From Oscillospiraceae bacterium (GTDB lineage: Bacteria > Bacillota > Clostridia > Oscillospirales > Acutalibacteraceae), in contig CAJTCU010000001.1 of NCBI GenBank assembly GCA_910574935.1, forward strand, positions 607,695 to 671,694: 64,000 nt of DNA, read 5' to 3'. Of the stretch, positions 1 to 64,000 are shown piece after piece (within the stretch, counting starts at the first letter, position 1; each line of letters starts with the position of its first letter). The translations under genes were made by a program, and so were the position numbers. Under the pieces are notes generated by a model. The model saw only the letters and a list, made by a program, of their open reading frames with translations. It did no database searches and was not told the DNA's origin.

Positions 1-1665
1 CTTGTACAGCTCTGCCCCAGAAACCAGCTGGGCCTTGCGCTTATAGCTGTCCAGGGTATCGGAAAAGAGCTTTTTCACTGTCACCGTGTCTGCCCCCCGC
101 CGCCGCAGGTAGGCCGAGGCCTCAAAGGTGCGCACCCCGGTTTTCAGGACAAAGTTTTTCGTGTCCAGCATAATGCCCGCCAGCAGCGCCTGGGCGTCTG
201 TTCCGTCCAGGGCCGAAGATTTGATATACTGCACCAGCTCCGTCACCATTTCAGAAGCCGAGCTGGCATAGGGCTCGTGATAAAAGATCAGCGCGTTTTT
301 AATGTGGCTCACCATCATCCTGTGGTGGTCAATGACCACCACCCGGGGCACCTGGTCCAAAATCTCCCGGTTCTCCACATAATTTACCGAATGGGTGTCC
401 ACAACGATTAAAAGGGAGCGCTCTGTAGCCAGCTGTAGAGCCTCGAAGGGGCTGATAAACACCCGGTCCTGGGGATAGGCCTCTTCCACCATGTCCACCA
501 AAGAGGCCGCCAGGGTCTGGCCCCGGTTGATCACAATATTGGCTTGCTTTTCCAGGCCCTTATAGATAGCCGCCCACATCCCCACCGCAGAGCCCACGCT
601 GTCCAGGTCCGAGTTGGCGTGGCCCATAATAAACACCCGGTCGCTGGCCATCACGTGGTCGGTCAGGGTGGCGGCAATCACCCGGGTGCGTACCTTATCC
701 CGCTTTTCCACGCCCTTGGAAAGGCCGCCGAAAAACTCGTATGTATCGCCCCCCTGCATCACTGCCACCTGGTCGCCGCCCCGGCCCAGGGCCATGTCCA
801 TGGCCTGGCGGGCCCAGCGCTCACTTTCGGCCACAGTGGCCGCGCCCCGGCCCACACCAATGGATATGGTGGCGCTCATATTGTTTTTGCTGTTTTTTAT
901 CTCCCGTACCCGGTCCAAAACCCGAAAGCGCTTCTGCTTGGCCTCTTCAATATGGGCGTCGTCTGTCACCAGCAGATAGCGGCCATTGGAAAGCTTGCGG
1001 ATAAATCCGCCCAGCTCCTCCAGCACCCAGCCCCGCAGCACAGCCTCCACCTCGGCCGTCATGCGGGACTCTTCGCCCCCCAGGCCGTCCCGGGCCATCT
1101 CCTCCTGGTTGTCAAACACCGCCAGGCACACCACCGGCCGGCGCTCCCGGTACTCCCGGCTTATGGACTTAAAATAGGTATCGTCCACAAAATAGAGCAC
1201 ATATCCCCGCTGGGCCTTGGCCCCATACACCGTGTACTCTTTTCCCCCGTGGGACACGGCCGCGCCCTTTTCCTCCATCACTTGGCGGAACGTCTTGGGG
1301 TACACATACTTCAGCACATCCTCCCCCAGCACAGGCTTCCCCCGGCCCAAAGACTCCACAAAGGCCTGGTTGGCCCACACCACGTCTCCGGCAGGGGCCA
1401 CCACGGCCACCGGCAGGGCGAACTCTTGCAGGTCCTCCTCCTCTTCGGCAGAGAGGACCCGGCCCGCCGCTTTCACAGTGGTTGCCACGTTCTGCCGGTA
1501 AATCAGCCCAGAAGCCGCCACCGCCAGGGCGCACAGGCCGGCCACGGTGCACTCCACAATAAATATAATTCTGTTATAGGGGTAGCTGGCTATGGCCATA
1601 GCCAGCAGCGCCACCGCCATGAGATACATTAGGGGCGACGTTACCCACACCTTTTTTCTGCGCAC
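1..1665 (-). CDS. gdpP: Cyclic-di-AMP phosphodiesterase GdpP (DHH family), C-terminus beyond the window
   Basis: Membrane-bound phosphodiesterase that degrades c-di-AMP. The reading frame runs off the left edge after 555 codons; the family is usually about 650 residues, so the end of the DHHA1 region is missing. Visible in order: two N-terminal membrane helices (residues about 12-60), a PAS-like segment (RVLSAEEEEDLQEFALPVAV), a degenerate GGDEF-like region (ISIGVGRGAATVAESERWA), then the DHH domain with GHANSDLDSVGS near residue 347 and VVVIDHHRMM near 442, the metal-binding motifs. I chose the GTG start at 1665 because GAGG lies a few bases upstream; an in-frame ATG follows at codon 13. In Firmicutes rplI and dnaB usually follow, which would be outside this window. 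Identification is firm. Confidence 0.93.
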   Translation of the reverse strand, partial: MRRKKVWVTSPLMYLMAVALLAMAIASYPYNRIIFIVECTVAGLCALAVAASGLIYRQNVATTVKAAGRVLSAEEEEDLQEFALPVAVVAPAGDVVWANQAFVESLGRGKPVLGEDVLKYVYPKTFRQVMEEKGAAVSHGGKEYTVYGAKAQRGYVLYFVDDTYFKSISREYRERRPVVCLAVFDNQEEMARDGLGGEESRMTAEVEAVLRGWVLEELGGFIRKLSNGRYLLVTDDAHIEEAKQKRFRVLDRVREIKNSKNNMSATISIGVGRGAATVAESERWARQAMDMALGRGGDQVAVMQGGDTYEFFGGLSKGVEKRDKVRTRVIAATLTDHVMASDRVFIMGHANSDLDSVGSAVGMWAAIYKGLEKQANIVINRGQTLAASLVDMVEEAYPQDRVFISPFEALQLATERSLLIVVDTHSVNYVENREILDQVPRVVVIDHHRMMVSHIKNALIFYHEPYASSASEMVTELVQYIKSSALDGTDAQALLAGIMLDTKNFVLKTGVRTFEASAYLRRRGADTVTVKKLFSDTLDSYKRKAQLVSGAELYK

Positions 1666-1870
1666 GTCCTCACTTCCTCGCTGCGAACTATCGGGCTGTC
1701 CTTACATCTCTAAGACAAAGCCCCCTCTGCCAATACGGGCGTGGGCCCAGGGCCCTTCTGTCTCTATTTTATAGCATGGTTGATCCGCCGGTTTTCAAGA
1801 CCCTGGTAGCTTTGCCCCCAACCCCTTACAAGTTTTCCCTTGGTCCCTGGCGCGTTCTGCGCCTTTTCCG

Positions 1871-3889
1871 CTATACCTCCATGATGATGGGCAGTATCAT
1901 GGGGTTGCGCTGGGTCTTGCGGTACAAAAACTTGGACAGCTCGTCCTTTACGTTCTGCTTTACCCCGCTCCAGTCCCGCACCTTGCGGTTAGCGCATTCC
2001 TCCAGGGTGTTATAAACCAGCTTCTTCGCCTCGCCCATCAAGGCCTCCGACTCCCGCACGTACACAAAGCCCCTGGACACAATGTCCGGCCCGGCCACCA
2101 CGTGCCCAGTGGACGCCTCAATGGAGCACACCGCCACAATGAGCCCGTCCTCGGCCAGGTGCTTGCGGTCCCGCAGCACCACACTGCCCACGTCGCCCAC
2201 GCCCAGGCCGTCTACCATCACGCTGCCGGCCGGCACGTCCCCCAGCTGGCGCATGTGGTCCTCGTGCAGCTCCAGCACGTTGCCGATATTGCCAATAAAG
2301 ATGTTCTCCCTAGGCGTCCCCATGGCCATAGAGAGCCCCGCGTGCTTTTGCAGGTGCTTCTGTTCGCCGTGGACAGGCACAAAGAACTTGGGATTGGTCA
2401 GTCCCTGTATCAGCTTCAGCTCCTCCTGGCAGGCGTGGCCCGAAACATGCACCTCGTACATAGATTCATAGATCACCGTACATCCCTGCTTCAGCAGCTC
2501 GTCCACCACCGCGCCCACAGTCTTTTCGTTGCCGGGAATGGGCCGGGCCGAAAGGATGATAAAGTCCCCCGGGCCAATGGCCACCTGCCGGTGGTCGGAA
2601 AAAGCCATGCGGGTTAGGGCGGACATGGGCTCCCCCTGGCTGCCGGTGGTAATCAGCACCAGCTGGCCAGGCTCGTAGCGGTTGATCAGGTTCAGGTCTA
2701 TGAGCACCCCGTCCGGGATGTTTAGGTAGCCCAGCTCTCCGGCAATGCCCATAACATTTACCATGCTGCGGCCCGAAAGAGCCACCTTTCGGCCATACTT
2801 TACCGCACAGTTGATAATCATCTGCACCCGGCTGATGCTGGAAGCAAAGGTGGCCACAATGATGCGCTTGCCCTGGGCTTTCATAAAGAGCGAGTCCAGC
2901 GAGTCGTTCACCCGCTGCTCGGTTTGGGTATAGCCCGGGCGCTCAGCGTTCGTAGAGTCCGCCAAAAGGGCCAGCACCCCCTGCCGCCCCAGCTCGGCAA
3001 ACCGGGCCAGGTCAATCATCTTCCCCTCCGCGGGAGTAAAGTCGATTTTAAAGTCTCCGGTGTGCACAATAACCCCCGCTGGGCTGTGGATGGCCAGAGA
3101 GACCGAGTCGGCAATGGAATGGTTCACGTGGATAAGCTCCACCTCCATGCACCCCAGGCGGATACGGGACCCCGGGGGAGTCACGTTCAGCCGGGCCGAA
3201 GAGGTGAGGCCGTGCTCCTTGAGCTTGCTCTCAATCAGCCCAATGGTCAGGGCGGTGCCGTACACAGGCACGTTCAGCTTTTTCAGCAGATAAGGCACCG
3301 CGCCAATGTGGTCCTCGTGGCCGTGGGTAATCACCACCCCCCGGATACGGTCCCGGTTCTTTTCCACAAAGGTAAAGTCCGGTATCACCAGGTCCACACC
3401 CAGCATCTCCTCATCAGGAAAAGCCAAGCCGCAGTCCACGATAATCATGTCCTCCTGGCACTCGTACAAGGTAAAGTTTTTGCCGATTTCATTGAGCCCG
3501 CCCAAGAAATATACCTTAATAGACGGCTTCTGGGACTTTTTCGGCCGGCCCCTGCCCCGTTTTTGCTGGGGGGCCGCCTGGGCGGCCTGCTGGGCGGCCC
3601 GCTGTGCCGCGGTAATGGGCGCTGTGCCCATTACCTGGCGCTTGCCTCCCTGGGGGGGCTGCTTTTTGGGGGCCGGAGATTTTTGCTTTTGCCCTGGCTT
3701 TTGCTTTCTCTGCCGGCGCTGGACTTGCCCCTGCTGGGCCCCTCCTCCCGATTTTTCCACAGGGGTCTTGGGCCCCGCTATTTTCCCAATGCGAGGAGCG
3801 TCCGCCGCGCCGCTTAGGGCCTGGTCCTGGGGCCTCTCCCTGCCGGGCTGCCGGCGAAACCTGCTATTCTTTTTTTCATTGCCTGCCAC
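1871..3889 (-). CDS. rnj: Ribonuclease J with a long basic N-terminal extension
   Basis: Metallo-beta-lactamase/beta-CASP ribonuclease with endonuclease and 5'-3' exonuclease activity in mRNA turnover and RNA maturation. The zinc motif HGHEDHIG is near residue 187, followed by HTGDFKID and the beta-CASP segment. The GTG start at 3889 is preceded by AAGGAGG at the right spacing. The protein has 672 residues against about 555 for typical RNase J: the first 125 or so residues are a low-complexity tail rich in Lys, Arg, Gln, Pro and Ala, ending just before KVYFLGGLNEIGKN where the catalytic core begins. Such a tail may bind RNA or partner proteins (inference). It is transcribed in the same direction as gdpP, about 200 bases away. 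Confidence 0.95.
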   Translation of the reverse strand: MAGNEKKNSRFRRQPGRERPQDQALSGAADAPRIGKIAGPKTPVEKSGGGAQQGQVQRRQRKQKPGQKQKSPAPKKQPPQGGKRQVMGTAPITAAQRAAQQAAQAAPQQKRGRGRPKKSQKPSIKVYFLGGLNEIGKNFTLYECQEDMIIVDCGLAFPDEEMLGVDLVIPDFTFVEKNRDRIRGVVITHGHEDHIGAVPYLLKKLNVPVYGTALTIGLIESKLKEHGLTSSARLNVTPPGSRIRLGCMEVELIHVNHSIADSVSLAIHSPAGVIVHTGDFKIDFTPAEGKMIDLARFAELGRQGVLALLADSTNAERPGYTQTEQRVNDSLDSLFMKAQGKRIIVATFASSISRVQMIINCAVKYGRKVALSGRSMVNVMGIAGELGYLNIPDGVLIDLNLINRYEPGQLVLITTGSQGEPMSALTRMAFSDHRQVAIGPGDFIILSARPIPGNEKTVGAVVDELLKQGCTVIYESMYEVHVSGHACQEELKLIQGLTNPKFFVPVHGEQKHLQKHAGLSMAMGTPRENIFIGNIGNVLELHEDHMRQLGDVPAGSVMVDGLGVGDVGSVVLRDRKHLAEDGLIVAVCSIEASTGHVVAGPDIVSRGFVYVRESEALMGEAKKLVYNTLEECANRKVRDWSGVKQNVKDELSKFLYRKTQRNPMILPIIMEV

Positions 3890-4165
3890 TGATCTTCCTC
3901 CTTAATTTTGTAAGCCCGGGAGCGCCCCGGTTCCGGCCTTCTCTTGGCCACGCTAAAACATTAATAATAGAAATTATAAATAAAAGCGGCGTCCGCCGCG
4001 TTCAGCCAAAGTTAAACCTTTACGAAAGAGATAAATACACTTTATTTTACTATTTCCTGGCAGGTCTGTCAACCCCAGGGAAAGGTCCTTCCCTTTGGCT
4101 ACCTCCCCAAAGCCGGCCCCCAGGCGCCGCACCCCTTACAATTTCCTTTCAATGGCCAAAACGCC
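3890..4165. other. Intergenic region upstream of RNase J
   Basis: No gene seen. GC-rich near RNase J, then a strongly AT-rich stretch at about 3957-4060 that could hold the RNase J promoter; no promoter is clear enough to place. Confidence 0.4.
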
Positions 4166-4194
4166 TTGATCAGGATCTTCGCTTTCTGTATAAT
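4166..4194 (+). promoter_or_regulatory. Sigma-A type promoter for the small membrane protein
   Basis: TTGATC, 17 bases, TATAAT. Start of transcription would fall at the repeat end at 4202. Confidence 0.6.
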
Positions 4195-4201
4195 ATTGTT
4201 A

Positions 4202-4220
4202 AGGCAACACCGCACAATCC
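4202..4220. repeat. Solo end of a MITE-like repeat
   Basis: AGGCAACACCGCACAATCC closely matches the left terminal repeat of the MITE-like element at 6564-6737 (AGGTAATACCGCACAATTC). No matching right end is seen nearby, so this is a solo or truncated end. Confidence 0.45.
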
Positions 4221-4296
4221 ACCTGCACCTGGCAAAGCTGGATTACAACCGTATTTATCTAAAATCTATTCTTTAAATAAAAGGAGGCCTCCCGCT

Positions 4297-4548
4297 ATGA
4301 AAACCCGCAAAATCCTGCGCAACCTTTTCGCCGCTCTAACCGTTCTGCTCTCCTGTTGGATGTGCGCGGCTGTGGCCTATAACTACTGCGCCTTACAGTG
4401 GGGCGGGCAGTACGCCGGCTACAGCGCGCCGCCCTCTGTTGCCTTTTTCCTGGCGGTCCCCTTTGGGGTGGGCATTGGGGCCAGCGGTGGGCTGGCGGTT
4501 TTCTTCCACCGCCGGGTAAAAAAGTTATCCTCCCGTTTGTCCAAATAG
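4297..4548 (+). CDS. Small two-helix membrane protein, unknown function
   Basis: 83 residues. A strong Shine-Dalgarno (AAAGGAGG) lies 8-10 bases before the ATG, and a good promoter lies 100 bases upstream, so this is probably a real gene. The sequence shows a basic N-terminus, one hydrophobic helix (residues about 9-29), a short Gly/Tyr-rich loop, a second helix (about 48-68) and a basic tail (HRRVKKLSSRLSK). I do not recognise a family. It stands alone before the Fe-S gene pair. Confidence 0.6.
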   Translation: MKTRKILRNLFAALTVLLSCWMCAAVAYNYCALQWGGQYAGYSAPPSVAFFLAVPFGVGIGASGGLAVFFHRRVKKLSSRLSK

Positions 4549-4617
4549 TTTCGGCTTTCTTCCTCCAGTTTATTCCACCTTTTCCTAAAAAATCCTCACC
4601 TTCTTTGTTTCTTCCTC

Positions 4618-4647
4618 TTGACAAAGTATACTAAATTGGTATATATT
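4618..4647 (+). promoter_or_regulatory. Promoter and palindromic operator of the Fe-S cluster genes
   Basis: TTGACA at 4618-4623 and TATATT at 4642-4647 (18-base spacing) form a promoter about 55 bases before the cysteine desulfurase start. Overlapping it is an inverted repeat, TATAC-N7-GTATA, at 4627-4643. This position and AT-rich dyad are like operators of Rrf2-family regulators (IscR, CymR) that control Fe-S or cysteine genes. No Rrf2 gene is in the window, so the regulator is inferred. Confidence 0.6.
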
Positions 4648-4702
4648 TATCTTGCCGGGGGAAAAATACCCCTCAACTGAATCGAAAGGAAGTCTTAATA
4701 AT

Positions 4703-5914
4703 ATGGACAACGCGGTAAGAAACGTCTATGCGGACAACGCCGCAACCACCGCTGTTTCTGAGGAAGTTTTGGCGGCCATGCTGCCCTTTTACCGAGAAAA
4801 TTATGGAAATCCCTCCAGCCTATACGCCATTGGACAAAAGGCCAAGGCGCCCCTGGAGCAGGCCCGGGCTACAGTGGCCAAGTGCCTGGGGGCAAACCCC
4901 AATGAAATCTACTTTACCAGCTGTGGCACCGAAAGCGACAACTGGGCTATTAAAGGAACCGCCCGGGCCCAGCTGAAAAAACATGGTAAAAACCACATTG
5001 TCACCTCTGCCTTTGAGCATCATGCGGTGCTGCACACCTGCCAGGCCCTGGAAAAGCAGGGGTTCACTGTTACCTACCTGCCTGTGCACCGCGAGGGTCT
5101 GGTAGACCCCGCCGAGCTGGAGGCCGCCTTGACAGAAAAAACAGCCCTGGTCAGCATTATGTATGCCAACAACGAGATTGGCACCATTCAGCCCATCCCA
5201 GAAATTGGCGAAATCTGTAAAAAGCACGGAATCCCCTTCCACACCGACGCGGTACAGGCCATTGGCAATGTGCCCATTGATGTGAAAGCCCAAAATATTG
5301 ACATGCTCTCTCTTAGCGGCCACAAAATACACGCCCCCAAGGGGATCGGCGCCCTGTACATTCGGGCTGGGCTTGCTGTGGACACCTTTATGGATGGCGG
5401 CGCGCAAGAGCGCGCCAGGCGAGGGGGCACGGAGAACGTGGCGGAAATTGTGGGCCTAGCCAAGGCCATGGAGACCGCCGCCGCCACAGTAAATGAGCGC
5501 ATTGCCAAGCTAACCCCCATGCGGGAAAAGCTCATTGATGGGGTGTTGAAAATTGAGCGCAGCCGCCTAAACGGCAGCCGGGAGCACCGCCTGCCTGGCA
5601 ATGCCAGTTTCTGCTTTCAGGGGGTGGAGGGGGAGTCCCTTCTGCTTATGCTGGACATGAAGGGCATCAGCGCCTCTTCCGGCTCGGCCTGCACCAGCGG
5701 TTCTTTGGATCCCAGCCATGTGCTGCTGTCCATCGGCCTGCCCCACGAGGTAGCCCACGGGTCTCTACGCATTTCTTTTGGAGACTACAACACTATGGAG
5801 GACGTGGACTATATTTTAGAGACGCTGCCAAAGATTATTGACCGGCTGCGGAACATGTCCCCCCTGTGGGACGCCATTCAAGCCAAGAAGGTAGATTATG
5901 ACAAATATATGTAA
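4703..5914 (+). CDS. nifS: Cysteine desulfurase (NifS/IscS type)
   Basis: PLP enzyme that takes sulfur from cysteine and passes it as a persulfide to the IscU/NifU scaffold. Visible motifs: [15 protein letters not shown] at the N-terminus, the PLP lysine in [12 protein letters not shown], and the active cysteine in [17 protein letters not shown], the flexible loop typical of group I (IscS/NifS) enzymes. An upstream in-frame ATG (4652) would add 17 residues, but the AAAGGAAG ribosome site fits the ATG at 4703, giving 403 residues, normal for the family. A scaffold gene follows 190 bases downstream, with no obvious terminator between, so they probably form an operon under the 4618 promoter. Confidence 0.95.
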
Positions 5915-6104
5915 AAAGCGCCGGATGTTCCCCGCCGCCTGGGCAAGGCTGCGTAAGATCTTTTTGCGGGCTCTGATTTTGAGCTTGCCCACCCTTGCCA
6001 TTAATCTGATGGTTCAGGGGTGCAGGGAGTTTCGGCCGGAGTTAGAGTCGCATCGAAAATACAGGCAGCTTACTGCTAGAACAATTAGGAAAGGATAGTT
6101 TTCT

Positions 6105-6536
6105 ATGGCATACAGTGAAAAAGTAATGGACCATTTCGCCAATCCCCGTAACGTGGGCGAGATGAAGGACTTTAGCGGCGTGGGTGAGGTGGGCAATCCC
6201 AAGTGCGGTGATATTATGCGCATGTATATTAAAGTAGAGGGCGAGGTCATCACCGATGTATCCTTTATGACCTTTGGCTGCGGCGCGGCCATTGCAACCA
6301 GCAGCATGGCCACCGAGCTAATTAAGGGCAAGCCTATCAGCGAGGCCTTGAAGCTGACCAACAAAGCGGTGATGGAGGCCCTGGACGGCCTGCCCCCAGT
6401 GAAGGTGCACTGCTCTGTACTGGCCGAGCAGGCTATTAAAGCCGCTGTCTCAGACTACTACCGCCGCCAGGGCATTGACCCTACCCCCATTGTGGGCGAA
6501 CTTCCCGAATGTGAGGAGTGCGCGTGCGCACTTTAA
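6105..6536 (+). CDS. nifU: Fe-S cluster assembly scaffold IscU/NifU
   Basis: 143-residue scaffold on which the desulfurase builds a [2Fe-2S] or [4Fe-4S] cluster. The three cluster cysteines are visible in NPKCGD, TFGCGAAIA and VHCSVLAE, with the aspartate next to the first Cys that is conserved in IscU. The extra C-terminal cysteines (CEECACAL) are common in Clostridia NifU-like proteins. AGGAAAGG sits before the ATG. With the desulfurase upstream it makes the minimal Clostridia Isc pair. Confidence 0.95.
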   Translation: MAYSEKVMDHFANPRNVGEMKDFSGVGEVGNPKCGDIMRMYIKVEGEVITDVSFMTFGCGAAIATSSMATELIKGKPISEALKLTNKAVMEALDGLPPVKVHCSVLAEQAIKAAVSDYYRRQGIDPTPIVGELPECEECACAL

Positions 6537-6563
6537 GTCTGACACAAGCCACCCATCTATTTT

Positions 6564-6737
6564 AGGTAATACCGCACAATTCTAAGTACCGTATTGCGCA
6601 GTCAGATTTTTCGTCAGAGGGTACAGATTGAGCGCCGTCCATCTCACCATTGACCAGCGAAAGCTGTGCCCTATCACGGAAAATCTGCAAGCAAGACGGT
6701 GCTTAAGGCGCCACCCGCGAATGGTGCGGGGTTGCCT
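6564..6737. mobile_element. MITE-like element, 174 bp
   Basis: Imperfect 19-bp terminal inverted repeats: AGGTAATACCGCACAATTC at 6564-6582 and the complement of AGGCAACCCCGCACCATTC at 6719-6737 (15 of 19 match). No coding capacity. The right half resembles the sequence at 63910-64000 (shared CGAAA.CTGTGC, CGGAAAA, GCAAGCAA, GTGCGGGGTTGCCT), and a solo end lies at 4202, so it is a dispersed family. Confidence 0.6.
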
Positions 6738-7056
6738 TTAGTCTTTATAAAGCATTCTATAGCAAGGCCATCGCCGCGAAGCACTTGAATCTGCTTTCCA
6801 GTGGAAAATTTTCCTGGATACCGCCAGGGAACCTTTTCCGTTGGAAAGCTCTCATTTTTTCTATAGTAATCCTGTGACCCAGGCCGGCGGGTCCCGGCCC
6901 CTGTATGGATTGGCTCGAACAAATTTCATGCCATCATGTTGCAATATTTTCCAGGCCCATCAGGATAGACCCGCCCGCATACTCTCCCCACGCCGCGCGT
7001 ATATATGGATTACCGAAAAGTGGGGTGCCCAATGGGACCCCAAAAAGAGGTGTCCA
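6738..7056. other. Region upstream of spoIIID
   Basis: No gene is convincing here; an open frame that runs into spoIIID from 6841 lacks a ribosome site. It should contain the spoIIID promoter (sigma-E dependent in Bacillus), but I could not find a pair of boxes good enough to mark. Confidence 0.4.
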
Positions 7057-7206
7057 ATGATGAATGTAATCGACGACCGAGCTACCAAGTTAGGGGAATA
7101 CATTGTAGAAAATAATGCTACCGTCCGTTGTGCCGCCAAACAGTTTGGCGTAAGTAAAAGCACGGTACATATGGAAGAAACAAAACAGAACGGTTGCTAT
7201 GGCTAG
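7057..7206 (+). CDS. spoIIID: spoIIID, 5' part (interrupted gene)
   Basis: N-terminal half of SpoIIID, the small DNA-binding regulator of mother-cell gene expression. It reads VIDDRATKLGEYIVENNA, then the helix-turn-helix VRCAAKQFGVSKSTVH, all matching the family. After the codons for STVH, at the TACATA core (7166-7171), the SpoIIID sequence stops and 12 foreign codons lead to a stop at 7204-7206. AAAAGAGG precedes the ATG pair at 7057/7060. In this form the gene would encode 49 residues with an HTH but no C-terminal basic helix, so it should be non-functional. The rest of the gene is at 16195-16332. Confidence 0.93.
   Translation: MMNVIDDRATKLGEYIVENNATVRCAAKQFGVSKSTVHMEETKQNGCYG
7166..7171 (+). 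other. Left attachment core (attL) of the spoIIID element
   Basis: TACATA in the spoIIID context CACGG-TACATA-TGGAAG. Confidence 0.8.
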
Positions 7207-7261
7207 TGAAATAGTGGAAAGGCCAGTGTACACAGATGCAAGAGTGTACACTGGCTCTTTC

Positions 7262-7760
7262 TGTTCCCCTAGTCTTTCAGCGCAGTGACCAGCACCACAA
7301 GCACTCCGTCCGGCCACTGGTACGCCGCGTTCGCCAATCCGCACAGCACACACATCGTAGCAGGATGCTGACCCTTGGGGCGTCCTCTCGTTCCGGGCCA
7401 GGGAGCGCAGAAGCTTGGATGTGTCCCTCTTGACGCCATCGATGCGGTACATGTCGTCGCCAACCACAGCGTTCAAATATCCCTTGGGCAACAATGCTGT
7501 CTGCTGGAATCGCCGAATTCGTAGAGAGACGCGGGCCGCATACGCAGCTTGCCATTGCGCCCCGCACCGTCGTGGCAGGATAAATTCCAGGTTGTGCCGC
7601 ACCATTTTTGCCCATCCACACAGACGGCTCCGAAGGTGGCTAGATACTCTTGTAGGGTCTTGTCGATCATGCGGGGGCGGTAATGTTGTCTTTTCACAGC
7701 ACGGCTTCCATACATTCAGCTCAATTATTCAATTCTATTCAGAGAGTTTTGGTTTTTTAC
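7262..7760 (-). pseudogene. Decayed C-terminal piece of a larger gene
   Basis: No intact gene here. On the minus strand several protein-like stretches lie in successive frames: MIDKTLQEYLATFGAVCVDG then GKLRMRPASLYEF (about 7715-7530), then KGYLNAVVGDDMYRIDGVKR in another frame (about 7500), then YQWPDGVLVVLVTALKD with a stop near 7269. Their order and coding-like composition suggest one gene broken by frameshifts. It may be the 3' part of the pseudogene at 11604-12398, which lies in the same orientation on the other side of the XRE/recombinase block. Family not recognised with confidence. Confidence 0.45.
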
Positions 7761-7886
7761 CGTTAAGCCGAGTCTCATCAAAAAGCTGCTCCAAAAGCCC
7801 AAACGTTACAAACTGTCGCACAGATGCTACCCACTGTAACAGGTTTGCTGGTATAATTCTTTATAATCAGCAAGGTGGTGTAGGCA

Positions 7887-8219
7887 ATGATCTTTGACTT
7901 TCCAGAACGGTTCCGTTATCTCCGGCAGTCCAAAAATTTAGCCCAAAGCCAGCTGGCCAACCTAATCGGTGTAGACAGGAGTACCATCTCGTCCTACGAA
8001 AGTAACATCCGGCAGCCCTCGTTGGACACGCTTTCGCGGATTGCAGATGTGTTTGGCGTAAGCACAGACTATCTTTTGGGACGCACGGATTCCCTCGGGT
8101 TTGACTCCCTTACGTTGAACGGAGAGGAAAAAGCCCTGGCCTATAAGCTTGCTTTCGCACTGTCGAAAAAGAACCTACAGCTTCGCCAGCTACAGGAGGA
8201 GGGGATACCCGATGCCTGA
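7887..8219 (+). CDS. XRE-family transcriptional regulator
   Basis: 110 residues with a Cro/CI helix-turn-helix: LRQSKNLAQSQLANLIGVDR then STISSYESNIRQPSLDTLSR, and VFGVSTDYLLGRTD typical of the family. It is probably the repressor of the recombinase operon that follows; its stop codon overlaps the start of the next gene (8212), so the two are translationally coupled. Confidence 0.85.
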   Translation: MIFDFPERFRYLRQSKNLAQSQLANLIGVDRSTISSYESNIRQPSLDTLSRIADVFGVSTDYLLGRTDSLGFDSLTLNGEEKALAYKLAFALSKKNLQLRQLQEEGIPDA

Positions 8220-10014
8220 ACCCATCTGTTCCCCGGATCACGATACCTGGGAGAAACGCTTTATTCCCGCCAAACCGAAAGCCACTCTCAGGAACCGGCT
8301 TTTCCGTGTATGCGCGTATTGCCGCGTTTCTACCGACAACGACGCGCAGCTGTCTTCCTTTGAGCTTCAGCAGGCCCACTACCGCCAGCTGGCAGGCCAG
8401 CGGCCCAACTGGAGTTTGCGGCATATTTACGCCGATGAGGGGATCTCCGGGGTCTCGCTGAAGAACCGCACGGCGTTTAACGACATGATCGCCGCCTGTG
8501 AAAAGGGAGAATATGACCTGATCGTAACAAAAAGCGTCTCCCGCTTTGCCAGGAACCTGGTGGACTGTATCTCTCTGGTCCGTAGGCTCAAGAACCTTGA
8601 TCCGCCGGTGGGGGTATTTTTTGAAACGGATAATCTGAATACCATCGAAGAAAGTTCCGAATTTATGCTCACCTTTCTTGCCTCCTTCGCCCAGGAGGAA
8701 TCCGTCAAAAAGCGGGAAGCCATGATCTGGTCCCTGTCCCAACGGTTCAAGGACTGCCAACTGCTGGCCCCTCCTCTGCTTGGTTATGACAGGCAGCGGG
8801 ACGCCGCCGGCCACTACATCAAGCATGCCCCGCTGGTCGTCAACAAGGCCGAGGCAAATGTGGTCCGCCTTATTTTCGACGCTTACCTGTATGGCTGGTC
8901 CCAGGCAGATATCGCCGCTTTTCTCACGGATATTGGATGCGGGACAAAAACCGGAAACACCGGCTGGAGCAACAGTTCGGTGGGCTACATCCTTTCCAAC
9001 GAACGCTGCTGTGGCGATATCCTGACCTGGAAGACCTTTACCTCCGACCTGTTTAACCACAAGCGCAAAAAGAACCGCCAGGACGTGGATCAGTATTACT
9101 ACAGGGAGCAACACGAAGCAATCATTACAAGGGAAAAATTCGAGATGGCGCAGGCTCTCCTTGAAAACAGGAAGCACAGTATGCGCGGCGGAATGCCCCC
9201 CCTCCATGTGATAGACGACGGCGTCTTTCGCGGTTTCGTTCCCATTAACCACCATTGGATTAATGACGACCCCGGGCTGTATTATGACTTGTCAAACAGC
9301 GTAAGCATGCCGCGCAGGGAGATCCGCCTGCTCAAAAGTTCTTTTTCCCTGTTCGACCTCAAAGGCTATCAGGTGGTCAGGAGCCAGTTTACGCAGGCAC
9401 GATATGAGGGGCCGGCGGTAACGATCGGGATAGACAAGATCATATTCAACCTGTTCTGTGTGAGGACGTTTTCCGACGTGGGCCATATCCAGCTGCTCCT
9501 GCATCCTTCCCAGCGGAAGATCGCCATACGGCCCTGTGACAAAGGGGCCGTACACTGCATCAAATGGCGCCCTGATGGGCATATGCCCTTGTATGCAAAA
9601 ATTTTGCGCTGCCAGCATTTTGGCACGGCTCTCTTTCGCATGATGGAGTGGGACCCGAATTACTTATATAAGGTCCGGGGGACATGGGTGCAGCGGGAGC
9701 ACAAGCAGATTATTGTTTATAATTTGGAAGACGCGGTGTCTGCCGTGCCGCTGTCTCCAACCAGCGGAGCCCGCTTGCGGCGCGCTGAGCTATACCCGGA
9801 AGCCTGGGAATACAGCTTTGGCGATGAGTTCTATGACCACATCCGCGAGAACGGCATCTTTTATATGGGGCAAAGCGCAGCGTGGCAAGCGGACAGGCCC
9901 AGCGTGCCTGCCCCGGGGGGCGAGCAATATAGAACACCCACCGGCTGCGAGCTTCAAGCGTTGGCGGACAAACTCAAAAAGAAGGATGGTGTTGGAAATG
10001 CCGGCACAGGATAA
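8212..10014 (+). CDS. Serine recombinase with an uncharacterised C-terminal domain
   Basis: 600 residues. The resolvase domain has the catalytic serine at residue 40 (CAYCRVSTD) and the SVSRFARN motif; a PF07508-like recombinase region follows (VVNKAEANVVRLIFDAYLYG, GWSNSSVGYILSNERCCGDI). The usual zinc ribbon is absent. Instead there is a linker (VIDDGVFRGFVPINHHW) and a domain at about residues 375-510 (GYQVVRSQF, IDKIIFN, IQLLLHPSQRKIAIRPC, MMEWDPNYLYKVRG). The same domain recurs in the next three genes. I chose the ATG at 8212, after AGGAGGAGG; an earlier in-frame ATG lacks a ribosome site. It is a different lineage from the recombinase at 14661 and probably mobilises an inner element. 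Confidence 0.88.
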   Translation: MPEPICSPDHDTWEKRFIPAKPKATLRNRLFRVCAYCRVSTDNDAQLSSFELQQAHYRQLAGQRPNWSLRHIYADEGISGVSLKNRTAFNDMIAACEKGEYDLIVTKSVSRFARNLVDCISLVRRLKNLDPPVGVFFETDNLNTIEESSEFMLTFLASFAQEESVKKREAMIWSLSQRFKDCQLLAPPLLGYDRQRDAAGHYIKHAPLVVNKAEANVVRLIFDAYLYGWSQADIAAFLTDIGCGTKTGNTGWSNSSVGYILSNERCCGDILTWKTFTSDLFNHKRKKNRQDVDQYYYREQHEAIITREKFEMAQALLENRKHSMRGGMPPLHVIDDGVFRGFVPINHHWINDDPGLYYDLSNSVSMPRREIRLLKSSFSLFDLKGYQVVRSQFTQARYEGPAVTIGIDKIIFNLFCVRTFSDVGHIQLLLHPSQRKIAIRPCDKGAVHCIKWRPDGHMPLYAKILRCQHFGTALFRMMEWDPNYLYKVRGTWVQREHKQIIVYNLEDAVSAVPLSPTSGARLRRAELYPEAWEYSFGDEFYDHIRENGIFYMGQSAAWQADRPSVPAPGGEQYRTPTGCELQALADKLKKKDGVGNAGTG

Positions 10015-10591
10015 GCTGGACCAGATATTCTGCCAAACAATGCTTGACGGGGAAGAAGAGATCGTACCGGACCTGGCGGGGTTCCAGGTCACAAAAGCGG
10101 AACTGTTCTCCCATACCCGCGAACCAGCGCTCACCATCTGGCCGGCGCGCATCCGTTTCAATATGTCCTGTCTCAGGCGGTTTCCGGGGGTAACGCACAT
10201 ACAGCTGCTGATACATCCGGAGCAAAAGCGGCTGATCATCCGGCCCTGTCCGCCCGAAACGCCGGACGCCCTGCGTTGGGCGAAAGGCGGCGGGGATAAG
10301 GAGCTTGTGAACCGGGATATGCTTTGCAGGATATTCGCCGCCAAAATATTCGATCTGATGGGCTGGGACAGTGAGTACAGGTATAAGATCATGGGGAATC
10401 CCGCCGTCTATCAAAAGGAAGTGCTGTTTCTATTCAAGCTGACCGACTTTGAACTGTTTGTGGGAGGAAAAAGGGGAAAGTCCTATCTTCCCGGCGAGTG
10501 GCGGGAGTATTTCGGCATCCCGGCAGAACGGCATGAAGACAGCTATAAAATCAACCTTGCGGATGGATATATTACCACGGACCGCGTTTAG
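9998..10591 (+). CDS. Paralog 1 of the recombinase C-terminal domain
   Basis: 197 residues, starting at ATG 9998 inside the end of the recombinase gene (17-base overlap), hence coupled. It repeats the recombinase C-terminal domain without the catalytic part: LAGFQVTKAELF, PARIRFNMSCLRRF, HIQLLIHPEQKRLIIRPCPP, FDLMGWDSEYRYKIMGN, FLFKLTDFE. A C-terminal extension follows (GEWREYFGIPAERHEDSYKI). It may be an accessory factor of the recombinase, for example for directionality or DNA binding; that is inference. No characterised family known to me. Confidence 0.8.
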   Translation: MPAQDKLDQIFCQTMLDGEEEIVPDLAGFQVTKAELFSHTREPALTIWPARIRFNMSCLRRFPGVTHIQLLIHPEQKRLIIRPCPPETPDALRWAKGGGDKELVNRDMLCRIFAAKIFDLMGWDSEYRYKIMGNPAVYQKEVLFLFKLTDFELFVGGKRGKSYLPGEWREYFGIPAERHEDSYKINLADGYITTDRV

Positions 10592-10602
10592 GAGGGGAGC
10601 AA

Positions 10603-11064
10603 ATGAATATGAATCAATTCCAGTCCGAAGTAGAGCCGATTTCAATCGAGGGGTTTCAAGTAGTCAGCGGGGAGCTTTTCTCCCGTGTCAGCAGTTGTGC
10701 TTCGCCGTCCTGCACCATTTGGAGTTCGGGGATAACCTTCAACAGGCAGGCGCTGACCGCGCTGAACTGCTGTGAGCGCATCCGCCTGGAGGTACATCCA
10801 CAGAAGAAAAGCCTTTTGGCCGTCCCGGTGACCGTCAAAGACAAGGACAGCATCATATGGCGCAAAAACATTAAAGAGTACGCACCAAGACGTATGGAAT
10901 CCGTCCGGTTCTCCTCACAAATCTATGAGATATGGAGCTGGGATACCAGTTGGGTCTACAGAGCCGTGGGACACATTGTGACGGTGGAGAACAAGATCAT
11001 GCTCCTCTTTGATTTCAGCGCCCCTGAGCAGTGGAAGGCCAAAGAGAAAAAGACGGCAAAATGA
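10603..11064 (+). CDS. Paralog 2 of the recombinase C-terminal domain
   Basis: 153 residues with a strong ribosome site (TAGGAGGGG) 11 bases after the previous gene. Same domain outline: IEGFQVVSGELFSR, IRLEVHPQKKSLLAVPV, ... IYEIWSWDTSWVYRAVGHIV, IMLLFDFSAPEQW. The spacing of motifs and the W-[SG]-W-D-x-x-W/Y-x-Y core match the upstream copies. Function unknown; operon context suggests it works with the recombinase. Confidence 0.78.
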   Translation: MNMNQFQSEVEPISIEGFQVVSGELFSRVSSCASPSCTIWSSGITFNRQALTALNCCERIRLEVHPQKKSLLAVPVTVKDKDSIIWRKNIKEYAPRRMESVRFSSQIYEIWSWDTSWVYRAVGHIVTVENKIMLLFDFSAPEQWKAKEKKTAK

Positions 11065-11405
11065 ATGGCGTATACATCTCTTTTTATTTGAAAGCGAATC
11101 GGGTCCATATTTTTGTGGAAGCCCTTCGCTCCATAGGCAGTCCTGAACGGATCCGCTTTCTTATCTCCAAGGATGGGCGGATCCTGCTGATCCAGCCTTA
11201 TGGCAAAAGGGGGTTTACCTCGCATATGATCCCACGGGAAGTATATGATGGCAAGCGGCCGCTGGAAATATCCAGCTATAAACTGTGTACAATCCTGGCG
11301 GAGTTTCACGGCTGGGACCTGGGTTGTTCCTACCGTGTGCCTGAACGGATCGCGGCGGACACCCGTTCTGCGCTCTTCTTTTTGGATAAAGCCGAGGCTA
11401 TCTGA
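11061..11405 (+). CDS. Paralog 3 of the recombinase C-terminal domain
   Basis: 114 residues; its ATG overlaps the previous stop by 4 bases (ATGA). Most divergent and shortest copy: VYISFYLKANRVHIFVEALR, IRFLISKDGRILLIQPYGKR, LCTILAEFHGWDLGCSYRVP, ALFFLDKAEA. The I.LL..P / GWD...YR core is retained. Last gene of the operon. Confidence 0.72.
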   Translation: MNGVYISFYLKANRVHIFVEALRSIGSPERIRFLISKDGRILLIQPYGKRGFTSHMIPREVYDGKRPLEISSYKLCTILAEFHGWDLGCSYRVPERIAADTRSALFFLDKAEAI

Positions 11406-11603
11406 TAGCAAAACAGAACTTCTATTGTGGGTTATGGAGTGAAATGGCCTTCCCATATAGCGTGGCAGGAATTACTAAATAATGTGATATGTTATTTTCA
11501 CAAGCGGCAAATGCTATGTAAGCACAATACATCCAATTACTATCCGGTACGTGTAAATTAGAAATGAACTGGCGTATTGATATATAATGCCAGTTCATTT
11601 TAT

Positions 11604-12398
11604 TTATGCATACCTCTCAAAAGCCTGTGATTCCCAGCGAAAATGCTTTTTTAAAAGCGTTTTGAATTGATCAAAGGTTCTCGTTTTTTCTTGACTCGGT
11701 CCCTGCCGCCAAAAAGCTGGAAACAGGGGCATAAACTTATCAATGACGGTGATGACCGGCACGTTCCACACACTGGATTCTTCATTGTCGATCACAATCA
11801 CCCGATGGGGCTTATCAATTTCAATCCCATCTTACCTTGTTCCGCCGGAGAGCATCAGTCCATTATAGGCGTACAGTTTGCTCAACTGGCAAGAACCAAT
11901 CTTCATATCCAGCATGATCCTCCGGCGCAGCGGCTCGTAAATGTCCTCTCGCACGAAAGAGAGCTGCGCCTTGCGGCTCATGCTGTTGGAGCGCTCGAAA
12001 GCCAGATACCGACAGGGTCCAGTGCCAAAATCCAGCACGATGCCCTCTGGCCGGAACATACTCTCTGCTTTCTTCTGTCGAACGGCATGACGGTTCTGCG
12101 CGGCGCTGCGGTCGAAGATATTGCTGGAATCTACGTAGCAAATCACGTCCGACAGGTCACTGATGAGCGTGTCCTCCATCGGTAGCTGGTAGTTGTCTCC
12201 ACGCAGAACACACATAGTCTGAAAGAGCAGCGCGCAGTCCTGTTGCTCATGGAGCGAGGAAAGTACCTTGCACTTCTCCGTTGCTTTAGCATTTAGAGTA
12301 AAGGCATAGCCGCTCTCCGCACCTCCCTGAGCATAGGCCATGAGGGCGCTAGCAGAAAGTGAGTAGATTTTATACCTGACCTGTGGCACGGCAGTCAC
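11604..12398 (-). pseudogene. N-terminal piece of a broken gene of unknown family
   Basis: Reading from 12398 the product starts MTAVPQVRYKIYSLSASALM and runs 188 codons (EGIVLDFGTGPCRYLAFERS, RRRIMLDMKIGSCQLSKLYA) to an in-frame TAA at 11832-11834. The same frame then continues with coding-like sequence (DGIEIDKPHRVIVIDNEESS, VWNVPVITVIDKF) to a stop at 11604. So this is a gene with a nonsense codon, also cut at its 3' side. I have a vague memory of similar starts in large polymerase-like proteins of Clostridia mobile elements but cannot support a name. The companion 3' piece may be at 7262-7760. Confidence 0.55.
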
Positions 12399-12497
12399 CT
12401 CTTGCCCAAATTATACCAGAGTCCTTTCCGGTTTGCAATATGAATACTGCTCCCACTTTTTCAAGCTGGGAGCGTTTCTATTTTACCGAAAGGACTG

Positions 12498-12761
12498 ATG
12501 TGTATGCCAAAACCCATCGAAAAGCTTACCGTCATCGACGGCGAAACCCTACAGGACATGAGGTTTCAGCCGGGAAAGGGTGTCTTCTTCCAAAGCCGCA
12601 AAAGTAATGGACAGCGGCTGGTGCAAGTCTTCTTTGTCTCTGCAAAGGACGTAAGTGCCGCAAGTGACGCAACTTTGAGTGGTGCCGGATTTACCGTCCC
12701 TTGCGACCCTTACAATGCTGAACTCCCGGTATCCTCTAGGGATAACGCCCATTCAGCGTGA
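12498..12761 (+). pseudogene. Fragment of a RepA-like AAA ATPase gene of integrative elements
   Basis: The first 22 or so codons (MPKPIEKLTVIDGETLQDMR and FQP) resemble the start of RepA-like helicase/ATPases found beside mobilization genes in Clostridia elements. The sequence then diverges, and no Walker A follows, so the gene has lost its core. The downstream tail (PYNAELPVSS) may be a scrap of the C-terminus. Best read as a deletion remnant. Confidence 0.4.
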
Positions 12762-13028
12762 GCCGCTGCTTTCGACCCTTGCGCCCCTGTGAGGCCACAG
12801 CAGGCCCGTGTTGGCGTTTTTCGGCGGCAGTCGGGTACGTCTCCACCACCAGGCCCTGAGAAGGGCGTTTTGGGGCAATTCTGGCCCCGTTTCGCGGCAA
12901 GATTCAAAGGGGCCGGATTTCCCGGCAGGGGAGGGCCGTAAGGGCCTCCCGCTGGGGCAAGCAGAGCGCGTGGCTGTCCGCCCCGCACAAAAGAACCGGG
13001 CAGAAGCCCGTACCCACTTTAGAAAGGT
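12762..13028. other. GC-rich, stem-rich region before mobC, possible oriT
   Basis: No gene. The stretch is GC-rich with several short inverted repeats (for example GGCCGGATTTCC, GGGCCGTAAGGGCC), lies between a RepA-like remnant and mobC, and is where an origin of transfer normally sits in such elements. No nick site is recognised, so this is only a candidate. Confidence 0.3.
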
Positions 13029-13346
13029 ATGAAAGGCAATAGAAAACGAGCAGAAACTCTGACGATTCGTCTGACAAAAACAGAGAAAGAAATGATTCAA
13101 AAGAAAGCAAAGAAGGCTCAACTCAGCGTTACAGATTTTTTCGTTGCAACATCGTTGCGCACGGAGATTCACGTTGCCGAGAACATCAAGCCTCTGCTGA
13201 TTGAGCTGAAAAGAATCGACAACAACATCAACCAAATCACCATGAAAATCAATGCGGGAGCGTTCCACTCCGCTGACTTTTCGGATGTCATACAGGGTCA
13301 ACGGATGCTCTACGAACAGCTCCTGCGCATTGCGGGAGGGCGGTAA
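13029..13346 (+). CDS. mobC: MobC-like mobilization protein
   Basis: 105 residues. The sequence (TLTIRLTKTEKEMIQKKAKK, then VTDFFVATSLRTEI) has the ribbon-helix-helix outline of MobC relaxosome proteins, and the C-terminal LIELKRIDNNINQITMKIN is the family signature. AGAAAGG precedes the ATG. It overlaps the relaxase fragment by one base. With the relaxase broken, it is probably a relic, although its own frame is intact. Confidence 0.85.
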   Translation: MKGNRKRAETLTIRLTKTEKEMIQKKAKKAQLSVTDFFVATSLRTEIHVAENIKPLLIELKRIDNNINQITMKINAGAFHSADFSDVIQGQRMLYEQLLRIAGGR

Positions 13347-13549
13347 TGGCAACCGTAAAATTTACCCAGGAGAGCCGCCAATCAATTTGTGCCATGAAAG
13401 GCGTGATTTCCTACTGCTTGCAGGAGAAAAAGGTTGCGGATGATGCCACCGGCCAGCGCATGGTCAGTGGCATTTCCTGCGATGGAGAGAACGCATTTGC
13501 TGAATTCTTGACGGCAAAGACCGCCTATTGGAAGCAATCATTGGCCTGA
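13346..13549 (+). pseudogene. Relaxase gene, 5' fragment
   Basis: 67 codons matching the start of MobA/VirD2-type relaxases of Clostridia elements (MATVKFTQESRQSICAMKGV, SGISCDGENAFAEFLTAK). The catalytic histidine motif region and all the rest are missing, replaced by a short foreign tail and stop. The element could not start its own transfer. Confidence 0.7.
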
Positions 13550-13668
13550 CAGCCGGCATAATATCCAACTCCAATTAATTTACCCCAGCGGTTCGGTGCT
13601 ATCACCGGGCCGCTTTTCATATATATTCACATCGAGAAACTGAATCCAAAGGAGGCCTGGCAAACAAT

Positions 13669-13854
13669 TTGAGTAAAAAAAAGCTGAATTACCGTTTTCA
13701 TAATCCAAACCCCGACAGCCAAACGGCCAACTACATACTAAAGGTTTTCCTCGAATCGAACCGCCCAAAGGTCGAAAACGCGGTCCAACAGGCGGCGCAA
13801 GAAGTTCAGGCCGGGGAAGAAACGGAACATGAAGCCATTACCAGGGCAATGTGA
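13669..13854 (+). CDS. Small conserved-looking protein
   Basis: 61 residues from a TTG start at 13669 with AAAGGAGG 13 bases upstream. Sequence LNYRFHNPNPDSQTANYILK then VFLESNRPKVENAVQQA; acidic tail. Similar short proteins occur next to mobilization genes of Clostridia elements, but no function is known to me. Confidence 0.55.
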   Translation: MSKKKLNYRFHNPNPDSQTANYILKVFLESNRPKVENAVQQAAQEVQAGEETEHEAITRAM

Positions 13855-13861
13855 TTTTCTC

Positions 13862-13890
13862 TTGCTATTTTTCCGCCAATGCGGTACAAT
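13862..13890 (+). promoter_or_regulatory. Promoter of the MntA/HepT module
   Basis: TTGCTA, 17 bases, TACAAT, 22 bases before the mntA start. Confidence 0.55.
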
Positions 13891-13912
13891 AGTCTTGAAA
13901 GGGGGCGGCCTT

Positions 13913-14212
13913 ATGCAAAAGGTTTATTCCATCCACGAAATCGAAAATATCCTCCAGCCGGTTTTCGCTGGCTATGGCGTGCGGCGAGCGGTGCTGTTCG
14001 GCTCCTACGCAAAGGGACAGGCCACTCCCCGCAGTGACGTGGACATTCTGGTTGACAGCGGCCTGCGCGGGCTGGCGTTCTTTGGCCTGTTGGAAGGTGT
14101 TTCATCCACACTGAGCGTACCGGTTGACCTTATCGATGTTTCACAAATCGAGGAGGGCTCTCAAATTGATGCAGAGATACGGCAGACAGGGGTGCCGATT
14201 TATGGGCAGTAA
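13913..14212 (+). CDS. mntA: MntA-type nucleotidyltransferase antitoxin
   Basis: 99 residues from ATG 13913 (ribosome site AAAGGGGG). Minimal nucleotidyltransferase fold with the motif GSYAKGQATPRSDVDILVDS (GS...SDxD), and VDLIDV for the third acidic position. In characterised MntA/HepT pairs this enzyme AMPylates and so neutralises the HEPN toxin. Its end overlaps the toxin start by 11 bases. Likely a stability or defence module of the intervening element. Confidence 0.9.
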   Translation: MQKVYSIHEIENILQPVFAGYGVRRAVLFGSYAKGQATPRSDVDILVDSGLRGLAFFGLLEGVSSTLSVPVDLIDVSQIEEGSQIDAEIRQTGVPIYGQ

Positions 14213-14549
14213 GGATCTTGCGGTGCTGAGAAAAATCCTTCGGCATATCGAAAGCATTATGCGCTACTGTGCCGATTGCCGTACGCTGGAAGATTTTTCA
14301 TCCGACGCCATGCGCTTGGAGGCTACCGTCTTCAACCTGATGCAAATCGGCGAGCTTGCAAAGGAATCTCTGAGCGACGAGGCAAAGGCGCAGATTAAAA
14401 CCATCCCCTGGCAGCAGATTTACGGCATGCGCAACCGGATTGTGCATGGCTATTCCGGGGTCAATATGCAAATCGTGTGGGACACCGTATCGGTAGACAT
14501 TCCCATGCTTCATAAAGAATTAGAATCGATTATCAAAACAAATTCTTAA
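14202..14549 (+). CDS. hepT: HepT-like HEPN toxin (DUF86)
   Basis: 115 residues; HEPN RNase motif R-x4-H visible in MRNRIVHGYSGVN, and the helical DUF86 core (EATVFNLMQIGELAKESLSD). ATG at 14202 overlaps mntA. The pair is terminated by the hairpin at 14553-14590. A toxin-antitoxin pair next to the recombinase would favour retention of the element in growing cells. Confidence 0.9.
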   Translation: MGSKDLAVLRKILRHIESIMRYCADCRTLEDFSSDAMRLEATVFNLMQIGELAKESLSDEAKAQIKTIPWQQIYGMRNRIVHGYSGVNMQIVWDTVSVDIPMLHKELESIIKTNS

Positions 14550-14552
14550 ATA

Positions 14553-14590
14553 TGGCGGGGCCGAAAAAACGGCTCCGCCAATATTTTTAT
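14553..14590 (+). terminator. Intrinsic terminator after hepT
   Basis: TGGCGGGGCCG, loop A6, CGGCTCCGCCA, then ATATTTTTAT. Confidence 0.8.
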
Positions 14591-14618
14591 TGCTTTCCTG
14601 AAAGAAGTGTGGTAAACT
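14590..14618 (+). promoter_or_regulatory. Candidate promoter of the excision recombinase
   Basis: TTGCTT, 17 bases, TAAACT, ending 42 bases before the start codon. It looks like a weak sigma-A promoter; I see no clear sigma-E or sigma-K boxes, although mother-cell control would be expected by analogy with spoIVCA. Confidence 0.35.
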
Positions 14619-14660
14619 CAGTAGTAACAAAACGTTTTAAATTGATTAGTGAGGTGCCCC

Positions 14661-16196
14661 ATGAACATCGCTGCCTACTGCCGTGTCTCCACCGACAAGG
14701 AGGACCAGCTTAACAGCCTAGAAGCCCAGAAAGAATTCTTCTCAGAATACACCAAGCGCACCGGCGACGCGCTTGTGCGCTTGTACGCCGACGAGGGCAT
14801 TTCCGGCACAAAGATCAAGAACCGCAAGGAGTTCCTGCGGATGATGGCGGATGCCGAGCACCATCTGTTCGACATGGTTGTGGTTAAGGACATCAGCCGC
14901 TTTGCCCGGAACACTGTGGACCTTCTCCAAAGCGTCCGCAGGCTGAAAGCCCTGGGCATCGAGACCCAGTTCCTCACTGCCAACATGACCAGCATGGGCA
15001 ACAGCGAGTTCGTGCTAACTATCTTCGGCGCGCTGGCCCAAGAGGAGAGCGCCAACACCTCCAAGCGGGTAAAGTTCGGCAAGAAGATGAATGCTGAAAA
15101 AGGCCGGGTTCCCAACATCGTCTACGGCTATGATAAGACCGCCGGGGACTATTTTAATCTGGCAATTAACCCAACAGAGGCTGACATTGTCCGCCAAATC
15201 TTCCATATGTACACTGAGGAAGGGGCGGGCGCGGCGAAAATCGCCAACACCCTCAACGAGCGCGGCCTGCGCACCAAGCGCAACTGCTCCTGGAGCCAGA
15301 ACGCCATCTGCCGCATCATCACCAACGAGCTGTACACCGGCAAAATCATCAACGGCAAGCAGGAAGTTTCCGACTTCCTCACCGGCCAGCGAGCGGACAA
15401 GCCTGAGGATGACTGGATCGTGGTGGACAGGCCCGAACTGCAAATCATCTCCCCCGAAACCTTCCAGCAGGCCCAAGAAATCTTAGACTCCCGCCACAAG
15501 ACTTTCCGCACCGACCACCAGCGCCAGAGCAACAAGCACCTGTTCTCCACCCTCATCAAGTGCAAGGAGTGCGGCTGGTCCTTCTACCGCACCGTGCGCA
15601 CCTACAAAAACACCTATGTGCGCTGGGTCTGCTCCGGCCACACCGGGCGAGGCGCGGATAGCTGCCCCAACGCCGTCACCGTGGACGAGGACGAATTGAT
15701 AGGCACCTTGCAGGAATACTTCGCCCAGGTGCTGATGGCCAAGAAAAATATCATCCCCTATGTTGTCAAGGAGTTCCAGCGGGTTTACCGCGCTAAGGAT
15801 GATAACCAGGAGTATGAAAAGGAATTGACCGCCCAACTTGCTAAGCTCCAAAAGACCCGCCAGAAGTACATGGATATGTACACCGACGACCTTATCAGCC
15901 GGGAGGAGCTGAACGAGAAGATAGGCGGCTCAAAGAAGGAAATCGAGCGCATCGAAAACGAGTTGAAAATCGTCGGCTACAATATCACCAAAGGCGACCA
16001 GTTGGAAAGCATCTTGCAAAACACCTTCAAGACCATCGAGGACATCACCGATGTGCGCTCCATGACCAACGCTCAGCTCAAGCGGCTGATCCAGAAAATC
16101 GAGGTGGACAAGGACGGCAACGTGGACATCTACCTGCGGCTTCTAGGCGATTTAGATCTGGAAGAAACCGTAGTGATTGCAGACAACCATACATAA
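14661..16196 (+). CDS. Large serine recombinase, candidate spoIIID-element excisionase
   Basis: 511 residues. Catalytic serine at residue 10 (AAYCRVSTDKEDQLNSLEAQ), DISRFARNTVDLLQ, a PF07508 region (NPTEADIVRQIFHMYTEEGA), a zinc ribbon (CKECGWSFYR and CSGHTGRGADSC, from about residue 300) and a coiled-coil tail, the full large-serine-integrase layout of SpoIVCA. The ATG at 14661 follows GAGGTG. The last codons (CAT ACA TAA) lie in the TACATA attR core, so the stop codon belongs to the junction. On the excised circle the frame would continue 14 codons beyond Thr (YGRNKTERLLWLVK). Adjacent to attR, it is the obvious enzyme for this element. Confidence 0.92.
   Translation: MNIAAYCRVSTDKEDQLNSLEAQKEFFSEYTKRTGDALVRLYADEGISGTKIKNRKEFLRMMADAEHHLFDMVVVKDISRFARNTVDLLQSVRRLKALGIETQFLTANMTSMGNSEFVLTIFGALAQEESANTSKRVKFGKKMNAEKGRVPNIVYGYDKTAGDYFNLAINPTEADIVRQIFHMYTEEGAGAAKIANTLNERGLRTKRNCSWSQNAICRIITNELYTGKIINGKQEVSDFLTGQRADKPEDDWIVVDRPELQIISPETFQQAQEILDSRHKTFRTDHQRQSNKHLFSTLIKCKECGWSFYRTVRTYKNTYVRWVCSGHTGRGADSCPNAVTVDEDELIGTLQEYFAQVLMAKKNIIPYVVKEFQRVYRAKDDNQEYEKELTAQLAKLQKTRQKYMDMYTDDLISREELNEKIGGSKKEIERIENELKIVGYNITKGDQLESILQNTFKTIEDITDVRSMTNAQLKRLIQKIEVDKDGNVDIYLRLLGDLDLEETVVIADNHT
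16190..16195 (+). other. Right attachment core (attR) of the spoIIID element
   Basis: TACATA in the context CAACCA-TACATA-AAGATGTG; overlaps the recombinase stop codon and the first AAA (Lys) codon of the 3' spoIIID part. Confidence 0.8.
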
Positions 16197-16332
16197 AGAT
16201 GTGTCTCAACGTCTCAAGTATATCAACCGGGGCCTTTACCGAGATGTGAAGAACGTCCTCGCCGTCAACAAGGCTCAGCGGCATATCCGCGGAGGCATGG
16301 CTACCAAGAAAAAATACCAGTCGCTAAAATGA
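16195..16332 (+). CDS. spoIIID: spoIIID, 3' part (interrupted gene)
   Basis: Without a start codon of its own, this frame reads KDVSQRLKYINRGLYRDVKN then VLAVNKAQRHIRGGMATKKK and YQSLK, the C-terminal half of SpoIIID including the basic RHIRGG-ATK-KY motif that contacts DNA. It joins in frame to the 5' part at 7171. A terminator follows directly, as expected for the end of a real gene. spoIIQ next door is the normal Clostridia neighbour of spoIIID. Confidence 0.93.
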   Translation, partial: KDVSQRLKYINRGLYRDVKNVLAVNKAQRHIRGGMATKKKYQSLK

Positions 16333-16340
16333 ACGCAAAA

Positions 16341-16374
16341 CCCGCTGTCGGAAAACCGGCAGCGGGCTTTTTTT
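16341..16374 (+). terminator. Terminator of spoIIID
   Basis: CCCGCTGTCGG, loop AAAA, CCGGCAGCGGG, then CTTTTTTT. It could also serve spoIIQ, which ends nearby on the other strand. Confidence 0.8.
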
Positions 16375-16403
16375 ATTGTCCTATCCCTTTATTCGGGACA
16401 GCC

Positions 16404-17195
16404 CTAGTTGATCCCCTCAATGACAGACCGAGGGTCCAGGTAGGCGGCATCCCGGCGGACCTCCAGGTGCAGGTGGGGCTTGTCCGCCGACTCGGCCGGC
16501 ACAGCCGTCACTGTGCCAATGGCTTGTCCGGCGGACACTACCTCTTCTGGCTCTACCAGGAAGTTCTCACCCAGTCCGCAATAGTAAAAATCATAGTCCC
16601 CATGCTCCACCACCACTACGTTGCCCAGCATGCTATCCGTATAGGTCTGTTTCACAATGCCATTGGCACAGGCCAGCACCTGCTCTCCGCTTTCCGCAGT
16701 CAGGTCGGTGCCCGCATGCACCCGCCAGTCCCGCATGGTGGTGGAATAGACCGGCGCGCCCGCGCTGTAAGCCTTGCAAATTTCCTCCGATCCCACAGGA
16801 TAGATCATCTCTTGGCTGATCTCATAAAGAGGCGCGTTGGCAGGCACCGGCGGCTGCTCTTCCTCTGGCTCCTCCTGTGTAGTGGGCGCTGGGGTGGGCG
16901 TGGGCTCCGGAGGAGCGGAGGGCTTGGGAGAGGGCGCGTTGGGCCTTGTGGTAGGAGCCGGGGTGGCAGCCCAGTTATTTTGGGTATCGGGCGAAGGGCT
17001 GGCCACCGGCGCGGGGCTTCTGGGGGCCTCCGGGTCATCGTTTACCGCAGACTGCACCGGCTCGCTGCTCATGTAGCCCTGCACCGCGTCAAAGGTGCTC
17101 CAGGCCGCGATACCCACCGCCACCAGGCAGACCGCCAGCGCCAGGTAAAAGCCGTTTCGCCGGGCTTTACTTTCTGAAAAGCGTTTTCCGTTCAT
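16404..17195 (-). CDS. spoIIQ: SpoIIQ-like forespore membrane LytM protein
   Basis: 263 residues: basic cytoplasmic tail, one membrane helix (residues about 15-37), a long Pro/Ser/Thr/Glu linker (about 50-125) and a LytM/M23 domain. The LytM metal ligands appear intact: HAGTD, and HLHLEV near the end. In Clostridia SpoIIQ keeps these residues, whereas in Bacillus one is lost. It faces SpoIIIAH across the septal space during engulfment. The start at ATG 17195 is 9 bases after GAAAGGG. Evidence for the name: LytM fold, single-pass topology, neighbour spoIIID, and a sigma-F type promoter upstream. Confidence 0.85.
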   Translation of the reverse strand: MNGKRFSESKARRNGFYLALAVCLVAVGIAAWSTFDAVQGYMSSEPVQSAVNDDPEAPRSPAPVASPSPDTQNNWAATPAPTTRPNAPSPKPSAPPEPTPTPAPTTQEEPEEEQPPVPANAPLYEISQEMIYPVGSEEICKAYSAGAPVYSTTMRDWRVHAGTDLTAESGEQVLACANGIVKQTYTDSMLGNVVVVEHGDYDFYYCGLGENFLVEPEEVVSAGQAIGTVTAVPAESADKPHLHLEVRRDAAYLDPRSVIEGIN

Positions 17196-17269
17196 ATCAT
17201 ACATCCCTTTCCGAATGAGAGCCCAGCTAATAGGCAGCGGGCTAAACCTCATATTTTCTTCACAACGGT

Positions 17270-17298
17270 AGTCTAGCCGGGTCGGAAAGAGATTATAC
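17270..17298 (-). promoter_or_regulatory. Sigma-F (or G) type promoter of spoIIQ
   Basis: On the minus strand: GTATA at 17298-17294, 15 bases, then GGCTAGACT at 17278-17270, an exact fit to the forespore -10 pattern GGnnAnAnT. SpoIIQ is sigma-F dependent in Bacillus, so context and motif agree. Confidence 0.7.
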
Positions 17299-17391
17299 AA
17301 AAACCGGAAAGCTAAAAACAAAAACGAAAAGAACCGGCTGCACGCCGGCCCTTTCCGTTTGCTTGAGGGGTATTATTGAGGAGGGTAGAAC

Positions 17392-17484
17392 ATGTATCTC
17401 AAGAAAAGGTGCGGTCCATTTCTTTTGAGTACGGGTTTATTATACTCTGGTTTGGGGGAAGATTTGTTAAACCCCTGTGAATAA
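17392..17484 (+). CDS. Possible 30-residue small protein
   Basis: ATG 6 bases after GAGGAGGG; product begins MYLKKRCGPFLLSTGLLYSG, a short basic head and hydrophobic middle, and ends ...LNPCE. It lies in the spoIIQ-gpsA gap on its own. No family known. The ribosome site is the main support. Confidence 0.3.
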   Translation: MYLKKRCGPFLLSTGLLYSGLGEDLLNPCE

Positions 17485-17545
17485 ACCTTAAAAGATTTTC
17501 CGGGTTTTTGCGAAAAAGGTCGCATCGCCCCAGCCTCTTAAAAGC

Positions 17546-17574
17546 TTGCAATGCCTCTTCTTTCATAGTATAAT
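17546..17574 (+). promoter_or_regulatory. Promoter of gpsA
   Basis: TTGCAA, 17 bases, TATAAT, 31 bases before the ATG. Confidence 0.7.
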
Positions 17575-17605
17575 AGAAGTATTAACCCAAAAAAGGAGAA
17601 TCGTC

Positions 17606-18640
17606 ATGGGCAATATCGGCGTATTAGGCGCGGGTACCTGGGGCGTGGCCCTGGCCCGGATGCTCGCCAACACTGGCAGCCAGGTCACCCTATGGTCCGC
17701 GCTGAAAGAAGAGGTCCGCCAGCTCGCTTTGTTTCACACCCATCCCAACCTGCCCGGCGTGGCCATCCCCCAAAATATAATCTTTACCAGCCAGCTTCAG
17801 CAGGTCTGCCAGGGGCAAGACCTTCTTCTGTTTGCAGTGCCCTCTCCCTTTGTACGGGATACCGCTAAAAAAGCCGCTCCCTTTCTTCCAGACCAACAGC
17901 TGGTGGTGGACGCGGCCAAGGGCCTGGAAGCCGGCACCCTGCTTACCATGACCCAAGTCATTGCCGACGAATTGTCCAAAATTCATAAATCCGCCCGGCT
18001 GGCGGCCCTTTCTGGTCCCACTCATGCCGAGGAGGTGGCCCGGGACATGCCCACCACCATTGTTTCGGCCAGCGGCGATCTACGCGTTGCCGAAATGGTC
18101 CAGGATGTGTTCATGAACACCTGCATGCGGGTCTATACTAATACGGACCTGCTGGGTGTAGAGCTCTGCGGCGCCCTGAAAAACATTATGGCCCTGGCGG
18201 CGGGCATGTCCCGGGGCCTTGGCTACGGGGACAACACCAAGGCCGCCATTATTACCCGAGGTCTGGCGGAGATCACCCGGCTGGGCTTTGCCATGGGATG
18301 CAGCGAACAGACCTTTACAGGCCTGGCGGGCATAGGCGACCTGATTGTTACAGCCACCAGCGTCCACAGCCGAAACAACCGCTGCGGCCAGCTGATTGGC
18401 CAGGGCCTTAGCCCCCGGCAGGCGGTGGAGCGGGTGGGCATGGTGGTAGAGGGCATTCACGCAGTGCCCGCCGCCATGGAGCTCTCCCGGCGCTATGATA
18501 TAGAAATGCCCATTGTAGAGGCCGTGGACGCCATCCTGCACCACGGGGTGTCCCCAGCAGAATCTGTTAAAGAGCTTATGGGCCGGGACAAAAAGCGGGA
18601 GCGCTCTACGCCGCTGGCAGCCGGGACGGAAAACCATTAA
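17606..18640 (+). CDS. gpsA: Glycerol-3-phosphate dehydrogenase (NAD(P)+)
   Basis: 344 residues. Reduces dihydroxyacetone phosphate to sn-glycerol-3-phosphate for phospholipid synthesis. Rossmann motif GVLGAGTWGVALA at the N-terminus; catalytic-site sequence ELCGALKNIMALAAGMSRGL with the conserved Lys; substrate region LAGIGDLIVTATSVHSRNN. The ATG at 17606 follows AAAAAGGAG and a good promoter. In many Clostridia gpsA follows plsY and der; here it is alone between spoIIQ and a lipoprotein gene on the opposite strand. Confidence 0.95.
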   Translation: MGNIGVLGAGTWGVALARMLANTGSQVTLWSALKEEVRQLALFHTHPNLPGVAIPQNIIFTSQLQQVCQGQDLLLFAVPSPFVRDTAKKAAPFLPDQQLVVDAAKGLEAGTLLTMTQVIADELSKIHKSARLAALSGPTHAEEVARDMPTTIVSASGDLRVAEMVQDVFMNTCMRVYTNTDLLGVELCGALKNIMALAAGMSRGLGYGDNTKAAIITRGLAEITRLGFAMGCSEQTFTGLAGIGDLIVTATSVHSRNNRCGQLIGQGLSPRQAVERVGMVVEGIHAVPAAMELSRRYDIEMPIVEAVDAILHHGVSPAESVKELMGRDKKRERSTPLAAGTENH

Positions 18641-18668
18641 AAGCTGCATACAGCCTCTCTGGAAACCG

Positions 18669-19499
18669 CTACTCTCCCTTTGGTTCCACCGCTTTCACCT
18701 GCTGGATGTTGACCCCGCACTGCTGCACATAAGGGGAAATAAAGGCAAACGCCTCTGCCTCGCCAGCTTCCTCCCGGGGGAAATAAGTCCACTGGCTAAG
18801 AAAACTGTGGGCATAATTGCAATGGATATTCCCAGTATAAATCTCCACAATGGGGTCCGTGATAAATCCGCCCTCTCCCACCGCGCAGTCATCCCGCAGC
18901 ATTGGGTAGCGTTGTCCATCTTTCACATAAATAATATGAATGTCCAGGTCCGCTTCTGTCAGGTTCAGGCGCTCTTCCCGGCCGGCCATTTCATTGTAGC
19001 TGTTCTCCGCTGTGACCTTCTCAAAATAGAACCAATCCCGGTAGTTGTTCATAATTTCCTGTTCCTGTCCCCGCAATTTTTCTGGAACCAAGAGGTTCAT
19101 TGTCCTGTCATCATAGACAAATTGCTCTGTCAGTTCCTTCCCATCCGCCGTTTCGATGGGGTTCAGGGAAAAATAGTTTTTACTAATTGTAAGCCGGCAG
19201 CCGTTGGGCGCGGTTTCCGGGGGGCCCTCCAGCGTGTTGGCAGTGTAAAGGGGGGTACCCTCCTCATCCAGTGCCTGATAGTTGTACGCGTCCAGCACAA
19301 AAGCCCCCGCCTTCTCTTCCAACAGGCTAAAGAGCGCTTGGCTGCGCTGGGCAATTTCTAAGTACTTTTCGTCGCTCTCATTCTCTCCGCTGTAGGTAAC
19401 GACTGTGGTAAAGAGGTGTGTTTTCTGGGTGGACGGCGCGGAACAGCCGGAGAGAAGCAGAAACACCACAAGCAAAGCTGAAAATATCTTTACAAACAT
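18669..19499 (-). CDS. Putative lipoprotein
   Basis: 276 residues with a lipoprotein signal (LVVFLLLSGC, Cys19). The mature part contains NYFSLNPIETADGKELTEQF and LLVPEKLRGQEQEIMNN, which faintly recall the extracytoplasmic part of bacteriocin-associated integral membrane proteins (DUF1430), but there are no further membrane helices, so this is a solo domain at best. Convergent with gpsA and divergent from the Nudix fusion. Function unknown. Confidence 0.7.
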   Translation of the reverse strand: MFVKIFSALLVVFLLLSGCSAPSTQKTHLFTTVVTYSGENESDEKYLEIAQRSQALFSLLEEKAGAFVLDAYNYQALDEEGTPLYTANTLEGPPETAPNGCRLTISKNYFSLNPIETADGKELTEQFVYDDRTMNLLVPEKLRGQEQEIMNNYRDWFYFEKVTAENSYNEMAGREERLNLTEADLDIHIIYVKDGQRYPMLRDDCAVGEGGFITDPIVEIYTGNIHCNYAHSFLSQWTYFPREEAGEAEAFAFISPYVQQCGVNIQQVKAVEPKGE

Positions 19500-19622
19500 A
19501 AAAAACGTCTCCTGTTTTTATAATATGGCGCCCCATTCCTGTAAGAGCAGCATACCGAATTCTCTTTACAGATTCCCCACCCTATCCCTTACATTTCTTT
19601 TACCTTTAGGAGGAAACCACCT

Positions 19623-21053
19623 ATGTCAAAAAGGAAAAAAGCCAGACTTACTTCCGAAGAGCGCCGCCAGCGCCGGAGCCAGGACCTGCAAAGCGCTAAA
19701 AAAGAGATTAAGGCGCACCCAGCCCTCTTCACCGCATATGTGGTGCTGCGGGTTCTGGTGGTGGCGATCATGGTCCTTCAGCTGCTGAACCGAGAGTACT
19801 ATGACGTGTTTCTTTGCGGCCTTACCCTCATCCTGTTCCTCATCCCCAGCTTTGTGGAGCGCCGCCTGCATATCGACGTGCCCAACACCCTGGAGGTCAT
19901 GATCCTGCTGTTCATCTTCTCGGCGGAAATTCTGGGTGAGATACAAGAGTACTACCTGACCTACCCCTTCTGGGACACCATGCTGCATACCATCAACGGC
20001 TTTCTTATGGCCGCCATCGGCATTGCCATGGTGGATATTCTCAACCGCTCCCGCCGCTTTAAGGTACGGCTGTCTCCAGTGTTTGTGGCAGTGGTGGCTT
20101 TCTGCTTTTCCATGACCATAGGTGTGCTGTGGGAGTTCTTTGAGTACAGCATGGACACTTTCTTTAATATGGATATGCAAAAAGACACCTGGGTGCAGGT
20201 GGTAAACACCGTCAGTTTAAACCCGGAGGGCAAAAACGCCCCGGTGCACATCCCCATCGAAAGCGTGGTGGTAAACGGGCAGGAGTGGCCCGGCTACCTG
20301 GATATTGGCCTAAACGACACCATGAAGGACCTTTTGGTGAACTTTGTGGGCGCGGCAATCTTTTCCCTCATTGGCATGGTCTACATTATGGGCCGGGGCA
20401 CCGGGAAGTTCGCCCCCCGGTTTATTCCCCGGCTCAAGGAAAACGAGCTGCCTCCCCCACAGGCCAGCGAGAAGAAGGAAGAACGCCCCAGCCTGCTGGA
20501 ACCCATTCCCCTGGAAGGCCCCGACGCCCCGGAGGCCCCGGAGATGATGGACCTTTTCACAAAAGATGGCAGGCCCACCGGCCAGACCATAGAACGGGGC
20601 GGGGACAAGGGCCAGAGCTATACCCTGGGAATGCACGTGTACATCTACGACAGTCAGGGGCGCTTTTTGTTACAAAAACGGGCGGAAAACAAGCGCTTCC
20701 TCCCCGGCCAGTGGGAGACCACCATGGGCCACGCCCTTTCAGGAGAGACCAGCTTCGACTGCGTCCTGCGGGAAGTCAAAGAGGAACTGGGGGTAGAGCT
20801 GCTTCCAGAGGCTGTTATAAAAATTTACCGCTGGCACGAACACGCGGACCAGATGCTGACGGACGTCTATTTTGTCCAGGCCGATCTGGACGAACACGCC
20901 CTGACCCTGCAAAAGGACGAGGTCCTGGGGGCCCAGTGGGTCAGCCGGAAGGAAATGCTGGCCTTTATCGACAAAATGGACTACCGTCCGGAAAATTACA
21001 AGCGGGTGGTCCGGGAGTACATCGTGGACTGCGTGGGGGCCGCCACCCCATGA
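19623..21053 (+). CDS. Integral membrane domain fused to a Nudix hydrolase
   Basis: 476 residues. The first 260 or so form a multi-helix membrane domain (helices near residues 34-52, 58-75, 85-102, 120-138, 150-170 and 236-256) with HTINGFLMAAIGIAMVDILN and GVLWEFFEYSMD, like the YjdF/DUF2238 family. After a Pro/Glu-rich linker comes a Nudix domain with a perfect box: GHALSGE, then REVKEELGV, closest in feel to isopentenyl-diphosphate isomerase-like Nudix enzymes. The ATG follows TAGGAGG. The fusion suggests hydrolysis of a membrane-derived or membrane-delivered diphosphate; substrate unknown. Confidence 0.85.
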   Translation: MSKRKKARLTSEERRQRRSQDLQSAKKEIKAHPALFTAYVVLRVLVVAIMVLQLLNREYYDVFLCGLTLILFLIPSFVERRLHIDVPNTLEVMILLFIFSAEILGEIQEYYLTYPFWDTMLHTINGFLMAAIGIAMVDILNRSRRFKVRLSPVFVAVVAFCFSMTIGVLWEFFEYSMDTFFNMDMQKDTWVQVVNTVSLNPEGKNAPVHIPIESVVVNGQEWPGYLDIGLNDTMKDLLVNFVGAAIFSLIGMVYIMGRGTGKFAPRFIPRLKENELPPPQASEKKEERPSLLEPIPLEGPDAPEAPEMMDLFTKDGRPTGQTIERGGDKGQSYTLGMHVYIYDSQGRFLLQKRAENKRFLPGQWETTMGHALSGETSFDCVLREVKEELGVELLPEAVIKIYRWHEHADQMLTDVYFVQADLDEHALTLQKDEVLGAQWVSRKEMLAFIDKMDYRPENYKRVVREYIVDCVGAATP

Positions 21054-21428
21054 GCATCATCTCTCTTATCAGAGAAAACCGCGCCCCAAGCCGCTGGTTT
21101 AGCCGCTGCCTTTCGGGTGGCACTCAAGCCCTCGACCCTGCCGCGGGACATTGCCACCGGGCTATTTGCCTAGACGGAAGATCTGACCAGGCCCTATGGA
21201 GAGGGGACGGCCTATAATTATGTCCACCCCACCAAGTCCAAGATGATCGCCTTTCTCTGTCCCCGGGGGGCGCCATGCTGAATCTCATTGAGATACGCCG
21301 GCCCTTTGCTGGAAAAACGCCCACAACAAAAGTTCGATATAGGTGGACAGAGCTTTGACTATTAGAGCCTCCTTCATACAGCAGGCTCTAACGTGAGAAT
21401 ATTCCCTTTAGAATAAGGAGGAAACGCC
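21054..21428 (+). other. Gap with possible gene remnant
   Basis: No intact gene. One frame contains a coding-like scrap (EDLTRPYGEGTAYNYVHPTK) flanked by stops, which may be a decayed gene. Near the end a 9-bp hairpin (TTAGAGCCT/AGGCTCTAA, 21362-21390) precedes the esterase. Confidence 0.35.
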
Positions 21429-22715
21429 ATGATGCAAACTATGATCCAAACCCGGCAGGGGGCCGTAGAGGGGCTTTTGTCACAAGATGGCAAGACCCTC
21501 ATTTTCCGGGGCCTGCCCTATGCCCAGCCTCCGGTGGGCCCGTTGCGCTTTTGCCGGCCGCAGACTCACGCGCCCTGGCAGGGAGTTCTGCCCTGTAAGG
21601 AATTTGGTCCCCGCTGTCCCCAGGCGGACCTGGCGGGTATGGACTTTTACGGAAAGGAATTCTACGACCAGCTGGTGCCCCCCTGCGGCGAGGACTGCCT
21701 GACCCTAAACATCTGGACCCCAGCGGACGCCGGACCCGAAAGCCGCCTGCCGGTGCTCTTCTGGATCCACGGCGGGGCCTTTATGCACGGCTGCGGCAGC
21801 GAGAAGGAGTTTGACGGAGAGGGCTTTGCCCAAAAGGGAGTGGTGCTGGTCACCATCAACTACCGGGTCAACGCTTTCGGGTTTTTTGCCCACCCGGATC
21901 TAGAAGCGGAGAACCCGGAGGGTGTATCCGGCAACTACGGTATTCTGGACCAGCTTTTTGCCCTGGACTGGGTGCGGGCAAACATTGCGGCCTTTGGCGG
22001 CGACCCGGAAAAAATCACCCTGGCCGGGCAGTCTGCCGGGTGTATGAGCGTGCAGGCCCTCATCTCCTCTCCCCTGGCCAAGGGCATGGTCCAGGGGGCC
22101 ATTCTGCAAAGCGGCGGGGGGCTGCGGGCCCTGCACGAGACTCCTACTAAAGAGCATGCCTGGACCGCGGGCCGGCAGCTGATGGAGCATCTGGGGGTTT
22201 CCAGCATCCAGGAGCTGCGGCAGGTTCCTGCCCAGGCCTTGATGGAAGGAGCCTATGCCGTCGCTGGGGAACAGCTGCGCTGGACGCCCCATCAAGACGG
22301 CTGGCTGCTGCCTGGCTCCACCGACGCCCTGGCCGAGAGCGGGCAGGTTCACGACATTGCCTACATGATCGGCTCCCTGGGGGATGACATCGGCGGCAGC
22401 TCCCTTTTGCAGGAGAGCGGGGCCCGCTGGTGCCAAAACCAACTGGAGCTGGGGCGGCGGCCAGCGTACTTATACTTTTTTGACCGGAAGTTGCCCGGAG
22501 ACCATGCCGGGGCTTTCCATTCGGCGGAGCTATGGTATGTGTTCCAGACCCAAGACCGCTGCTGGCGGCCCTGGGAGGACCGGGACCACCAGCTGGCCGG
22601 GGAGGTTTCAGCCTACTGGGCGAACTTCGTAAAAACCGGCGACCCCAACGGCCCCGGCCTGCCCCGCTGGGAGCCCTATACCCAAGAACATCCGGCGGCC
22701 TTGGAGCTAAAATAA
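21429..22715 (+). CDS. Type B carboxylesterase (para-nitrobenzyl esterase family)
   Basis: 428 residues, alpha/beta hydrolase of the cholinesterase-like family. Visible: FRGLPYAQPPVGPLRF, GEDCLTLNIWTP, the oxyanion segment WIHGGAF, the nucleophile in GQSAG, and the catalytic histidine in GAFHSAELWYVF. It is shorter than the usual 480-550 residues because some loops in the middle are missing, but all core motifs remain. AAGGAGG sits before ATG 21429 (an ATG pair). No signal peptide, so cytoplasmic. Confidence 0.9.
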   Translation: MMQTMIQTRQGAVEGLLSQDGKTLIFRGLPYAQPPVGPLRFCRPQTHAPWQGVLPCKEFGPRCPQADLAGMDFYGKEFYDQLVPPCGEDCLTLNIWTPADAGPESRLPVLFWIHGGAFMHGCGSEKEFDGEGFAQKGVVLVTINYRVNAFGFFAHPDLEAENPEGVSGNYGILDQLFALDWVRANIAAFGGDPEKITLAGQSAGCMSVQALISSPLAKGMVQGAILQSGGGLRALHETPTKEHAWTAGRQLMEHLGVSSIQELRQVPAQALMEGAYAVAGEQLRWTPHQDGWLLPGSTDALAESGQVHDIAYMIGSLGDDIGGSSLLQESGARWCQNQLELGRRPAYLYFFDRKLPGDHAGAFHSAELWYVFQTQDRCWRPWEDRDHQLAGEVSAYWANFVKTGDPNGPGLPRWEPYTQEHPAALELK

Positions 22716-22734
22716 GTCCGCCGCAAAATCCCTG

Positions 22735-22763
22735 TTGACACCTCGCCACTTTTCCGCTATAAT
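22735..22763 (+). promoter_or_regulatory. Consensus promoter of tRNA-Pro
   Basis: TTGACA, 17 bases, TATAAT, both boxes perfect, 20 bases before the tRNA. Confidence 0.85.
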
Positions 22764-22782
22764 AATATAGAAGTTTGTTTGG

Positions 22783-22858
22783 CGAGGTGTAGCTCACCCG
22801 GTAGAGCGCTTGGTTTGGGACCAAGAGGCACGGAGTTCGAGTCTCCGCACTTCGACCA
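22783..22858 (+). tRNA. tRNA-Pro (UGG)
   Basis: 76 bases with CCA encoded. Acceptor CGAGGTG pairs with CACTTCG (one G-U), D stem GCTC/GAGC, anticodon stem CTTGG/CCAAG with loop TTTGGGA (anticodon TGG), T stem CGGAG/CTCCG with TTCGAGT loop. Confidence 0.95.
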
Positions 22859-22887
22859 TCCTAAGAAAACCCAAAAGATATTTGGGC

Positions 22888-22925
22888 AAAGAACCGCGCG
22901 GTTGGCGCGGTTCTTTGGTTTTTTG
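22888..22925 (+). terminator. Terminator after tRNA-Pro
   Basis: AAAGAACCGCGC, loop GGTTG, GCGCGGTTCTTT, then GGTTTTTTG. Confidence 0.85.
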
Positions 22926-23190
22926 TGAAGTGAAAAAGTCCCGGAATTCCAAATGTTTACGATTGGAAGGAAGCAATTTCAGATGAGGCGGTACCGTCTT
23001 TTTGAGTTCCTAGGCCCCCTGCTGTTTCGGTTGCGGGGCTTAGTTCCTTTCGCTGCCTTCCCTCCGCTAACTTGGTATATTGTTTTTCTCGGTATAACTT
23101 CAGTTTGTGCCGAACTCGGTACACTTGCAGCAGGCTGCGCTCGTGTAAAAGGATCATGCTCACGCAACTTCCCATCCCCATAGATAAAAA
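22926..23190. other. Gap between tRNA-Pro and the integrated element
   Basis: No convincing gene. Together with the repeat at 23191-23292 this may be the leftover end of an earlier element at the same site. Confidence 0.35.
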
Positions 23191-23292
23191 CCGCACGACC
23201 ATGAAAGACCGTACGGGAAAATAGGTTCTCAATTCTATCCTATCAAAACGACAAAAAAGCCAGCGCTCACCACATAGGTGTGTGCTGGCTTT
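23191..23292. repeat. Copy L of an element-end repeat with hairpin
   Basis: About 80% identical over 100 bases to 34380-34486: both share TGAAAGA.CGT.CGGG, TTCTCAATT.TATCCTATCA, then CAAAAAAGCCAGCGC and a terminator-like stem (AAAGCCAGC...GCTGGCTTT). Each copy stands 75-105 bases before an AGTACATCCCGCCC repeat. Confidence 0.6.
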
Positions 23293-23367
23293 CTGCGAAC
23301 CATGAAACGTTACGTCTGGCCTGGCTTACCCGAGGCCTTTATATTTGCCTAGTGGCTTCCAGTCTTT

Positions 23368-23381
23368 AGTACATCCCGCCC
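23368..23381. other. attL of the groEL-integrated element
   Basis: AGTACATCCCGCCC, identical to the last coding bases of groEL at 34589-34602. Read on the minus strand it gives codons GGMY and then TAA, a ready-made groEL end. Confidence 0.65.
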
Positions 23382-23580
23382 TTCGGAACGGATATACAGA
23401 AATACCACAAATTTCACAAAGATATTGTGTTAAATCCGTGAGTTCGAGTTGAAAGCTGTGCTATTTGCACTAAAATTCACGCTTTGAAAAATATCATGTC
23501 TATGTAAATCTACGCCTTTCTACAAGCAATTGGCTTAAGTTTTAGCTTAAGCTGGGAGCGTTTCACAAGCTTGCAGCAGC

Positions 23581-24717
23581 CTAGAAAAAAGCCCTTTCGA
23601 CTGTTTCATAGTCCACATGAGTATAGACATCGTATGTCACACTTATGTTGGAGTGTCCCATAATTGTTTGTAAGGATTTAGCGTCAATTCCCGCCATTGC
23701 CATATTGGTACAAAATGTATGCCGCAAAACATGAGGGGTAACGCTCGGCATAATCTTTCCATGCTGACCGACAAATTTTTTCTGCATTTGGCGCATATAG
23801 TTTTGATGGTGCATCCCGACTTTAGGCTTACCACCCTTATCAAGAAACAGGAAACCGCAGTAACCGTCAACAATCTTTTCTACTTTCGGGCGTGGACGAT
23901 TTTCAAGTACTCTCTGGAAAGCCCAACAAGCCTCATCGGTGAGGGGAATAGTCCTAAAACCGTTCTTTGTCTTTGGATCAGTAATAAAATACAGCTTATC
24001 TGCTGTCCTGCAAAGTTGCTTGTCAATGCGGATATATCGTTTATTAAGATCAATATCGGCTTTTGTAAGTCCATATAGCTCCGATACCCTTAATCCTGTG
24101 TTCAAAAGTATTAGGATATCATCATAGTAATTACCATTCCCATACTCTTGGATAAAGGACAAATACAGCTTTTGATGAGTCTTTGTTAATGAATCTTGGG
24201 GCTTTTCATCATCAGGAATATATTCAGACAATGTAAACTTAAAGGGGTTTTTTCGGATTGCGCCATCTTCTACAGCCATTTCAAACGCTGGCCTAAGAAG
24301 ATTGTGAATAATACCTACTGTGTTTTGTTTAAGCCCTTTGTCATGAAAAGAGATTAGATAGGCTATAGCATCGGATTTCTTAACAGTATTAATTCTGCGT
24401 TCTCCAAAAGGAATAGCCTTGATTCTATTGATTCCTGTTTGATAGGCACGAATAGAATTTTGCTTAAGGTCACGCCGCAGATTCATATACTTTTCAACCA
24501 ACTCAATTACCGTTATATCGCCAGCAGCGCTATCTATCCCATCCAGTTTATCTTTATGAATTTGAATTTCTTTCTGGCGCAATTCATCAAGCGTTTTTGC
24601 GTAGAAATCCCGCCGCTTTCCTTTCGCATCGGTATAGCGATAATCATATGTACCGTTTGACCTCTGCCATTCGCCAGTCTTTAAGACTCTGCCCTTGCTA
24701 TCTTTACGCTTTCCCAT
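23581..24717 (-). CDS. int: Tyrosine recombinase/integrase (Tn916 type)
   Basis: 378 residues. N-terminal AP2-like arm domain (GTYDYRYTDAKGKRRDFYAK), core-binding domain, then the catalytic domain with Arg (LNTGLRVSELYGLT), HVLRHTFCT (H-x-x-R), MGHSNISVTYDVYTH (His and nucleophile Tyr). AAAGGAGG before the ATG. Oriented outward towards the left end, with xis behind it, the standard arrangement. It should drive site-specific integration; the groEL 3' end is the likely target because of the flanking repeats. Confidence 0.95.
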   Translation of the reverse strand: MGKRKDSKGRVLKTGEWQRSNGTYDYRYTDAKGKRRDFYAKTLDELRQKEIQIHKDKLDGIDSAAGDITVIELVEKYMNLRRDLKQNSIRAYQTGINRIKAIPFGERRINTVKKSDAIAYLISFHDKGLKQNTVGIIHNLLRPAFEMAVEDGAIRKNPFKFTLSEYIPDDEKPQDSLTKTHQKLYLSFIQEYGNGNYYDDILILLNTGLRVSELYGLTKADIDLNKRYIRIDKQLCRTADKLYFITDPKTKNGFRTIPLTDEACWAFQRVLENRPRPKVEKIVDGYCGFLFLDKGGKPKVGMHHQNYMRQMQKKFVGQHGKIMPSVTPHVLRHTFCTNMAMAGIDAKSLQTIMGHSNISVTYDVYTHVDYETVERAFF

Positions 24718-24790
24718 GAAAACCTCCTTTCGGGAAAGCGACTTTGAATGTGTACCTATTATATCACTTCAAAGACCGCTTGTCCATATG

Positions 24791-24985
24791 TCAGATTGAA
24801 TATGCTTGTTCCAGATATTTCTCAAAAGGCTTGCGCTTGATGAGCCTCTTATTTCCGACAAATAGAACAAACGAACAATTTTCATCATTGCTGATTTCGC
24901 GGATTCGATTAATCCCAACATTTGAATAAGCTGCCGCCTCTTCAAGCGTTAAATTGGCTTTCTCCCAGATAGGGACATTTATCAT
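24791..24985 (-). CDS. xis: Excisionase (Tn916 Xis-like)
   Basis: 64 residues, winged-helix DNA-binding excisionase: MINVPIWEKANLTLEEAAAY then the FVGNKRLIKRKPFEKYLEQ end typical of Tn916-type Xis. GAAAGGAG before ATG 24985. 73 bases upstream of int, probably co-transcribed. Confidence 0.88.
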   Translation of the reverse strand: MINVPIWEKANLTLEEAAAYSNVGINRIREISNDENCSFVLFVGNKRLIKRKPFEKYLEQAYSI

Positions 24986-25706
24986 TTATCAACTCCTTTC
25001 ACTGCCAGCCCCCGACCATATTTATAAACCGCGATCTTGTATAGTATCATATGGTCTTTTCATCTATTGGTTATCTTAATACTGTTATACTAATCTTGTT
25101 ACTGTTTCGTTATCATGCAATTTATACCCGCCGCTTTTAGGAAGGTGTCACCCAAATAGTGACCCCCTTTAACCTTTGGTAGTGAGGTGGTTTTTCACCC
25201 CCTTGTGAAATCCTGTAAGCCAAAGCGGCGGGATATAGATTGTTGTAAAGCAGTTATACTTTACAAGTCTTTTCTATTTACGATACGACATTTTCATACT
25301 AACTTTACGGGTTTAAGAGCGTAATCTTTCCCCAAAATGGGATAGTTTGCGATACCATTCCGATGCAACTACCGGTGATAGCAGCAGATATTACATATTA
25401 GCACCAATATATCACGCGAAATATTTTTGTAGTACAGTTGCCCTCCCACTCAAAACCCCGACAAAGACAATATTTATGCGGGTTCCGAGACTTTTACCCA
25501 TGCACCTAAAAGCCATAATTAAATATAAATAAATTATGGCTGTTTGGTGCATAGGTGAAATGCCAGAAACCCCAGTATTCATGCGGGTTTGCGGGCTTTT
25601 TGGCTGGAGGGGAAGTGGAGTAATTGATAAAATTGTTATGACTATATTTGCAATATTGCCCTACTCTCGCCGTAAGGCGACTATACACTGAGTCCCTTAT
25701 ATCATA
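24986..25706. repeat. AT-rich non-coding region with hairpins
   Basis: No gene. Contains a long dyad with CCGCCGCTTT (25130) and AAAGCGGCGG (25222), a strong stem-loop at 25501-25551 (TGCACC..AGCCATAATT / AATTATGGCT..GGTGCA), and two related sequences at about 25447-25493 and 25570-25595 (CCCCAGTATT then CATGCGGGTTTGCGGG) that resemble the sequence at 34556-34580 beside groEL. These may be replication or recombination sites. Confidence 0.45.
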
Positions 25707-25988
25707 TCAACAAGTTTCTTCTTGTTCTCGTATCAGTCTACCACAAATAGAGTACACATACCTCCACTTGCCGTAGTCTATGCTAAACCTTCCTGCCGCT
25801 TGCTTTTTTGTGACAGCTTGAGCAATATAGCCTTGCTTGTCCTGCAATACATCTTGCAATTTCAAAAGGTAATCTTCTTTTAGCTGTGACAAGTCTTTTA
25901 TTATTTTACCTTTGAGTGATCTGCTGCCTTCAAGATATGTATCACATACCGTAATAGACATTTTATTACGAATAGAAAAAGTGTTTGT
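25707..25988 (-). CDS. Small hypothetical protein
   Basis: 93 residues from a TTG start at 25988 with GGAGG 8 bases upstream; an ATG 15 bases earlier lacks such a site. Basic and helical (SLKGKIIKDLSQLKEDYLLK, LQDVLQDKQGYIAQAVTKKQ), no recognised family. Located between the integrase module and the Rep-like gene, in the same direction. Confidence 0.5.
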   Translation of the reverse strand, partial: TNTFSIRNKMSITVCDTYLEGSRSLKGKIIKDLSQLKEDYLLKLQDVLQDKQGYIAQAVTKKQAAGRFSIDYGKWRYVYSICGRLIREQEETC

Positions 25989-26258
25989 CAAATTATCATC
26001 CTCCATTAATAAAAATAGAATTAACAATGGCTTTAGCCATTCTCTATTGCTGTTGCGCCCTTTGCAAAAGGCAATACTCTCTTCGCTTGCGAGTAGCAAG
26101 CGGACTATGTGTGACATACTGCATAGGCGTTAGGTGTGGTCGCTTGCGCGAGAGTGTCCCCTTGCGGGGAGAGGTTACTATTATATGAGAACTCATTGGC
26201 GCAAATATGGCTACTTCAATCCCAAATTAGGGGGCTTTTGGCTTGTTTCACTTTGCAA

Positions 26259-26303
26259 AAAATGACGATTACCCCCTTGCTTTGTGCAGAAAATGACGAT
26301 TAC
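26259..26303. repeat. Two iteron-like direct repeats
   Basis: AAAATGACGATTAC occurs at 26259-26272 and 26290-26303, 31 bases apart, each followed by a C-rich run. They lie just past the stop of the Rep-like gene and may be its binding sites. Confidence 0.45.
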
Positions 26304-26320
26304 TCCCATTTTGAGAAGTT

Positions 26321-27220
26321 TTAGGAAATACCAATAGCCTTGTTTGGGAAGAATTGCAAATATCCTTCTATTTTTGTTGGATCAGTGCCCATGAAAAGAA
26401 CATTGGGGTTTATAATCATTCTCCATTCATTGCTTTCAGAATCCTTTATAAAGTTGCAAAGCTTCTGTTCTCGGCGCTCATTCTCAAACAAATCATAGCC
26501 AATAAAGGTTATCTTTTTCAGAACTCGTGTTAAGCGTCCACTATTCGTAGGATTAAAGTTGAGAAGTGAACAGATTTCTTCTATATTCATCGGCTCTAAT
26601 TTATGTGGGCTTCTTTCGTTTGGGTTACAGCAGATTACATTCCATTCTTTGTTGATATATGGCACAAGCTGAATTATATACCCAAAATAGCGAATATTCT
26701 GTTCGCTCTGGATCATTTTTTGATACAACGATTTGACTGGATCGATATACAGGCGAATTTGCTTTTGAAATTTGCTTCTACCCTTAATAAAGTAATCGCT
26801 GAGTATCATTTCCCCATTTTCTTTAAGTGTGAGAAGTGCAGACTCTTGACATTCTTTTAGAAAGTCATATACAGTGCGTTGGGATATTCCTAAAATTCCT
26901 TTTAAATCCTCAGATTTCATTATGGTTCTTTCACTTAACATCAAGCGGCCTGTGTCATATTCTGAATAAACCGATAAATAAGCAAGCCTGCCCAGTATTT
27001 GCGGACTAATTTTATTATTTAGTCTTGTTCGTTTCATCAACACAAAGCCCCCTTGTTTCCCTGCCTGACTTCTGCGTAATTCTTTATGGTATAGAGCCTC
27101 CTTTGCGCGTTTCGCCTTTTCTTTATCCTCGTTAGAATAGAAAGTACCACCATCTGTTTCAAAATATTCTCCCGTGGCCTGATCTATATAGCAATGTTTA
27201 CCATTAATGTTTTGTGGCAT
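26321..27220 (-). CDS. Rep-like winged-helix protein
   Basis: 299 residues; ATG 27220 follows AAGGGAGG. N-terminal part (GKHCYIDQATGEYFETDGGT) is a leader, then KRTRLNNKISPQILGRLAYL and a winged-helix region (LKGILGISQRTVYDFLKECQ, LKENGEMILSDYFIKG), and WRMIINPNVLFMGTDPTKIE near the C-terminus. This outline resembles replication initiators of Firmicute plasmids and integrative elements (RepL-like). The iteron-like repeats right behind it support a replication role. Confident as a DNA-binding HTH protein, less so as Rep. Confidence 0.55.
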   Translation of the reverse strand: MPQNINGKHCYIDQATGEYFETDGGTFYSNEDKEKAKRAKEALYHKELRRSQAGKQGGFVLMKRTRLNNKISPQILGRLAYLSVYSEYDTGRLMLSERTIMKSEDLKGILGISQRTVYDFLKECQESALLTLKENGEMILSDYFIKGRSKFQKQIRLYIDPVKSLYQKMIQSEQNIRYFGYIIQLVPYINKEWNVICCNPNERSPHKLEPMNIEEICSLLNFNPTNSGRLTRVLKKITFIGYDLFENERREQKLCNFIKDSESNEWRMIINPNVLFMGTDPTKIEGYLQFFPNKAIGIS

Positions 27221-27350
27221 TAAACACCTCCCTTGATTAGTCAATAATAATATATCTGCTGGTGTCATTGTGACAGGGGAGGGCTACGGGCAAGAGTTTT
27301 CATTTCTCTACGAATCATATCTTCTTATTCAACTTTGTCTTTGCATATTT

Positions 27351-27545
27351 TTAAAAACATATATTGCTACAACAGTGCTTAGTGTTAAGCATACAGCCAT
27401 AATCATCTTCATTCATATTGCTATAAAATTCATCTAAATCAATTTGAATTTCTTTTCCGCATTCTGGACATTTTGTAAATACGTTTTCATAATTAAGTTT
27501 TGTACAAATAGCAGTATCTCCAATTTCTTGTTTTACGTACAGCAT
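27351..27545 (-). CDS. Small Cys-rich hypothetical protein
   Basis: 64 residues with a CPECGKEIQIDL zinc-knuckle-like motif and a second Cys cluster at the end (HCCSNICF). Weak ribosome site. Unknown function; possibly a zinc-binding regulator. Confidence 0.4.
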   Translation of the reverse strand: MLYVKQEIGDTAICTKLNYENVFTKCPECGKEIQIDLDEFYSNMNEDDYGCMLNTKHCCSNICF

Positions 27546-27711
27546 AAAATTTCTTCTTTCATTTTATTGTTTTAAAATGTGCAGTCTTGAGCGACCAGCA
27601 GCAATTGAGACTGTTTACAAAATTATTTTAATATCAATGATACCATCGAAAATCTTTTGAGCAAGCATCTATATTCTCTTATAAAACACGATTTTGTTTA
27701 TCACCATCGTA

Positions 27712-27882
27712 CTATGATTTAGCCGCAGCCTTTTTTGATAATCTCCACCACCCTTGACCTGTGGTAATAAGCTGATTAATAAATTCTAAAGCTATCGCCT
27801 TATATGGATTACCAGAAACAATCTGCGATACTACATTAACTACTTCAATTATTTTGCCTGTAGAATGTTCATCTTGTGCATC
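27712..27882 (-). pseudogene. Coding-like remnant behind the radical SAM pseudogene
   Basis: Open stretch of 57 codons without a start codon, immediately after and in frame with a TAA at 27883-27885 (DAQDEHSTGKIIEVVNVVSQ ... GWWRLSKKAAAKS). It may have been part of the radical SAM gene or a separate gene. Not recognised. Confidence 0.3.
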
Positions 27883-28802
27883 TTATGGTTTGAAATTTAC
27901 ACGCAGCACATTATGTGGTGATGCTTTGCCTTGCAATTCTTTCTTTACAAGTTCATTCCACTGTGCGCACGGGAGCTTACCTTTGTTATATTCAAGTATG
28001 CGCTGCCAAATAGTTCATTGCTACTGCATATTTTGAGGAATTTATCACAATACGTATATTCAAGCGCCCCGCCAGAATCTATAGAAAGCTTTCCGAAAGC
28101 GTTCACATAAATATTGCAGCATACAATCTTTTGATCCTCATAGAACATATGGTATGTATTATACGCATAGCAAACTGGGGCATAGTCTTTACTTAATACT
28201 TCAATCCGCTGCATGGGATGGTATTTAAGCACGTCAGATTTATCAAGTGTGTATTCGTTCAAACATTTAGCACGTCCCAATTTGCTTGGGCTACTGCCTC
28301 ACATGATCTTCAAAACATCTGCATATCCTAATAGCGCGTCCTTATATTTTGAATAGTTCTCCATACATAAGTCATGATATTCATGGTAGTGGTCAAGGCT
28401 TATGCCTACAATGCAACGGCTTACTTCTGCTTGCGGTTTATACTTATCACCGCCTGACAAACATTTTGAACATGATATATCAATGATTTCTTTATATCTT
28501 TTGATGATATTAATAAACCTTTTGCTAAATATAAGCCCATTCACATACATTTCAAGATTCAAGACTGGAATACCCTTTTTGCACAACTCATTGGCTATAT
28601 ATTCCATAGTATCAAGTGCCAACGTTGGCTCCCCTCCAGTAAAAAACATACCTCCAATTAGTTCTGTCTGATCCAGTAATGAATCAATATACTTTCGGTC
28701 GATGTCAACTTCTTGTGCTTCGCCCCGTAGGCAATGCCCGCATTTCATATTGCAACGGCGTGTCAGCTCAATGGTTAAATTTTCGAACGTTATTTTGTCC
28801 AA
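27883..28802 (-). pseudogene. Radical SAM enzyme gene with a nonsense codon and a frameshift
   Basis: Starts at TTG 28802 behind AAAGGAGG. Contains the radical SAM cluster motif CNMKCGHC in LTIELTRRCNMKCGHCLRGE and the GGEP motif (FFTGGEPTLALDTMEYI). The frame has an in-frame TGA at 28299-28301 (after VLKIM), continues with GSSPSKLGRAKCLNEYTLDK and a Cys-rich C-terminal part (VCCNIYVNAFGKLSIDSGG), then shifts frame near 28020 into WQRILEYNKGKLPCAQWNEL and ends at 27883. The small peptide gene upstream suggests a peptide-modifying enzyme. Two lesions make it a likely pseudogene. Confidence 0.75.
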
Positions 28803-28831
28803 ATTATTCCTCCTTTTTGCACTGTGGATAA

Positions 28832-28854
28832 GGGGCGGTGTTGACCACCGCCCC
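28832..28854 (-). promoter_or_regulatory. Hairpin between peptide and radical SAM genes
   Basis: GGGGCGGTG, loop, CACCGCCCC: a perfect 9-bp stem without a U-run. Such stems between precursor and maturase genes often protect or attenuate the message. Confidence 0.55.
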
Positions 28855-28867
28855 AACGGTGACGTAC

Positions 28868-28966
28868 TTACTTTTTAACAAGCCCACCAAGAGCTTTCAC
28901 AGCATCGTCAAGCTTAATAACTTGATCGGTAGTGCTTTTCTTGCAAGCAAACAAAACGTGTTTCAT
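28868..28966 (-). CDS. Candidate RiPP precursor peptide (32 residues)
   Basis: Begins MKHVLFACKKSTTDQVIKLD and ends DAVKALGGLVKK. GGGAGG lies 8 bases before the ATG. Lys-rich, one Cys, amphipathic C-terminal part. The position, 65 bases upstream of a radical SAM gene with an intervening hairpin, is the standard layout of radical SAM peptide cassettes. It does not match a known precursor class that I can name. Since the enzyme gene is broken, the peptide is probably no longer modified here. Confidence 0.6.
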   Translation of the reverse strand: MKHVLFACKKSTTDQVIKLDDAVKALGGLVKK

Positions 28967-29463
28967 AGTATCGCCTCCCTTCGTATGATGATGTATCAAA
29001 ACGCCTTAATAGGAAGTTTTGCCAAACTATAGAAAATATCCCTTGCTTTTCTTGTGCTACTTTTTTCGTGTGTCCGCTTTTCGCTTATGTCCCACTTTTC
29101 AAAAAATTCTGGACATAATGCTTGACTTTCGTTTCAAGTTGTGGTAGAATACAAGCACAAAGAAAGTATAAGGAAAAGTGTATACATCTGTCGGTTGAGT
29201 TCGCCTTGTATTATATCAAAATAAGGTGTGTTTTGTCAACCGTTTTTGCAGAAGTTTTTTCTGACTTCTGCTATTTTTGTTTGCATAGCTATAAATGGTT
29301 TTGTAGCGCGTGTAGCGGCTTTTATTGTTACAATAGTATTTGGGTACTAACCAACACAATAAACCGTGATATAAAGTGCTACACGGCGTTTTAAGGTTAC
29401 CCCTGCCGCTTTACCTGGAATTGTACACAAACAAAAAGGAGAGGTCGTAGCCCCTCCCCTTAT
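28967..29463. other. AT-rich gap upstream of the peptide gene
   Basis: No convincing gene; an open frame on the plus strand at 29122-29394 has no ribosome site. The peptide gene promoter should be here. Two short related stretches (GTCCGCTTTTCG and GTCCCACTTTTC near 29070-29100) could be regulator sites. Confidence 0.3.
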
Positions 29464-29580
29464 TCAAAGCGTAACTCCAAAGTGTATTGCTGCCGCTTGT
29501 CTGGCCTCGTCATCCTCCAAACCTTGTACTGCGTATGTATGCCCATCTGTGGACTCTATAACAAAAGTCTTTTCGTCCAT
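29464..29580 (-). CDS. Possible 38-residue protein
   Basis: MDEKTFVIESTDGHTYAVQG then LEDDEARQAAAIHFGVTL; begins 3 bases after the stop of the upstream remnant, so it could be translated by coupling, but it has no good ribosome site of its own. Acidic; unknown. Confidence 0.35.
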   Translation of the reverse strand: MDEKTFVIESTDGHTYAVQGLEDDEARQAAAIHFGVTL

Positions 29581-29582
29581 GG

Positions 29583-29850
29583 GCTATATGTCAGTGATGT
29601 TATCAATACAGTAACGGTCACCAGTTTGCCCCGTAAATATAGCAAAGTCATATTGCCGCTTGCTTTCGTTGTTTGCCCAAATCTGGTGCTGTAGGTCTAC
29701 TGGCAAATCTTCATCAATTTCTTTGTCGCTAAAATACCCTCCCGCAGCCTCTGGCGGCTCATCATACCAAAAGCTTGCTTTATCGTTGGCAAGATAGCAG
29801 TCAGGCCAGACAAGCAGCTCTTCGCAGTTATTAGCAACGTATATACGTAT
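29583..29850 (-). pseudogene. Gene fragment lacking its 5' end
   Basis: Open from just after a stop at 29851-29853 without a start codon: IRIYVANNCEELLVWPDCYL, then FWYDEPPEAAGGYFSDKEID and ending in IDNITDI. Composition is clearly coding. The first residues faintly recall ArdA-type antirestriction starts but the rest does not help. It abuts another fragment on the plus strand, marking a recombination joint near 29845. Confidence 0.45.
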
Positions 29851-29979
29851 TCAGAATGTGGAAAGACTCTGTACTCTGAGGATGTGCAACAACACTTGAA
29901 AACGATGATTGAATCAGCCAAGAAACTTAAAATTGGAATTGGCATTATTGATTACGCAAAAGCTATAGCAATGATTTAG
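29839..29979 (+). pseudogene. C-terminal gene fragment
   Basis: Plus-strand frame YSECGKTLYSEDVQQHLKTM then IESAKKLKIGIGIIDYAKAI ends at TAG 29977; no start. A remnant at the recombination joint. Confidence 0.35.
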
Positions 29980-30011
29980 TGCTATAGGCTGTCATAGTAT
30001 CAGTAGACAGA

Positions 30012-30043
30012 AAGCGGCGGGGTTTATAGCCCTGCCGCTTTTA
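30012..30043. terminator. Hairpin behind the resolvase gene
   Basis: AAAGCGGCGGGG and CCCTGCCGCTTTT around TTTATAG; U-runs on both sides make it a possible bidirectional terminator. Confidence 0.55.
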
Positions 30044-30613
30044 CTTTATAGTCCAAGTTCTTTTACTCTGCGATAATATGTGTTAGGTTTTAACCCAACA
30101 ATCTCCATTGCTTTTCTTGCCGTGATCTTATCCGCTCTCCAGTCCGCAACCGTAGATTTGAACAAGGTTTCATCAAACCCAATAGGCTTGCGGCCTTTGT
30201 ACTTACCCGCCGCTTTGGCTACGGCTATGCCCTCGCGCTGGCGCTGCAATATGCTTTCCCGCTCTAACTCTGCCATAGCCGCAAAGATAGTCAACATAAA
30301 CTTGCCTTGCGGCGTGGTGGTGTCAAGGGATTCTTTCAAGCTGACAAACTCAACCCCTTTGTCCTGTAGTTGCTCGACAATAGAAAGCAAGTCTTTTGTG
30401 TTTCGGGCAATACGGCTGATAGATTCTGTTACTACGGTATCTCCCCTACGTACATAGTCAAGCAATTCCTTCAGTTTTGGCCTGTTTGTGTCTTTGCCTG
30501 ACTGCTTGTCTATGTATAGACTCTCGGTTTCAACCCCGCGCTGCTGTAAAGCCTCAATCTGCCTTGCCTCATTCTGCTCTACTGTGGAAACTCGCACATA
30601 CCCTAGGGCCTAT

Positions 30614-31009
30614 TCACATAAGGGAATCAACGATAAGAGCGAAATGGACAAAGGCCAAAAAGATGACATCAAGTTTATCATAGCGAGTGAAAATACGACG
30701 AAATCTTTTGAGACGTCGAAAAAGCCTTTCCACTTGATTGCGCTGTTTGTATAGCAGCTTATCATAGTCCCAAGGATTTTTGCGATTACTTTTCGGAGGG
30801 ACTACAGGTATATAGCCCAGCTCAGTGGCTAAAGCTCGCGTCTCGTCTCCTTCATAAGCACGGTCCATTAGAAGATAAACGGATCGGTCAACTGGCCCAA
30901 GCTGCCGTAAAAGGGCGCGCCCTTCCGGAGCATCGCCGCAGTTTCCTGCGGACAACGCAAACATTACCCCATCCCGGTCAGATGCGGCAACCATATGATG
31001 GTGTTCCAT
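30614..31009 (-). CDS. IS5-family transposase, OrfB part
   Basis: 131 codons carrying the second Asp (SVYLLMDRAYEGDETRALAT) and the Glu (YKQRNQVERLFRRLKRFRRI) of the DDE motif. It overlaps OrfA by 32 bases in another frame, so the full transposase probably arises by programmed frameshifting. Confidence 0.85.
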   Translation of the reverse strand: MEHHHMVAASDRDGVMFALSAGNCGDAPEGRALLRQLGPVDRSVYLLMDRAYEGDETRALATELGYIPVVPPKSNRKNPWDYDKLLYKQRNQVERLFRRLKRFRRIFTRYDKLDVIFLAFVHFALIVDSLM

Positions 31010-31367
31010 CCCCCGCGTGTCCGCCCGATGGACTGTGGTCCGCTTTTTTCAAAGCGCCCATTCCGTCTGGATGTACTTTGATACAAGTGGAATCCAGGCT
31101 CACTATGTTTACTTGGATTTGAATGATCCCTAGTTGCTGTAAGTGCAAAAACGCCTTTTGCAGTACACCTTTTTTTGCCCAGCGGTTTACCCGGACATAG
31201 ATCACATGCCAATCCCCGTATTCTTTGGGCAGCCTCCTCCACTTGCACCCGTTCTCTACGATGTACAGCACTGCGTTCAATACTTCCAGGTTGCTGATTT
31301 TCGCTGGTTTCCTTTGCTTGGGAAAACATTCTTGGATTTTTTCATACTGTTCTCTATTCAGTTCCAT
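30978..31367 (-). CDS. IS5-family transposase, OrfA part
   Basis: 129 codons: the DUF4096-like N-terminal region (NGCKWRRLPKEYGDWHVIYV) and the first catalytic Asp (NIVSLDSTCIKVHPDG). Frameshift into OrfB expected in the 30978-31009 overlap. Confidence 0.85.
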   Translation of the reverse strand: MELNREQYEKIQECFPKQRKPAKISNLEVLNAVLYIVENGCKWRRLPKEYGDWHVIYVRVNRWAKKGVLQKAFLHLQQLGIIQIQVNIVSLDSTCIKVHPDGMGALKKADHSPSGGHAGDGTPSYGCRI

Positions 31368-31412
31368 AGTCCTATTGTATCATACTTTGCCCCTTATGTG
31401 AACACTACCTAG

Positions 31413-31717
31413 CAACATTGCTTGCAACTCCCTTGATTTGATAGGATAAGTATACCATAAAGCCAAGAGCGTCTCAATAGGGTATATGAAAATTTAAACA
31501 TTTCAAAACGCAATAGGTAATTTGTATGACATAGTTTTTAGCGCCTTATCGATGTGTCATATGGGTATACCCTATTGAAACAATACAGGGCCGTAATAGC
31601 TCACTCTGCTCTTGCTTGGAGGGAAAGAGGCGGGGGTACTTTACAAATTTGGGGGATTTCTATTTTTGGATGGGGCTATAGTACACCCGCTCAACATACA
31701 GGTGAAATTTTTAAACG
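31413..31717. repeat. Gap with an inverted repeat upstream of the resolvase
   Basis: No gene beyond the first resolvase codons. TCAATAGGGTATA at 31474-31486 and its exact complement TATACCCTATTGA at 31566-31578 form a 13-bp inverted repeat about 80 bases apart, upstream of the resolvase start. It may be the resolvase's own res/inversion site or operator. Confidence 0.5.
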
Positions 31718-31756
31718 GAAATAGCTGACCTGTCAATTTGGCAGATCAGCTATTTC
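31718..31756 (-). terminator. Terminator of the RHH gene
   Basis: GAAATAGCTGATCTG / CAGGTCAGCTATTTC stem on the minus strand, followed by a T-rich run. Confidence 0.6.
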
Positions 31757-31950
31757 TATTCGTCTACTATCTCCAACTTCTCTAACGCAAACTCCACACA
31801 GCGCAAAATCAGCTCATTTCTTGTTCTGCCTGTCTGATTGCCGATTGCGTCAAGCTTTTTTACCAATTCTACCGGCATACGGCACGACACTACCGTATTT
31901 TCGCCGTACACCTTTTTAGAGCGTACAATAAATTTATCACTGTTTGCCAT
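31756..31950 (-). CDS. Ribbon-helix-helix protein
   Basis: 64 residues from ATG 31950 (ribosome site GTGAGGG). VVSCRMPVELVKKLDAIGNQ then TGRTRNELILRCVEFALEKL is a classic RHH/CopG DNA-binding domain. Probably a repressor for the element's maintenance or an antitoxin without a visible toxin partner. Confidence 0.75.
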   Translation of the reverse strand: MANSDKFIVRSKKVYGENTVVSCRMPVELVKKLDAIGNQTGRTRNELILRCVEFALEKLEIVDE

Positions 31951-32062
31951 ACCCTCACCCACGCTATCTCTGTAGTCTATTAGTATTATAGCCCACAAAT
32001 TTGTATTCAAGATATACTACAAAAGTTTATAAATCGAATTTGGCGTAGTATAATGGGACTAC

Positions 32063-32248
32063 TAGGGCTTGTTTGAAAATAGAGGAAATGACGAATTTTT
32101 GGCCAGAAGGGGACAATTTCAAGGAGAAGAACCGCTGTAGTTAGCTGCGCTAACTACGGCAATCTCGCGATTGACGAGGATTTTCGACGTAGAAAGTGGC
32201 CTCTTCTGGCAAAAAAGACGACGTTTTCGATTTTTCAAACAAGCCCTA
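32063..32248. mobile_element. MITE-like element, family TAGGGCTTGTTTGAAA, complete copy
   Basis: 186 bp with inverted ends TAGGGCTTGTTTGAAAA (32063) and its complement TTTTTCAAACAAGCCCTA (to 32248), and internal dyads (TAGTTAGC/GCTAACTA). Related copies at 37265, 39204 and 54482. It ends 22 bases before a lipoprotein gene and may affect its expression. Confidence 0.7.
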
Positions 32249-32269
32249 ATCTCAAGGAGGCACAAGATA

Positions 32270-33550
32270 ATGAAAAGGGTTGTTTCAATTGTTTTGGTGT
32301 TGGCGTTACTGGTACAGTTGTGGGGGTGTGGAACAATATCGTCAGGCAGTAGCACTGATTTACAAGATAGTACGATTTCAGCATTACAAGATGAAGTGAG
32401 TCGATTAACGCAAGAGAACAAGAATCCACGAAATCAGCAGCAGGAATGGGAGAAAAATTCACAGGTAATAGAGTTGACTCCCTCTCCTTCATCAGAAAAG
32501 GAACCTACTCCAGATATACAGATATATGATGATGAGTTCTTAACTATCTATTATCGCCGATGCCAAAGGGATGAATACGGTGATGAAGATATCGTTTTCT
32601 ATATTGATAACAAATATGATCAAGGGTTAGCGATAATGGCCTCATCCCTGTCTTTAGATAGAGAAAATGTCAATGTTGGATGGAATGAGTCTATAGCAGC
32701 ACATTCAAGAGGCGAATTGAAATTGTCTGTCGATGATGATTCTTCGCTACCAACCTTGACTCCTTCTACTATCACAATGAGCGGTCGCGCATTTACGGAT
32801 AGCGGATGGGACACAGTTACAGAATTCAACATAGTTGATGCCCAACTTGCTGTAAATTCAAATGAGCAGAAAGATTCTACCCCAAACGAAAGCTCTCAAA
32901 GCGATGTATCAGAGACATATTCTGCTTTTATGGACGCTTCATCGCTTTCGGTTGATAATTTAAATATAAATTCATCACTCGGATTTGCAATGTACAGCCA
33001 TAACGGTTTACTGCTGGATACTGAAACTGTTGAGCAATTCAAAAACACGAGTTATTTGCAAGGTGTAAAATTAAATGCGGGTATGATGTATGACTCTCTT
33101 GCGAGAAGCCTTGAGGAATACAGTGAAACTTATCCAGATGGGTACAAGGAATCATATGGTATAGATTTTTGGACAGCTTATGGAAATGTCTGTACCGTTT
33201 TATGGGGAATAGAAAAGACAAGTGATAATCCAGCTGTAAGAATGCGGTTTCTTAAATCTGGATTATTGTTCATTGATGGGGATCAAGCACTTATTGGAAT
33301 TATATCGCGTTTGAGTGAATGTACCACAATTCAAGGAAATTTCCCTACCAAATCTGAATTTGAAGAAGGAAATATGTGTTCATTTGAAATACCTGATTTA
33401 TCCGCAACAGCATGGGAACTTGAAATAACAGAAACAGCATTAGGTTATATACTTGCTAAAATAGCAGACTACACAGAAGATTATGAATTTGCTGACAATT
33501 TCTTCAAATGCAATATACCTGTAAGAAATTATTCATTTGCGAATAGTTAA
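32270..33550 (+). CDS. Putative lipoprotein of the integrative element
   Basis: 426 residues; ATG 32270 follows AAGGAGG. Lipoprotein signal LVLALLVQLWGC (Cys20), then a coiled segment (DSTISALQDEVSRLTQENKN), a Pro/Ser/Glu spacer and two folded parts: one beta-rich (EFLTIYYRRCQRDEYGDEDI) and one mostly helical (MYDSLARSLEEYSETYPDGY). No family recognised. AT-rich like the rest of the element. Possibly a surface-exposed protein linked to exclusion or immunity, but that is a guess. Confidence 0.65.
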   Translation: MKRVVSIVLVLALLVQLWGCGTISSGSSTDLQDSTISALQDEVSRLTQENKNPRNQQQEWEKNSQVIELTPSPSSEKEPTPDIQIYDDEFLTIYYRRCQRDEYGDEDIVFYIDNKYDQGLAIMASSLSLDRENVNVGWNESIAAHSRGELKLSVDDDSSLPTLTPSTITMSGRAFTDSGWDTVTEFNIVDAQLAVNSNEQKDSTPNESSQSDVSETYSAFMDASSLSVDNLNINSSLGFAMYSHNGLLLDTETVEQFKNTSYLQGVKLNAGMMYDSLARSLEEYSETYPDGYKESYGIDFWTAYGNVCTVLWGIEKTSDNPAVRMRFLKSGLLFIDGDQALIGIISRLSECTTIQGNFPTKSEFEEGNMCSFEIPDLSATAWELEITETALGYILAKIADYTEDYEFADNFFKCNIPVRNYSFANS

Positions 33551-33564
33551 AACATATCCATTGT

Positions 33565-34285
33565 TCAGGCAATTTCCCATGTGGGCATTGCCTGTTTCTC
33601 TATCTGTATCGCGCTACTATCCCATTCAAGCTTCACCAAGTCCCCACGGCTAATCGCCGCATGGGGTTGGAATTCTGCGTTATCCTCAATCCACCCCAAC
33701 GCTACAGCGGTCTGTATGGCCTGATCAGCCCAACCACTATAGCGGATGTGCTGCAGACTATACTCCTGCGGTTCCACGAAGCGTATAAGCACTGTTATGA
33801 TCTGCGCCCAGGTCACATTACTGTTGGGGGAATACTTACCGCTGCCTATGCCGCATACAATTCCAGCATGATTAATTGAGGTGACATATTCCGTGTACCA
33901 AGCATTAACGAGAACCTCTTTAAAAACAGATACCCCGCCCCTATACTTGGCTATAGATTCATCATCCAGCAGGCGATAAATAATCGTTGCAAGCTGCGCC
34001 CTTGTAAGTGGATCGCTTTCATGCAGTTTCCCATCTCCATACCCATGCAAAACAAAGTTATGTGACGTATCTATTTTTGCGTCCCCGCAAATAAGTATAG
34101 GCGTTGGTGATTCTGGAGTAGGCGTAGGAGTGGGCGTAACAGGTACTGTACGGCGGCTGGCGCATATCATTTTCCCACGATGATACAGCAGATTTTGTAA
34201 CGTTGACCAATGCTGCAACTTGATCCTGTCTCAGGTGCTTTTCTTGCCGCAACTGTTTGAGGCGGTCTGATAACCTTACCATGTG
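33565..34285 (-). pseudogene. HTH (XRE) start joined out of frame to an SLH-domain gene
   Basis: From ATG 34285 the frame encodes a XRE helix-turn-helix (LSDRLKQLRQEKHLRQDQVA, NVTKSAVSSWENDMRQPP) and soon enters a meaningless tail. One base out of frame begins VPVTPTPTPTPESPTP followed by three S-layer homology motifs (HGYGDGKLHESDPLTRAQLA, GKYSPNSNVTWAQIITVLIR, NAEFQPHAAISRGDLVKL) to 33565. Such HTH-linker-SLH fusions are unusual; here a frameshift at about 34150 separates the halves. Either a decayed fusion gene or a recombination joint. Confidence 0.55.
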
Positions 34286-34379
34286 CATCTCTCCATGCAC
34301 ATATAATAAAGTATCATTTTTCTGTTTGCATTTGGGCGATTTAGGTTGACATTTTGCGGATTGGGGGTAAAAACAGAAA

Positions 34380-34486
34380 AACCGCATAGACCGTGAAAGA
34401 TCGTGCGGGGAAATCAATTCTCAATTATATCCTATCAAAAAAGCAAAAAAGCCAGCGCCCACCTATCAAGTGAGTGCTGGCTTTCA
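34380..34486. repeat. Copy R of the element-end repeat with hairpin
   Basis: Partner of 23191-23292; includes AAAGCCAGCGCCCACC and the GGTGGG-poor return arm GTGCTGGCTTT. Lies inside the right end of the element. A 15-bp sequence, AATTGGCTTAAGTTT, at 34511-34525 is also found at 23528-23542. Confidence 0.6.
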
Positions 34487-34586
34487 GTTATACATTCAAA
34501 GTCGCTGTCAAATTGGCTTAAGTTTGGCTTAAATCAAGCTTCCAGCCTGTCAAAGCCCCAGTGTTTATGCGGGTTTGCGGACTCTA

Positions 34587-36233
<1,647 letters not shown>

Positions 36234-36406
36234 TTAAGGTCACGGGGCTCTGCCCCGCACCCCGCAACTTTTGAAAAAGTTGACAAAACTTTTACTCCGG
36301 TTTTTGCCGGTTCGTCCCGTTAGACCCGTGGACGAGCCGAAAGCTGGGTGGGACATTGGGGCTTAAAGGCTTTTTTTCAGCGGCAGCCGCTCTATAGGAC
36401 AAAAAT

Positions 36407-36727
<321 letters not shown>

Positions 36728-36885
36728 TTACCTTTCTCCCCGGAGATTTTTCGCCGCCGGGGCCGGCAAACCGGATGGACCGGTAAAAAATAGAGATAAC
36801 AGGTTTGGTTTGTACGCGTTCCCCCCACAGGGCGCTTAGCGCCCGCGTCTCTTTTGCGCACTGGCACTTTGGTTCCTAAAGGGTG

Positions 36886-36945
36886 TTAGCACTCTCGTTT
36901 CTCAAGTGCTAAACCTATTGTATCCTTATGGTCAGTAAAAGTCAA
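36886..36945 (-). promoter_or_regulatory. groESL promoter with CIRCE operator
   Basis: On the minus strand TTGACT (36945-36940), 17 bases, TACAAT (36922-36917). The CIRCE inverted repeat TTAGCACTT-N9-GAGTGCTAA occupies 36886-36912, right behind the -10 box, for HrcA repression; one base differs from the consensus. Confidence 0.9.
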
Positions 36946-37264
36946 TAGGGATTTTAGAATTTTTTGACATTTAACAATTTTGTCACAATTCTCTGGCATG
37001 AGCCCCGAAAAACTGCATAAAGGGAGAACTTGCCATACCAGCCGCCCTTTTACCTAGAATCTTTTTTTAAGCCGGAGAAAAGACGGTTTTTTTGAGGCTT
37101 TCAAACAGACCCCATGGCTGTTTTGACCAATCAAAAACGCCGCCTTTTTTGACCACCGGAGGCCATCCTCCGGGGCAAAAATTCTTTCCAATCTTCAAGT
37201 TGGCCCGCGGCTTTTTCTTGAACCGCTCCGCTCCTAAAAATCCAGGATCCGTCATTTCCTTTAT
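36946..37264. other. Gap between groES and the cotransporter
   Basis: No gene. The right part (about 37090-37280) resembles the TAGGGCTTGTTTGAAA MITE family in reverse orientation. Confidence 0.4.
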
Positions 37265-37279
37265 GTTCAAACAAGCCCC
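37265..37279 (-). repeat. End of a degenerate MITE copy
   Basis: GTTCAAACAAGCCCC; with the bases to its left (GTCATTTCCTTTAT) it matches the first 30 bases of the 32063 MITE in reverse. The other end is eroded. Confidence 0.5.
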
Positions 37280-37368
37280 GGCCATAAGAAATGAGGGGAT
37301 TTTTTGCATAGAGGGCGGGGATTGGTTGGAAAATAAAAAGGGCGGGGTTTGAAGGGGAAAGACCCGGC

Positions 37369-37385
37369 TTTACAGGAATTTTACA
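37369..37385 (+). promoter_or_regulatory. Pho-box-like direct repeat
   Basis: TTTACA-GGAAT-TTTACA, the spacing of PhoP binding repeats, 76 bases before the phosphate cotransporter that is followed by a PhoP/PhoR-like pair. Confidence 0.5.
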
Positions 37386-37460
37386 AAAGGCCGGTAACAG
37401 ATTTGACCTCTGTCTGCTATCCTTTTCATGGAATTAATTTAAGTAAGGGGTGTATGGAGG

Positions 37461-39206
37461 ATGGATATTTTTGATCTATTAACCCTCATAGGGGGGCTTA
37501 GCCTGTTCCTGTTCGGCATGAATGTGATGGGGCAGGCCCTAGAGCGCCAGGCGGGAGAGAGGCTGCGGGAGATTTTGGCCAGGCTCACCACTGGCAAACT
37601 GGCAGGCCTGCTTACAGGCCTGGGGGTGACCGCGGTGATACAAAGCTCTTCCGCCGCCACGGTGATGGTGGTGGGGTTTGTGAACTCCGGCTTTATGAGT
37701 CTGCGGCAGGCCATTCACGTGATTATGGGCGCGAATATTGGCACCACGGTAACAGCCTGGGTCCTCAGCCTGGCGGGCATTGAGAGCAGTAATTTTTTTG
37801 TAAAGCTGCTGAAGCCCTCGTCTTTTACGCCGGTGTTGGCCCTGCTCGGCACGATTTTTTATATGTTTTGCAAGTCTCCCAAGAAAAAGGAGACCGGCGC
37901 TATTCTGCTGGGATTTGCCACGCTGATGTTTGGCATGGAAACCATGTCCGGGGCAGTGGCCGGCCTGGGCCAGGAGCCTGGGTTCCAGAACCTGTTTTTG
38001 CTGTTCCAAAACCCTTTGCTGGGTATGCTGGCCGGGGCGGTGCTCACGGCCGTGATTCAGTCCAGCTCGGCCTCGGTGGGCATCCTACAGGCCCTGGCGG
38101 CCACAGGGCAGGTGTCCTATGGGGCGGCGGCCCCCATTATTATGGGGCAGAATATCGGCACCTGTGTTACAGCCATGCTCTCCTCTGTGGGGGCCAATAA
38201 AAACGCCAAGCGCGCGGCCCTTGTGCACCTTTCTTTTAATGTTATTGGCGCGGCAGTGTGGCTGGGGGTGTTTTCCCTTATTAAATTTGTTTTTTCGCCG
38301 ATGATACTGGAAGAGCCCGCCTCTCTGCTGGGCATTGCGGTGTGCCATTCCGTGTTCAACCTTTTGTGTACTCTGCTGATGCTGCCCATGACCGGACTGC
38401 TGGAGAAGCTGGTTTGCCGATTAATTCACGACAGCCCGGTGGCTGAGGCCCAGCCAGAGCTGGACCAGCGGCTGTTCGCCACCCCTTCGATTGCCCTGGA
38501 ACGCTGCCACGCGGTGGCTAGGGACATGGCTGGCGCGGCTGTTTTGGCGCTAAAGGAGGGTTTGGCCGCTTTAGAGGCCTATACGCCGGCCCTGGCGGAG
38601 TCTGTGCGGGAAAAGGAGGAGCGCACAGACCGCTATGAGGATATACTGGGTACCTACCTGGTGCGGCTTAGCGCCCACCAGATTGGCCCGGGAGACAGTG
38701 CGGAGGCGGCAAAACTTTTGAAAGTGATTGGAGACTTTGAGCGCATTGCGGACCACGGGGTGAACCTGCTGGAATCGGCGGAGGAATTCAGAAGCAAGGG
38801 CATGGCCCTAACAGCGGAGGCCAAGAAGGAGTACAAGACCCTTTCGGCAGCGGTGGGAGAGATTTTGGACCTGGCCCTCCAGGCTTTTCTGGAAAACGAC
38901 CTGGAAGCCGCCGGGTGTGTGGAGCCCCTGGAGCAGGTGATCGACAGCCTAAAAGAGACGCTGCGGACCAACCATATCCGGCGCTTGCAGCAGGGGACCT
39001 GTTCCATTGACGCGGGTTTTGTGTGGTCGGACATTCTCACCAATTTGGAGCGCGCGTCAGACCACTGTTCCAATATTGCGGGCTGTGTAATCGATATTGC
39101 CCATCACAATATGAACATTCACGCATCGCTGCGGGACGCCAGAAACGATAGCCAACTATTCCGGGATAAATTTATACGCTACAAAGAAAAATACGCCCAG
39201 GACTAG
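37461..39206 (+). CDS. nptA: Na/Pi cotransporter family protein with PhoU-like domain
   Basis: 581 residues. N-terminal half has the duplicated Na_Pi_cotrans repeats with the signature QSSSA twice (GVTAVIQSSSAATVMVVG and LTAVIQSSSASVGIL) and eight or so membrane helices; the C-terminal 220 residues form a PhoU-like helical domain (KVIGDFERIADHGVNLLESA). Imports phosphate with sodium, or controls uptake. The stop codon TAG is the first three bases of the MITE at 39204, so the original C-terminus may have been slightly different. Probably in one unit with the two-component genes. Confidence 0.93.
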   Translation: MDIFDLLTLIGGLSLFLFGMNVMGQALERQAGERLREILARLTTGKLAGLLTGLGVTAVIQSSSAATVMVVGFVNSGFMSLRQAIHVIMGANIGTTVTAWVLSLAGIESSNFFVKLLKPSSFTPVLALLGTIFYMFCKSPKKKETGAILLGFATLMFGMETMSGAVAGLGQEPGFQNLFLLFQNPLLGMLAGAVLTAVIQSSSASVGILQALAATGQVSYGAAAPIIMGQNIGTCVTAMLSSVGANKNAKRAALVHLSFNVIGAAVWLGVFSLIKFVFSPMILEEPASLLGIAVCHSVFNLLCTLLMLPMTGLLEKLVCRLIHDSPVAEAQPELDQRLFATPSIALERCHAVARDMAGAAVLALKEGLAALEAYTPALAESVREKEERTDRYEDILGTYLVRLSAHQIGPGDSAEAAKLLKVIGDFERIADHGVNLLESAEEFRSKGMALTAEAKKEYKTLSAAVGEILDLALQAFLENDLEAAGCVEPLEQVIDSLKETLRTNHIRRLQQGTCSIDAGFVWSDILTNLERASDHCSNIAGCVIDIAHHNMNIHASLRDARNDSQLFRDKFIRYKEKYAQD

Positions 39207-39290
39207 GGCTTGTTTGAAAATAGAGGAAATGACGGATTTTTGACCAGAAACGGTCAGTTTCAAGGAGAAAACCGCAAACTGCCATACAGC
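39204..39290. mobile_element. MITE-like copy (left part)
   Basis: Starts TAGGGCTTGTTTGAAAATAG like the 32063 copy and matches it for about 65 bases; the expected right end is not found. Inserted between the cotransporter and the response regulator, and provides the cotransporter's stop codon. Confidence 0.65.
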
Positions 39291-39391
39291 GAGGCGTTCC
39301 GGCGCGGGAAGCGGCCGTTTCTGATCAAAACGACTAGAAAAGAGAGGGCCAGGCCCTGGGCAGAGAAAGCCACTTTTAGGGAGGATGTAAG

Positions 39392-40078
39392 ATGATTTTT
39401 TGTGTGGAGGACGACGAGAGCATTCGGGACCTGATGCTCTATACATTGACAGCGGCCGGGTTTACGGCAGAGGGATTTTCCCACAGCAAGCCTTTTTGGG
39501 AGGCTATGCGGGGGCGAAGGCCCCAGCTGATTCTGCTGGACATCATGCTGCCTGGGGAGGACGGGGTTTCCATCCTGAAAAAGCTGCGGGCTCACCCGGC
39601 CACAGAGGAGATTCCCGTGATTATGGCAACCGCCAAGGGCACAGAGTATGACCGGGTCATTGGCCTGGACCTGGGGGCGGACGATTACATGAGCAAGCCA
39701 TTTGGCATGATGGAGATGGTGTCTCGGGTGCGGGCTGTGCTGCGCCGTGCTGGCCGGGGGGATTCTGGAGAAGAGGCAAAAGGCGTGCTGCGGCTGGGAG
39801 GGCTGGAGCTGGACCCCGGGGCCTGCGTGGTACGGGTAGAGGGACGGCGGGTGGACCTGACCAGAAAAGAGTACCGGCTGCTGCTGGTCTTTATGGAAAA
39901 TCCGGGCAGGGTCTTTACCCGGGATCAGCTGCTGGAGCTGGTTTGGGGCATGGACTACACTGGGGAGACCCGGACGGTAGATGTGCATATTGGCACCCTG
40001 CGCACGAAGCTGGACCCCTGTGGAAATTACATTGCCACCGTGCGGGGGATTGGCTACCGAATGGAGGAGGAGCTATGA
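39392..40078 (+). CDS. phoP: OmpR/PhoB-type response regulator
   Basis: 228 residues. Receiver domain with acidic pair EDDES, phospho-Asp50 (LILLDIMLPGEDG) and the Lys in DYMSKPFG; winged-helix output domain (RVDLTRKEYRLLLVFMENPG, TVDVHIGTLRTKLDPCGNYI). GGGAGG before ATG 39392. Overlaps the histidine kinase by 4 bases. With the phosphate cotransporter upstream it is likely the phosphate-starvation regulator. Confidence 0.9.
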   Translation: MIFCVEDDESIRDLMLYTLTAAGFTAEGFSHSKPFWEAMRGRRPQLILLDIMLPGEDGVSILKKLRAHPATEEIPVIMATAKGTEYDRVIGLDLGADDYMSKPFGMMEMVSRVRAVLRRAGRGDSGEEAKGVLRLGGLELDPGACVVRVEGRRVDLTRKEYRLLLVFMENPGRVFTRDQLLELVWGMDYTGETRTVDVHIGTLRTKLDPCGNYIATVRGIGYRMEEEL

Positions 40079-41445
40079 CCAAACGGATTTTTTCTTCTAT
40101 CTGTCTTGTGGCCCTGGTCGTGTTTCTTGCCTCCACAGTGCTGATTATGGGGGTGCTGTACGGGTATTTTTCCGATATTCAGCGGGCCCAGCTGGACATG
40201 CAGCTGGAACTGGCTGCCCAAGGGGCCCAGCGGGAAGGAAAGGACTTTTTTGGGGGGATTGAGACAAAAAACTACCGGATTACCTGGATAGCCCCCCAGG
40301 GAGAGGTTCTATTTGATAGTCACAGTGCCGGAACGGAGAACCACCTGGAGCGGGAGGAGATTAAAGAGGCTCTGGCCACTGGGCATGGAACCAGCCGGCG
40401 GTACTCCAGCACCCTGATGGAGCGCTCCTTTTACACAGCCCAGCGGCTCGAGGACGGCAGCGTGCTAAGGCTTTCTATGGCCCAGCACTCTGCCCTTACC
40501 CTGCTTTTAGGCATGGCCCAGCCCATCTGCATTGTGTTCCTGGTGGCGGTGGGGCTTTCGGTTTTCTTTGCGGTGCGGCTTTCTAGGCATATTGTCCGGC
40601 CCCTAACCCGGCTGGACCTGGACCACCCCCTGGAAGGGGGGCGCTATGAGGAGCTGAAGCCCCTTCTGGGGCGTATTCACAGCCAGCAAAGGCAGCTAAA
40701 ACGGCAAAAGGAGGCACTGGAGCAGAAACAGGCGGAACTGGACCAGGCGGAGCAGGCCCGCCGGGAGTTTACGGCCAATGTGTCTCACGAGCTAAAAACG
40801 CCCTTGCAATCCATCTGTGGCTATGCGGAGCTGCTGCAAAACGGTATGGTGAAGCCAGAGGACACAGTCCCCTTTACTGCCCGAATCTACCGGGAGGCAA
40901 AGCGCATGGTGGGACTGGTGGAGGATATTATCAGCCTTTCCCATCTGGATGAGGGCGCTAAGGACATGGACTGGAGGAGGGTAGATTTGTATGAGACAGC
41001 GGCCCAGGCCATCCACAGCCTGGCCCCCCAGGCAGACCAGGCTGGTATTGCTCTGAAGCTAGGGGGAGGACCCGCCCCCCTGTACGGCATTCCCCAGCTT
41101 TTATATAGTATTGTCTATAATCTTTGTGACAACGCTATTAAGTACAACCACCCAGAGGGCAGTGTACAGATAGCGGTACAAGCTGCGGAAGAAAGGGTGA
41201 TCCTAACAGTAAGCGATACGGGTATTGGTATTCCGGACGAGGAGCAAGAGCGCATTTTCCAGCGGTTTTACCGGGTGGATAAGAGCCGGTCAAGGGCAGT
41301 GGGAGGCACCGGGCTGGGGCTTTCCATTGTAAAACACGCCGTCCTGGTCCACCACGGGGAGATTACCTTGGAAAGCTGCCAGGAGCAGGGAACCACGGTT
41401 ACAGTCTGGCTTCCTAACAAAGGGATAGAGAACGCGGCAGGCTAA
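40075..41445 (+). CDS. phoR: PhoR-like sensor histidine kinase
   Basis: 456 residues from ATG 40075 (ATGA overlap with the regulator). Two membrane helices (about 7-28 and 140-163) around an extracytoplasmic sensor loop, then a coiled coil, HisKA with NVSHELKTPLQSICGYAELL and the HATPase boxes NLCDNAIKYN, DTGIGIPDEEQERIFQRFYR and GGTGLGLSIVKHAV. No PAS domain. Terminator at 41493. Role by context: phosphate sensing. Confidence 0.9.
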   Translation: MTKRIFSSICLVALVVFLASTVLIMGVLYGYFSDIQRAQLDMQLELAAQGAQREGKDFFGGIETKNYRITWIAPQGEVLFDSHSAGTENHLEREEIKEALATGHGTSRRYSSTLMERSFYTAQRLEDGSVLRLSMAQHSALTLLLGMAQPICIVFLVAVGLSVFFAVRLSRHIVRPLTRLDLDHPLEGGRYEELKPLLGRIHSQQRQLKRQKEALEQKQAELDQAEQARREFTANVSHELKTPLQSICGYAELLQNGMVKPEDTVPFTARIYREAKRMVGLVEDIISLSHLDEGAKDMDWRRVDLYETAAQAIHSLAPQADQAGIALKLGGGPAPLYGIPQLLYSIVYNLCDNAIKYNHPEGSVQIAVQAAEERVILTVSDTGIGIPDEEQERIFQRFYRVDKSRSRAVGGTGLGLSIVKHAVLVHHGEITLESCQEQGTTVTVWLPNKGIENAAG

Positions 41446-41492
41446 TTTTGGCAGGTCTGAAGCCTTTATTTAGAAAGGGCAAAATGTGTTTA

Positions 41493-41530
41493 GGGAATAC
41501 TATATAAAATGTAAGATAGTATTCCTTTTT
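41493..41530 (+). terminator. Terminator behind the two-component genes
   Basis: GGAATACTAT, loop of 13, ATAGTATTCC, then TTTTTAT. Confidence 0.75.
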
Positions 41531-41704
41531 ATATGGTTTTTTCCTTTTCGAAAAATTGCACAAAGGTCGGGTAGTTTTAAACAATGAGTATTTTATAAAT
41601 CATTCAAAATAAGATTATGTGAGGCAAAATGAACTATTAGCTATTTACTTTTAAACAAGGATATGGTAACATATTTCCATAACATTACAGGAGTGTGTTA
41701 TGCT

Positions 41705-42052
41705 ATGCCACATATCGGAACGACGAAAAAAGTTTCAGCTGAATTACTTTGCTTATCGCTACTTGGCGAAAAGGACATGTATGTCTATGAGATTACCCAA
41801 GAGATCAACCGCCGCAGCCAGGGCTATTTGGACTTGGCCGAAGCAGCCATTTATGTAACCATGTATCGCCTGGTCGAAAAAGGGCTGGTTTTAGACAAGC
41901 GGGAGGTGGCCGGGGAAGGAAAGCCCCGCCTGCGCGTGTACTATCACATTACGGAAAGAGGTAAAGAGTATTATCGAAGCATTCTCGAAGCCCATCAACG
42001 TTCTATGATGGGGTTGGAAAATTTTTTTGCCTTTCAAGGACCTGCCGTTTAA
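41705..42052 (+). CDS. PadR-family transcriptional regulator
   Basis: 115 residues. Winged helix with VSAELLCLSLLGEKDMYVYE, YLDLAEAAIYVTMYRLVEKG, and RVYYHITERGKEYYR, the PadR signature. AGGAG about 11 bases before ATG 41705. PadR repressors usually sit before the transporter they control; here the downstream partner is missing, replaced by mobile-element debris, although an ABC exporter lies at 43.3 kb on the opposite strand. Confidence 0.88.
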   Translation: MPHIGTTKKVSAELLCLSLLGEKDMYVYEITQEINRRSQGYLDLAEAAIYVTMYRLVEKGLVLDKREVAGEGKPRLRVYYHITERGKEYYRSILEAHQRSMMGLENFFAFQGPAV

Positions 42053-42296
42053 ATTTGCGCACACAGCGCAAGGGTGCGGGAGTGATTAAAAAGCCGCATG
42101 TAAAGCGGTGGTGTCCACTAAATATAAGTGTAAAAGAGAGCGGCTCTTGAGGGCGTTGCCATAAGAAAACATGGAAAGCCCCAGTAAAATCAACGTTTTT
42201 TTAAGGCAGCGGAAAACGGGGCGGCGCAAACAAGTGAACAACATCACAGAAAACGGGCGATGTCGGCAAGACACCGCCCGTTTCTGGGTCCCGGCC
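42053..42296. other. Gap with a hairpin leader
   Basis: No gene. A strong stem, AAACGGGCG-TGTC / GACA-CGCCCGTTT, lies at about 42251-42283 and is followed by the terminator-like stem at 42297. Confidence 0.4.
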
Positions 42297-42336
42297 AGCG
42301 CCGCAGATTTTGAAAAAGTCTGCGGCGCTTTTTTTT
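42297..42336 (+). terminator. Terminator-like hairpin before a replication-type gene
   Basis: AGCGCCGCAGA, loop of 11, TCTGCGGCGCT, then T8; ends 28 bases before the next start. Either terminates upstream transcription or attenuates the downstream gene. Confidence 0.7.
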
Positions 42337-42364
42337 GTCCAGACACCAAAAGGAGGGGCGAAGC

Positions 42365-42841
42365 ATGCCAGTATTCCGTGTGGAGAGAAACAAGGGGTAC
42401 ACGGTGATGTCCAACTACCGCCTGCGAGACAAATCCCTGTCCCTGAAATCCAAGGGCCTGCTGTCGCAAATTTTGTCACTCCCGGAAGATTGGGATTATA
42501 CCCTGTCCAGCCTGTGCTATGTCAATTGGGAGAGCAAGGACGCAATTCGTTCCGCTGCCAACGAATTGGAGCGGGCCGGGTACATCGAGCGCCACCAGAC
42601 CGCGGACGAAAGCGGCAAGTTCAGCAGCAACGAATACATCATCCACGAGCAGCCTGTTTCTTTGCCGCCTTCGTTGGGTAAACCGATGACGGAAAACCCA
42701 ACGCAATTAAATAATGTGAAAAGCCGTTTTTTTGGCTTCACAAGCAGGGCAAATATATTCTATTGTAAAACGCATGATAAGCACATCTCTACACGTTCTA
42801 TTAGGGAATTTATAGAAACGCTTACGCACGATAGAATGTAG
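42365..42841 (+). pseudogene. N-terminal part of an element replication/HTH protein
   Basis: ATG 42365 follows AAGGAGGGG. MPVFRVERNKGYTVMSNYRL, SLKSKGLLSQILSLPEDWDY and AIRSAANELERAGYIERHQT form the winged-helix N-terminal domain of replication-initiator-like proteins common in Clostridia integrative elements. After PMTENPTQLNNVKS the sequence changes to an unrelated tail (RFFGFTSRANIFYC), where a rearrangement has replaced the rest. 158 codons remain. Confidence 0.65.
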
Positions 42842-42856
42842 TAGAGGTGATTAAAA

Positions 42857-43216
42857 ATGCGTAAAAATATTTTACAGCACATAGGGGCCATAGTCAGCGG
42901 CAGACGGAATGAAGAACATCTTACACAACAGCAGCTTGCTCAGCAGGCCGGCAGAAGACTCCGACATATTCAAAATATAGAAAAGGGACGGGTCAATGCG
43001 TCTATCGAAGTTCTTGCCGATATAATCTACCGACTTGGCCTTTCGGCAGATGTCTCTTACCCCGAAATGCCGAAGATAGAACAGCAGACAAAGCAATTAC
43101 TTTGCAAATTTGCGGCCTGTACTGAAGAGGAACGTGCGTTTCTGTTAAAAACTCTCGATTGTATGGTAGGGCAGATGCAAGATCAACATAAAAACGCAAA
43201 TAAAAATATCAAATAA
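42857..43216 (+). CDS. XRE-family regulator
   Basis: 119 residues; helix-turn-helix HLTQQQLAQQAGRRLRHIQN then IEKGRVNASIEVLADIIYRL, and a C-terminal helical part (LLCKFAACTEEERAFLLKTL). AT-rich relative to the core. Function unknown; 15 bases after the previous fragment. Confidence 0.8.
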   Translation: MRKNILQHIGAIVSGRRNEEHLTQQQLAQQAGRRLRHIQNIEKGRVNASIEVLADIIYRLGLSADVSYPEMPKIEQQTKQLLCKFAACTEEERAFLLKTLDCMVGQMQDQHKNANKNIK

Positions 43217-43302
43217 GAGAAAGACGCTTGAGAGATAACTTTACTTTGTCAAATGGTTGCTGATGAGTATAAAGCAAATTTCTGCAAATATTCAGCAAGA
43301 AC

Positions 43303-43989
43303 TTATGATATTTTTCCGTCACTCACTGTAATAATCCGGCTGCTGCTTTTTGCAGCTTCCGGCGAATGAGTAACCATGATAATTGTCTGTCTGCTTTCCT
43401 GGTTGATCTCCTGCAACAAATTCATAATGTCTGCCCCGGTACGGCTGTCAAGGTTTCCCGTTGGCTCGTCAGCAAACAAAATTTGGGGCTTGCCGATCAA
43501 TGCGCGGGCGATTGCAACACGCTGTTGCTGCCCGCCGGACAACTCGCGGGGCGTGTGTTTTCTCCTGTCAGATAAGCCGACAACCTCTAAAATTTCAGCA
43601 AGCTCATTTTTATAGTCACGCATTTTCTTTCCGTCCAACAAAAGCGGGAGCATGATATTTTCCTCTACGTTCAAGTTTGGGATAAGATTATAGAACTGGA
43701 ATACAAAGCCTATATTCTGCCGCCTTATCCGGCTCATTTTTTCATCACCCAGCTTCGATATATCTATGCCATTGAGAAAGACAGCTCCGCTTGTAGGCGT
43801 ATCAAGACCGCCAAGAATATAAAGCAAGGTACTTTTACCAGAACCGGATTGCCCCATGATAGAAACAAATTCTCCTTGCGAAACTTTCAAAGATATGCTT
43901 TTCAATACCCTTGTTCTGGTATCGCCAAGCTGAAAGTCTTTTACAATGCTTTTCCCCTCAATAACGATTTTTTCTGTTAATTCTCTCAT
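43303..43989 (-). CDS. ABC transporter ATP-binding protein (MacB/LolD type)
   Basis: 228 residues from ATG 43989. Walker A GQSGSGKSTLLYILGG, Q-loop region NIGFVFQFYNLIPNL, signature LSGGQQQRVAIARAL, Walker B ILFADEPTGNLD. The FtsX-type permease behind it would act in peptide or lipid export, but that partner is truncated. Start of the permease lies upstream on the same strand with an overlap region near 44003. Confidence 0.93.
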   Translation of the reverse strand: MRELTEKIVIEGKSIVKDFQLGDTRTRVLKSISLKVSQGEFVSIMGQSGSGKSTLLYILGGLDTPTSGAVFLNGIDISKLGDEKMSRIRRQNIGFVFQFYNLIPNLNVEENIMLPLLLDGKKMRDYKNELAEILEVVGLSDRRKHTPRELSGGQQQRVAIARALIGKPQILFADEPTGNLDSRTGADIMNLLQEINQESRQTIIMVTHSPEAAKSSSRIITVSDGKIS

Positions 43990-44002
43990 GTGACAATGCC
44001 TC

Positions 44003-44836
44003 CTATTCAAATTTAATTTCTTCTATCAGTTTCATATTACGACTTTTCATGAATGGTACGACGGAACCTAACAGCGTAATGAAAATCCCTAATCCCCCTG
44101 CGGCAAGAAACGTCCATAAATCCAGTTCCGGCAGCATGGAGATTTTGGGAGCTGCCACAAGGAAAATTGTCTGAATTTCCATGTAGGAAACAAAAATAGC
44201 GATTACTGCACCGATAAGCCCGATCGATGCGCCCTCTATCAATGTCATTTTCCTGTTTTGGCGGTTGGATAGACCAATGGATTTATACATGGCAATCGTG
44301 CGCCGTTTCTGCATATAGTTAATCAAAAGATTGTTGATCACACCGACGGTTGCAAGCAGCAGGATAAAATAGGTCATGGTGTGCATTGGTTCTAAAAATG
44401 CGCCAACGGTTGAAAGTGCGTCTGAATTAAATTCCTCTACGGTGCGGCTCCAATTTGATGTTTCCCCAAATAAAGCCCGTATCTGTACCATGATTGCGTC
44501 GGGGTCTGCGGCTGTATAAGCTAAGAAGTCATAGACTGTTGCTCCAAAGTCTGAAACAGCGCAGTAAGCGGGGATAACAGCTTCTACATCCGTTGCCCTT
44601 GATTTGAAACTGCCAGCAATGGTATAAGGAATTTCCTCTGTTCCATTTGAGAGAAGTATTTCGTCCCCAACCAAAAAGCCGGTACGTTGCAAACAATCCT
44701 CGCTTAAAATGACAGAGCGTTCTTTGTTCCCAAAGGAAGCAGCAGCCTGTTCCAATAAGCCTTTATCTGTAAATTTTAGAGCCAGCATGGAACTATACCA
44801 CTCCAAATTGTCTGTACCCTCTAAACAAGAAATCAA
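44003..44836 (-). pseudogene. FtsX-type ABC permease, C-terminal part only
   Basis: About 270 codons ending in the FtsX domain: helices at MTYFILLLATVGVINNLL, TLIEGASIGLIGAVIAIFVS and TFLAAGGLGIFITLLGSVVP, with the periplasmic part (SVILSEDCLQRTGFLVGDEI). Normal permeases of this kind have 700-1000 residues with more helices at the N-terminus. The upstream sequence is cut at about 44837, where plus-strand conjugative-element debris begins. The transporter is therefore probably dead. Confidence 0.8.
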
Positions 44837-45137
44837 GATTTACTATAAATTCATCGGCTTTGTCGGTGAATTACATATCACACCCACAAAACGGTGGACA
44901 GCGTTGCCCGCCAAACACTGTATGGTATGTGGCGTTGAATACGTCCCCGGCTCTGGCATATCGAAGTATTGTTCTGTCTGCGCCAAGAAGATACAGAGGG
45001 AAAAGTCAAACGAGTGCAAACACAGGAGTAGGGAGCAGAAAAGGATGGTATGTATTGAACTGTCCGCAAAAAATGACCGACTGACCTGGAACGGGAAGCT
45101 GGCGGAGATCTGGACACTGATCTCCACCACCCCGTAG
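44837..45137 (+). pseudogene. Fragments of conjugative-element genes (zinc-finger protein; start of VirB6-like gene)
   Basis: Plus-strand frame with ELHITPTKRWTALPAKHCMV, CGVEYVPGSGISKYCSVCAK (CxxC-CxxC zinc motif) and REKSNECKHRSREQKRM, as in small Cys-rich proteins of Clostridia elements. At about 45085 it joins NGKLAEIWTLISTTP, the beginning of the VirB6-like gene. No start codon with a ribosome site. Confidence 0.5.
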
Positions 45138-45196
45138 GAGCTCAAGGGCGGCGTCTGGACGGCGATACAGAATATCAACGGCCCTGCGCCCTGCTG

Positions 45197-45862
45197 TTGC
45201 TGTTCTTCGTCATGGACATCGTCAAGACCTGCGGCAGCTTTACAGAATTAAAGAAGCCTGAGATGGTATTCAAGTGCTTTATCCGTTTTGTGCTTGCCCA
45301 GGCGGCGGTGACCCACGGGATGGAACTGATGACGGCGCTGTTCAAGGTGGCCCAGGGCATGATCTCCACCATCATGACGGCCTCCGGGATGTCAGCGCTC
45401 ACCGATACCACCCTGCCTGACGAGATGGTCACCATCATCGAGGATGTGGGCTTCCTAGAGGGCATCCCCCTGTGGGCCATCACCCTGCTGGGGTCGCTGT
45501 TTATTTGGGTGCTGTCCCTTATCATGATTTTAACCGTCTATTCCCGGTTTTTCAAACTCTACCTCGCCACCGCCATCGCGCCCATCCCCATGGCCAGCTT
45601 CGCGGGACAGCCCTCCAGCAGCATTGGCGTTGCCTTTCTCAAAAGCTATGCCGCAATCTGTCTGGAGGGCTGTATCATCGTGTTAGCCTGTGTGATCTTC
45701 TCGGCCTTCGCCACCACTCCGCCTGCCATCGCGGACGATACCTTGGCGGCGGCCACCATCGTGTGGAATTATGTGGGCGAGGTGATTTTTAATATGCTTG
45801 TGCTGGTGGGCTGCATCAAAATGAGCGATAGGCTGATCCGGGAATTGATGGGGTTGGGATAA
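45197..45862 (+). pseudogene. VirB6/TrbL-like conjugation protein, frameshifted 5' end
   Basis: 221 codons with five or six membrane helices (AITLLGSLFIWVLSLIMILT, GCIIVLACVIFSAFATTPP) and FFKLYLATAIAPIPMASFAG, typical of the VirB6-like channel subunit of Tn916/CTn-type systems. The first 45 codons (IWTLISTTP, GGVWTAIQNINGP) are present upstream but out of frame and with a stop, so the gene is broken. No VirB4 or coupling protein is nearby. Confidence 0.7.
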
Positions 45863-45865
45863 CGG

Positions 45866-46201
45866 TCACCAGAGGCCCTCGGTGTTGATGGCATACTCGC
45901 CAGCGGCCCTGGCCTGCCGGACGCGGTAAGCCAGCAGCTCCGCCATCGCCCGCTCCTCCCGCCAATCCTCCAGCATACCCCAGAGGCGGCGGAGCAGCGT
46001 CACCACCCAGGACCGAACGGCGAGGCCGACCAGGGCGAAGAAGATGCCGTCCGCCAGGGCCGCATGGGCCTGATACCAGCCGTGGAACGCGGTGAGCATC
46101 AGGAGCGCGTAGAGGATGGGGACACCCAGCCGGAGCTTCAGGGCCAGACGGAACAGGATAGGAAGTAAAAACAGGCCAGCACCTAATACGATAAACATCA
46201 T
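45866..46201 (-). CDS. Small membrane protein of conjugative elements
   Basis: 111 residues; GAGGAGG 8 bases before an ATG pair. Two or three helices (FIVLGAGLFLLPILFRLALK, GVPILYALLMLTAFHGWYQA) and a basic C-terminus (RVRQARAAGEYA). Lies tail-to-tail against the VirB6-like remnant. Unknown role. Confidence 0.5.
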   Translation of the reverse strand: MMFIVLGAGLFLLPILFRLALKLRLGVPILYALLMLTAFHGWYQAHAALADGIFFALVGLAVRSWVVTLLRRLWGMLEDWREERAMAELLAYRVRQARAAGEYAINTEGLW

Positions 46202-46347
46202 TGCCGCAACCTCCTCTGAGTAGTTTGTGGCATCTTACCATAGGCAGGCGGGCCTTGCAACGGTCTGTCTGCCTATTCTGTCATCCATCTTGAATGCGGC
46301 CATTTTATCAGGTATAATGATTGCAAACCAATCGCCAGGAGGCGGCT

Positions 46348-46946
46348 ATGAAAAGAATTGTGATGATTCAAGGCGGCGGACGGCCAAAGGGCAACACCGC
46401 TCAGTTGGTAGACAGCTTCAAGCGGGGCGCCAAGGAGGCCGGACACAATGTGGAAGTGATTTCACTGTTGCGGCATGAGGTCAAGGGGTGCCTGGGCTGT
46501 AACGCCTGCCGCTACGGCAAGCCCTGTGTGCAAAAGGACAGCTTCAACGGCCTTGTCCCAAAATCAGGGAGGCGGATCTGCTGGTCTTCGCGTCCCCGCT
46601 GTATTTCTGGACACTGTCCTCCCGGATCAAGGCGTTCATTGAGCGGTTCTACTGTATCGCGGAGGAGGACCCCAACCCACCCCTGGGCCGGTATGAAAAG
46701 TATCCGGTAAAGGACTGCGCCCTGCTGATGACGGCGGCGGATGACTTCTTCTGGACTTTTGAGCAGGCGGTATCCTATTACCGTTTCGCCCTCGTCAACT
46801 ATATCGGCTTCCACGACAAGGGGATGCTGCTGGCAGGCGGCTGCGGAGATACGAACGGAAAACCTCAAATCGACAAGACAGATCACTTGGAAAAAGCGTA
46901 TCAATTTGGAAATAACATCTATCAGAGGGAGGAACCTGCCGTATGA
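46348..46946 (+). pseudogene. Flavodoxin-like NAD(P)H-dependent oxidoreductase, single-base frameshift
   Basis: ATG 46348 after AGGAGG. MKRIVMIQGGGRPKGNTAQL, then CLGCNACRYGKPCVQKDSFN of the iron-sulfur-flavoprotein/NADPH-dependent FMN reductase family. At the run CCCAAAATC (about 46558) one A seems missing; restoring it gives VPKIREADLLVFASPLYFWT and a normal continuation to TGA 46946 (KAYQFGNNIYQREEPAV). Real mutation or a sequencing error in a homopolymer. The last bases overlap the next gene. Confidence 0.8.
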
Positions 46947-47275
46947 GCATCCTGGTACTTCTGACCTACACGGGGAAGGACGGCAGCTCCCGTAAGTTTG
47001 CCGAGGAAATGGAGAGAAGCGGAACGGCGGCGTTGATTCGCGGAGAGGATGGAAATGAGCGGTATGAATATTTCTTTCCTTTCAGCGAATCTGAGACCGT
47101 TCTGCTCATTGACAGATGGAGAGACCAGGCGTCCATAGACCGGCATCATGCGTCTCCGATGATGGGAACCATCGCACAACTGCGGGAAAAATATGACCTG
47201 CACATGAGCGCGGAAAGATATGTTCTTGATGAAAGCGGGATTCCCACCCGTGATGAAAAATTTATCAGGCACTGA
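46943..47275 (+). CDS. Putative quinol monooxygenase (antibiotic biosynthesis monooxygenase fold)
   Basis: 110 residues. Begins SILVLLTYTGKDGSSRKFAE, with YEYFFPFSESETVLLIDRWR and QASIDRHHASPMM typical of the YgiN/ABM dimeric ferredoxin-like fold. Overlaps the flavodoxin gene by 4 bases (ATGA), so the pair could form a small redox unit acting on quinones or aromatic compounds. Confidence 0.85.
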   Translation: MSILVLLTYTGKDGSSRKFAEEMERSGTAALIRGEDGNERYEYFFPFSESETVLLIDRWRDQASIDRHHASPMMGTIAQLREKYDLHMSAERYVLDESGIPTRDEKFIRH

Positions 47276-47309
47276 TCACACAAGCATTTTCTAACAATTC
47301 TTATTTTGA

Positions 47310-47348
47310 CAGGCCGCACTTGTTGAAAAGTGCGGCCTGCTTTCATTT
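47310..47348 (+). terminator. Terminator of the oxidoreductase pair
   Basis: CAGGCCGCACTT, loop GTTGAA, AAGTGCGGCCTG, then CTTTCATTTT. Confidence 0.8.
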
Positions 47349-47363
47349 TGGAGGTGATCACCC

Positions 47364-47510
47364 ATAGAAGTCCGCATCAACAAAGAAGTCCGGGACTACC
47401 AGGAGAGTATAGCTGGATTAAAGAGCGTGCTTGCGCTACACAGACTGCGACATCTACTGGCCGCTCCAGACAGGCATTTGACCTGGCATGAAAAAGCGAG
47501 ACTTTTTTGA
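47364..47510 (+). pseudogene. PrgI-family conjugation gene, 5' remnant
   Basis: Behind GGAGGTG the frame begins with ATA instead of ATG and reads EVRINKEVRDYQESI, the conserved start of PrgI-like proteins that follow the VirB6-like gene in Clostridia conjugative elements. The rest is scrambled (AGLKSVLALHRLRHLLAAP) and ends at TGA 47510. The oxidoreductase pair thus sits between two neighbours of a former conjugation operon. Confidence 0.5.
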
Positions 47511-47798
47511 TACTCTGAGTTTAGGTGGAATCCCTATAATTGGCATAAGATACGCTGCCTGGAAGCCATTACTTGGTCATTGTTATTATAGTTAACGCGG
47601 TTCCCCAAAAAAGTAGTCCTCTTGTTTTGAAGCGGCCGCTTTCGCTGCCCTGCGGAATAAGCGGTAAATCCCGATGGTTCCGTGCGGTTACTATCACACA
47701 CGCGTTTTACAGCTCCGCGAAAAATTAGAACCTGCATCCATAGGGCGTTCCTTTCTGAAAAGGCCTATGCATACAGGTTTTTTATGATTCGATCCGCT
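47511..47798. other. Gap with a dispersed repeat
   Basis: No gene. TTATAGTTAACGCGGTTC at 47586-47603 is repeated exactly at 54391-54408, followed in both by a TTCGCTGCCC..CGG..AA motif. Confidence 0.5.
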
Positions 47799-49157
47799 CT
47801 AATTCTTTAGACTCTGCAAAGGCGCGGGGATCTTCCCTCCCCGATGAATAAATTCTGCCGGCGAGGACATATTGACGGGCATAATGGGCCCCTGGCCCAA
47901 AAGCCCCCCAAAGTCCAGCTCTTCCCCGGCCTTGCGGCCAATGGCGGGAATCACCCGCACAGCGGTGGTCTTGCTGTTCACCATGCCGATAGCCGCCTCG
48001 TCGGCAATGATGCCAGAAATAATCTCCGCTGTCACGTCCCCGGGAATACAGATCATGTCTAGCCCCACCGAGCACACCGCTGTCATGGCCTCCAGCTTTG
48101 AAAGGGTCAGGCAGCCGCTGCGGGCCGCGTCAATCATGCCGGCGTCCTCTGTCACCGGGATGAACGCCCCAGATAGCCCCCCCACGCTGGAGGAGGCCAT
48201 TACGCCGCCCTTTTTCACCGCGTCGTTCAGCAGGGCCAGGGCCGCCGTGGTACCGTGGGCCCCGCACTGTGCAAGTCCCATACCCTCTAGAATATGGGCT
48301 ACGCTGTCACCAATGGCCGGGGTGGGGGCCAGGGATAGGTCCACAATGCCAAAGGGCACACTGAGCCGCCGGGAGGCCTCCTGGGCCACCAGCTGGCCCA
48401 TACGGGTGATTTTGAAAGCCGTGCGCTTGATGAGCTCCGCGATCTCTGTCAGGCTGCGGCCGGCTCCCTCTTTTTCAATAACGGCCCGCACCACCCCGGG
48501 ACCGGAGACCCCTACGTTGATGACGCAGTCCGGCTCTCCCGGACCGTGGAAAGCCCCGGCCATAAAGGGGTTGTCCTCTGGGGCGTTGCAAAACACCACC
48601 AGCTTTGCCGCGCCAATACACTCCCGGTCAGCGGTGTTTTTGGCGGTTTCCAGCACCACGCGGCCCATCTTCTCCACCGCGTCCATGTTAATGCCCGCCT
48701 TTGTGCTGCCAATGTTCACCGAGGAACAGACCAGCCGAGTCTCGCTGAGGGCCTGGGGAATGCTCTCAATGAGGGCGTAGTCCCCGGGGCCAAAGCCTTT
48801 CTGCACTAGGGCCGAGTAGCCGCCGATAAAGTTCACCCCCACCGTGTGGGCGGCCCGGTCCAGGGCCCGGGCAAAGCGCAGGGGCGAGGCCCCCGGGCAG
48901 GCCCCCGCCACCATGGCCACTGGGGTGACGGAGATGCGCTTGTTGATAATGGGGATGCCGTACTGGCGGCTGATGTCCTCGCCGGTTTTTGCCAGCTTTT
49001 CCGCGTAGCGGCAAATTTTGTCATAGACTTTCTCAGCAGCCCGGTCCGGGTCTGGGCCCGCGCAGTCTAAAAGGGAAATGCCCATGGTGATGGTGCGCAC
49101 ATCCAGGTTTTCGTTGTCGATCATATTAATGGTCTCTAAAATTTCTTTGGTATTCAA
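47799..49157 (-). CDS. UPF0210 (PFL family) protein
   Basis: 452 residues from a TTG start at 49157, 8 bases after GAGGGGG and overlapping the GNAT stop. Sequence [38 protein letters not shown] and [20 protein letters not shown] identify the DUF711/UPF0210 family. The biochemical role is not established; its gene is nearly always paired with an ACT-domain gene (UPF0237), present here at 49971, with a GNAT gene in between. Confidence 0.92.
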
Positions 49158-49645
49158 ATCGATTCCCCCTCTAGGGCGGCTTTTTCCCCCGCCCAGGTCT
49201 TTTCCATCACGTCCCAGCACAACACGTCGCCGTTCTCCTGCTCCTCCGTCCGGTAATCCACAATTCGGTAACCCCGCCGCAGGTACAAGGCCTTGGCAGG
49301 CAAAGAGGCCTCTACCGTCATCCGCCCGTAAGCCTCCCCCAGGGTCCGCTCCGCAAAGTCCAGCAAAAACCGGCCATACCCCTTCCCCTGGTATAGGGGC
49401 GGCACATACAACCGGGTGATCTCCTCCCCATGCAGGGTCACGGTACCCACGGCCTTGCCTTCCTCCAGCAGAAGAAACACTTCTCCCGCCAGGATGTCCG
49501 GCAGAATTTTCTCCTCCCGGTGCCAGTTTAGAAAAAAATCTACGATCCCCTTGGGGTAATAGTGCGGGTAAACCGCCAAAATCGTTTCCCGGGTAATGCG
49601 GGCCGCCTCTTTCAGATCAGCGGGCCCAGCTCGTTTCAGCGTCAT
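49154..49645 (-). CDS. GNAT-family N-acetyltransferase
   Basis: 163 residues from ATG 49645 (GGAAGGG upstream; earlier ATGs lack ribosome sites). Acetyl-CoA loop [20 protein letters not shown] and the C-terminal [20 protein letters not shown]. Ends with TGA overlapping the UPF0210 TTG start, so the two are coupled. Substrate unknown. Confidence 0.88.
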
Positions 49646-49970
49646 AGGCTTCCCTTCCTTCCAGAGAGATGAAATATACCAACACATAGCATTGTACTCT
49701 AAAGCCATAAAACGTCCCGCCGGCATTAGGGTCTTCCTTATAAATCCGCCTTTGAACAGAGCGAAGCCCCCCACTTTAACAATAGAACACCCTGTCAAAA
49801 GTTTCCCACTACCGTAAAACTGGATTCCAAGTACGCCTCACCGAAAAGCGAACCCTCCCCCGCCCGGCGGCAGCGCACTGGCCCAAAAGTTTCGCGCTTC
49901 CGCAAAGCGAAATTTCAGTGCCTCTCACCGAAAAGCGAAACTAGGAGATTTGAATGCGCCCCACGCGCAT
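49646..49970. other. Gap between GNAT and ACT genes
   Basis: No gene seen. Contains a short direct repeat, CTCACCGAAAAGCGAA, at about 49837 and 49924, with a third partial (CGCAAAGCGAAA) between. Confidence 0.5.
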
Positions 49971-50252
49971 TTAAATCTTGTGCATAGAGCTAAAGATATC
50001 CTCATGCATCACATGAATTTTCAACCCCATCTCCGCGCCAACCTGGTCCATGGTCTCAGCCAGACCGGCCACCTCCACGTCGGCTCCGGCCATATCCACC
50101 AGCATGACCATGGCAAACAGGTCCTGAAGGATAGACTGGGTTACCTCCAGCACATTGACGCCGTGCTGGGCACAGATATTTGTCACTTTAGCCAAAATCC
50201 CCACCATGTCTTTGCCAACCACAGTGATAACGGCCTTTTCCGTTTTTTCCAT
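49971..50252 (-). CDS. ACT-domain protein (UPF0237)
   Basis: 93 residues from ATG 50252 (MEKTEKAVITVVGKDMVGIL). Two ACT-like repeats: AVITVVGKDMVGILAKVTNI and the C-terminal half ending MHEDIFSSMHKI. ACT domains bind small ligands such as amino acids. Normal upstream partner of UPF0210. Confidence 0.92.
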   Translation of the reverse strand: MEKTEKAVITVVGKDMVGILAKVTNICAQHGVNVLEVTQSILQDLFAMVMLVDMAGADVEVAGLAETMDQVGAEMGLKIHVMHEDIFSSMHKI

Positions 50253-50392
50253 TGTTCCCCGCCCTTTCAAAATAAAGTATCGCCCTCTATTATGAAGAAG
50301 TTTTCCCCACTTGTCAAGTGGGGAGAACAAGAAGGGGAAGAGCCCCGGGCCCTTCCCCATAAAAATTTTTTTCAATAATTCTCCCAAGTGTT

Positions 50393-50440
50393 TTGCATTT
50401 TTCCTGAATCCATGCTATAATGGACCCAGAACATATTTTT
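50393..50440 (+). promoter_or_regulatory. lexA promoter and possible LexA box
   Basis: TTGCAT, 17 bases, TATAAT (50393-50421), then GAACATATTTTT at 50429-50440, whose first half matches the Clostridia SOS box GAACATATGTTC. Position just behind the -10 fits autorepression. Confidence 0.55.
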
Positions 50441-50491
50441 TGCCTCTTCAAAAAGCGCCTGCTCTGCCGCGAGAAAGGAACGTGGTCCGCT

Positions 50492-51073
50492 ATGAATGGT
50501 CTGACGCCTAGCCAACAGAAAGTTTACGACTATATTATGAAAGCCACGCCCAGCGGTGTGCCCCCCACGGTTCGGGAGATCTGCGCCGCCACCGGCCTGC
50601 GCTCTACCTCCACGGTCCATGCCCATCTGAAAACCCTGGAGCGGCTGGGCTACATCACCCGGGACGCTGGCCTGAACCGCTCCATCCGGCTAGAGGGCAG
50701 CCAGCCCGCCGCCCAGGTGCCTATTCTGGGCCGGGTCACTGCGGGCATGCCCATTTTGGCCGTGCAGGACATCGAAGGCTACATTCCCTTTCCTCAAAAA
50801 GAGGGCAAGGACCTGTTCGCCCTGCATGTGGTGGGGCTTAGCATGCGGGACGCGGGTATTTTGGACGGCGACTACGTGGTTGCGGAGCGAACGCCCACCG
50901 CTGACAATGGGGACATCATTGTGGCCATGATCGACGACGAAGCTACCGTGAAGCGCCTGTTCTGGGAAAAAGACCGGGTGCGCCTGCAACCGGAAAACCC
51001 GGACTTTGAGCCCATCTACTCGGACCATGCCAGCGTGCTGGGCAGGGTCATCGCGGTGTTGCGCTATTATTAA
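50492..51073 (+). CDS. lexA: SOS repressor LexA
   Basis: 193 residues from ATG 50492 (GAAAGGAA upstream). Winged helix (LTPSQQKVYDYIMKATPSGV, PPTVREICAATGLRSTSTVH), cleavage site Ala-Gly in GRVTAGMP, catalytic Ser in GLSMRDAGILDGD and Lys in EATVKRLF. Represses SOS genes until RecA-stimulated self-cleavage. Its 3' end overlaps the amidase gene on the other strand by 26 bases. Confidence 0.95.
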   Translation: MNGLTPSQQKVYDYIMKATPSGVPPTVREICAATGLRSTSTVHAHLKTLERLGYITRDAGLNRSIRLEGSQPAAQVPILGRVTAGMPILAVQDIEGYIPFPQKEGKDLFALHVVGLSMRDAGILDGDYVVAERTPTADNGDIIVAMIDDEATVKRLFWEKDRVRLQPENPDFEPIYSDHASVLGRVIAVLRYY

Positions 51074-51758
51074 GGCATCCCAGCCGGTCCAGCAGCACCG
51101 CGCACTGTTCGCGGGTCAAAGGGGCTCTGGGAGATGAGCCGTCCAGCAGCCCCGCTGCCACGGCCTTTTCCCAGGCTTCTTTTGCCCATGCCGAAGGTCC
51201 CTGGCTCGCCCGCTCCTGTTCCAGGCGCTGGGCGTAGTGTTTAAACTCCTCATAACGCTGCATTTCCTGATCTCCTTTAACATATTTTTCTATTAATTGA
51301 AGAAACCGCCCCCATCCCAGGTCCAGCGTCCGGTGGGGGCAATATTTTTTGTCATAATCCTGGTGCTTGGTCACTCGGTCCATGCCCCATCCATAGTCTT
51401 TCAGCAGACCGGCAATCAGCCGCGCGGCCTGGTCCTCGGCCTGGAAAAAGGGCTCTCCGCCGGAGCGGGAATAGCATATCTCCACATGGATGCCCTCCAT
51501 GTTTCCTTTGCCCGTCCCGTCTCCGCTGGCCCAGGCGTTCCGGTCCAGGGGAAGGCCCTGCACCGCGCCCTTCCCGTCCACCGCAAAGTGGAAGGAGATC
51601 TCATAGTCATTGCGCAGCATATAGGCCACCTCGTTCTCTGCCGGAGCGTCATTGGCCGTGTTATGCACCACCACCCGGGTGGGGGTGCGCCGGTATGGAC
51701 ACTTGATGGGATACTTTTCCGGCGGACAAAGATTCTGCTTAATGTTCACGCCGTTCAT
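51048..51758 (-). CDS. N-acetylmuramoyl-L-alanine amidase (phage endolysin type)
   Basis: 236 residues. Amidase_2 domain with zinc ligands in VVVHNTANDAPAENEVAYML and KHQDYDKKYCPHR; FHFAVDGKGAVQGLPLDRNA is the usual core. The C-terminal part (AWEKAVAAGLLDGSSPRAPL, TREQCAVLLDRLG) is an SLH-like cell-wall-binding motif seen in Clostridia endolysins. ATG 51758 overlaps the holin stop by 4 bases. Works with the holin to lyse the cell or remodel the wall. Confidence 0.92.
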   Translation of the reverse strand: MNGVNIKQNLCPPEKYPIKCPYRRTPTRVVVHNTANDAPAENEVAYMLRNDYEISFHFAVDGKGAVQGLPLDRNAWASGDGTGKGNMEGIHVEICYSRSGGEPFFQAEDQAARLIAGLLKDYGWGMDRVTKHQDYDKKYCPHRTLDLGWGRFLQLIEKYVKGDQEMQRYEEFKHYAQRLEQERASQGPSAWAKEAWEKAVAAGLLDGSSPRAPLTREQCAVLLDRLGCLNNSATPR

Positions 51759-52198
51759 TGGCCCCGCCCCCCTTCGTCGCCCTGCTTGCGCAGGGCCTCC
51801 AGCATATCCCGCAGAAAGGCTGGGTAGGGCACGCCCATTAGTCCCAGGTTCTCCAGAATGGAGAGCCCCTCGTTGGCAATAAAGAACAGGCAAACCGCTG
51901 TGCGGATAAAGCTGCTGCCCGCGGCCCGGTCCAGCGGCACAGCCAGCAAAACCACCAGCAGGACCGCGCACTTCCTTAGCAGGCCCAAAAAGCCCGCCCG
52001 GCTGGAGATCGCTCCGCCGGGGGTTTTTAGAGAGCGCTTGAACACCCCGGCCACTAAGAGCCCGGTCAGATAATCCGCCGCCATAAAGCCGACGAGTACC
52101 TGTAGGGCCATGTCCCAGCCGCCCAAGGCCTGGGCCGCCGCGCCGCCTACGGCCGCCAAAACAGCCAGGGCGGTATTTTTGATTTGGATGTAGTTCAA
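51755..52198 (-). CDS. Phage holin (TcdE/PF05105 type)
   Basis: 147 residues from TTG 52198, 6-8 bases after AAGGGGGAA (an ATG seven codons earlier overlaps the ribosome site). Three or four membrane helices; MALQVLVGFMAADYLTGLLV is the typical holin motif. Small charged C-terminus (RDMLEALRKQGDEGGRG). Opens the membrane for the adjacent amidase. Confidence 0.88.
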   Translation of the reverse strand: MNYIQIKNTALAVLAAVGGAAAQALGGWDMALQVLVGFMAADYLTGLLVAGVFKRSLKTPGGAISSRAGFLGLLRKCAVLLVVLLAVPLDRAAGSSFIRTAVCLFFIANEGLSILENLGLMGVPYPAFLRDMLEALRKQGDEGGRGQ

Positions 52199-52318
52199 AA
52201 TAAATTCCCCCTTTAGCAATTATAAAATGATGCATCCGGTCCATACGGCCCCTGCCCCAATCCCTGCTGGGAGAGCAAGCCCCCTGGGCCCTTGTTACGC
52301 TGGTGGTCTGCAAAAGGC

Positions 52319-53728
52319 TCATGCCCTATCCACAGCGCAGCTCCATATCTGGACGCCGCTGTCCATCTTTTTCTCCCCCCGCACGTAGTAGGCAATGGCC
52401 AGGGCCATCACGCAGTCGTCGTGGGCCCCTGTCTGGGCCTCTGGCCGGCCCCGGCTGTTGCGCACAAAGGTTAGCAGCTCCCCCAGGGTATCTGGGTCGT
52501 ACAGCCAGTCTGGGTGCTCCCGTACCACCTCCACCAGCCCAGCCAAAATTACGGGCCGGGTGCTCTGTGTGGTCCGAAAACCATAGCTGGGCCGGAACTG
52601 GCCGTCTGTCCTCATGTACTGGCACGGGTACCCCAATCCCTCCAGCTCCCGCAGGGGATAACCAGAAAAGTTCGATTCCACTGCCGTCAGGGCCCAGTTG
52701 TACCATCTGCCCAGGCAATACACCTGCCTGGCGTATAGGTCCTCGTCCATGCGCCCCCGCAGGGTGCACGCCTGCCGGCCTGTCTCCCTGCACACCACCT
52801 GGGCCACAAAATAGTCCGAGCCCTCTCCCGCGGTGTCGCCGCCAATCACATAGGACGCCCCAGGCTCTGGCTTCTGATATACAGAGATAAAGCCCCCCGG
52901 CCCCTCTGCAAACCGGATGCTCTCCTGCCTGAGAACCACCCGGCCCAACTCCTGGGAATAGACTGTCTCAAAAATAAAGTCTCCCCGGGCCAGAGGGGGG
53001 GCCGACTGACGCAGCCTTTCAGAAATCTTTCCCGCGTCAAAAAAGCAGCGGCCCATTACGCCCCACTCGCCCAGACAGTACACCTGGTAAAAATAGGGGT
53101 CGCTGTCCCGGTAGCTCTCTAGCGTGCGGATATAGTCTGGGTCCAGAAAGCGGTTATCCCGGTAAGTGGTTTTCAGCACCAGAGCCCGGAGGTCCTTTTG
53201 GTCAAAAAATCGCCTTTTTAACCAATGGAGGTTGGACACTGGGTTAAAGCTCAAGGTCATTTGCTTGGGTCCCCCCAGTCCCCGCAGGCGCAGGTCCAGG
53301 TGATTAAACTGCTCCTGGGTTACCTCCGAAGCCTCTTCCACCCACACGTCCGTCAGCTCTCCCTTGGGGAAGGTCACGGACTTCAGCTTTTCCGGGTCGT
53401 CCAGGCCCTTAAAGATGGCTGTGTTGCCGTTTTTGCAGACGATACGCAGGTCTCCGCCTGTGTACTTAAAGAGCCCCTCCACCCCCCAGGCAGACATAAG
53501 CTGCCGCAGCAGGGCATAGGTGGAGTCCCGGTTGCTTACCGCGGTGGCCCGCACCACCAGCAGGTTGCACAGCGGGCTTTCCATCAGCCGGACCAAAAGC
53601 CGCTGTGCGGCGAAAAAGCTTTTTCCGCTGCCTGCGCCGCCCATCAGCACAATGTACCTGTGCTCCCGGTCCCGCAGCAAAGGCCGGTAGACGGGGTTAA
53701 AGGCCCTGGTGGGAATCACCACCCTCAT
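52319..53728 (-). CDS. Phage terminase large subunit (PBSX family)
   Basis: 469 residues. ATPase with Walker A MGGAGSGKSFFAAQ and Walker B LTDVWVEEASEV; nuclease acidic residues in GGDTAGEGSDYF, VESNFSG and HDDCVMALAI. Packages DNA into phage heads. Overlaps the small subunit by 4 bases. No portal, protease or capsid gene follows; the next gene on this strand is the holin 120 bases on. Confidence 0.93.
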   Translation of the reverse strand: MRVVIPTRAFNPVYRPLLRDREHRYIVLMGGAGSGKSFFAAQRLLVRLMESPLCNLLVVRATAVSNRDSTYALLRQLMSAWGVEGLFKYTGGDLRIVCKNGNTAIFKGLDDPEKLKSVTFPKGELTDVWVEEASEVTQEQFNHLDLRLRGLGGPKQMTLSFNPVSNLHWLKRRFFDQKDLRALVLKTTYRDNRFLDPDYIRTLESYRDSDPYFYQVYCLGEWGVMGRCFFDAGKISERLRQSAPPLARGDFIFETVYSQELGRVVLRQESIRFAEGPGGFISVYQKPEPGASYVIGGDTAGEGSDYFVAQVVCRETGRQACTLRGRMDEDLYARQVYCLGRWYNWALTAVESNFSGYPLRELEGLGYPCQYMRTDGQFRPSYGFRTTQSTRPVILAGLVEVVREHPDWLYDPDTLGELLTFVRNSRGRPEAQTGAHDDCVMALAIAYYVRGEKKMDSGVQIWSCAVDRA

Positions 53729-54087
53729 GGGCGGTCCTCCACAATGCTGACAGCAATCTCTTCCGCCTGGGCCGTCCCCGCCTTCTCGCTGTAGCCAAAG
53801 CCGTTTTGCAGGATGAACTTCGCCACCCCCGAAAGGTCCTTTTTATATGCAGACTGCACGTTGGCCTCTTCCACCCGGGTCATCGCCCTGCGCAGCACCG
53901 CGGCCGTTTTTCCGCTGCCCGCGGAAAGCCGTTCCAGCTCCCGGCGGCTTTCCAGCCCCAGAGCCAGGGCTAGCCCAGGCAGAGAGGGGTGCCGCCCCTT
54001 TTCCCGGCAGGTCTCAAAGTACTGCTCCGCCTGCTGCCGGCAGCTTTCCAGCCCCAGGCGTTTCGTGCCTTTTGTCAATACGCTCAT
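53725..54087 (-). CDS. Terminase small subunit-like protein
   Basis: 120 residues, helical: QQAEQYFETCREKGRHPSLP, GLALALGLESRRELERL (HTH-like) and VAKFILQNGFGYSEKAGTAQ, the pattern of terminase small subunits in Clostridia prophages. Coupled to the large subunit. Confidence 0.8.
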   Translation of the reverse strand: MSVLTKGTKRLGLESCRQQAEQYFETCREKGRHPSLPGLALALGLESRRELERLSAGSGKTAAVLRRAMTRVEEANVQSAYKKDLSGVAKFILQNGFGYSEKAGTAQAEEIAVSIVEDRP

Positions 54088-54102
54088 CTCCTTTTCCAGT
54101 CT

Positions 54103-54345
54103 CTAAACTGCCTGTCCCCTGGTCCCAGCCCGTCGGGCAAAGGTCTGGTAATTACAGCGCTGTTCCAAATACATGGTGTAGAGCATGCTGTTTTCCTGCC
54201 TCCACACCATATCATCCTCTGGCGAGGCAGGGCCTGTCTCCCGGCGCAGCCGCAGCCTTTCCTGTATCCGATCCCGTTCCTTGGCGGCGTCTCGGGCCAT
54301 TTTCCCATAGTCAAAGGTAGCCCAATACTCCCTGTTCCGCTCCAT
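54103..54345 (-). CDS. Small phage-module protein
   Basis: 80 residues from ATG 54345: MERNREYWATFDYGKMARDA, strongly charged middle (KERDRIQERLRLRRETGPAS), then MVWRQENSMLYTMYLEQRCN. Same strand and 15 bases before the terminase genes. Unknown function. Confidence 0.6.
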   Translation of the reverse strand: MERNREYWATFDYGKMARDAAKERDRIQERLRLRRETGPASPEDDMVWRQENSMLYTMYLEQRCNYQTFARRAGTRGQAV

Positions 54346-54390
54346 CCTTTTGCACGCTCCTTTTTCCACAAAAAGCCGCTGCCACAGGTT

Positions 54391-54408
54391 TTATAGTTAA
54401 CGCGGTTC
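54391..54408 (+). repeat. Dispersed 18-bp repeat
   Basis: TTATAGTTAACGCGGTTC, second copy at 47586. Lies at the outer boundary of the phage-derived module. Confidence 0.5.
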
Positions 54409-54481
54409 AAAAGATCCATTCCATTTGGTCTGAACCGGGCGGCTTCGCTGCCCCGCTTAACAATCGGTAGATACTGATTGT

Positions 54482-54647
54482 TAGAGCTGGTTTGAAACAT
54501 CTAAAACGCCGTATTTTTGCCCATAAGCGGCCATCTTCCACGTCAAAAATCCTCGTCAACCGGCCGGTTGACTTGCGGTTTTTTCCTGGGAACGGACCGC
54601 TTCTGACCCAAAATTCCTCATTCCCTCTATGTTTCAACAAGCCCTAA
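54482..54647. mobile_element. MITE-like element, divergent copy
   Basis: Ends TAGAGCTGGTTTGAAA and TTTCAACAAGCCCTAA; inside, CTCGTCAACCGGCCGG and GACGAGGATTTT-type sequences correspond to the 32063 copy. About 166 bp. Confidence 0.6.
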
Positions 54648-54704
54648 GCGCGTTTACTATCATTTTTCTTGTAGAAGCGCGTTTTGCCTTTTTTTATTTG
54701 TGGA

Positions 54705-54806
54705 GTTGTCATTTCGCCAACCCTGTTTTCATTATAACGGCGTATTGACATTTTGTCAAGGCTTTTTGTAAATTTATTGACATTTCGCCTGGAAACGAGG
54801 TATAAT
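54705..54806 (+). promoter_or_regulatory. Promoter with three operator-like repeats
   Basis: GTTGTCATTTCGCCAAC (54705-54721), TTGACATTTTGTCAA (54745-54759) and TTGACATTTCGCC (54777-54789) share the core TTGnCATTT. The last overlaps the -35 box TTGACA of a promoter with TATAAT at 54801-54806 (18-base spacing). Likely binding sites of the S24 repressor encoded downstream. A short hairpin (AAGGGCT/AGCCCTT) follows at 54818-54838. Confidence 0.55.
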
Positions 54807-55050
54807 ATAAACTAGAAAAAAGGGCTGGAAAAGCCCTTCGTTTCCTTAACCTTAAAGTATTTTCTATTCCCACCTGGCCCTATGGCTTTGTGGCAGGCTC
54901 TGGCCGGTGGGAATCAGAAAAAGCCGGAGTAAATGTTTTTAAACAGCAAGCGTTGGTTTATAACGAGTTCTGTGGGGTTGCTGTATGCCACGAGCACAAC
55001 CAACCAAGGCGGCCAAGACCGACGCCCCACAGCCAAAAGGAGGTGCTGGC

Positions 55051-55779
55051 ATGAGTTTTCCTGAAAAACTGAAAGAAGCCCGGGTGGCTGCCGGGCTGAC
55101 CCAAAACCAAATGGCCCGGCAGCTGGGGGTGGACAGCACCACGTACTCTGGCTATGAAACCGGCCGCCGCCAGCCGGATGTGAACAAGCTCCGGCAGCTG
55201 GCCAAAACCCTGGGGGTCACCGGGGACCAGCTTTTGGAGCTAAGCGCTGAAAACGCCGCCACGCCTCAGGAGCTGCGGCAAGTGCACAAATACCGCATGC
55301 TGGACCTGCACGGCCGGGAGCTGGTGGACCTTGTTTTAGAAAAGGAATATGCCCGTATGACCCAGAGTGCCCCTGGTCCTGCCGTCGAGCGGGAAAGCCG
55401 AGGCCGGGTCACGTATATAAATTGTTATGACCTGGCTGTTAGCGCCGGCCCGGGCGAACCTTGGGCCGGGACAGCCTACAAGACCCGGCTGGAGGTTCCC
55501 GGCGGGCTGGTGCCAGAACAGGCCCACTTTTGCGTGCGGGTCAACGGCAATAGTATGGAACCGGCTTACCGGGACGGGGACATTGTGTTTGTAGAGCGGG
55601 TGGAGGGCAGCGTAAAGCTGGGAGAAATCGGTATCTTTTACCTAAATGGCGACGGTTACATCAAGCGCCTGGGAAAAGGGGAACTCCTTTCTCTGAACCC
55701 GGAGTACGAGCCCATCCCTCTTCACGATTTCGACACCCTGCGCTGCCAGGGCCGGGTGCTGGGCAAACTGGCAAACTAA
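55051..55779 (+). CDS. XRE/S24 self-cleaving repressor
   Basis: 242 residues from ATG 55051 after AAAGGAGG. N-terminal helix-turn-helix (AAGLTQNQMARQLGVDSTTY, SGYETGRRQPDVNKL), then a LexA-like S24 peptidase domain: cleavage Ala-Gly in AVSAGPG, Ser in VNGNSMEPAYRDGD and Lys in GYIKRLGKG. Such repressors keep prophages silent and are inactivated by RecA on DNA damage. Its neighbourhood suggests it controls the terminase-lysis module or itself. Confidence 0.9.
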   Translation: MSFPEKLKEARVAAGLTQNQMARQLGVDSTTYSGYETGRRQPDVNKLRQLAKTLGVTGDQLLELSAENAATPQELRQVHKYRMLDLHGRELVDLVLEKEYARMTQSAPGPAVERESRGRVTYINCYDLAVSAGPGEPWAGTAYKTRLEVPGGLVPEQAHFCVRVNGNSMEPAYRDGDIVFVERVEGSVKLGEIGIFYLNGDGYIKRLGKGELLSLNPEYEPIPLHDFDTLRCQGRVLGKLAN

Positions 55780-55789
55780 GGTAATTCGG

Positions 55790-56365
55790 ATGAAACCCAT
55801 TCAGTATAGAAAAATAGGACGGGAAGAGGTCTCTCTGGCCCTTTTCTCCCATTTCCAGCGTTTCCAGCAGGTAAAGCGCTGCTGGCGAAAGGTGGAGGGG
55901 CAGTGGGTGCTAAAAGACATTGCTTTTACCGAGGACTGGGAGGAGGCGGACTATCAGCGGCTCTGCGCCCAGTTAAAGCGGACTTTGGAAAAGGGCGGCT
56001 GCCTTTGGGGCGCCTTTTCCGGGGCGCGGCTAAAGGGCTTTGCCAGCGTAGAAGGTTCCCTAATCGGCAGCGGCAGCCAGTACGCTGTTTTAGCCGAGCT
56101 GTATGTGTCCCAAGACTTCCGGCGGCATGGGCTGGGCCAGCGGCTTTTTTTCCTGGCGGCCCAGTCCGCGCGGGAACTGGGCGCGCAAAAGCTGTACATT
56201 TCCGCCATGTCGGCAGAAGAGTCCCAGGCCTTTTACCAGAGCATGGGGTGCCGGGAGGCAGAGGAGTACGACCCCCGCCATGTGGAGCTGGAGCCCTGCG
56301 ACTGCCAGATGGAGTACCCGCTTTTTCCGGCCTCTGATCATGGGATGGGGATAGAAATTTCTTGA
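55790..56365 (+). CDS. GNAT-family acetyltransferase
   Basis: 191 residues, 10 bases after the repressor gene, so probably co-transcribed. Acetyl-CoA motif LYVSQDFRRHGLGQRLFFLA and the C-terminal AFYQSMGCREAEEYDPRHVE. Substrate unknown. Its place in the repressor operon hints at damage-inducible expression. Confidence 0.85.
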   Translation: MKPIQYRKIGREEVSLALFSHFQRFQQVKRCWRKVEGQWVLKDIAFTEDWEEADYQRLCAQLKRTLEKGGCLWGAFSGARLKGFASVEGSLIGSGSQYAVLAELYVSQDFRRHGLGQRLFFLAAQSARELGAQKLYISAMSAEESQAFYQSMGCREAEEYDPRHVELEPCDCQMEYPLFPASDHGMGIEIS

Positions 56366-56520
56366 TTCGCGCCCCTTCTACTGCGAAAAAGCAATAAGGC
56401 CAAAAATCATCACAGTGGAAAAGCCCATTTTCCTTGCACTTCAATCCAAAAAATGTTATGATATATCCATATTTTTGACTATACCTGCCAAATTCCCGTT
56501 TCTGGAAAGGAGCTTCGTAT

Positions 56521-57930
56521 ATGAAACGCCTGCCGGCCTGTCTTTTGCTGATTCTCGCGCTGCTCTGGCCTTTTCCCGCCGGAGCCCGGGGTTCGGCAGC
56601 TTTCACGGTTCAGGCTGTCAGCGGTCTGGACGGCGGCGTGGAGCTTCAAATTCACTATGACGGCAGCCTAGGGAAAATCGGTGCGCTCTCTGTAAACGCC
56701 GGTTTCGACCCCGGGCGCTTTTCTTTTTTGGAGGCTGAATCCACCTCTGGGATTTCCTCCAGTGGTGTGGACAATGGCCAGGTAAACTGGGTCTGCACCA
56801 TGAGCCCGGGCCTGGGTCCCGGACGGGTGGTTACCCTCCGCTTTCAGCTATCAGAGGATGCTGGCGCTGGGACGGCGGCGTTCCGCCTGCGGGTCACCGA
56901 GATCCTGTCTTCCGGGGCAGAGGACCTGGGGAATACGGTTCTGGACCAGACGGTCAACGTCCAGGTGGAGGCTCCTCCCGCCCCAGAGCTCTCCGTTTTG
57001 GTTCCCTCCACTGGAGACCTGGAGCCCGCTTTCTCTCCTCAAGTCACCCACTACCGCCTGACCGTGCCCTTCAGCGTCAGCAGCCTGTCTTTCGAAACTG
57101 CCGCCAGCCCAGAGGCTACGGTACGGGTTAACCGAAAGAATTTAGGCGCGGGCGGCAGTTACACCGACTTTCTGGTAACTGTCAGCGTGGGCAGCCAAAA
57201 AACGGTGTATACTGTCACAGCTTACCGCCAACCCAAACCCTCAGCCCCTCCCTCACCCACACCTACGCCAAAGCCTACTAGCACACCCAAGCCTACCGCC
57301 ACGCCCAAGCCCACCAACACACCCAAGCCCACCAACACACCCAAGCCCACCAACACACCCAAGCCCACCAGCACGCCCAAGCCCACCAACACACCCAAGC
57401 CCACCAAAACACCCAAGCCCACTAACACGCCCAAGCCCACTAACACGCCCAAGCCCACCAACACGCCCAAGCCCACTAACACGCCCAAGCCCACCAGCAC
57501 GCCCAAGCCCACCAACACGCCCAAGCCCACTAACACGCCGAAACCCACCTCCACCCCCAGACCATCTAAGTCCCCAAAACCAACCGCTACTCCAAAGCCC
57601 TCTCCGCCGACCGTTCTATCCCTAGCTACCGGGCCAGGAAGTACACCCGGGCCGCGCTCTGGGGTGATTCTCATGGAAAACAGCGCCCAGTCTTGGGAAA
57701 GCTCTCTATGGATGCTGGTCATAATGGTAGTTTTTCTGGCCCTCTTTCCGGTGGTTTCTGGCCTTAAGAACCGCTTTCTCCCGGTTCGTAAAGTCCCGGT
57801 CCCAGCGCCAGACCAGGACAAAAAGTCGGCTTTCCGCGCCACGGTCCGGCTCCGGCGGCCGCCATCCAAAGTGAGCCGCCCCCAGCGACTTCCCCCTAGG
57901 CGTACCAGGCGGCGGGGGAGAAGATCCTAA
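56521..57930 (+). CDS. Secreted, membrane-anchored surface protein with cohesin-like and cadherin-like domains
   Basis: 469 residues. Signal peptide ([19 protein letters not shown]), a cohesin/CBM-like beta domain (residues about 25-150: [39 protein letters not shown]), a cadherin-like beta-sandwich (about 158-240: [18 protein letters not shown]), a KPTxTP tandem repeat spacer (251-346) and near the end one membrane helix ([20 protein letters not shown]) with a basic tail. The repeat would span the wall and present the two domains outside. Binding partner unknown; a cohesin could hold a dockerin protein. Confidence 0.85.
57271..57558 (+). repeat. 18-bp tandem repeat, 16 units
   Basis: Sixteen consecutive copies of AAGCCCACCAACACGCCC with third-position variation, encoding KPT[NSAK]TP, then two degenerate units. 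Expansion/contraction in units of six residues is likely. The antisense frame gives an artefactual Val/Gly/Leu repeat. Confidence 0.95.
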
Positions 57931-57990
57931 CAAGGTAAAGCGCTCGGTTTAAACCCGCCAGCAGGAGAGTAGGGGGCCCAAAAAATCCTC

Positions 57991-58019
57991 TTGACATTCT
58001 TCCTAGAGAATGCTATGAT
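57991..58019 (+). promoter_or_regulatory. Promoter of the ABC exporter operon
   Basis: TTGACA, 17 bases, TATGAT. Confidence 0.75.
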
Positions 58020-58084
58020 AAAGTAACCGTCTATTTCAACCAGATGATAGAATCTGCCCGTCCGTGTACGTTGCGCGGAATCCG

Positions 58085-58160
58085 GCGCAGCAAAACTTTT
58101 GGCTCCCACCCCTGCCGTGTCCAGGGGGTGGCAAAGCCAGAGTTTGCTGCGCTTTTTTTG
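58085..58160 (+). terminator. Leader terminator (attenuator) before the ABC exporter
   Basis: Long stem GCGCAGCAAA...TTTGCTGCGC with inner stem CCACCCC...GGGGGTGG, then T7, between the promoter at 57991 and the start at 58218. A 40-codon frame (ATG 58043, stop about 58163; MIESARPCTLRGIRRSKTFG) spans it but lacks a ribosome site. Suggests readthrough control of the transporter. Confidence 0.7.
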
Positions 58161-58217
58161 TGAAAGAAAAGCGGGACAGCCCCTCTTTTCTACTGATCAT
58201 TGACAGAGGAAACTACT

Positions 58218-60038
58218 ATGAAAAAAAGAGAATCTAAAAACAAGAAGAAGTCCAGCATCCTGCGCTTTTACCCCTTTACCCAGGGGCTGCGGGGAAATTT
58301 TCTGCTGGCAATGTTTACGGTGGTGGTCTCCTCCGCCGCCAACTACATGACCCCCCAGGTCATCCGCGTTACGGTGGACTCGGTGATTAATAACGAGCCC
58401 TTCAGCCTTCCCGGCTTTGTAGTGGGCTGGCTGAACACCCTGGGGGGCCGGGAAATGCTGCGCCAGCACATTGTGGTGTGCGCGGCTGTGGCCCTGGCCT
58501 TTGCCCTGGTGGCGGGCCTGGCGGACCACTCCTCTCGGGTGAACCTGGCCAAGGGCTGCGAGGGCACGGTAGACCACCTGCGCAACCGGCTTTTTGACCA
58601 TATCCAGCGCTTACCCTACGCCTGGCATAATTCCCACCAGACTGGAGATATCATCCAGCGCTGCACCCAGGATGTGGAGTTAATCCGCAACTTTGTCAAC
58701 GAGCAGCTGGTCACCGTGGTGCGCACGGTGCTGGCTATTGTCATTTCCCTGTGGCTTATGTTTATGATGAACGTCCAGCTCTCTCTGGTGGTTCTGGCCT
58801 TTATCCCCCTGGTCATTGGCTTCTCCATGATCTTTTTTGTCGTTGTGGGGAAGAAGTTCCAGCAGGCCGATGAGACCGAGGGCCAGCTGACCGCCCTGAT
58901 ACAGGAGAACCTTACCGGTGTGCGGGTGGTGCGGGCCTTTGGCCGGGAACGGTACGAGATCGACCGCTTTAACAAGAAGAACGAGGAGTTTACCAATTTC
59001 TGGATCCATCTGGGCCGGGTGCTGGGCGTAGACTGGGGCGTGTGTGATTTCATCGCCGGGGTGCAGGCCCTGGTGATCACCGTGGCGGGAGTATTCTTTG
59101 TAGAGCGGGGCCTGCTGACCGAGGGCGAGTTTTTGGCCTTTACGGCCTACAACTCCATGCTGGCCTGGCCGGTGGCCAACCTGGGCCGGGTGCTAAGCGA
59201 GCTAAGCAAGACCTCCATCAGCGCCACCCGCATCTTCGACATTCTGGACGCGCAAGAAGAGGTGGAATGCCCCGCCCCCAAAACCCCGCCCATGGACCGG
59301 GACATTGTCTTTGACCATGTAAGCTTTGCCTATGGCGAAAGCGGCGAGGCGCTAAAGGATGTCAGCTTTACCATAAAGGCGGGCAGTACCTTTGGCATTC
59401 TGGGGGCCACCGGCAGCGGGAAATCCACCCTGACGTACCTTTTAGACCGGCTGTACGAGCTGCCCCAGGGCAGCGGGTCCATCACCATCGGCGGGGTGGA
59501 CGTCCGCCAGATCAAGCTTTCCCACCTGCGGGGCAACATTGGCATGGTGCTGCAAGAGCCCTTCCTGTTCTCCAAAACCTTCCGGGAGAGTATCGCCGAA
59601 GGCGCGGGCCGCAAGGACCTGGAAGCTGTGCGCCGCTATGCCCGTATGGCGGTAATCGACGAAGCCATCGAGGGTTTCGCCCAGGGGTACGAGACCCCTA
59701 TTGGCGAACGAGGGGTGACCATCTCCGGCGGACAGAAGCAGCGGGTGGCCATTGCCCGTATGCTCATGCAGGACACGCCGGTCAAGGTGTTTGACGATTC
59801 CCTCTCGGCAGTGGACATGGAGACAGACGCAAAGATACGGGCGTCCATCAAGGAGAACATCCACGGCACCACCATTTTGATTGCCCACCGGATCACCACC
59901 CTGATGAACGCGGACCAGATCCTGGTGCTGGACAAAGGCCGGGTGGCCCAGCTGGGCTCTCACCAAGAACTTGTAAAACAGGACGGCATTTACCGGAAGA
60001 TTTACGAGATGCAAGGGCTGGGTAGCCAGGCGGGTTAG
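58218..60038 (+). CDS. ABC exporter half-transporter with degenerate ATPase site
   Basis: 606 residues, MsbA/LmrA type: six-helix membrane domain (about 25-325) and nucleotide-binding domain with Walker A GATGSGKST (near 393), signature ISGGQKQR. The Walker B is VKVFDDSLSAVD: Asp replaces the catalytic Glu. This is the pattern of the degenerate subunit of heterodimeric exporters such as BmrCD. ATG 58218 with AGAGGAA upstream. Partner at 60429. Confidence 0.93.
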   Translation: MKKRESKNKKKSSILRFYPFTQGLRGNFLLAMFTVVVSSAANYMTPQVIRVTVDSVINNEPFSLPGFVVGWLNTLGGREMLRQHIVVCAAVALAFALVAGLADHSSRVNLAKGCEGTVDHLRNRLFDHIQRLPYAWHNSHQTGDIIQRCTQDVELIRNFVNEQLVTVVRTVLAIVISLWLMFMMNVQLSLVVLAFIPLVIGFSMIFFVVVGKKFQQADETEGQLTALIQENLTGVRVVRAFGRERYEIDRFNKKNEEFTNFWIHLGRVLGVDWGVCDFIAGVQALVITVAGVFFVERGLLTEGEFLAFTAYNSMLAWPVANLGRVLSELSKTSISATRIFDILDAQEEVECPAPKTPPMDRDIVFDHVSFAYGESGEALKDVSFTIKAGSTFGILGATGSGKSTLTYLLDRLYELPQGSGSITIGGVDVRQIKLSHLRGNIGMVLQEPFLFSKTFRESIAEGAGRKDLEAVRRYARMAVIDEAIEGFAQGYETPIGERGVTISGGQKQRVAIARMLMQDTPVKVFDDSLSAVDMETDAKIRASIKENIHGTTILIAHRITTLMNADQILVLDKGRVAQLGSHQELVKQDGIYRKIYEMQGLGSQAG

Positions 60039-60428
60039 GGGAGCTATGGCGGCGGGTCCGTGACCGTGGGCTTATGAGGCCTGCATAAGGGAAAAACCGG
60101 CGGGAAACCGGATGGCTTAGAGACAAGGGCGGACGCGGGAGCGTTTGTCCGAGGTCCCCCGGCGAGAGTCTCCCTACGGAAAAATGTCCTGCGCGTTTTC
60201 CTTAGAATTGTAGGGAAAGACCTTGGAGCGCTAAGGCTCCTCCGGCTTGCCGGCAGACGCTTTCCCCCAAACCCCGCCAGGCGCCTAACGCGCCGGGAGC
60301 GCGCATGTGTTTCGCCCGGGCGGCCGCTTTTGTGTTAGAATGCCGCCGGGGCGGCCTTAAATATAGTTTGGAGTAAAAGTTTTTAGGGGTGTGGGGAGAG
60401 CGTCCCCACGGACTTAGAGGAGATGGAT
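60039..60428. other. Gap between the two ABC genes
   Basis: No gene seen; GC-rich with several short inverted repeats (CCGGCGGGAAACCGG, GGCGCCTAACGCGCC). Unusually long for a heterodimer operon; no clear promoter found. GGAGTAAAAGTTTT near 60370 also occurs inverted at 36285-36299. Confidence 0.4.
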
Positions 60429-62270
60429 ATGGAAATCAATTTAGAAACTAAAACTCAAAAGGAGCAGCATTTTAGCTTGAAGATCTGGGCCAAAATAATC
60501 CCCTTTTTCCGGCCCTACTGGAAGGGCGTGGTTCTGCTGTTCCTGGCCATGCTTACCAGCGCCGGGGTGGGGGTGGGCTATACCCTAATGGCCGGCTGGG
60601 CCGTGGACTGGTTTGTGGCCCCCGGCACCCACCGGGGGATTACTGGCTACGCCCTGCTCTATATGGGCCTGGTACTCATGCGGGCCTTTACCGAGCTGCA
60701 AATGGGCTGGGTGGCCCTGAAAATGGAGGTCATGATCACCCGGGACCTGCGGAAAAAGCTCTTTAGCCACCTGCAAGCCCTAAGCTTCTCTTACTATAAT
60801 CAGAACCCCGTGGGCGCCATCATGTCCCGGATTGTAAGCGACTGCTACCGCATTGGCTCCTTCACCTGGAACATTGTGGACGGCTTCTACTGCGTGCTGT
60901 ATATTTTGGGCTGCATGGGGGTAATGCTGGCCATCAACTGGAGGCTGGGCCTGCTGGTACTGGCGGTGGTGCCCGCCATTACCCTGGTGACCCTCTACTT
61001 TGAGACGCGCATCCTAAAGGCGAACCGCGAGGCCAGGAAAGTAAACGCCGAGATCACCCGCCACTACAACGAGGGCATCTCGGGGGCAAAGACCTCTAAG
61101 ACCCTGGTGATTGAGGACAAGAACACCGCCGCCTTTAATCAGGTAAGCGGCAGTATGCGCAGGGCCAGCGTAAAGGCCGTGGTGCTGGACGCCATCTACA
61201 TGCCTATCATCAGCTTTCTAACGGCCCTGGCCGTTTCCCTGGTAATCACAGGCGGGGGCGGCATGGCCATTGCCAGCGCCATTACCATTGGCGAACTGTC
61301 CATCTTCGTCAACTTCGCCCTGCGTATCTCGGACCCTGTGCAGACACTGGCCTATGTGGTCACCCAGCTGGTGGCCAAGCAGGCCAGTGTGGAACGGATC
61401 ACCGAGCTGCTGGAGCTGAAGCCCCAGATTACAGACACCCAGGAGGTGGTGGAAAGGTACGGCACCTCTTTGGAGCCCAAGCGGGAGAACTGGGAGCCCC
61501 TAGAAGGCCGGGTCACCTTTGAGGACGTGACGTTCCGCTACCCGGACGGCACTGAGAATGTGCTGGAGCACTTTAGCCTGGATGTGCCCGCAGGCTCTAC
61601 CGTGGCCATTGTGGGCGAGACTGGCGCGGGAAAATCCACCCTGGTAAACCTGGCCTGCCGGTTCTTTGAGCCCACCGGGGGCCGGGTGCTCATCGACGGC
61701 CGGGACTACCGGGAACGCAGTATGCTGTGGCTGCACAGCGGCATCGGCTATGTGCTGCAAACGCCCCACCTGTTCTCCGGCTCGGTCAAGGAGAACATTC
61801 GCTACGGCCGGCTGGACGCCACCGACGAGGAAATTATTGCCGCAGCCAAGCTGGTAAACGCCCATAACTTTATCACCCACATGGAAAAGGGCTATGACAG
61901 CGACGTAGGCGAGGGCGGCGGGCAGCTCTCTACCGGAGAGAAACAGCTGGTCTCCTTTGCCCGGGCGGTGCTGGCGGACCCCCGTATCTTTGTGCTGGAC
62001 GAGGCCACCGCCTCTATCGACACCAAGACCGAGGCCCTGATCCAGGAAGCCATTTCCACCCTGCTGACAGGGCGCACGTCGTTCCTCATTGCCCACCGGC
62101 TCTCTACCATCCGCAAAGCGGATATGATTCTGGTGGTGCGGGACGGGAAGATCATTGAGCGGGGCACCCATGCGGAGCTAATGGAACAGAACGGCTACTA
62201 TGCGGGGCTGTATAAAAAGCAGTTTGAACAGGAAACCACCGAGGCGGCGCTGAACCTGGAGATAGAATGA
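60429..62270 (+). CDS. ABC exporter half-transporter with canonical ATPase site
   Basis: 613 residues from ATG 60429 (GAGGAG; an ATG six bases earlier touches the ribosome site). Six-helix membrane domain and NBD with Walker A GETGAGKST, Walker B RIFVLDEATASID with the catalytic Glu, but a non-standard signature LSTGEKQ. The active site of a heterodimer would combine this Walker A/B with the LSGGQ-like signature of the first subunit. Likely exports drugs or lipids. Confidence 0.93.
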   Translation: MEINLETKTQKEQHFSLKIWAKIIPFFRPYWKGVVLLFLAMLTSAGVGVGYTLMAGWAVDWFVAPGTHRGITGYALLYMGLVLMRAFTELQMGWVALKMEVMITRDLRKKLFSHLQALSFSYYNQNPVGAIMSRIVSDCYRIGSFTWNIVDGFYCVLYILGCMGVMLAINWRLGLLVLAVVPAITLVTLYFETRILKANREARKVNAEITRHYNEGISGAKTSKTLVIEDKNTAAFNQVSGSMRRASVKAVVLDAIYMPIISFLTALAVSLVITGGGGMAIASAITIGELSIFVNFALRISDPVQTLAYVVTQLVAKQASVERITELLELKPQITDTQEVVERYGTSLEPKRENWEPLEGRVTFEDVTFRYPDGTENVLEHFSLDVPAGSTVAIVGETGAGKSTLVNLACRFFEPTGGRVLIDGRDYRERSMLWLHSGIGYVLQTPHLFSGSVKENIRYGRLDATDEEIIAAAKLVNAHNFITHMEKGYDSDVGEGGGQLSTGEKQLVSFARAVLADPRIFVLDEATASIDTKTEALIQEAISTLLTGRTSFLIAHRLSTIRKADMILVVRDGKIIERGTHAELMEQNGYYAGLYKKQFEQETTEAALNLEIE

Positions 62271-62301
62271 TTTTTTTATTTCTTTTATTTTTGAGGGTTT
62301 A

Positions 62302-62330
62302 TTGACATTTATTTCCGGTTGTAATATAAT
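62302..62330 (+). promoter_or_regulatory. Promoter of the secreted protein gene
   Basis: TTGACA, 17 bases, TATAAT, 60 bases before the ATG. Confidence 0.85.
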
Positions 62331-62390
62331 TCAATTGTGAACCGGCGGCGCAAGCATATTTAGGCCACCTATGATTAGGAGGAATGTTCA

Positions 62391-63200
62391 ATGAAAAAAG
62401 TGCTCACATTTTTTGTTATCGCTCTTGCTATGGCCCTGGTTCCTGTTGTGGCGTTTGCCCAGGAACATGAAATGTCCGACGCCGAGCGGGATGTACGTGC
62501 CTGGTTGGAGAGCCAGGGCTATACGGAAGTGCCCACTGCGTCTGTTCCCCAGCTACTGAGCGACGCGGACATTGATCCAGAGACCTATGCGCTGGCATAT
62601 TCGGATATAGATAGCGCCAGCCCAGAACAGCGGGAAAAAATCTTGGCGGCCCGCCGCGAGGTAGCCTATAGCGTGGACGAATGGGTTGTGGACACTGCGG
62701 GAGGCTTTGATGCCAGCTTTAACAGCAATACGATGGAATGGCATGTGCCCCCAAAGTTTAGCGAACTTTTCCCCGGCTGGGACCCCATTCAGGACCCGGC
62801 GGACGCCCCGGTAGAGGTGACCCAGGTAGTTGAGAGCATCATCGCTCCTTGTTCGGTGAATACTTCCTACCCGCCCGTTGTCTATACGGTATAGTCCCCC
62901 AAACAGGTTGATGGAGTAGTGTCCACTCCCTTCCATACGCTGGACAACACTATGGGACAGGGAGTGCGTTATGCCGAGCGTATAGAGAGCCTTACCAATT
63001 GTACAGCAATCAATCTAGGCATCTCTAACATGGATGTGACCCCAAATGTGAATATTTATTGGATGAAAAATGCCGGTGTGGGGGATGGACTATCGAGGTC
63101 AAAGCCTGTCAATCAGCCAAAAAAGATAGGTTTTCGCACCAGCGTTTATAATGTTTCCAATGCAAATGCGATGATCAGTTTACAAATTAGCCGAGATTAA
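62391..63200 (+). pseudogene. Secreted protein gene split by an in-frame TAG
   Basis: ATG 62391 (AGGAGG upstream) starts a signal peptide (VIALAMALVPVVAFA, cut before QEHEMS). The first part has 167 codons (MSDAERDVRAWLESQGYTEV, EWHVPPKFSELFPGWDPIQD) and stops at TAG 62892-62894. The same frame then continues for 101 more codons (VDGVVSTPFHTLDNTMGQGV, YWMKNAGVGDGLSRSKPVNQ, VYNVSNANAMISLQIS) to TAA 63200, with no ribosome site in between. The two parts look like one exported protein of 269 residues; a TAG mutation is the simplest reading. Family unknown. Confidence 0.7.
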
Positions 63201-63221
63201 TTAGAAAATCTTGCGCCGCCG

Positions 63222-63266
63222 CAAACAAGGAGCAGAACTGCTAAACACAGTTCTGCTCTTTGTTTG
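63222..63266 (+). terminator. Terminator of the secreted protein gene
   Basis: CAAACAAGGAGCAGAACTG, loop CTAAACA, CAGTTCTGCTCTTTGTTTG. Confidence 0.85.
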
Positions 63267-63736
63267 ATCGGCGCTAACATGTTAAGACGATTCAAACATG
63301 AAGCCGCGTTTTTGGCCGTGGTCCCATGGACCGGGATAGCACCAAAAAGTAAGAAGCCCTCTTACCAGAATGATGAAAAAATTTAGGGTACTGCTGGGTA
63401 TGGGTCAACATAAAAACGCGGAGAGATTTAGGCAAACGCAGCCCTTTTGTGTAGGCGATTCCCCATGTTTCATAATGGCAACCCGGAACGCGCTCATGTG
63501 CGAACACAGCAAAGCAGCGATATAGACAAGAATGGAGATAACCGCAAACAATGCCGCAGCCTGTGAGATTCCCCGCTTTTGAGAACACCGGGGGGAACTT
63601 CCAATATGTCGTGAATGATACGCCATATATACCAAAAAGGCACAAAAGAAAGCCGCGCCGCTTCGGCAATAATGCGTAAAAGTATGGTTTTTTATGTCAT
63701 CCCAATTCTTTCTGTTTTGCTGGGCGGGGATCAAAC
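63267..63736. other. Gap, no clear gene
   Basis: Short hydrophobic frames on the minus strand (for example QAAALFAVISILVYIAALLC in 63405-63734) have no ribosome site or known relatives and overlap each other. The first 50 bases (ATTCAAACATGAAGCCGCGT) may be an eroded MITE end. Confidence 0.35.
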
Positions 63737-63928
63737 TTACCGGATCATTTTGCGGTCCGGCTCCACCCTGCGGCAGGCTTCCTCCACCGGATCCAGAATG
63801 TGGTCAAAGCGGGCCTCCCCCGCCTGCACGGCCATTTTCTGGGCAATGAATCTCACCGCGGCATCCCCTGCGCCGCCAATCAGGCCATATATGGTTTTCC
63901 GATTCTGGCAGGCGAAAACTGTGCGCAA
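63737..63928 (-). pseudogene. 3' fragment of an unidentified gene
   Basis: Coding-like frame YGLIGGAGDAAVRFIAQKMA, VQAGEARFDHILDPVEEACR ending RKMIR at 63737. Its upstream side enters the repeat at 63910, so the 5' part has probably been replaced by a repeat insertion. Not recognised. Confidence 0.35.
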
Positions 63929-64000
63929 ATCGCACGGTCGTACTATCGCGGAAAAAGCGCAAGCAAATCCAGTGCAAAGGCTTTGTGCGGGGTTGCCTGA
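63910..64000. repeat. Partial MITE-like repeat at the window edge
   Basis: Resembles the right half of the 6564-6737 element and ends in GTGCGGGGTTGCCTGA, its terminal repeat. The other end is not seen within the window. Confidence 0.5.

Follow-up and report, generated by a model that had tools for sequence, protein, structure and literature searches.

The window analysed here, a 64,000-nucleotide stretch of an Oscillospiraceae genome, carries the sporulation gene spoIIID in two parts with some 9 kb between them. The question that this locus raises is whether spoIIID was lost to a mobile element or is rebuilt by programmed excision during sporulation.

The split spoIIID gene and its intervening element

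Direct reading confirmed the arrangement given in the preliminary description, in which spoIIID is split at two copies of TACATA and restored exactly by their joining. The two cores lie 9,024 bp apart (Table 1), and the joined frame comprises 38 plus 45 codons and a stop, a full 83-residue protein. The 5′ part opens with two ATG codons (7057 and 7060) and closes on CAT (7168-7170), and the 3′ part stops at 16330-16332. Translated from the second ATG (82 aa), the joined SpoIIID matches positions 2-80 of the 82 in the Pfam SpoIIID model (126 bits) and scores 109.8 against the NCBIfam equivalog TIGR02844, slightly below its cut-off of 111.5. The same description had named a second intact spoIIID or an asporogenous host as findings that would speak against it; our search of the window's own genome (G000) found no second or intact spoIIID, and it recovered whole sigK and whole spoIVA genes, so the host is no obvious asporogenous wreck.

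A large serine recombinase does abut the right core, as described earlier: its frame ends there, with a TAA (16194-16196) whose last base is supplied by spoIIID. The protein unites Resolvase, Recombinase and zinc-ribbon domains and falls below the curated NCBIfam cut-offs for CcrB (152 bits vs 900), CcrC (133 vs 900) and XisF (131 vs 375). The expected spoIIQ neighbor was found in part, in that an M23 peptidase gene follows but is encoded on the other strand and converges on spoIIID. Across the genomes compared, the att arms are inverted and conserved around GTACAT. The window element thus has features of the skin kind: an interrupted sporulation gene restorable by precise excision, a site-specific recombinase, a short direct repeat with inverted arms, and no other intact spoIIID copy found in the genome. 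We rejected its identification as a plain prophage, as no structural phage family was found among the ten frames searched and a mobilisation-type protein was present instead.

Table 1. Features of the split spoIIID locus (positions counted from the first nucleotide of the window).
Feature	Position	Strand	Basis
Sigma-E-like box CGCGTATATAT upstream of spoIIID	6996..7006	+	Direct reading; its region is within the motif training set
spoIIID 5′ part, codons 1-38 (MMNVIDD...SKSTVH)	7057..7170	+	Direct reading, Pfam, NCBIfam
Left core TACATA (attL)	7166..7171	+	Direct reading and cross-genome table
Left inner att arm, ending ACGGTT	7171..7195	+	Cross-genome comparison
HTH regulator (cargo)	7887..8219	+	Pfam HTH_3
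Second serine recombinase, unusual C-terminal part (cargo)	8149..10014	+	Pfam Resolvase and Recombinase
NikA/MobC-like mobilisation protein (cargo)	13029..13346	+	Pfam
Sigma-E-like box TTCATATATAT upstream of HNPN ORF	13616..13626	+	14.5 bits, p 0.005 vs shuffles
HNPN small ORF, TTG start, 61 aa, candidate recombination directionality factor	13669..13854	+	Position and promoter only
MntA-like nucleotidyltransferase frame (cargo); true start possibly further in	13829..14212	+	Family searches
HepT-like frame (cargo)	14124..14549	+	Pfam HepT-like
Large serine recombinase, putative spoIIID integrase/excisionase	14661..16196	+	Reading, Pfam, cross-genome comparison
Right inner att arm (AAACCGT), inside the recombinase gene 3′ end	16160..16189	+	Cross-genome comparison
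Right core TACATA (attR)	16190..16195	+	Direct reading and cross-genome table
spoIIID 3′ part (KDVSQRLKYIN...), 45 codons and stop	16195..16332	+	Direct reading, Pfam
M23 peptidase gene, spoIIQ-like neighbor, outside the element	16404..17321	-	Pfam Peptidase_M23; convergent with spoIIID

Recurrence of the split and the recombinase family

The preliminary description had pointed to related genomes with an intact spoIIID for comparison; many relatives do carry one, and others are broken at the same codon. All 28 tabulated genomes with both spoIIID halves are broken at KSTVH/KD, each with two open, in-frame halves, and no stop was found among 35 left and as many right pieces, the table and the set of pieces each containing three repaired genomes. 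Among hosts picked via their recombinase, Lachnospiraceae and Negativicutes included, 25 of 26 are broken at this codon by model coordinates, and no other intact spoIIID was found in 25 of the 26. Because the same codon is broken in dozens of genomes, chance is not a sensible explanation of the split. Nor is the split rare, its two-piece signature appearing in 15 of 285 class-level genomes having a spoIIID match. It occurs in many genera and families, including gut genera of debated spore-forming ability. Surveys based on gene presence may list a spoIIID split in this way as absent or truncated. The element family extends through many Clostridia and to two MAGs titled Pelosinus and Selenomonadales. 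Departures from the common pattern include G026 and G708, in which the recombinase is reduced to residues 1-52 and 1-53, respectively, and spoIIID is intact, and G1004 and G1061, in which the spoIIID 5′ piece is broken by stops in the matched frame. The candidate split in G608 was discarded as a frameshift between adjacent pieces.

Of 32 loci, 25 have a full-length recombinase next to the right core; for six of the other seven, less than 1.3 kb was fetched upstream, and in G487 the recombinase lies at the opposite end. The spoIIID integrases group into a single family that moves horizontally, a source of recombinases with a shared, strict attB, and element turnover is fast, with a pS between G000 and G009 of 0.061 for the recombinase vs 0.72 for spoIIID. 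On an excised circle the recombinase frame would extend by about 14 residues, and such a read-through tail is present in a free phage form, a 62-kb contig with an unoccupied attP. This contig alone carried the recombinase among 11 matches to the attP pattern in viral contigs. MT838016 (“Bacteriophage sp.”) was rejected as a free form, since the spoIIID 3′ half follows its recombinase and marks it as a chromosomal piece.

Within the genus, spoIIID pN/pS is 0.043 and 0.042, and between other genera it is 0.29 and 0.30 with pS near-saturated; intact spoIIID genes gave 0.21 and 0.15. As the elements turn over fast, purifying selection on split spoIIID is no proof that the gene functions while split. 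SpoIVA was found in 42/42 split-spoIIID genomes searched vs 5/10 genomes without spoIIID, and stops flagged in the sigK 5′ part of G009, G017, G020 and G746 proved to lie just past the break and are no sign of decay. Anaerobacterium chartisolvens is probably a spore former, and the literature searched yielded no statement to that effect. Ethanoligenens harbinense is tabulated among non-sporogenous strains in PMC3533761.

A sigma-E-like box upstream of a small ORF

The sigma-E-like box CGCATATATAT was learned from spoIIID promoters only, using a one-block model trained on 43 spoIIID upstream regions, the window's included, with the ribosome-binding-site region removed. In a first set of loci, this box was found upstream of 13 of 21 HNPN ORFs, the small frames next to the recombinase (Fisher test, 1e-12), or 9/17 with near-copies left out (1.2e-9). 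The second set gave 6/39 (7.1e-5), and 4/33 (0.0013) when limited to spoIIID-linked loci sharing no DNA with the first, which removed L124, a contig of G086, and L090, which shares DNA with two earlier loci; taken one by one, most second-set HNPN loci have a weak box or none. Upstream of the recombinase the box was not enriched (2/25, 0.72; 3/48, 0.81). The first set's two recombinases with a box come from G063 and G193, members of one genus, and searches for an HNPN ORF in the elements of these two genomes, and in G165, G487 and G097, found none. HNPN ORFs are also present at 5 of 14 loci of related recombinases without spoIIID linkage. The window's HNPN ORF had no family match in Pfam and NCBIfam-type profile searches, and it is its position and promoter that make it a candidate excision or directionality factor. 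A two-block promoter model, dropped for having latched on the ribosome-binding site, had marked 10/31 split spoIIID, 3/21 HNPN (Fisher test, 0.00046) and 3/25 recombinase (0.43) upstream regions.

Proposed mother-cell excision, its alternatives and related elements

The recurrent split, the conserved att arms, the adjacent one-family integrase and the candidate excision factor with its sigma-E-like promoter lend support to the skin-like reading first proposed for this locus. We consider it probable that these 9 kb form a mobile spoIIID-intervening element of a large integrase family with spoIIID codons 38-39 as attB, and that it is excised under mother-cell control. Under this model, spoIIID would stay split during growth and in the germ line, and the large serine recombinase would be made from its own promoter, which by eye is sigma-A-like. 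Once sigma-E is active in the mother cell, the HNPN protein would be expressed from the sigma-E-like promoter matched above and would switch the recombinase from integration to excision, and attL would then recombine with attR at TACATA, releasing a circle and rejoining spoIIID in the exact frame read here. Transcription of the rejoined gene from its own sigma-E-like promoter would allow the late mother-cell program to start, a step in which SpoIIID has an established role; the spore line would keep the element because the mother cell dies. These observations suggest that sporulation in the hosts cannot proceed until the cell has edited its chromosome. With spoIIID placed ahead of sigK, a need to rebuild it would put an earlier gate on the mother-cell program, and we infer a recombination checkpoint one step ahead of sigK. 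We also lean, by a small measure, toward a broader picture in which a phylum-wide integrase family is specialised on spoIIID, its excision factor is tied to host sigma-E, and an early regulator cannot be made until recombination, so that in hosts also having a split sigK or split spoIVA two elements would leave one mother cell as stacked checkpoints. The excision reading is directly testable, given conserved att sites, culturable gut hosts and, in G035, a form of the element 3.0 kb long.

An ordinary mobile element for which spoIIID is merely the attB, a site used because gut hosts can afford to lose sporulation, and whose insertion disables the gene, with rare, nondevelopmental excision, is in our judgment an unlikely explanation. 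The fast turnover at the site, the horizontal movement, the intact gene of many relatives and the broken 5′ pieces of G1004 and G1061 all fit it, as does the description of the related isolates Acutalibacter caecimuris and A. intestini as non-spore-forming in the text of PMC11316587, but it sits poorly with open halves in every tabulated genome, with SpoIVA retention in all split genomes searched, with a box that precedes the small ORF and not the recombinase, and with the intact spoIIID of the two recombinase-stub genomes. Less probable still is reversible lysogeny, in which phage-type induction would free spoIIID in a fraction of cells that alone sporulate, independently of mother-cell control: the same attP is found on a genuine phage contig, and cells with excised and integrated yin coexist in C. 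botulinum, as stated in PMC10747680, yet none of the ten frames searched in the window element matched a structural phage family, and the sigma-E-like box stands before its small ORF. That the split reflects an assembly artefact or a dying remnant we hold to be barely conceivable. Many of the hosts are MAGs or drafts, and repaired and broken cases occur, but spoIIID is split inside one contig in each of the single-contig genomes G022, G035 and G044, with a common break point, and the recurrence of the break at one codon already refutes this explanation as a general account.

The preliminary description knew of no earlier account of spoIIID as an excision target, and the literature that we searched likewise yielded no such report: the split sporulation genes named there are sigK, spsM, spoVFB, gerE and yabG, and the target list in the introduction of PMC10747680 does not include spoIIID. 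Similar in logic to the mother-cell excision proposed here is the C. difficile skin element in sigK, which also splits a mother-cell regulatory gene and for which PMC5025042 describes a constitutive recombinase and a small directionality factor under sigma-E/SpoIIID control. There, a large serine recombinase not under sigma-E (CD1231) is driven to excision by a small protein with a sigma-E promoter (CD1234), the part for which the HNPN protein is a candidate. The spoIIID element differs in that its target acts before and on sigK, and such elements, unlike C. difficile skin, occupy one codon in many families. SpoIIID would also be unable to help switch on its own rebuilding, and therefore only sigma-E could start it, unlike in C. 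difficile skin. In C. difficile that lacks skin, sigma-K is active early. The B. subtilis skin element similarly splits a mother-cell gene, sigK, and uses a serine recombinase, SpoIVCA; G063 and G193 resemble it in the sigma-E-like box before the recombinase itself, whereas the window element has a different target and a box that precedes a small ORF. As presented in PMC5595907, gin of Bacillus cereus ATCC10987 resembles the window element in being a nonphage island, in having at least two serine recombinases (GirC, GirX) and in interrupting, at a short direct repeat, a very small gene for a transcription factor, but it is 28.6 kb long, lies in gerE and is reported from Bacilli. SP-beta in spsM, vfbin in spoVFB and yin in yabG are prophage-like elements that also interrupt sporulation genes, with different targets.

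The split spoIIID gene and its spread among genomes

The preliminary description read the spoIIID gene of the window as divided by an intervening element, and direct reading bears this out: the 5' part ends KSTVH at a TACATA core, the 3' part resumes at a second TACATA core and runs to its stop, and joining the halves gives a protein of 83 residues, as had been stated. Read from its second ATG, the joined protein scores 126 bits against Pfam SpoIIID (model positions 2-80 of 82) and 109.8 bits against TIGR02844, slightly below the cut-off of 111.5. A second intact spoIIID was sought across the whole genome (G000; 109 contigs, 99.97% complete), and only the two window pieces were found.

Coordinates of features in the window and in two other loci
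Feature	Location	Coordinates	Strand	Remark
spoIIID, 5' part	window	7057-7170		ends KSTVH
left core TACATA	window	7166-7171
right core TACATA	window	16190-16195		3' part resumes; stop at 16332
recombinase	window	14661-16196	+
HNPN ORF	window	13669-13854	+	FHNPN-like motif
sigma-E-like box	window	13616-13626		TTCATATATAT
GTAACA(A/G)AACG-like DNA	window	14600-14660		by eye
MntA/HepT-like pair	window	13829-14549
four repeat-domain frames	window	8149-11405		by eye
tyrosine-integrase-like frame	window	23581-24717	-	by eye
split sigK	L255 (G022 contig 1)	3239090-3252961
split spoIVA	L251 (G797, Marasmitruncus massiliensis)	1056-7736

The split is real, recurrent and widespread. Both halves without a whole gene were found in nine of 60 genomes, the window's own among them (G000, G001, G009, G014, G017, G022, G035, G044, G050), and a single piece in G024, G053 and G054. 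Larger draws, of 398 genomes of the family and 394 of the order, yielded further split cases; 66 genomes from these draws were searched again for coordinates, and the loci were then fetched and parsed. The break falls after the H of KSTVH, with both halves open, in all 28 tabulated both-half genomes. K follows it in 26 of these, whereas G174 has M and G768 has Q. All 35 left and all 35 right pieces, sets that include three repaired genomes, are free of stops. Where both halves lie on one fetched stretch they are 3,037 bp (G035) to 14,469 bp (G283) apart, with longer separations in G001 (~34.5 kb) and Marasmitruncus massiliensis (125 kb). All three genomes examined from genus g36 carry the split.

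At class level, in an even draw of 393 genomes with completeness of at least 90%, 285 had a spoIIID match and 15, from ten families, a two-piece signature; a second search of 13 of these found both pieces at the usual place in every one. Two single-piece genomes searched alongside, G943 and G992, had the 3' piece only, and in G1004 and G1061 the 5' piece has stops in the matched frame. Named genome contigs were also scanned with the recombinase alignment, and among the best 80 loci (more exist) a SpoIIID piece was present at 50. Whole-genome searches of 26 hosts, 23 picked from those 50 loci and three from the remainder, found pieces without a whole gene in 25, including Pseudoflavonifractor phocaeensis, Blautia glucerasea, Schaedlerella arabinosiphila, Anaerobacterium chartisolvens, Marasmitruncus massiliensis, Anaerotruncus sp. 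G3 and MAGs titled Pelosinus and Selenomonadales; the one host with a whole spoIIID, Intestinibacillus massiliensis, has a recombinase only 34% identical. The join reads through in six of seven both-half loci examined, the remaining one being cut by a contig end. Among the open-licence papers listed by full-text searches, no title or abstract describes spoIIID as a split gene, and one may exist elsewhere; our literature comparisons rest on passages of PMC5595907, PMC5025042, PMC10747680, PMC3533761, PMC11316587 and PMC11352710.

Attachment sites and the recombinase family

Cross-genome comparison shows the inner element arms to be inverted repeats, ...AAACCGTTCT... and ...AGAACGGTTT..., flanking GTACAT. 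Of 32 loci, 25 have a full-length recombinase adjoining the right core; six of the other seven had less than 1.3 kb of upstream sequence fetched, and in G487 the recombinase (41% identical) is placed at the opposite end of the element. Its frame terminates at the core in 19 of the 25 (exceptions G035, G191, G174, G690, G572 and G768). In the window the stop TAA borrows one base from spoIIID, and on the excised circle the frame would run on as ...NHT-YGRNKTERLLWLVK. A 62,399-base IMG/VR contig, with a recombinase 70% identical, has an intact attP, a read-through tail ...NDRAYSSNNLERFIWLIS and endolysin, tail and DNA ligase families, and no SpoIIID match was found on it; the attP together with these families indicates that tailed phages use the same site.

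GenBank MT838016.1 ('Bacteriophage sp.', L250) was rejected as a free form, since the spoIIID 3' half behind its recombinase makes it look like a piece of bacterial chromosome. Two further loci, L091 (7971) and L112 (11485), carry recombinases within the spoIIID-type clade with no spoIIID behind either; at L091 the core TACATA is followed by other DNA, which raises the possibility of secondary sites.

A quick tree was built from 90 recombinases, of which 72 are spoIIID-linked. On it the spoIIID label needs 5 changes versus 16.8 in shuffles (0 of 500 as low), and Lachnospiraceae and Oscillospiraceae rows are intermixed. Judged by their sequences, the spoIIID recombinases are one integrase family, moving sideways. 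The recombinases of G000 and G009 are nearly the same (pS 0.061) while their spoIIID genes are far apart (pS 0.72), and the pairs G009-G017 and G035-G191 show the reverse; from these mismatches we infer that elements come and go at the unsplit site, attB. The spoIIID halves have pN/pS of 0.043 and 0.042 within the genus, and of 0.29 and 0.30 between other genera (intact genes, 0.21 and 0.15); given this turnover, the low within-genus values cannot alone prove function while split.

A small ORF and the likeness to skin

An ORF of ~44-70 residues with an FHNPN-like motif, by position and promoter a candidate recombination directionality factor, lies at most 9 kb upstream of the right core in 21 of 32 elements; searches of Pfam, NCBIfam, PHROGs and PADLOC returned no family match for it. 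From 43 spoIIID upstream regions alone, with the ribosome-binding region removed, a single 11-base motif was learned, CGCATATAtAT, resembling a sigma-E -10 element, and matches were judged against 200 dinucleotide shuffles per region. The motif occurs upstream of 13 of the 21 HNPN ORFs (Fisher 1e-12; 9 of 17 with near-copies removed, 1.2e-9) and upstream of 2 of 25 recombinases (0.72), both from one genus (G063 and G193), in whose elements no HNPN ORF was found. Among the best 80 named-contig loci, a second set, the ORF is present in 37 of 48 spoIIID-linked and 5 of 14 other loci. Here, with near-copies removed, the motif was found at p 0.05 upstream of 6 of 39 HNPN ORFs (Fisher 7.1e-5) and upstream of 3 of 48 recombinases (0.81). 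The sets overlap, L124 being a contig of the first and L090 sharing DNA with two first-set loci; minus these and the loci not linked to spoIIID, the count is 4 of 33 (Fisher 0.0013).

For the C. difficile skin, passages of PMC5025042 describe CD1231 as constitutively expressed and CD1234, of 72 residues and under sigma-E and SpoIIID, as the directionality factor. The spoIIID element is similar in having a sigma-E-like box before the small ORF and no enrichment upstream of the recombinase. Unlike in C. difficile, SpoIIID would be absent before excision here, and on that reading only sigma-E could start it. The sequence features of the skin kind that could be checked are all present, and the element most likely works like skin, by a mother-cell excision that a sigma-E-controlled small protein would drive.

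By eye, GTAACA(A/G)AACG-like DNA lies just upstream of the recombinase start in the window, and several split loci have it at the corresponding position; it resembles the attP arm, comes close in sequence to the C. difficile SpoIIID box KRTAACARK, and could be an autoregulation or SpoIIID site.

Sporulation capacity of the hosts and other split genes

Against spore formation by the hosts count the description of two Acutalibacter species as non-spore-forming in a passage of PMC11316587 (A. muris is given as 'na') and the entry of Ethanoligenens harbinense in a table of non-sporogenous strains (PMC3533761); spoIIID is not among the missing genes listed for those strains in the relevant passage. 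SpoIVA was found in all 42 split genomes searched, in all 7 intact and all 3 repaired relatives, and in 5 of 10 genomes without spoIIID. The sigK gene is whole in G000 and lies in two skin-type pieces in at least nine of the 42 split genomes (G009, G017, G022, G191, G487, G498, G746, G776, G778), which means that two mother-cell genes are split in some hosts. In some sigK 5' parts stops were flagged, and these fall directly beyond the break. G020 also has sigK in two skin-type pieces, without a split spoIIID.

In G026 and G708 the recombinase is reduced to a stub, residues 1-52 in the one and 1-53 in the other. To the right of the stub lies an intact spoIIID with its own upstream region, and to its left the old 5' half persists. 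In G299 an intact spoIIID accompanies a 5' remnant, on a stretch with no recombinase match. These three are read as repaired hosts, with an inferred order of events.

A likewise split spoIVA, broken near model residue 400 and adjoined by a different large serine recombinase, was seen in G797, G774 (Pseudoflavonifractor phocaeensis; L256/L257) and G768 (L258, first part alone found), all of which have a split spoIIID too. Sister recombinases, 42-48% identical, at L141, L142, L144, L146, L147, L148 and L150 adjoin what looks to be the 3' part of a different conserved gene, which may be split as well; two examples of it had no match in Pfam or NCBIfam. The window element also holds an MntA/HepT-like pair (a nucleotidyltransferase and a HepT-like frame) and four adjacent frames in which one domain, G[FY]QV...HIQLL.HP...IRPC, appears to recur; the first of these frames is a fusion with a serine recombinase. 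The tyrosine-integrase-like frame in the window is probably another mobile element.
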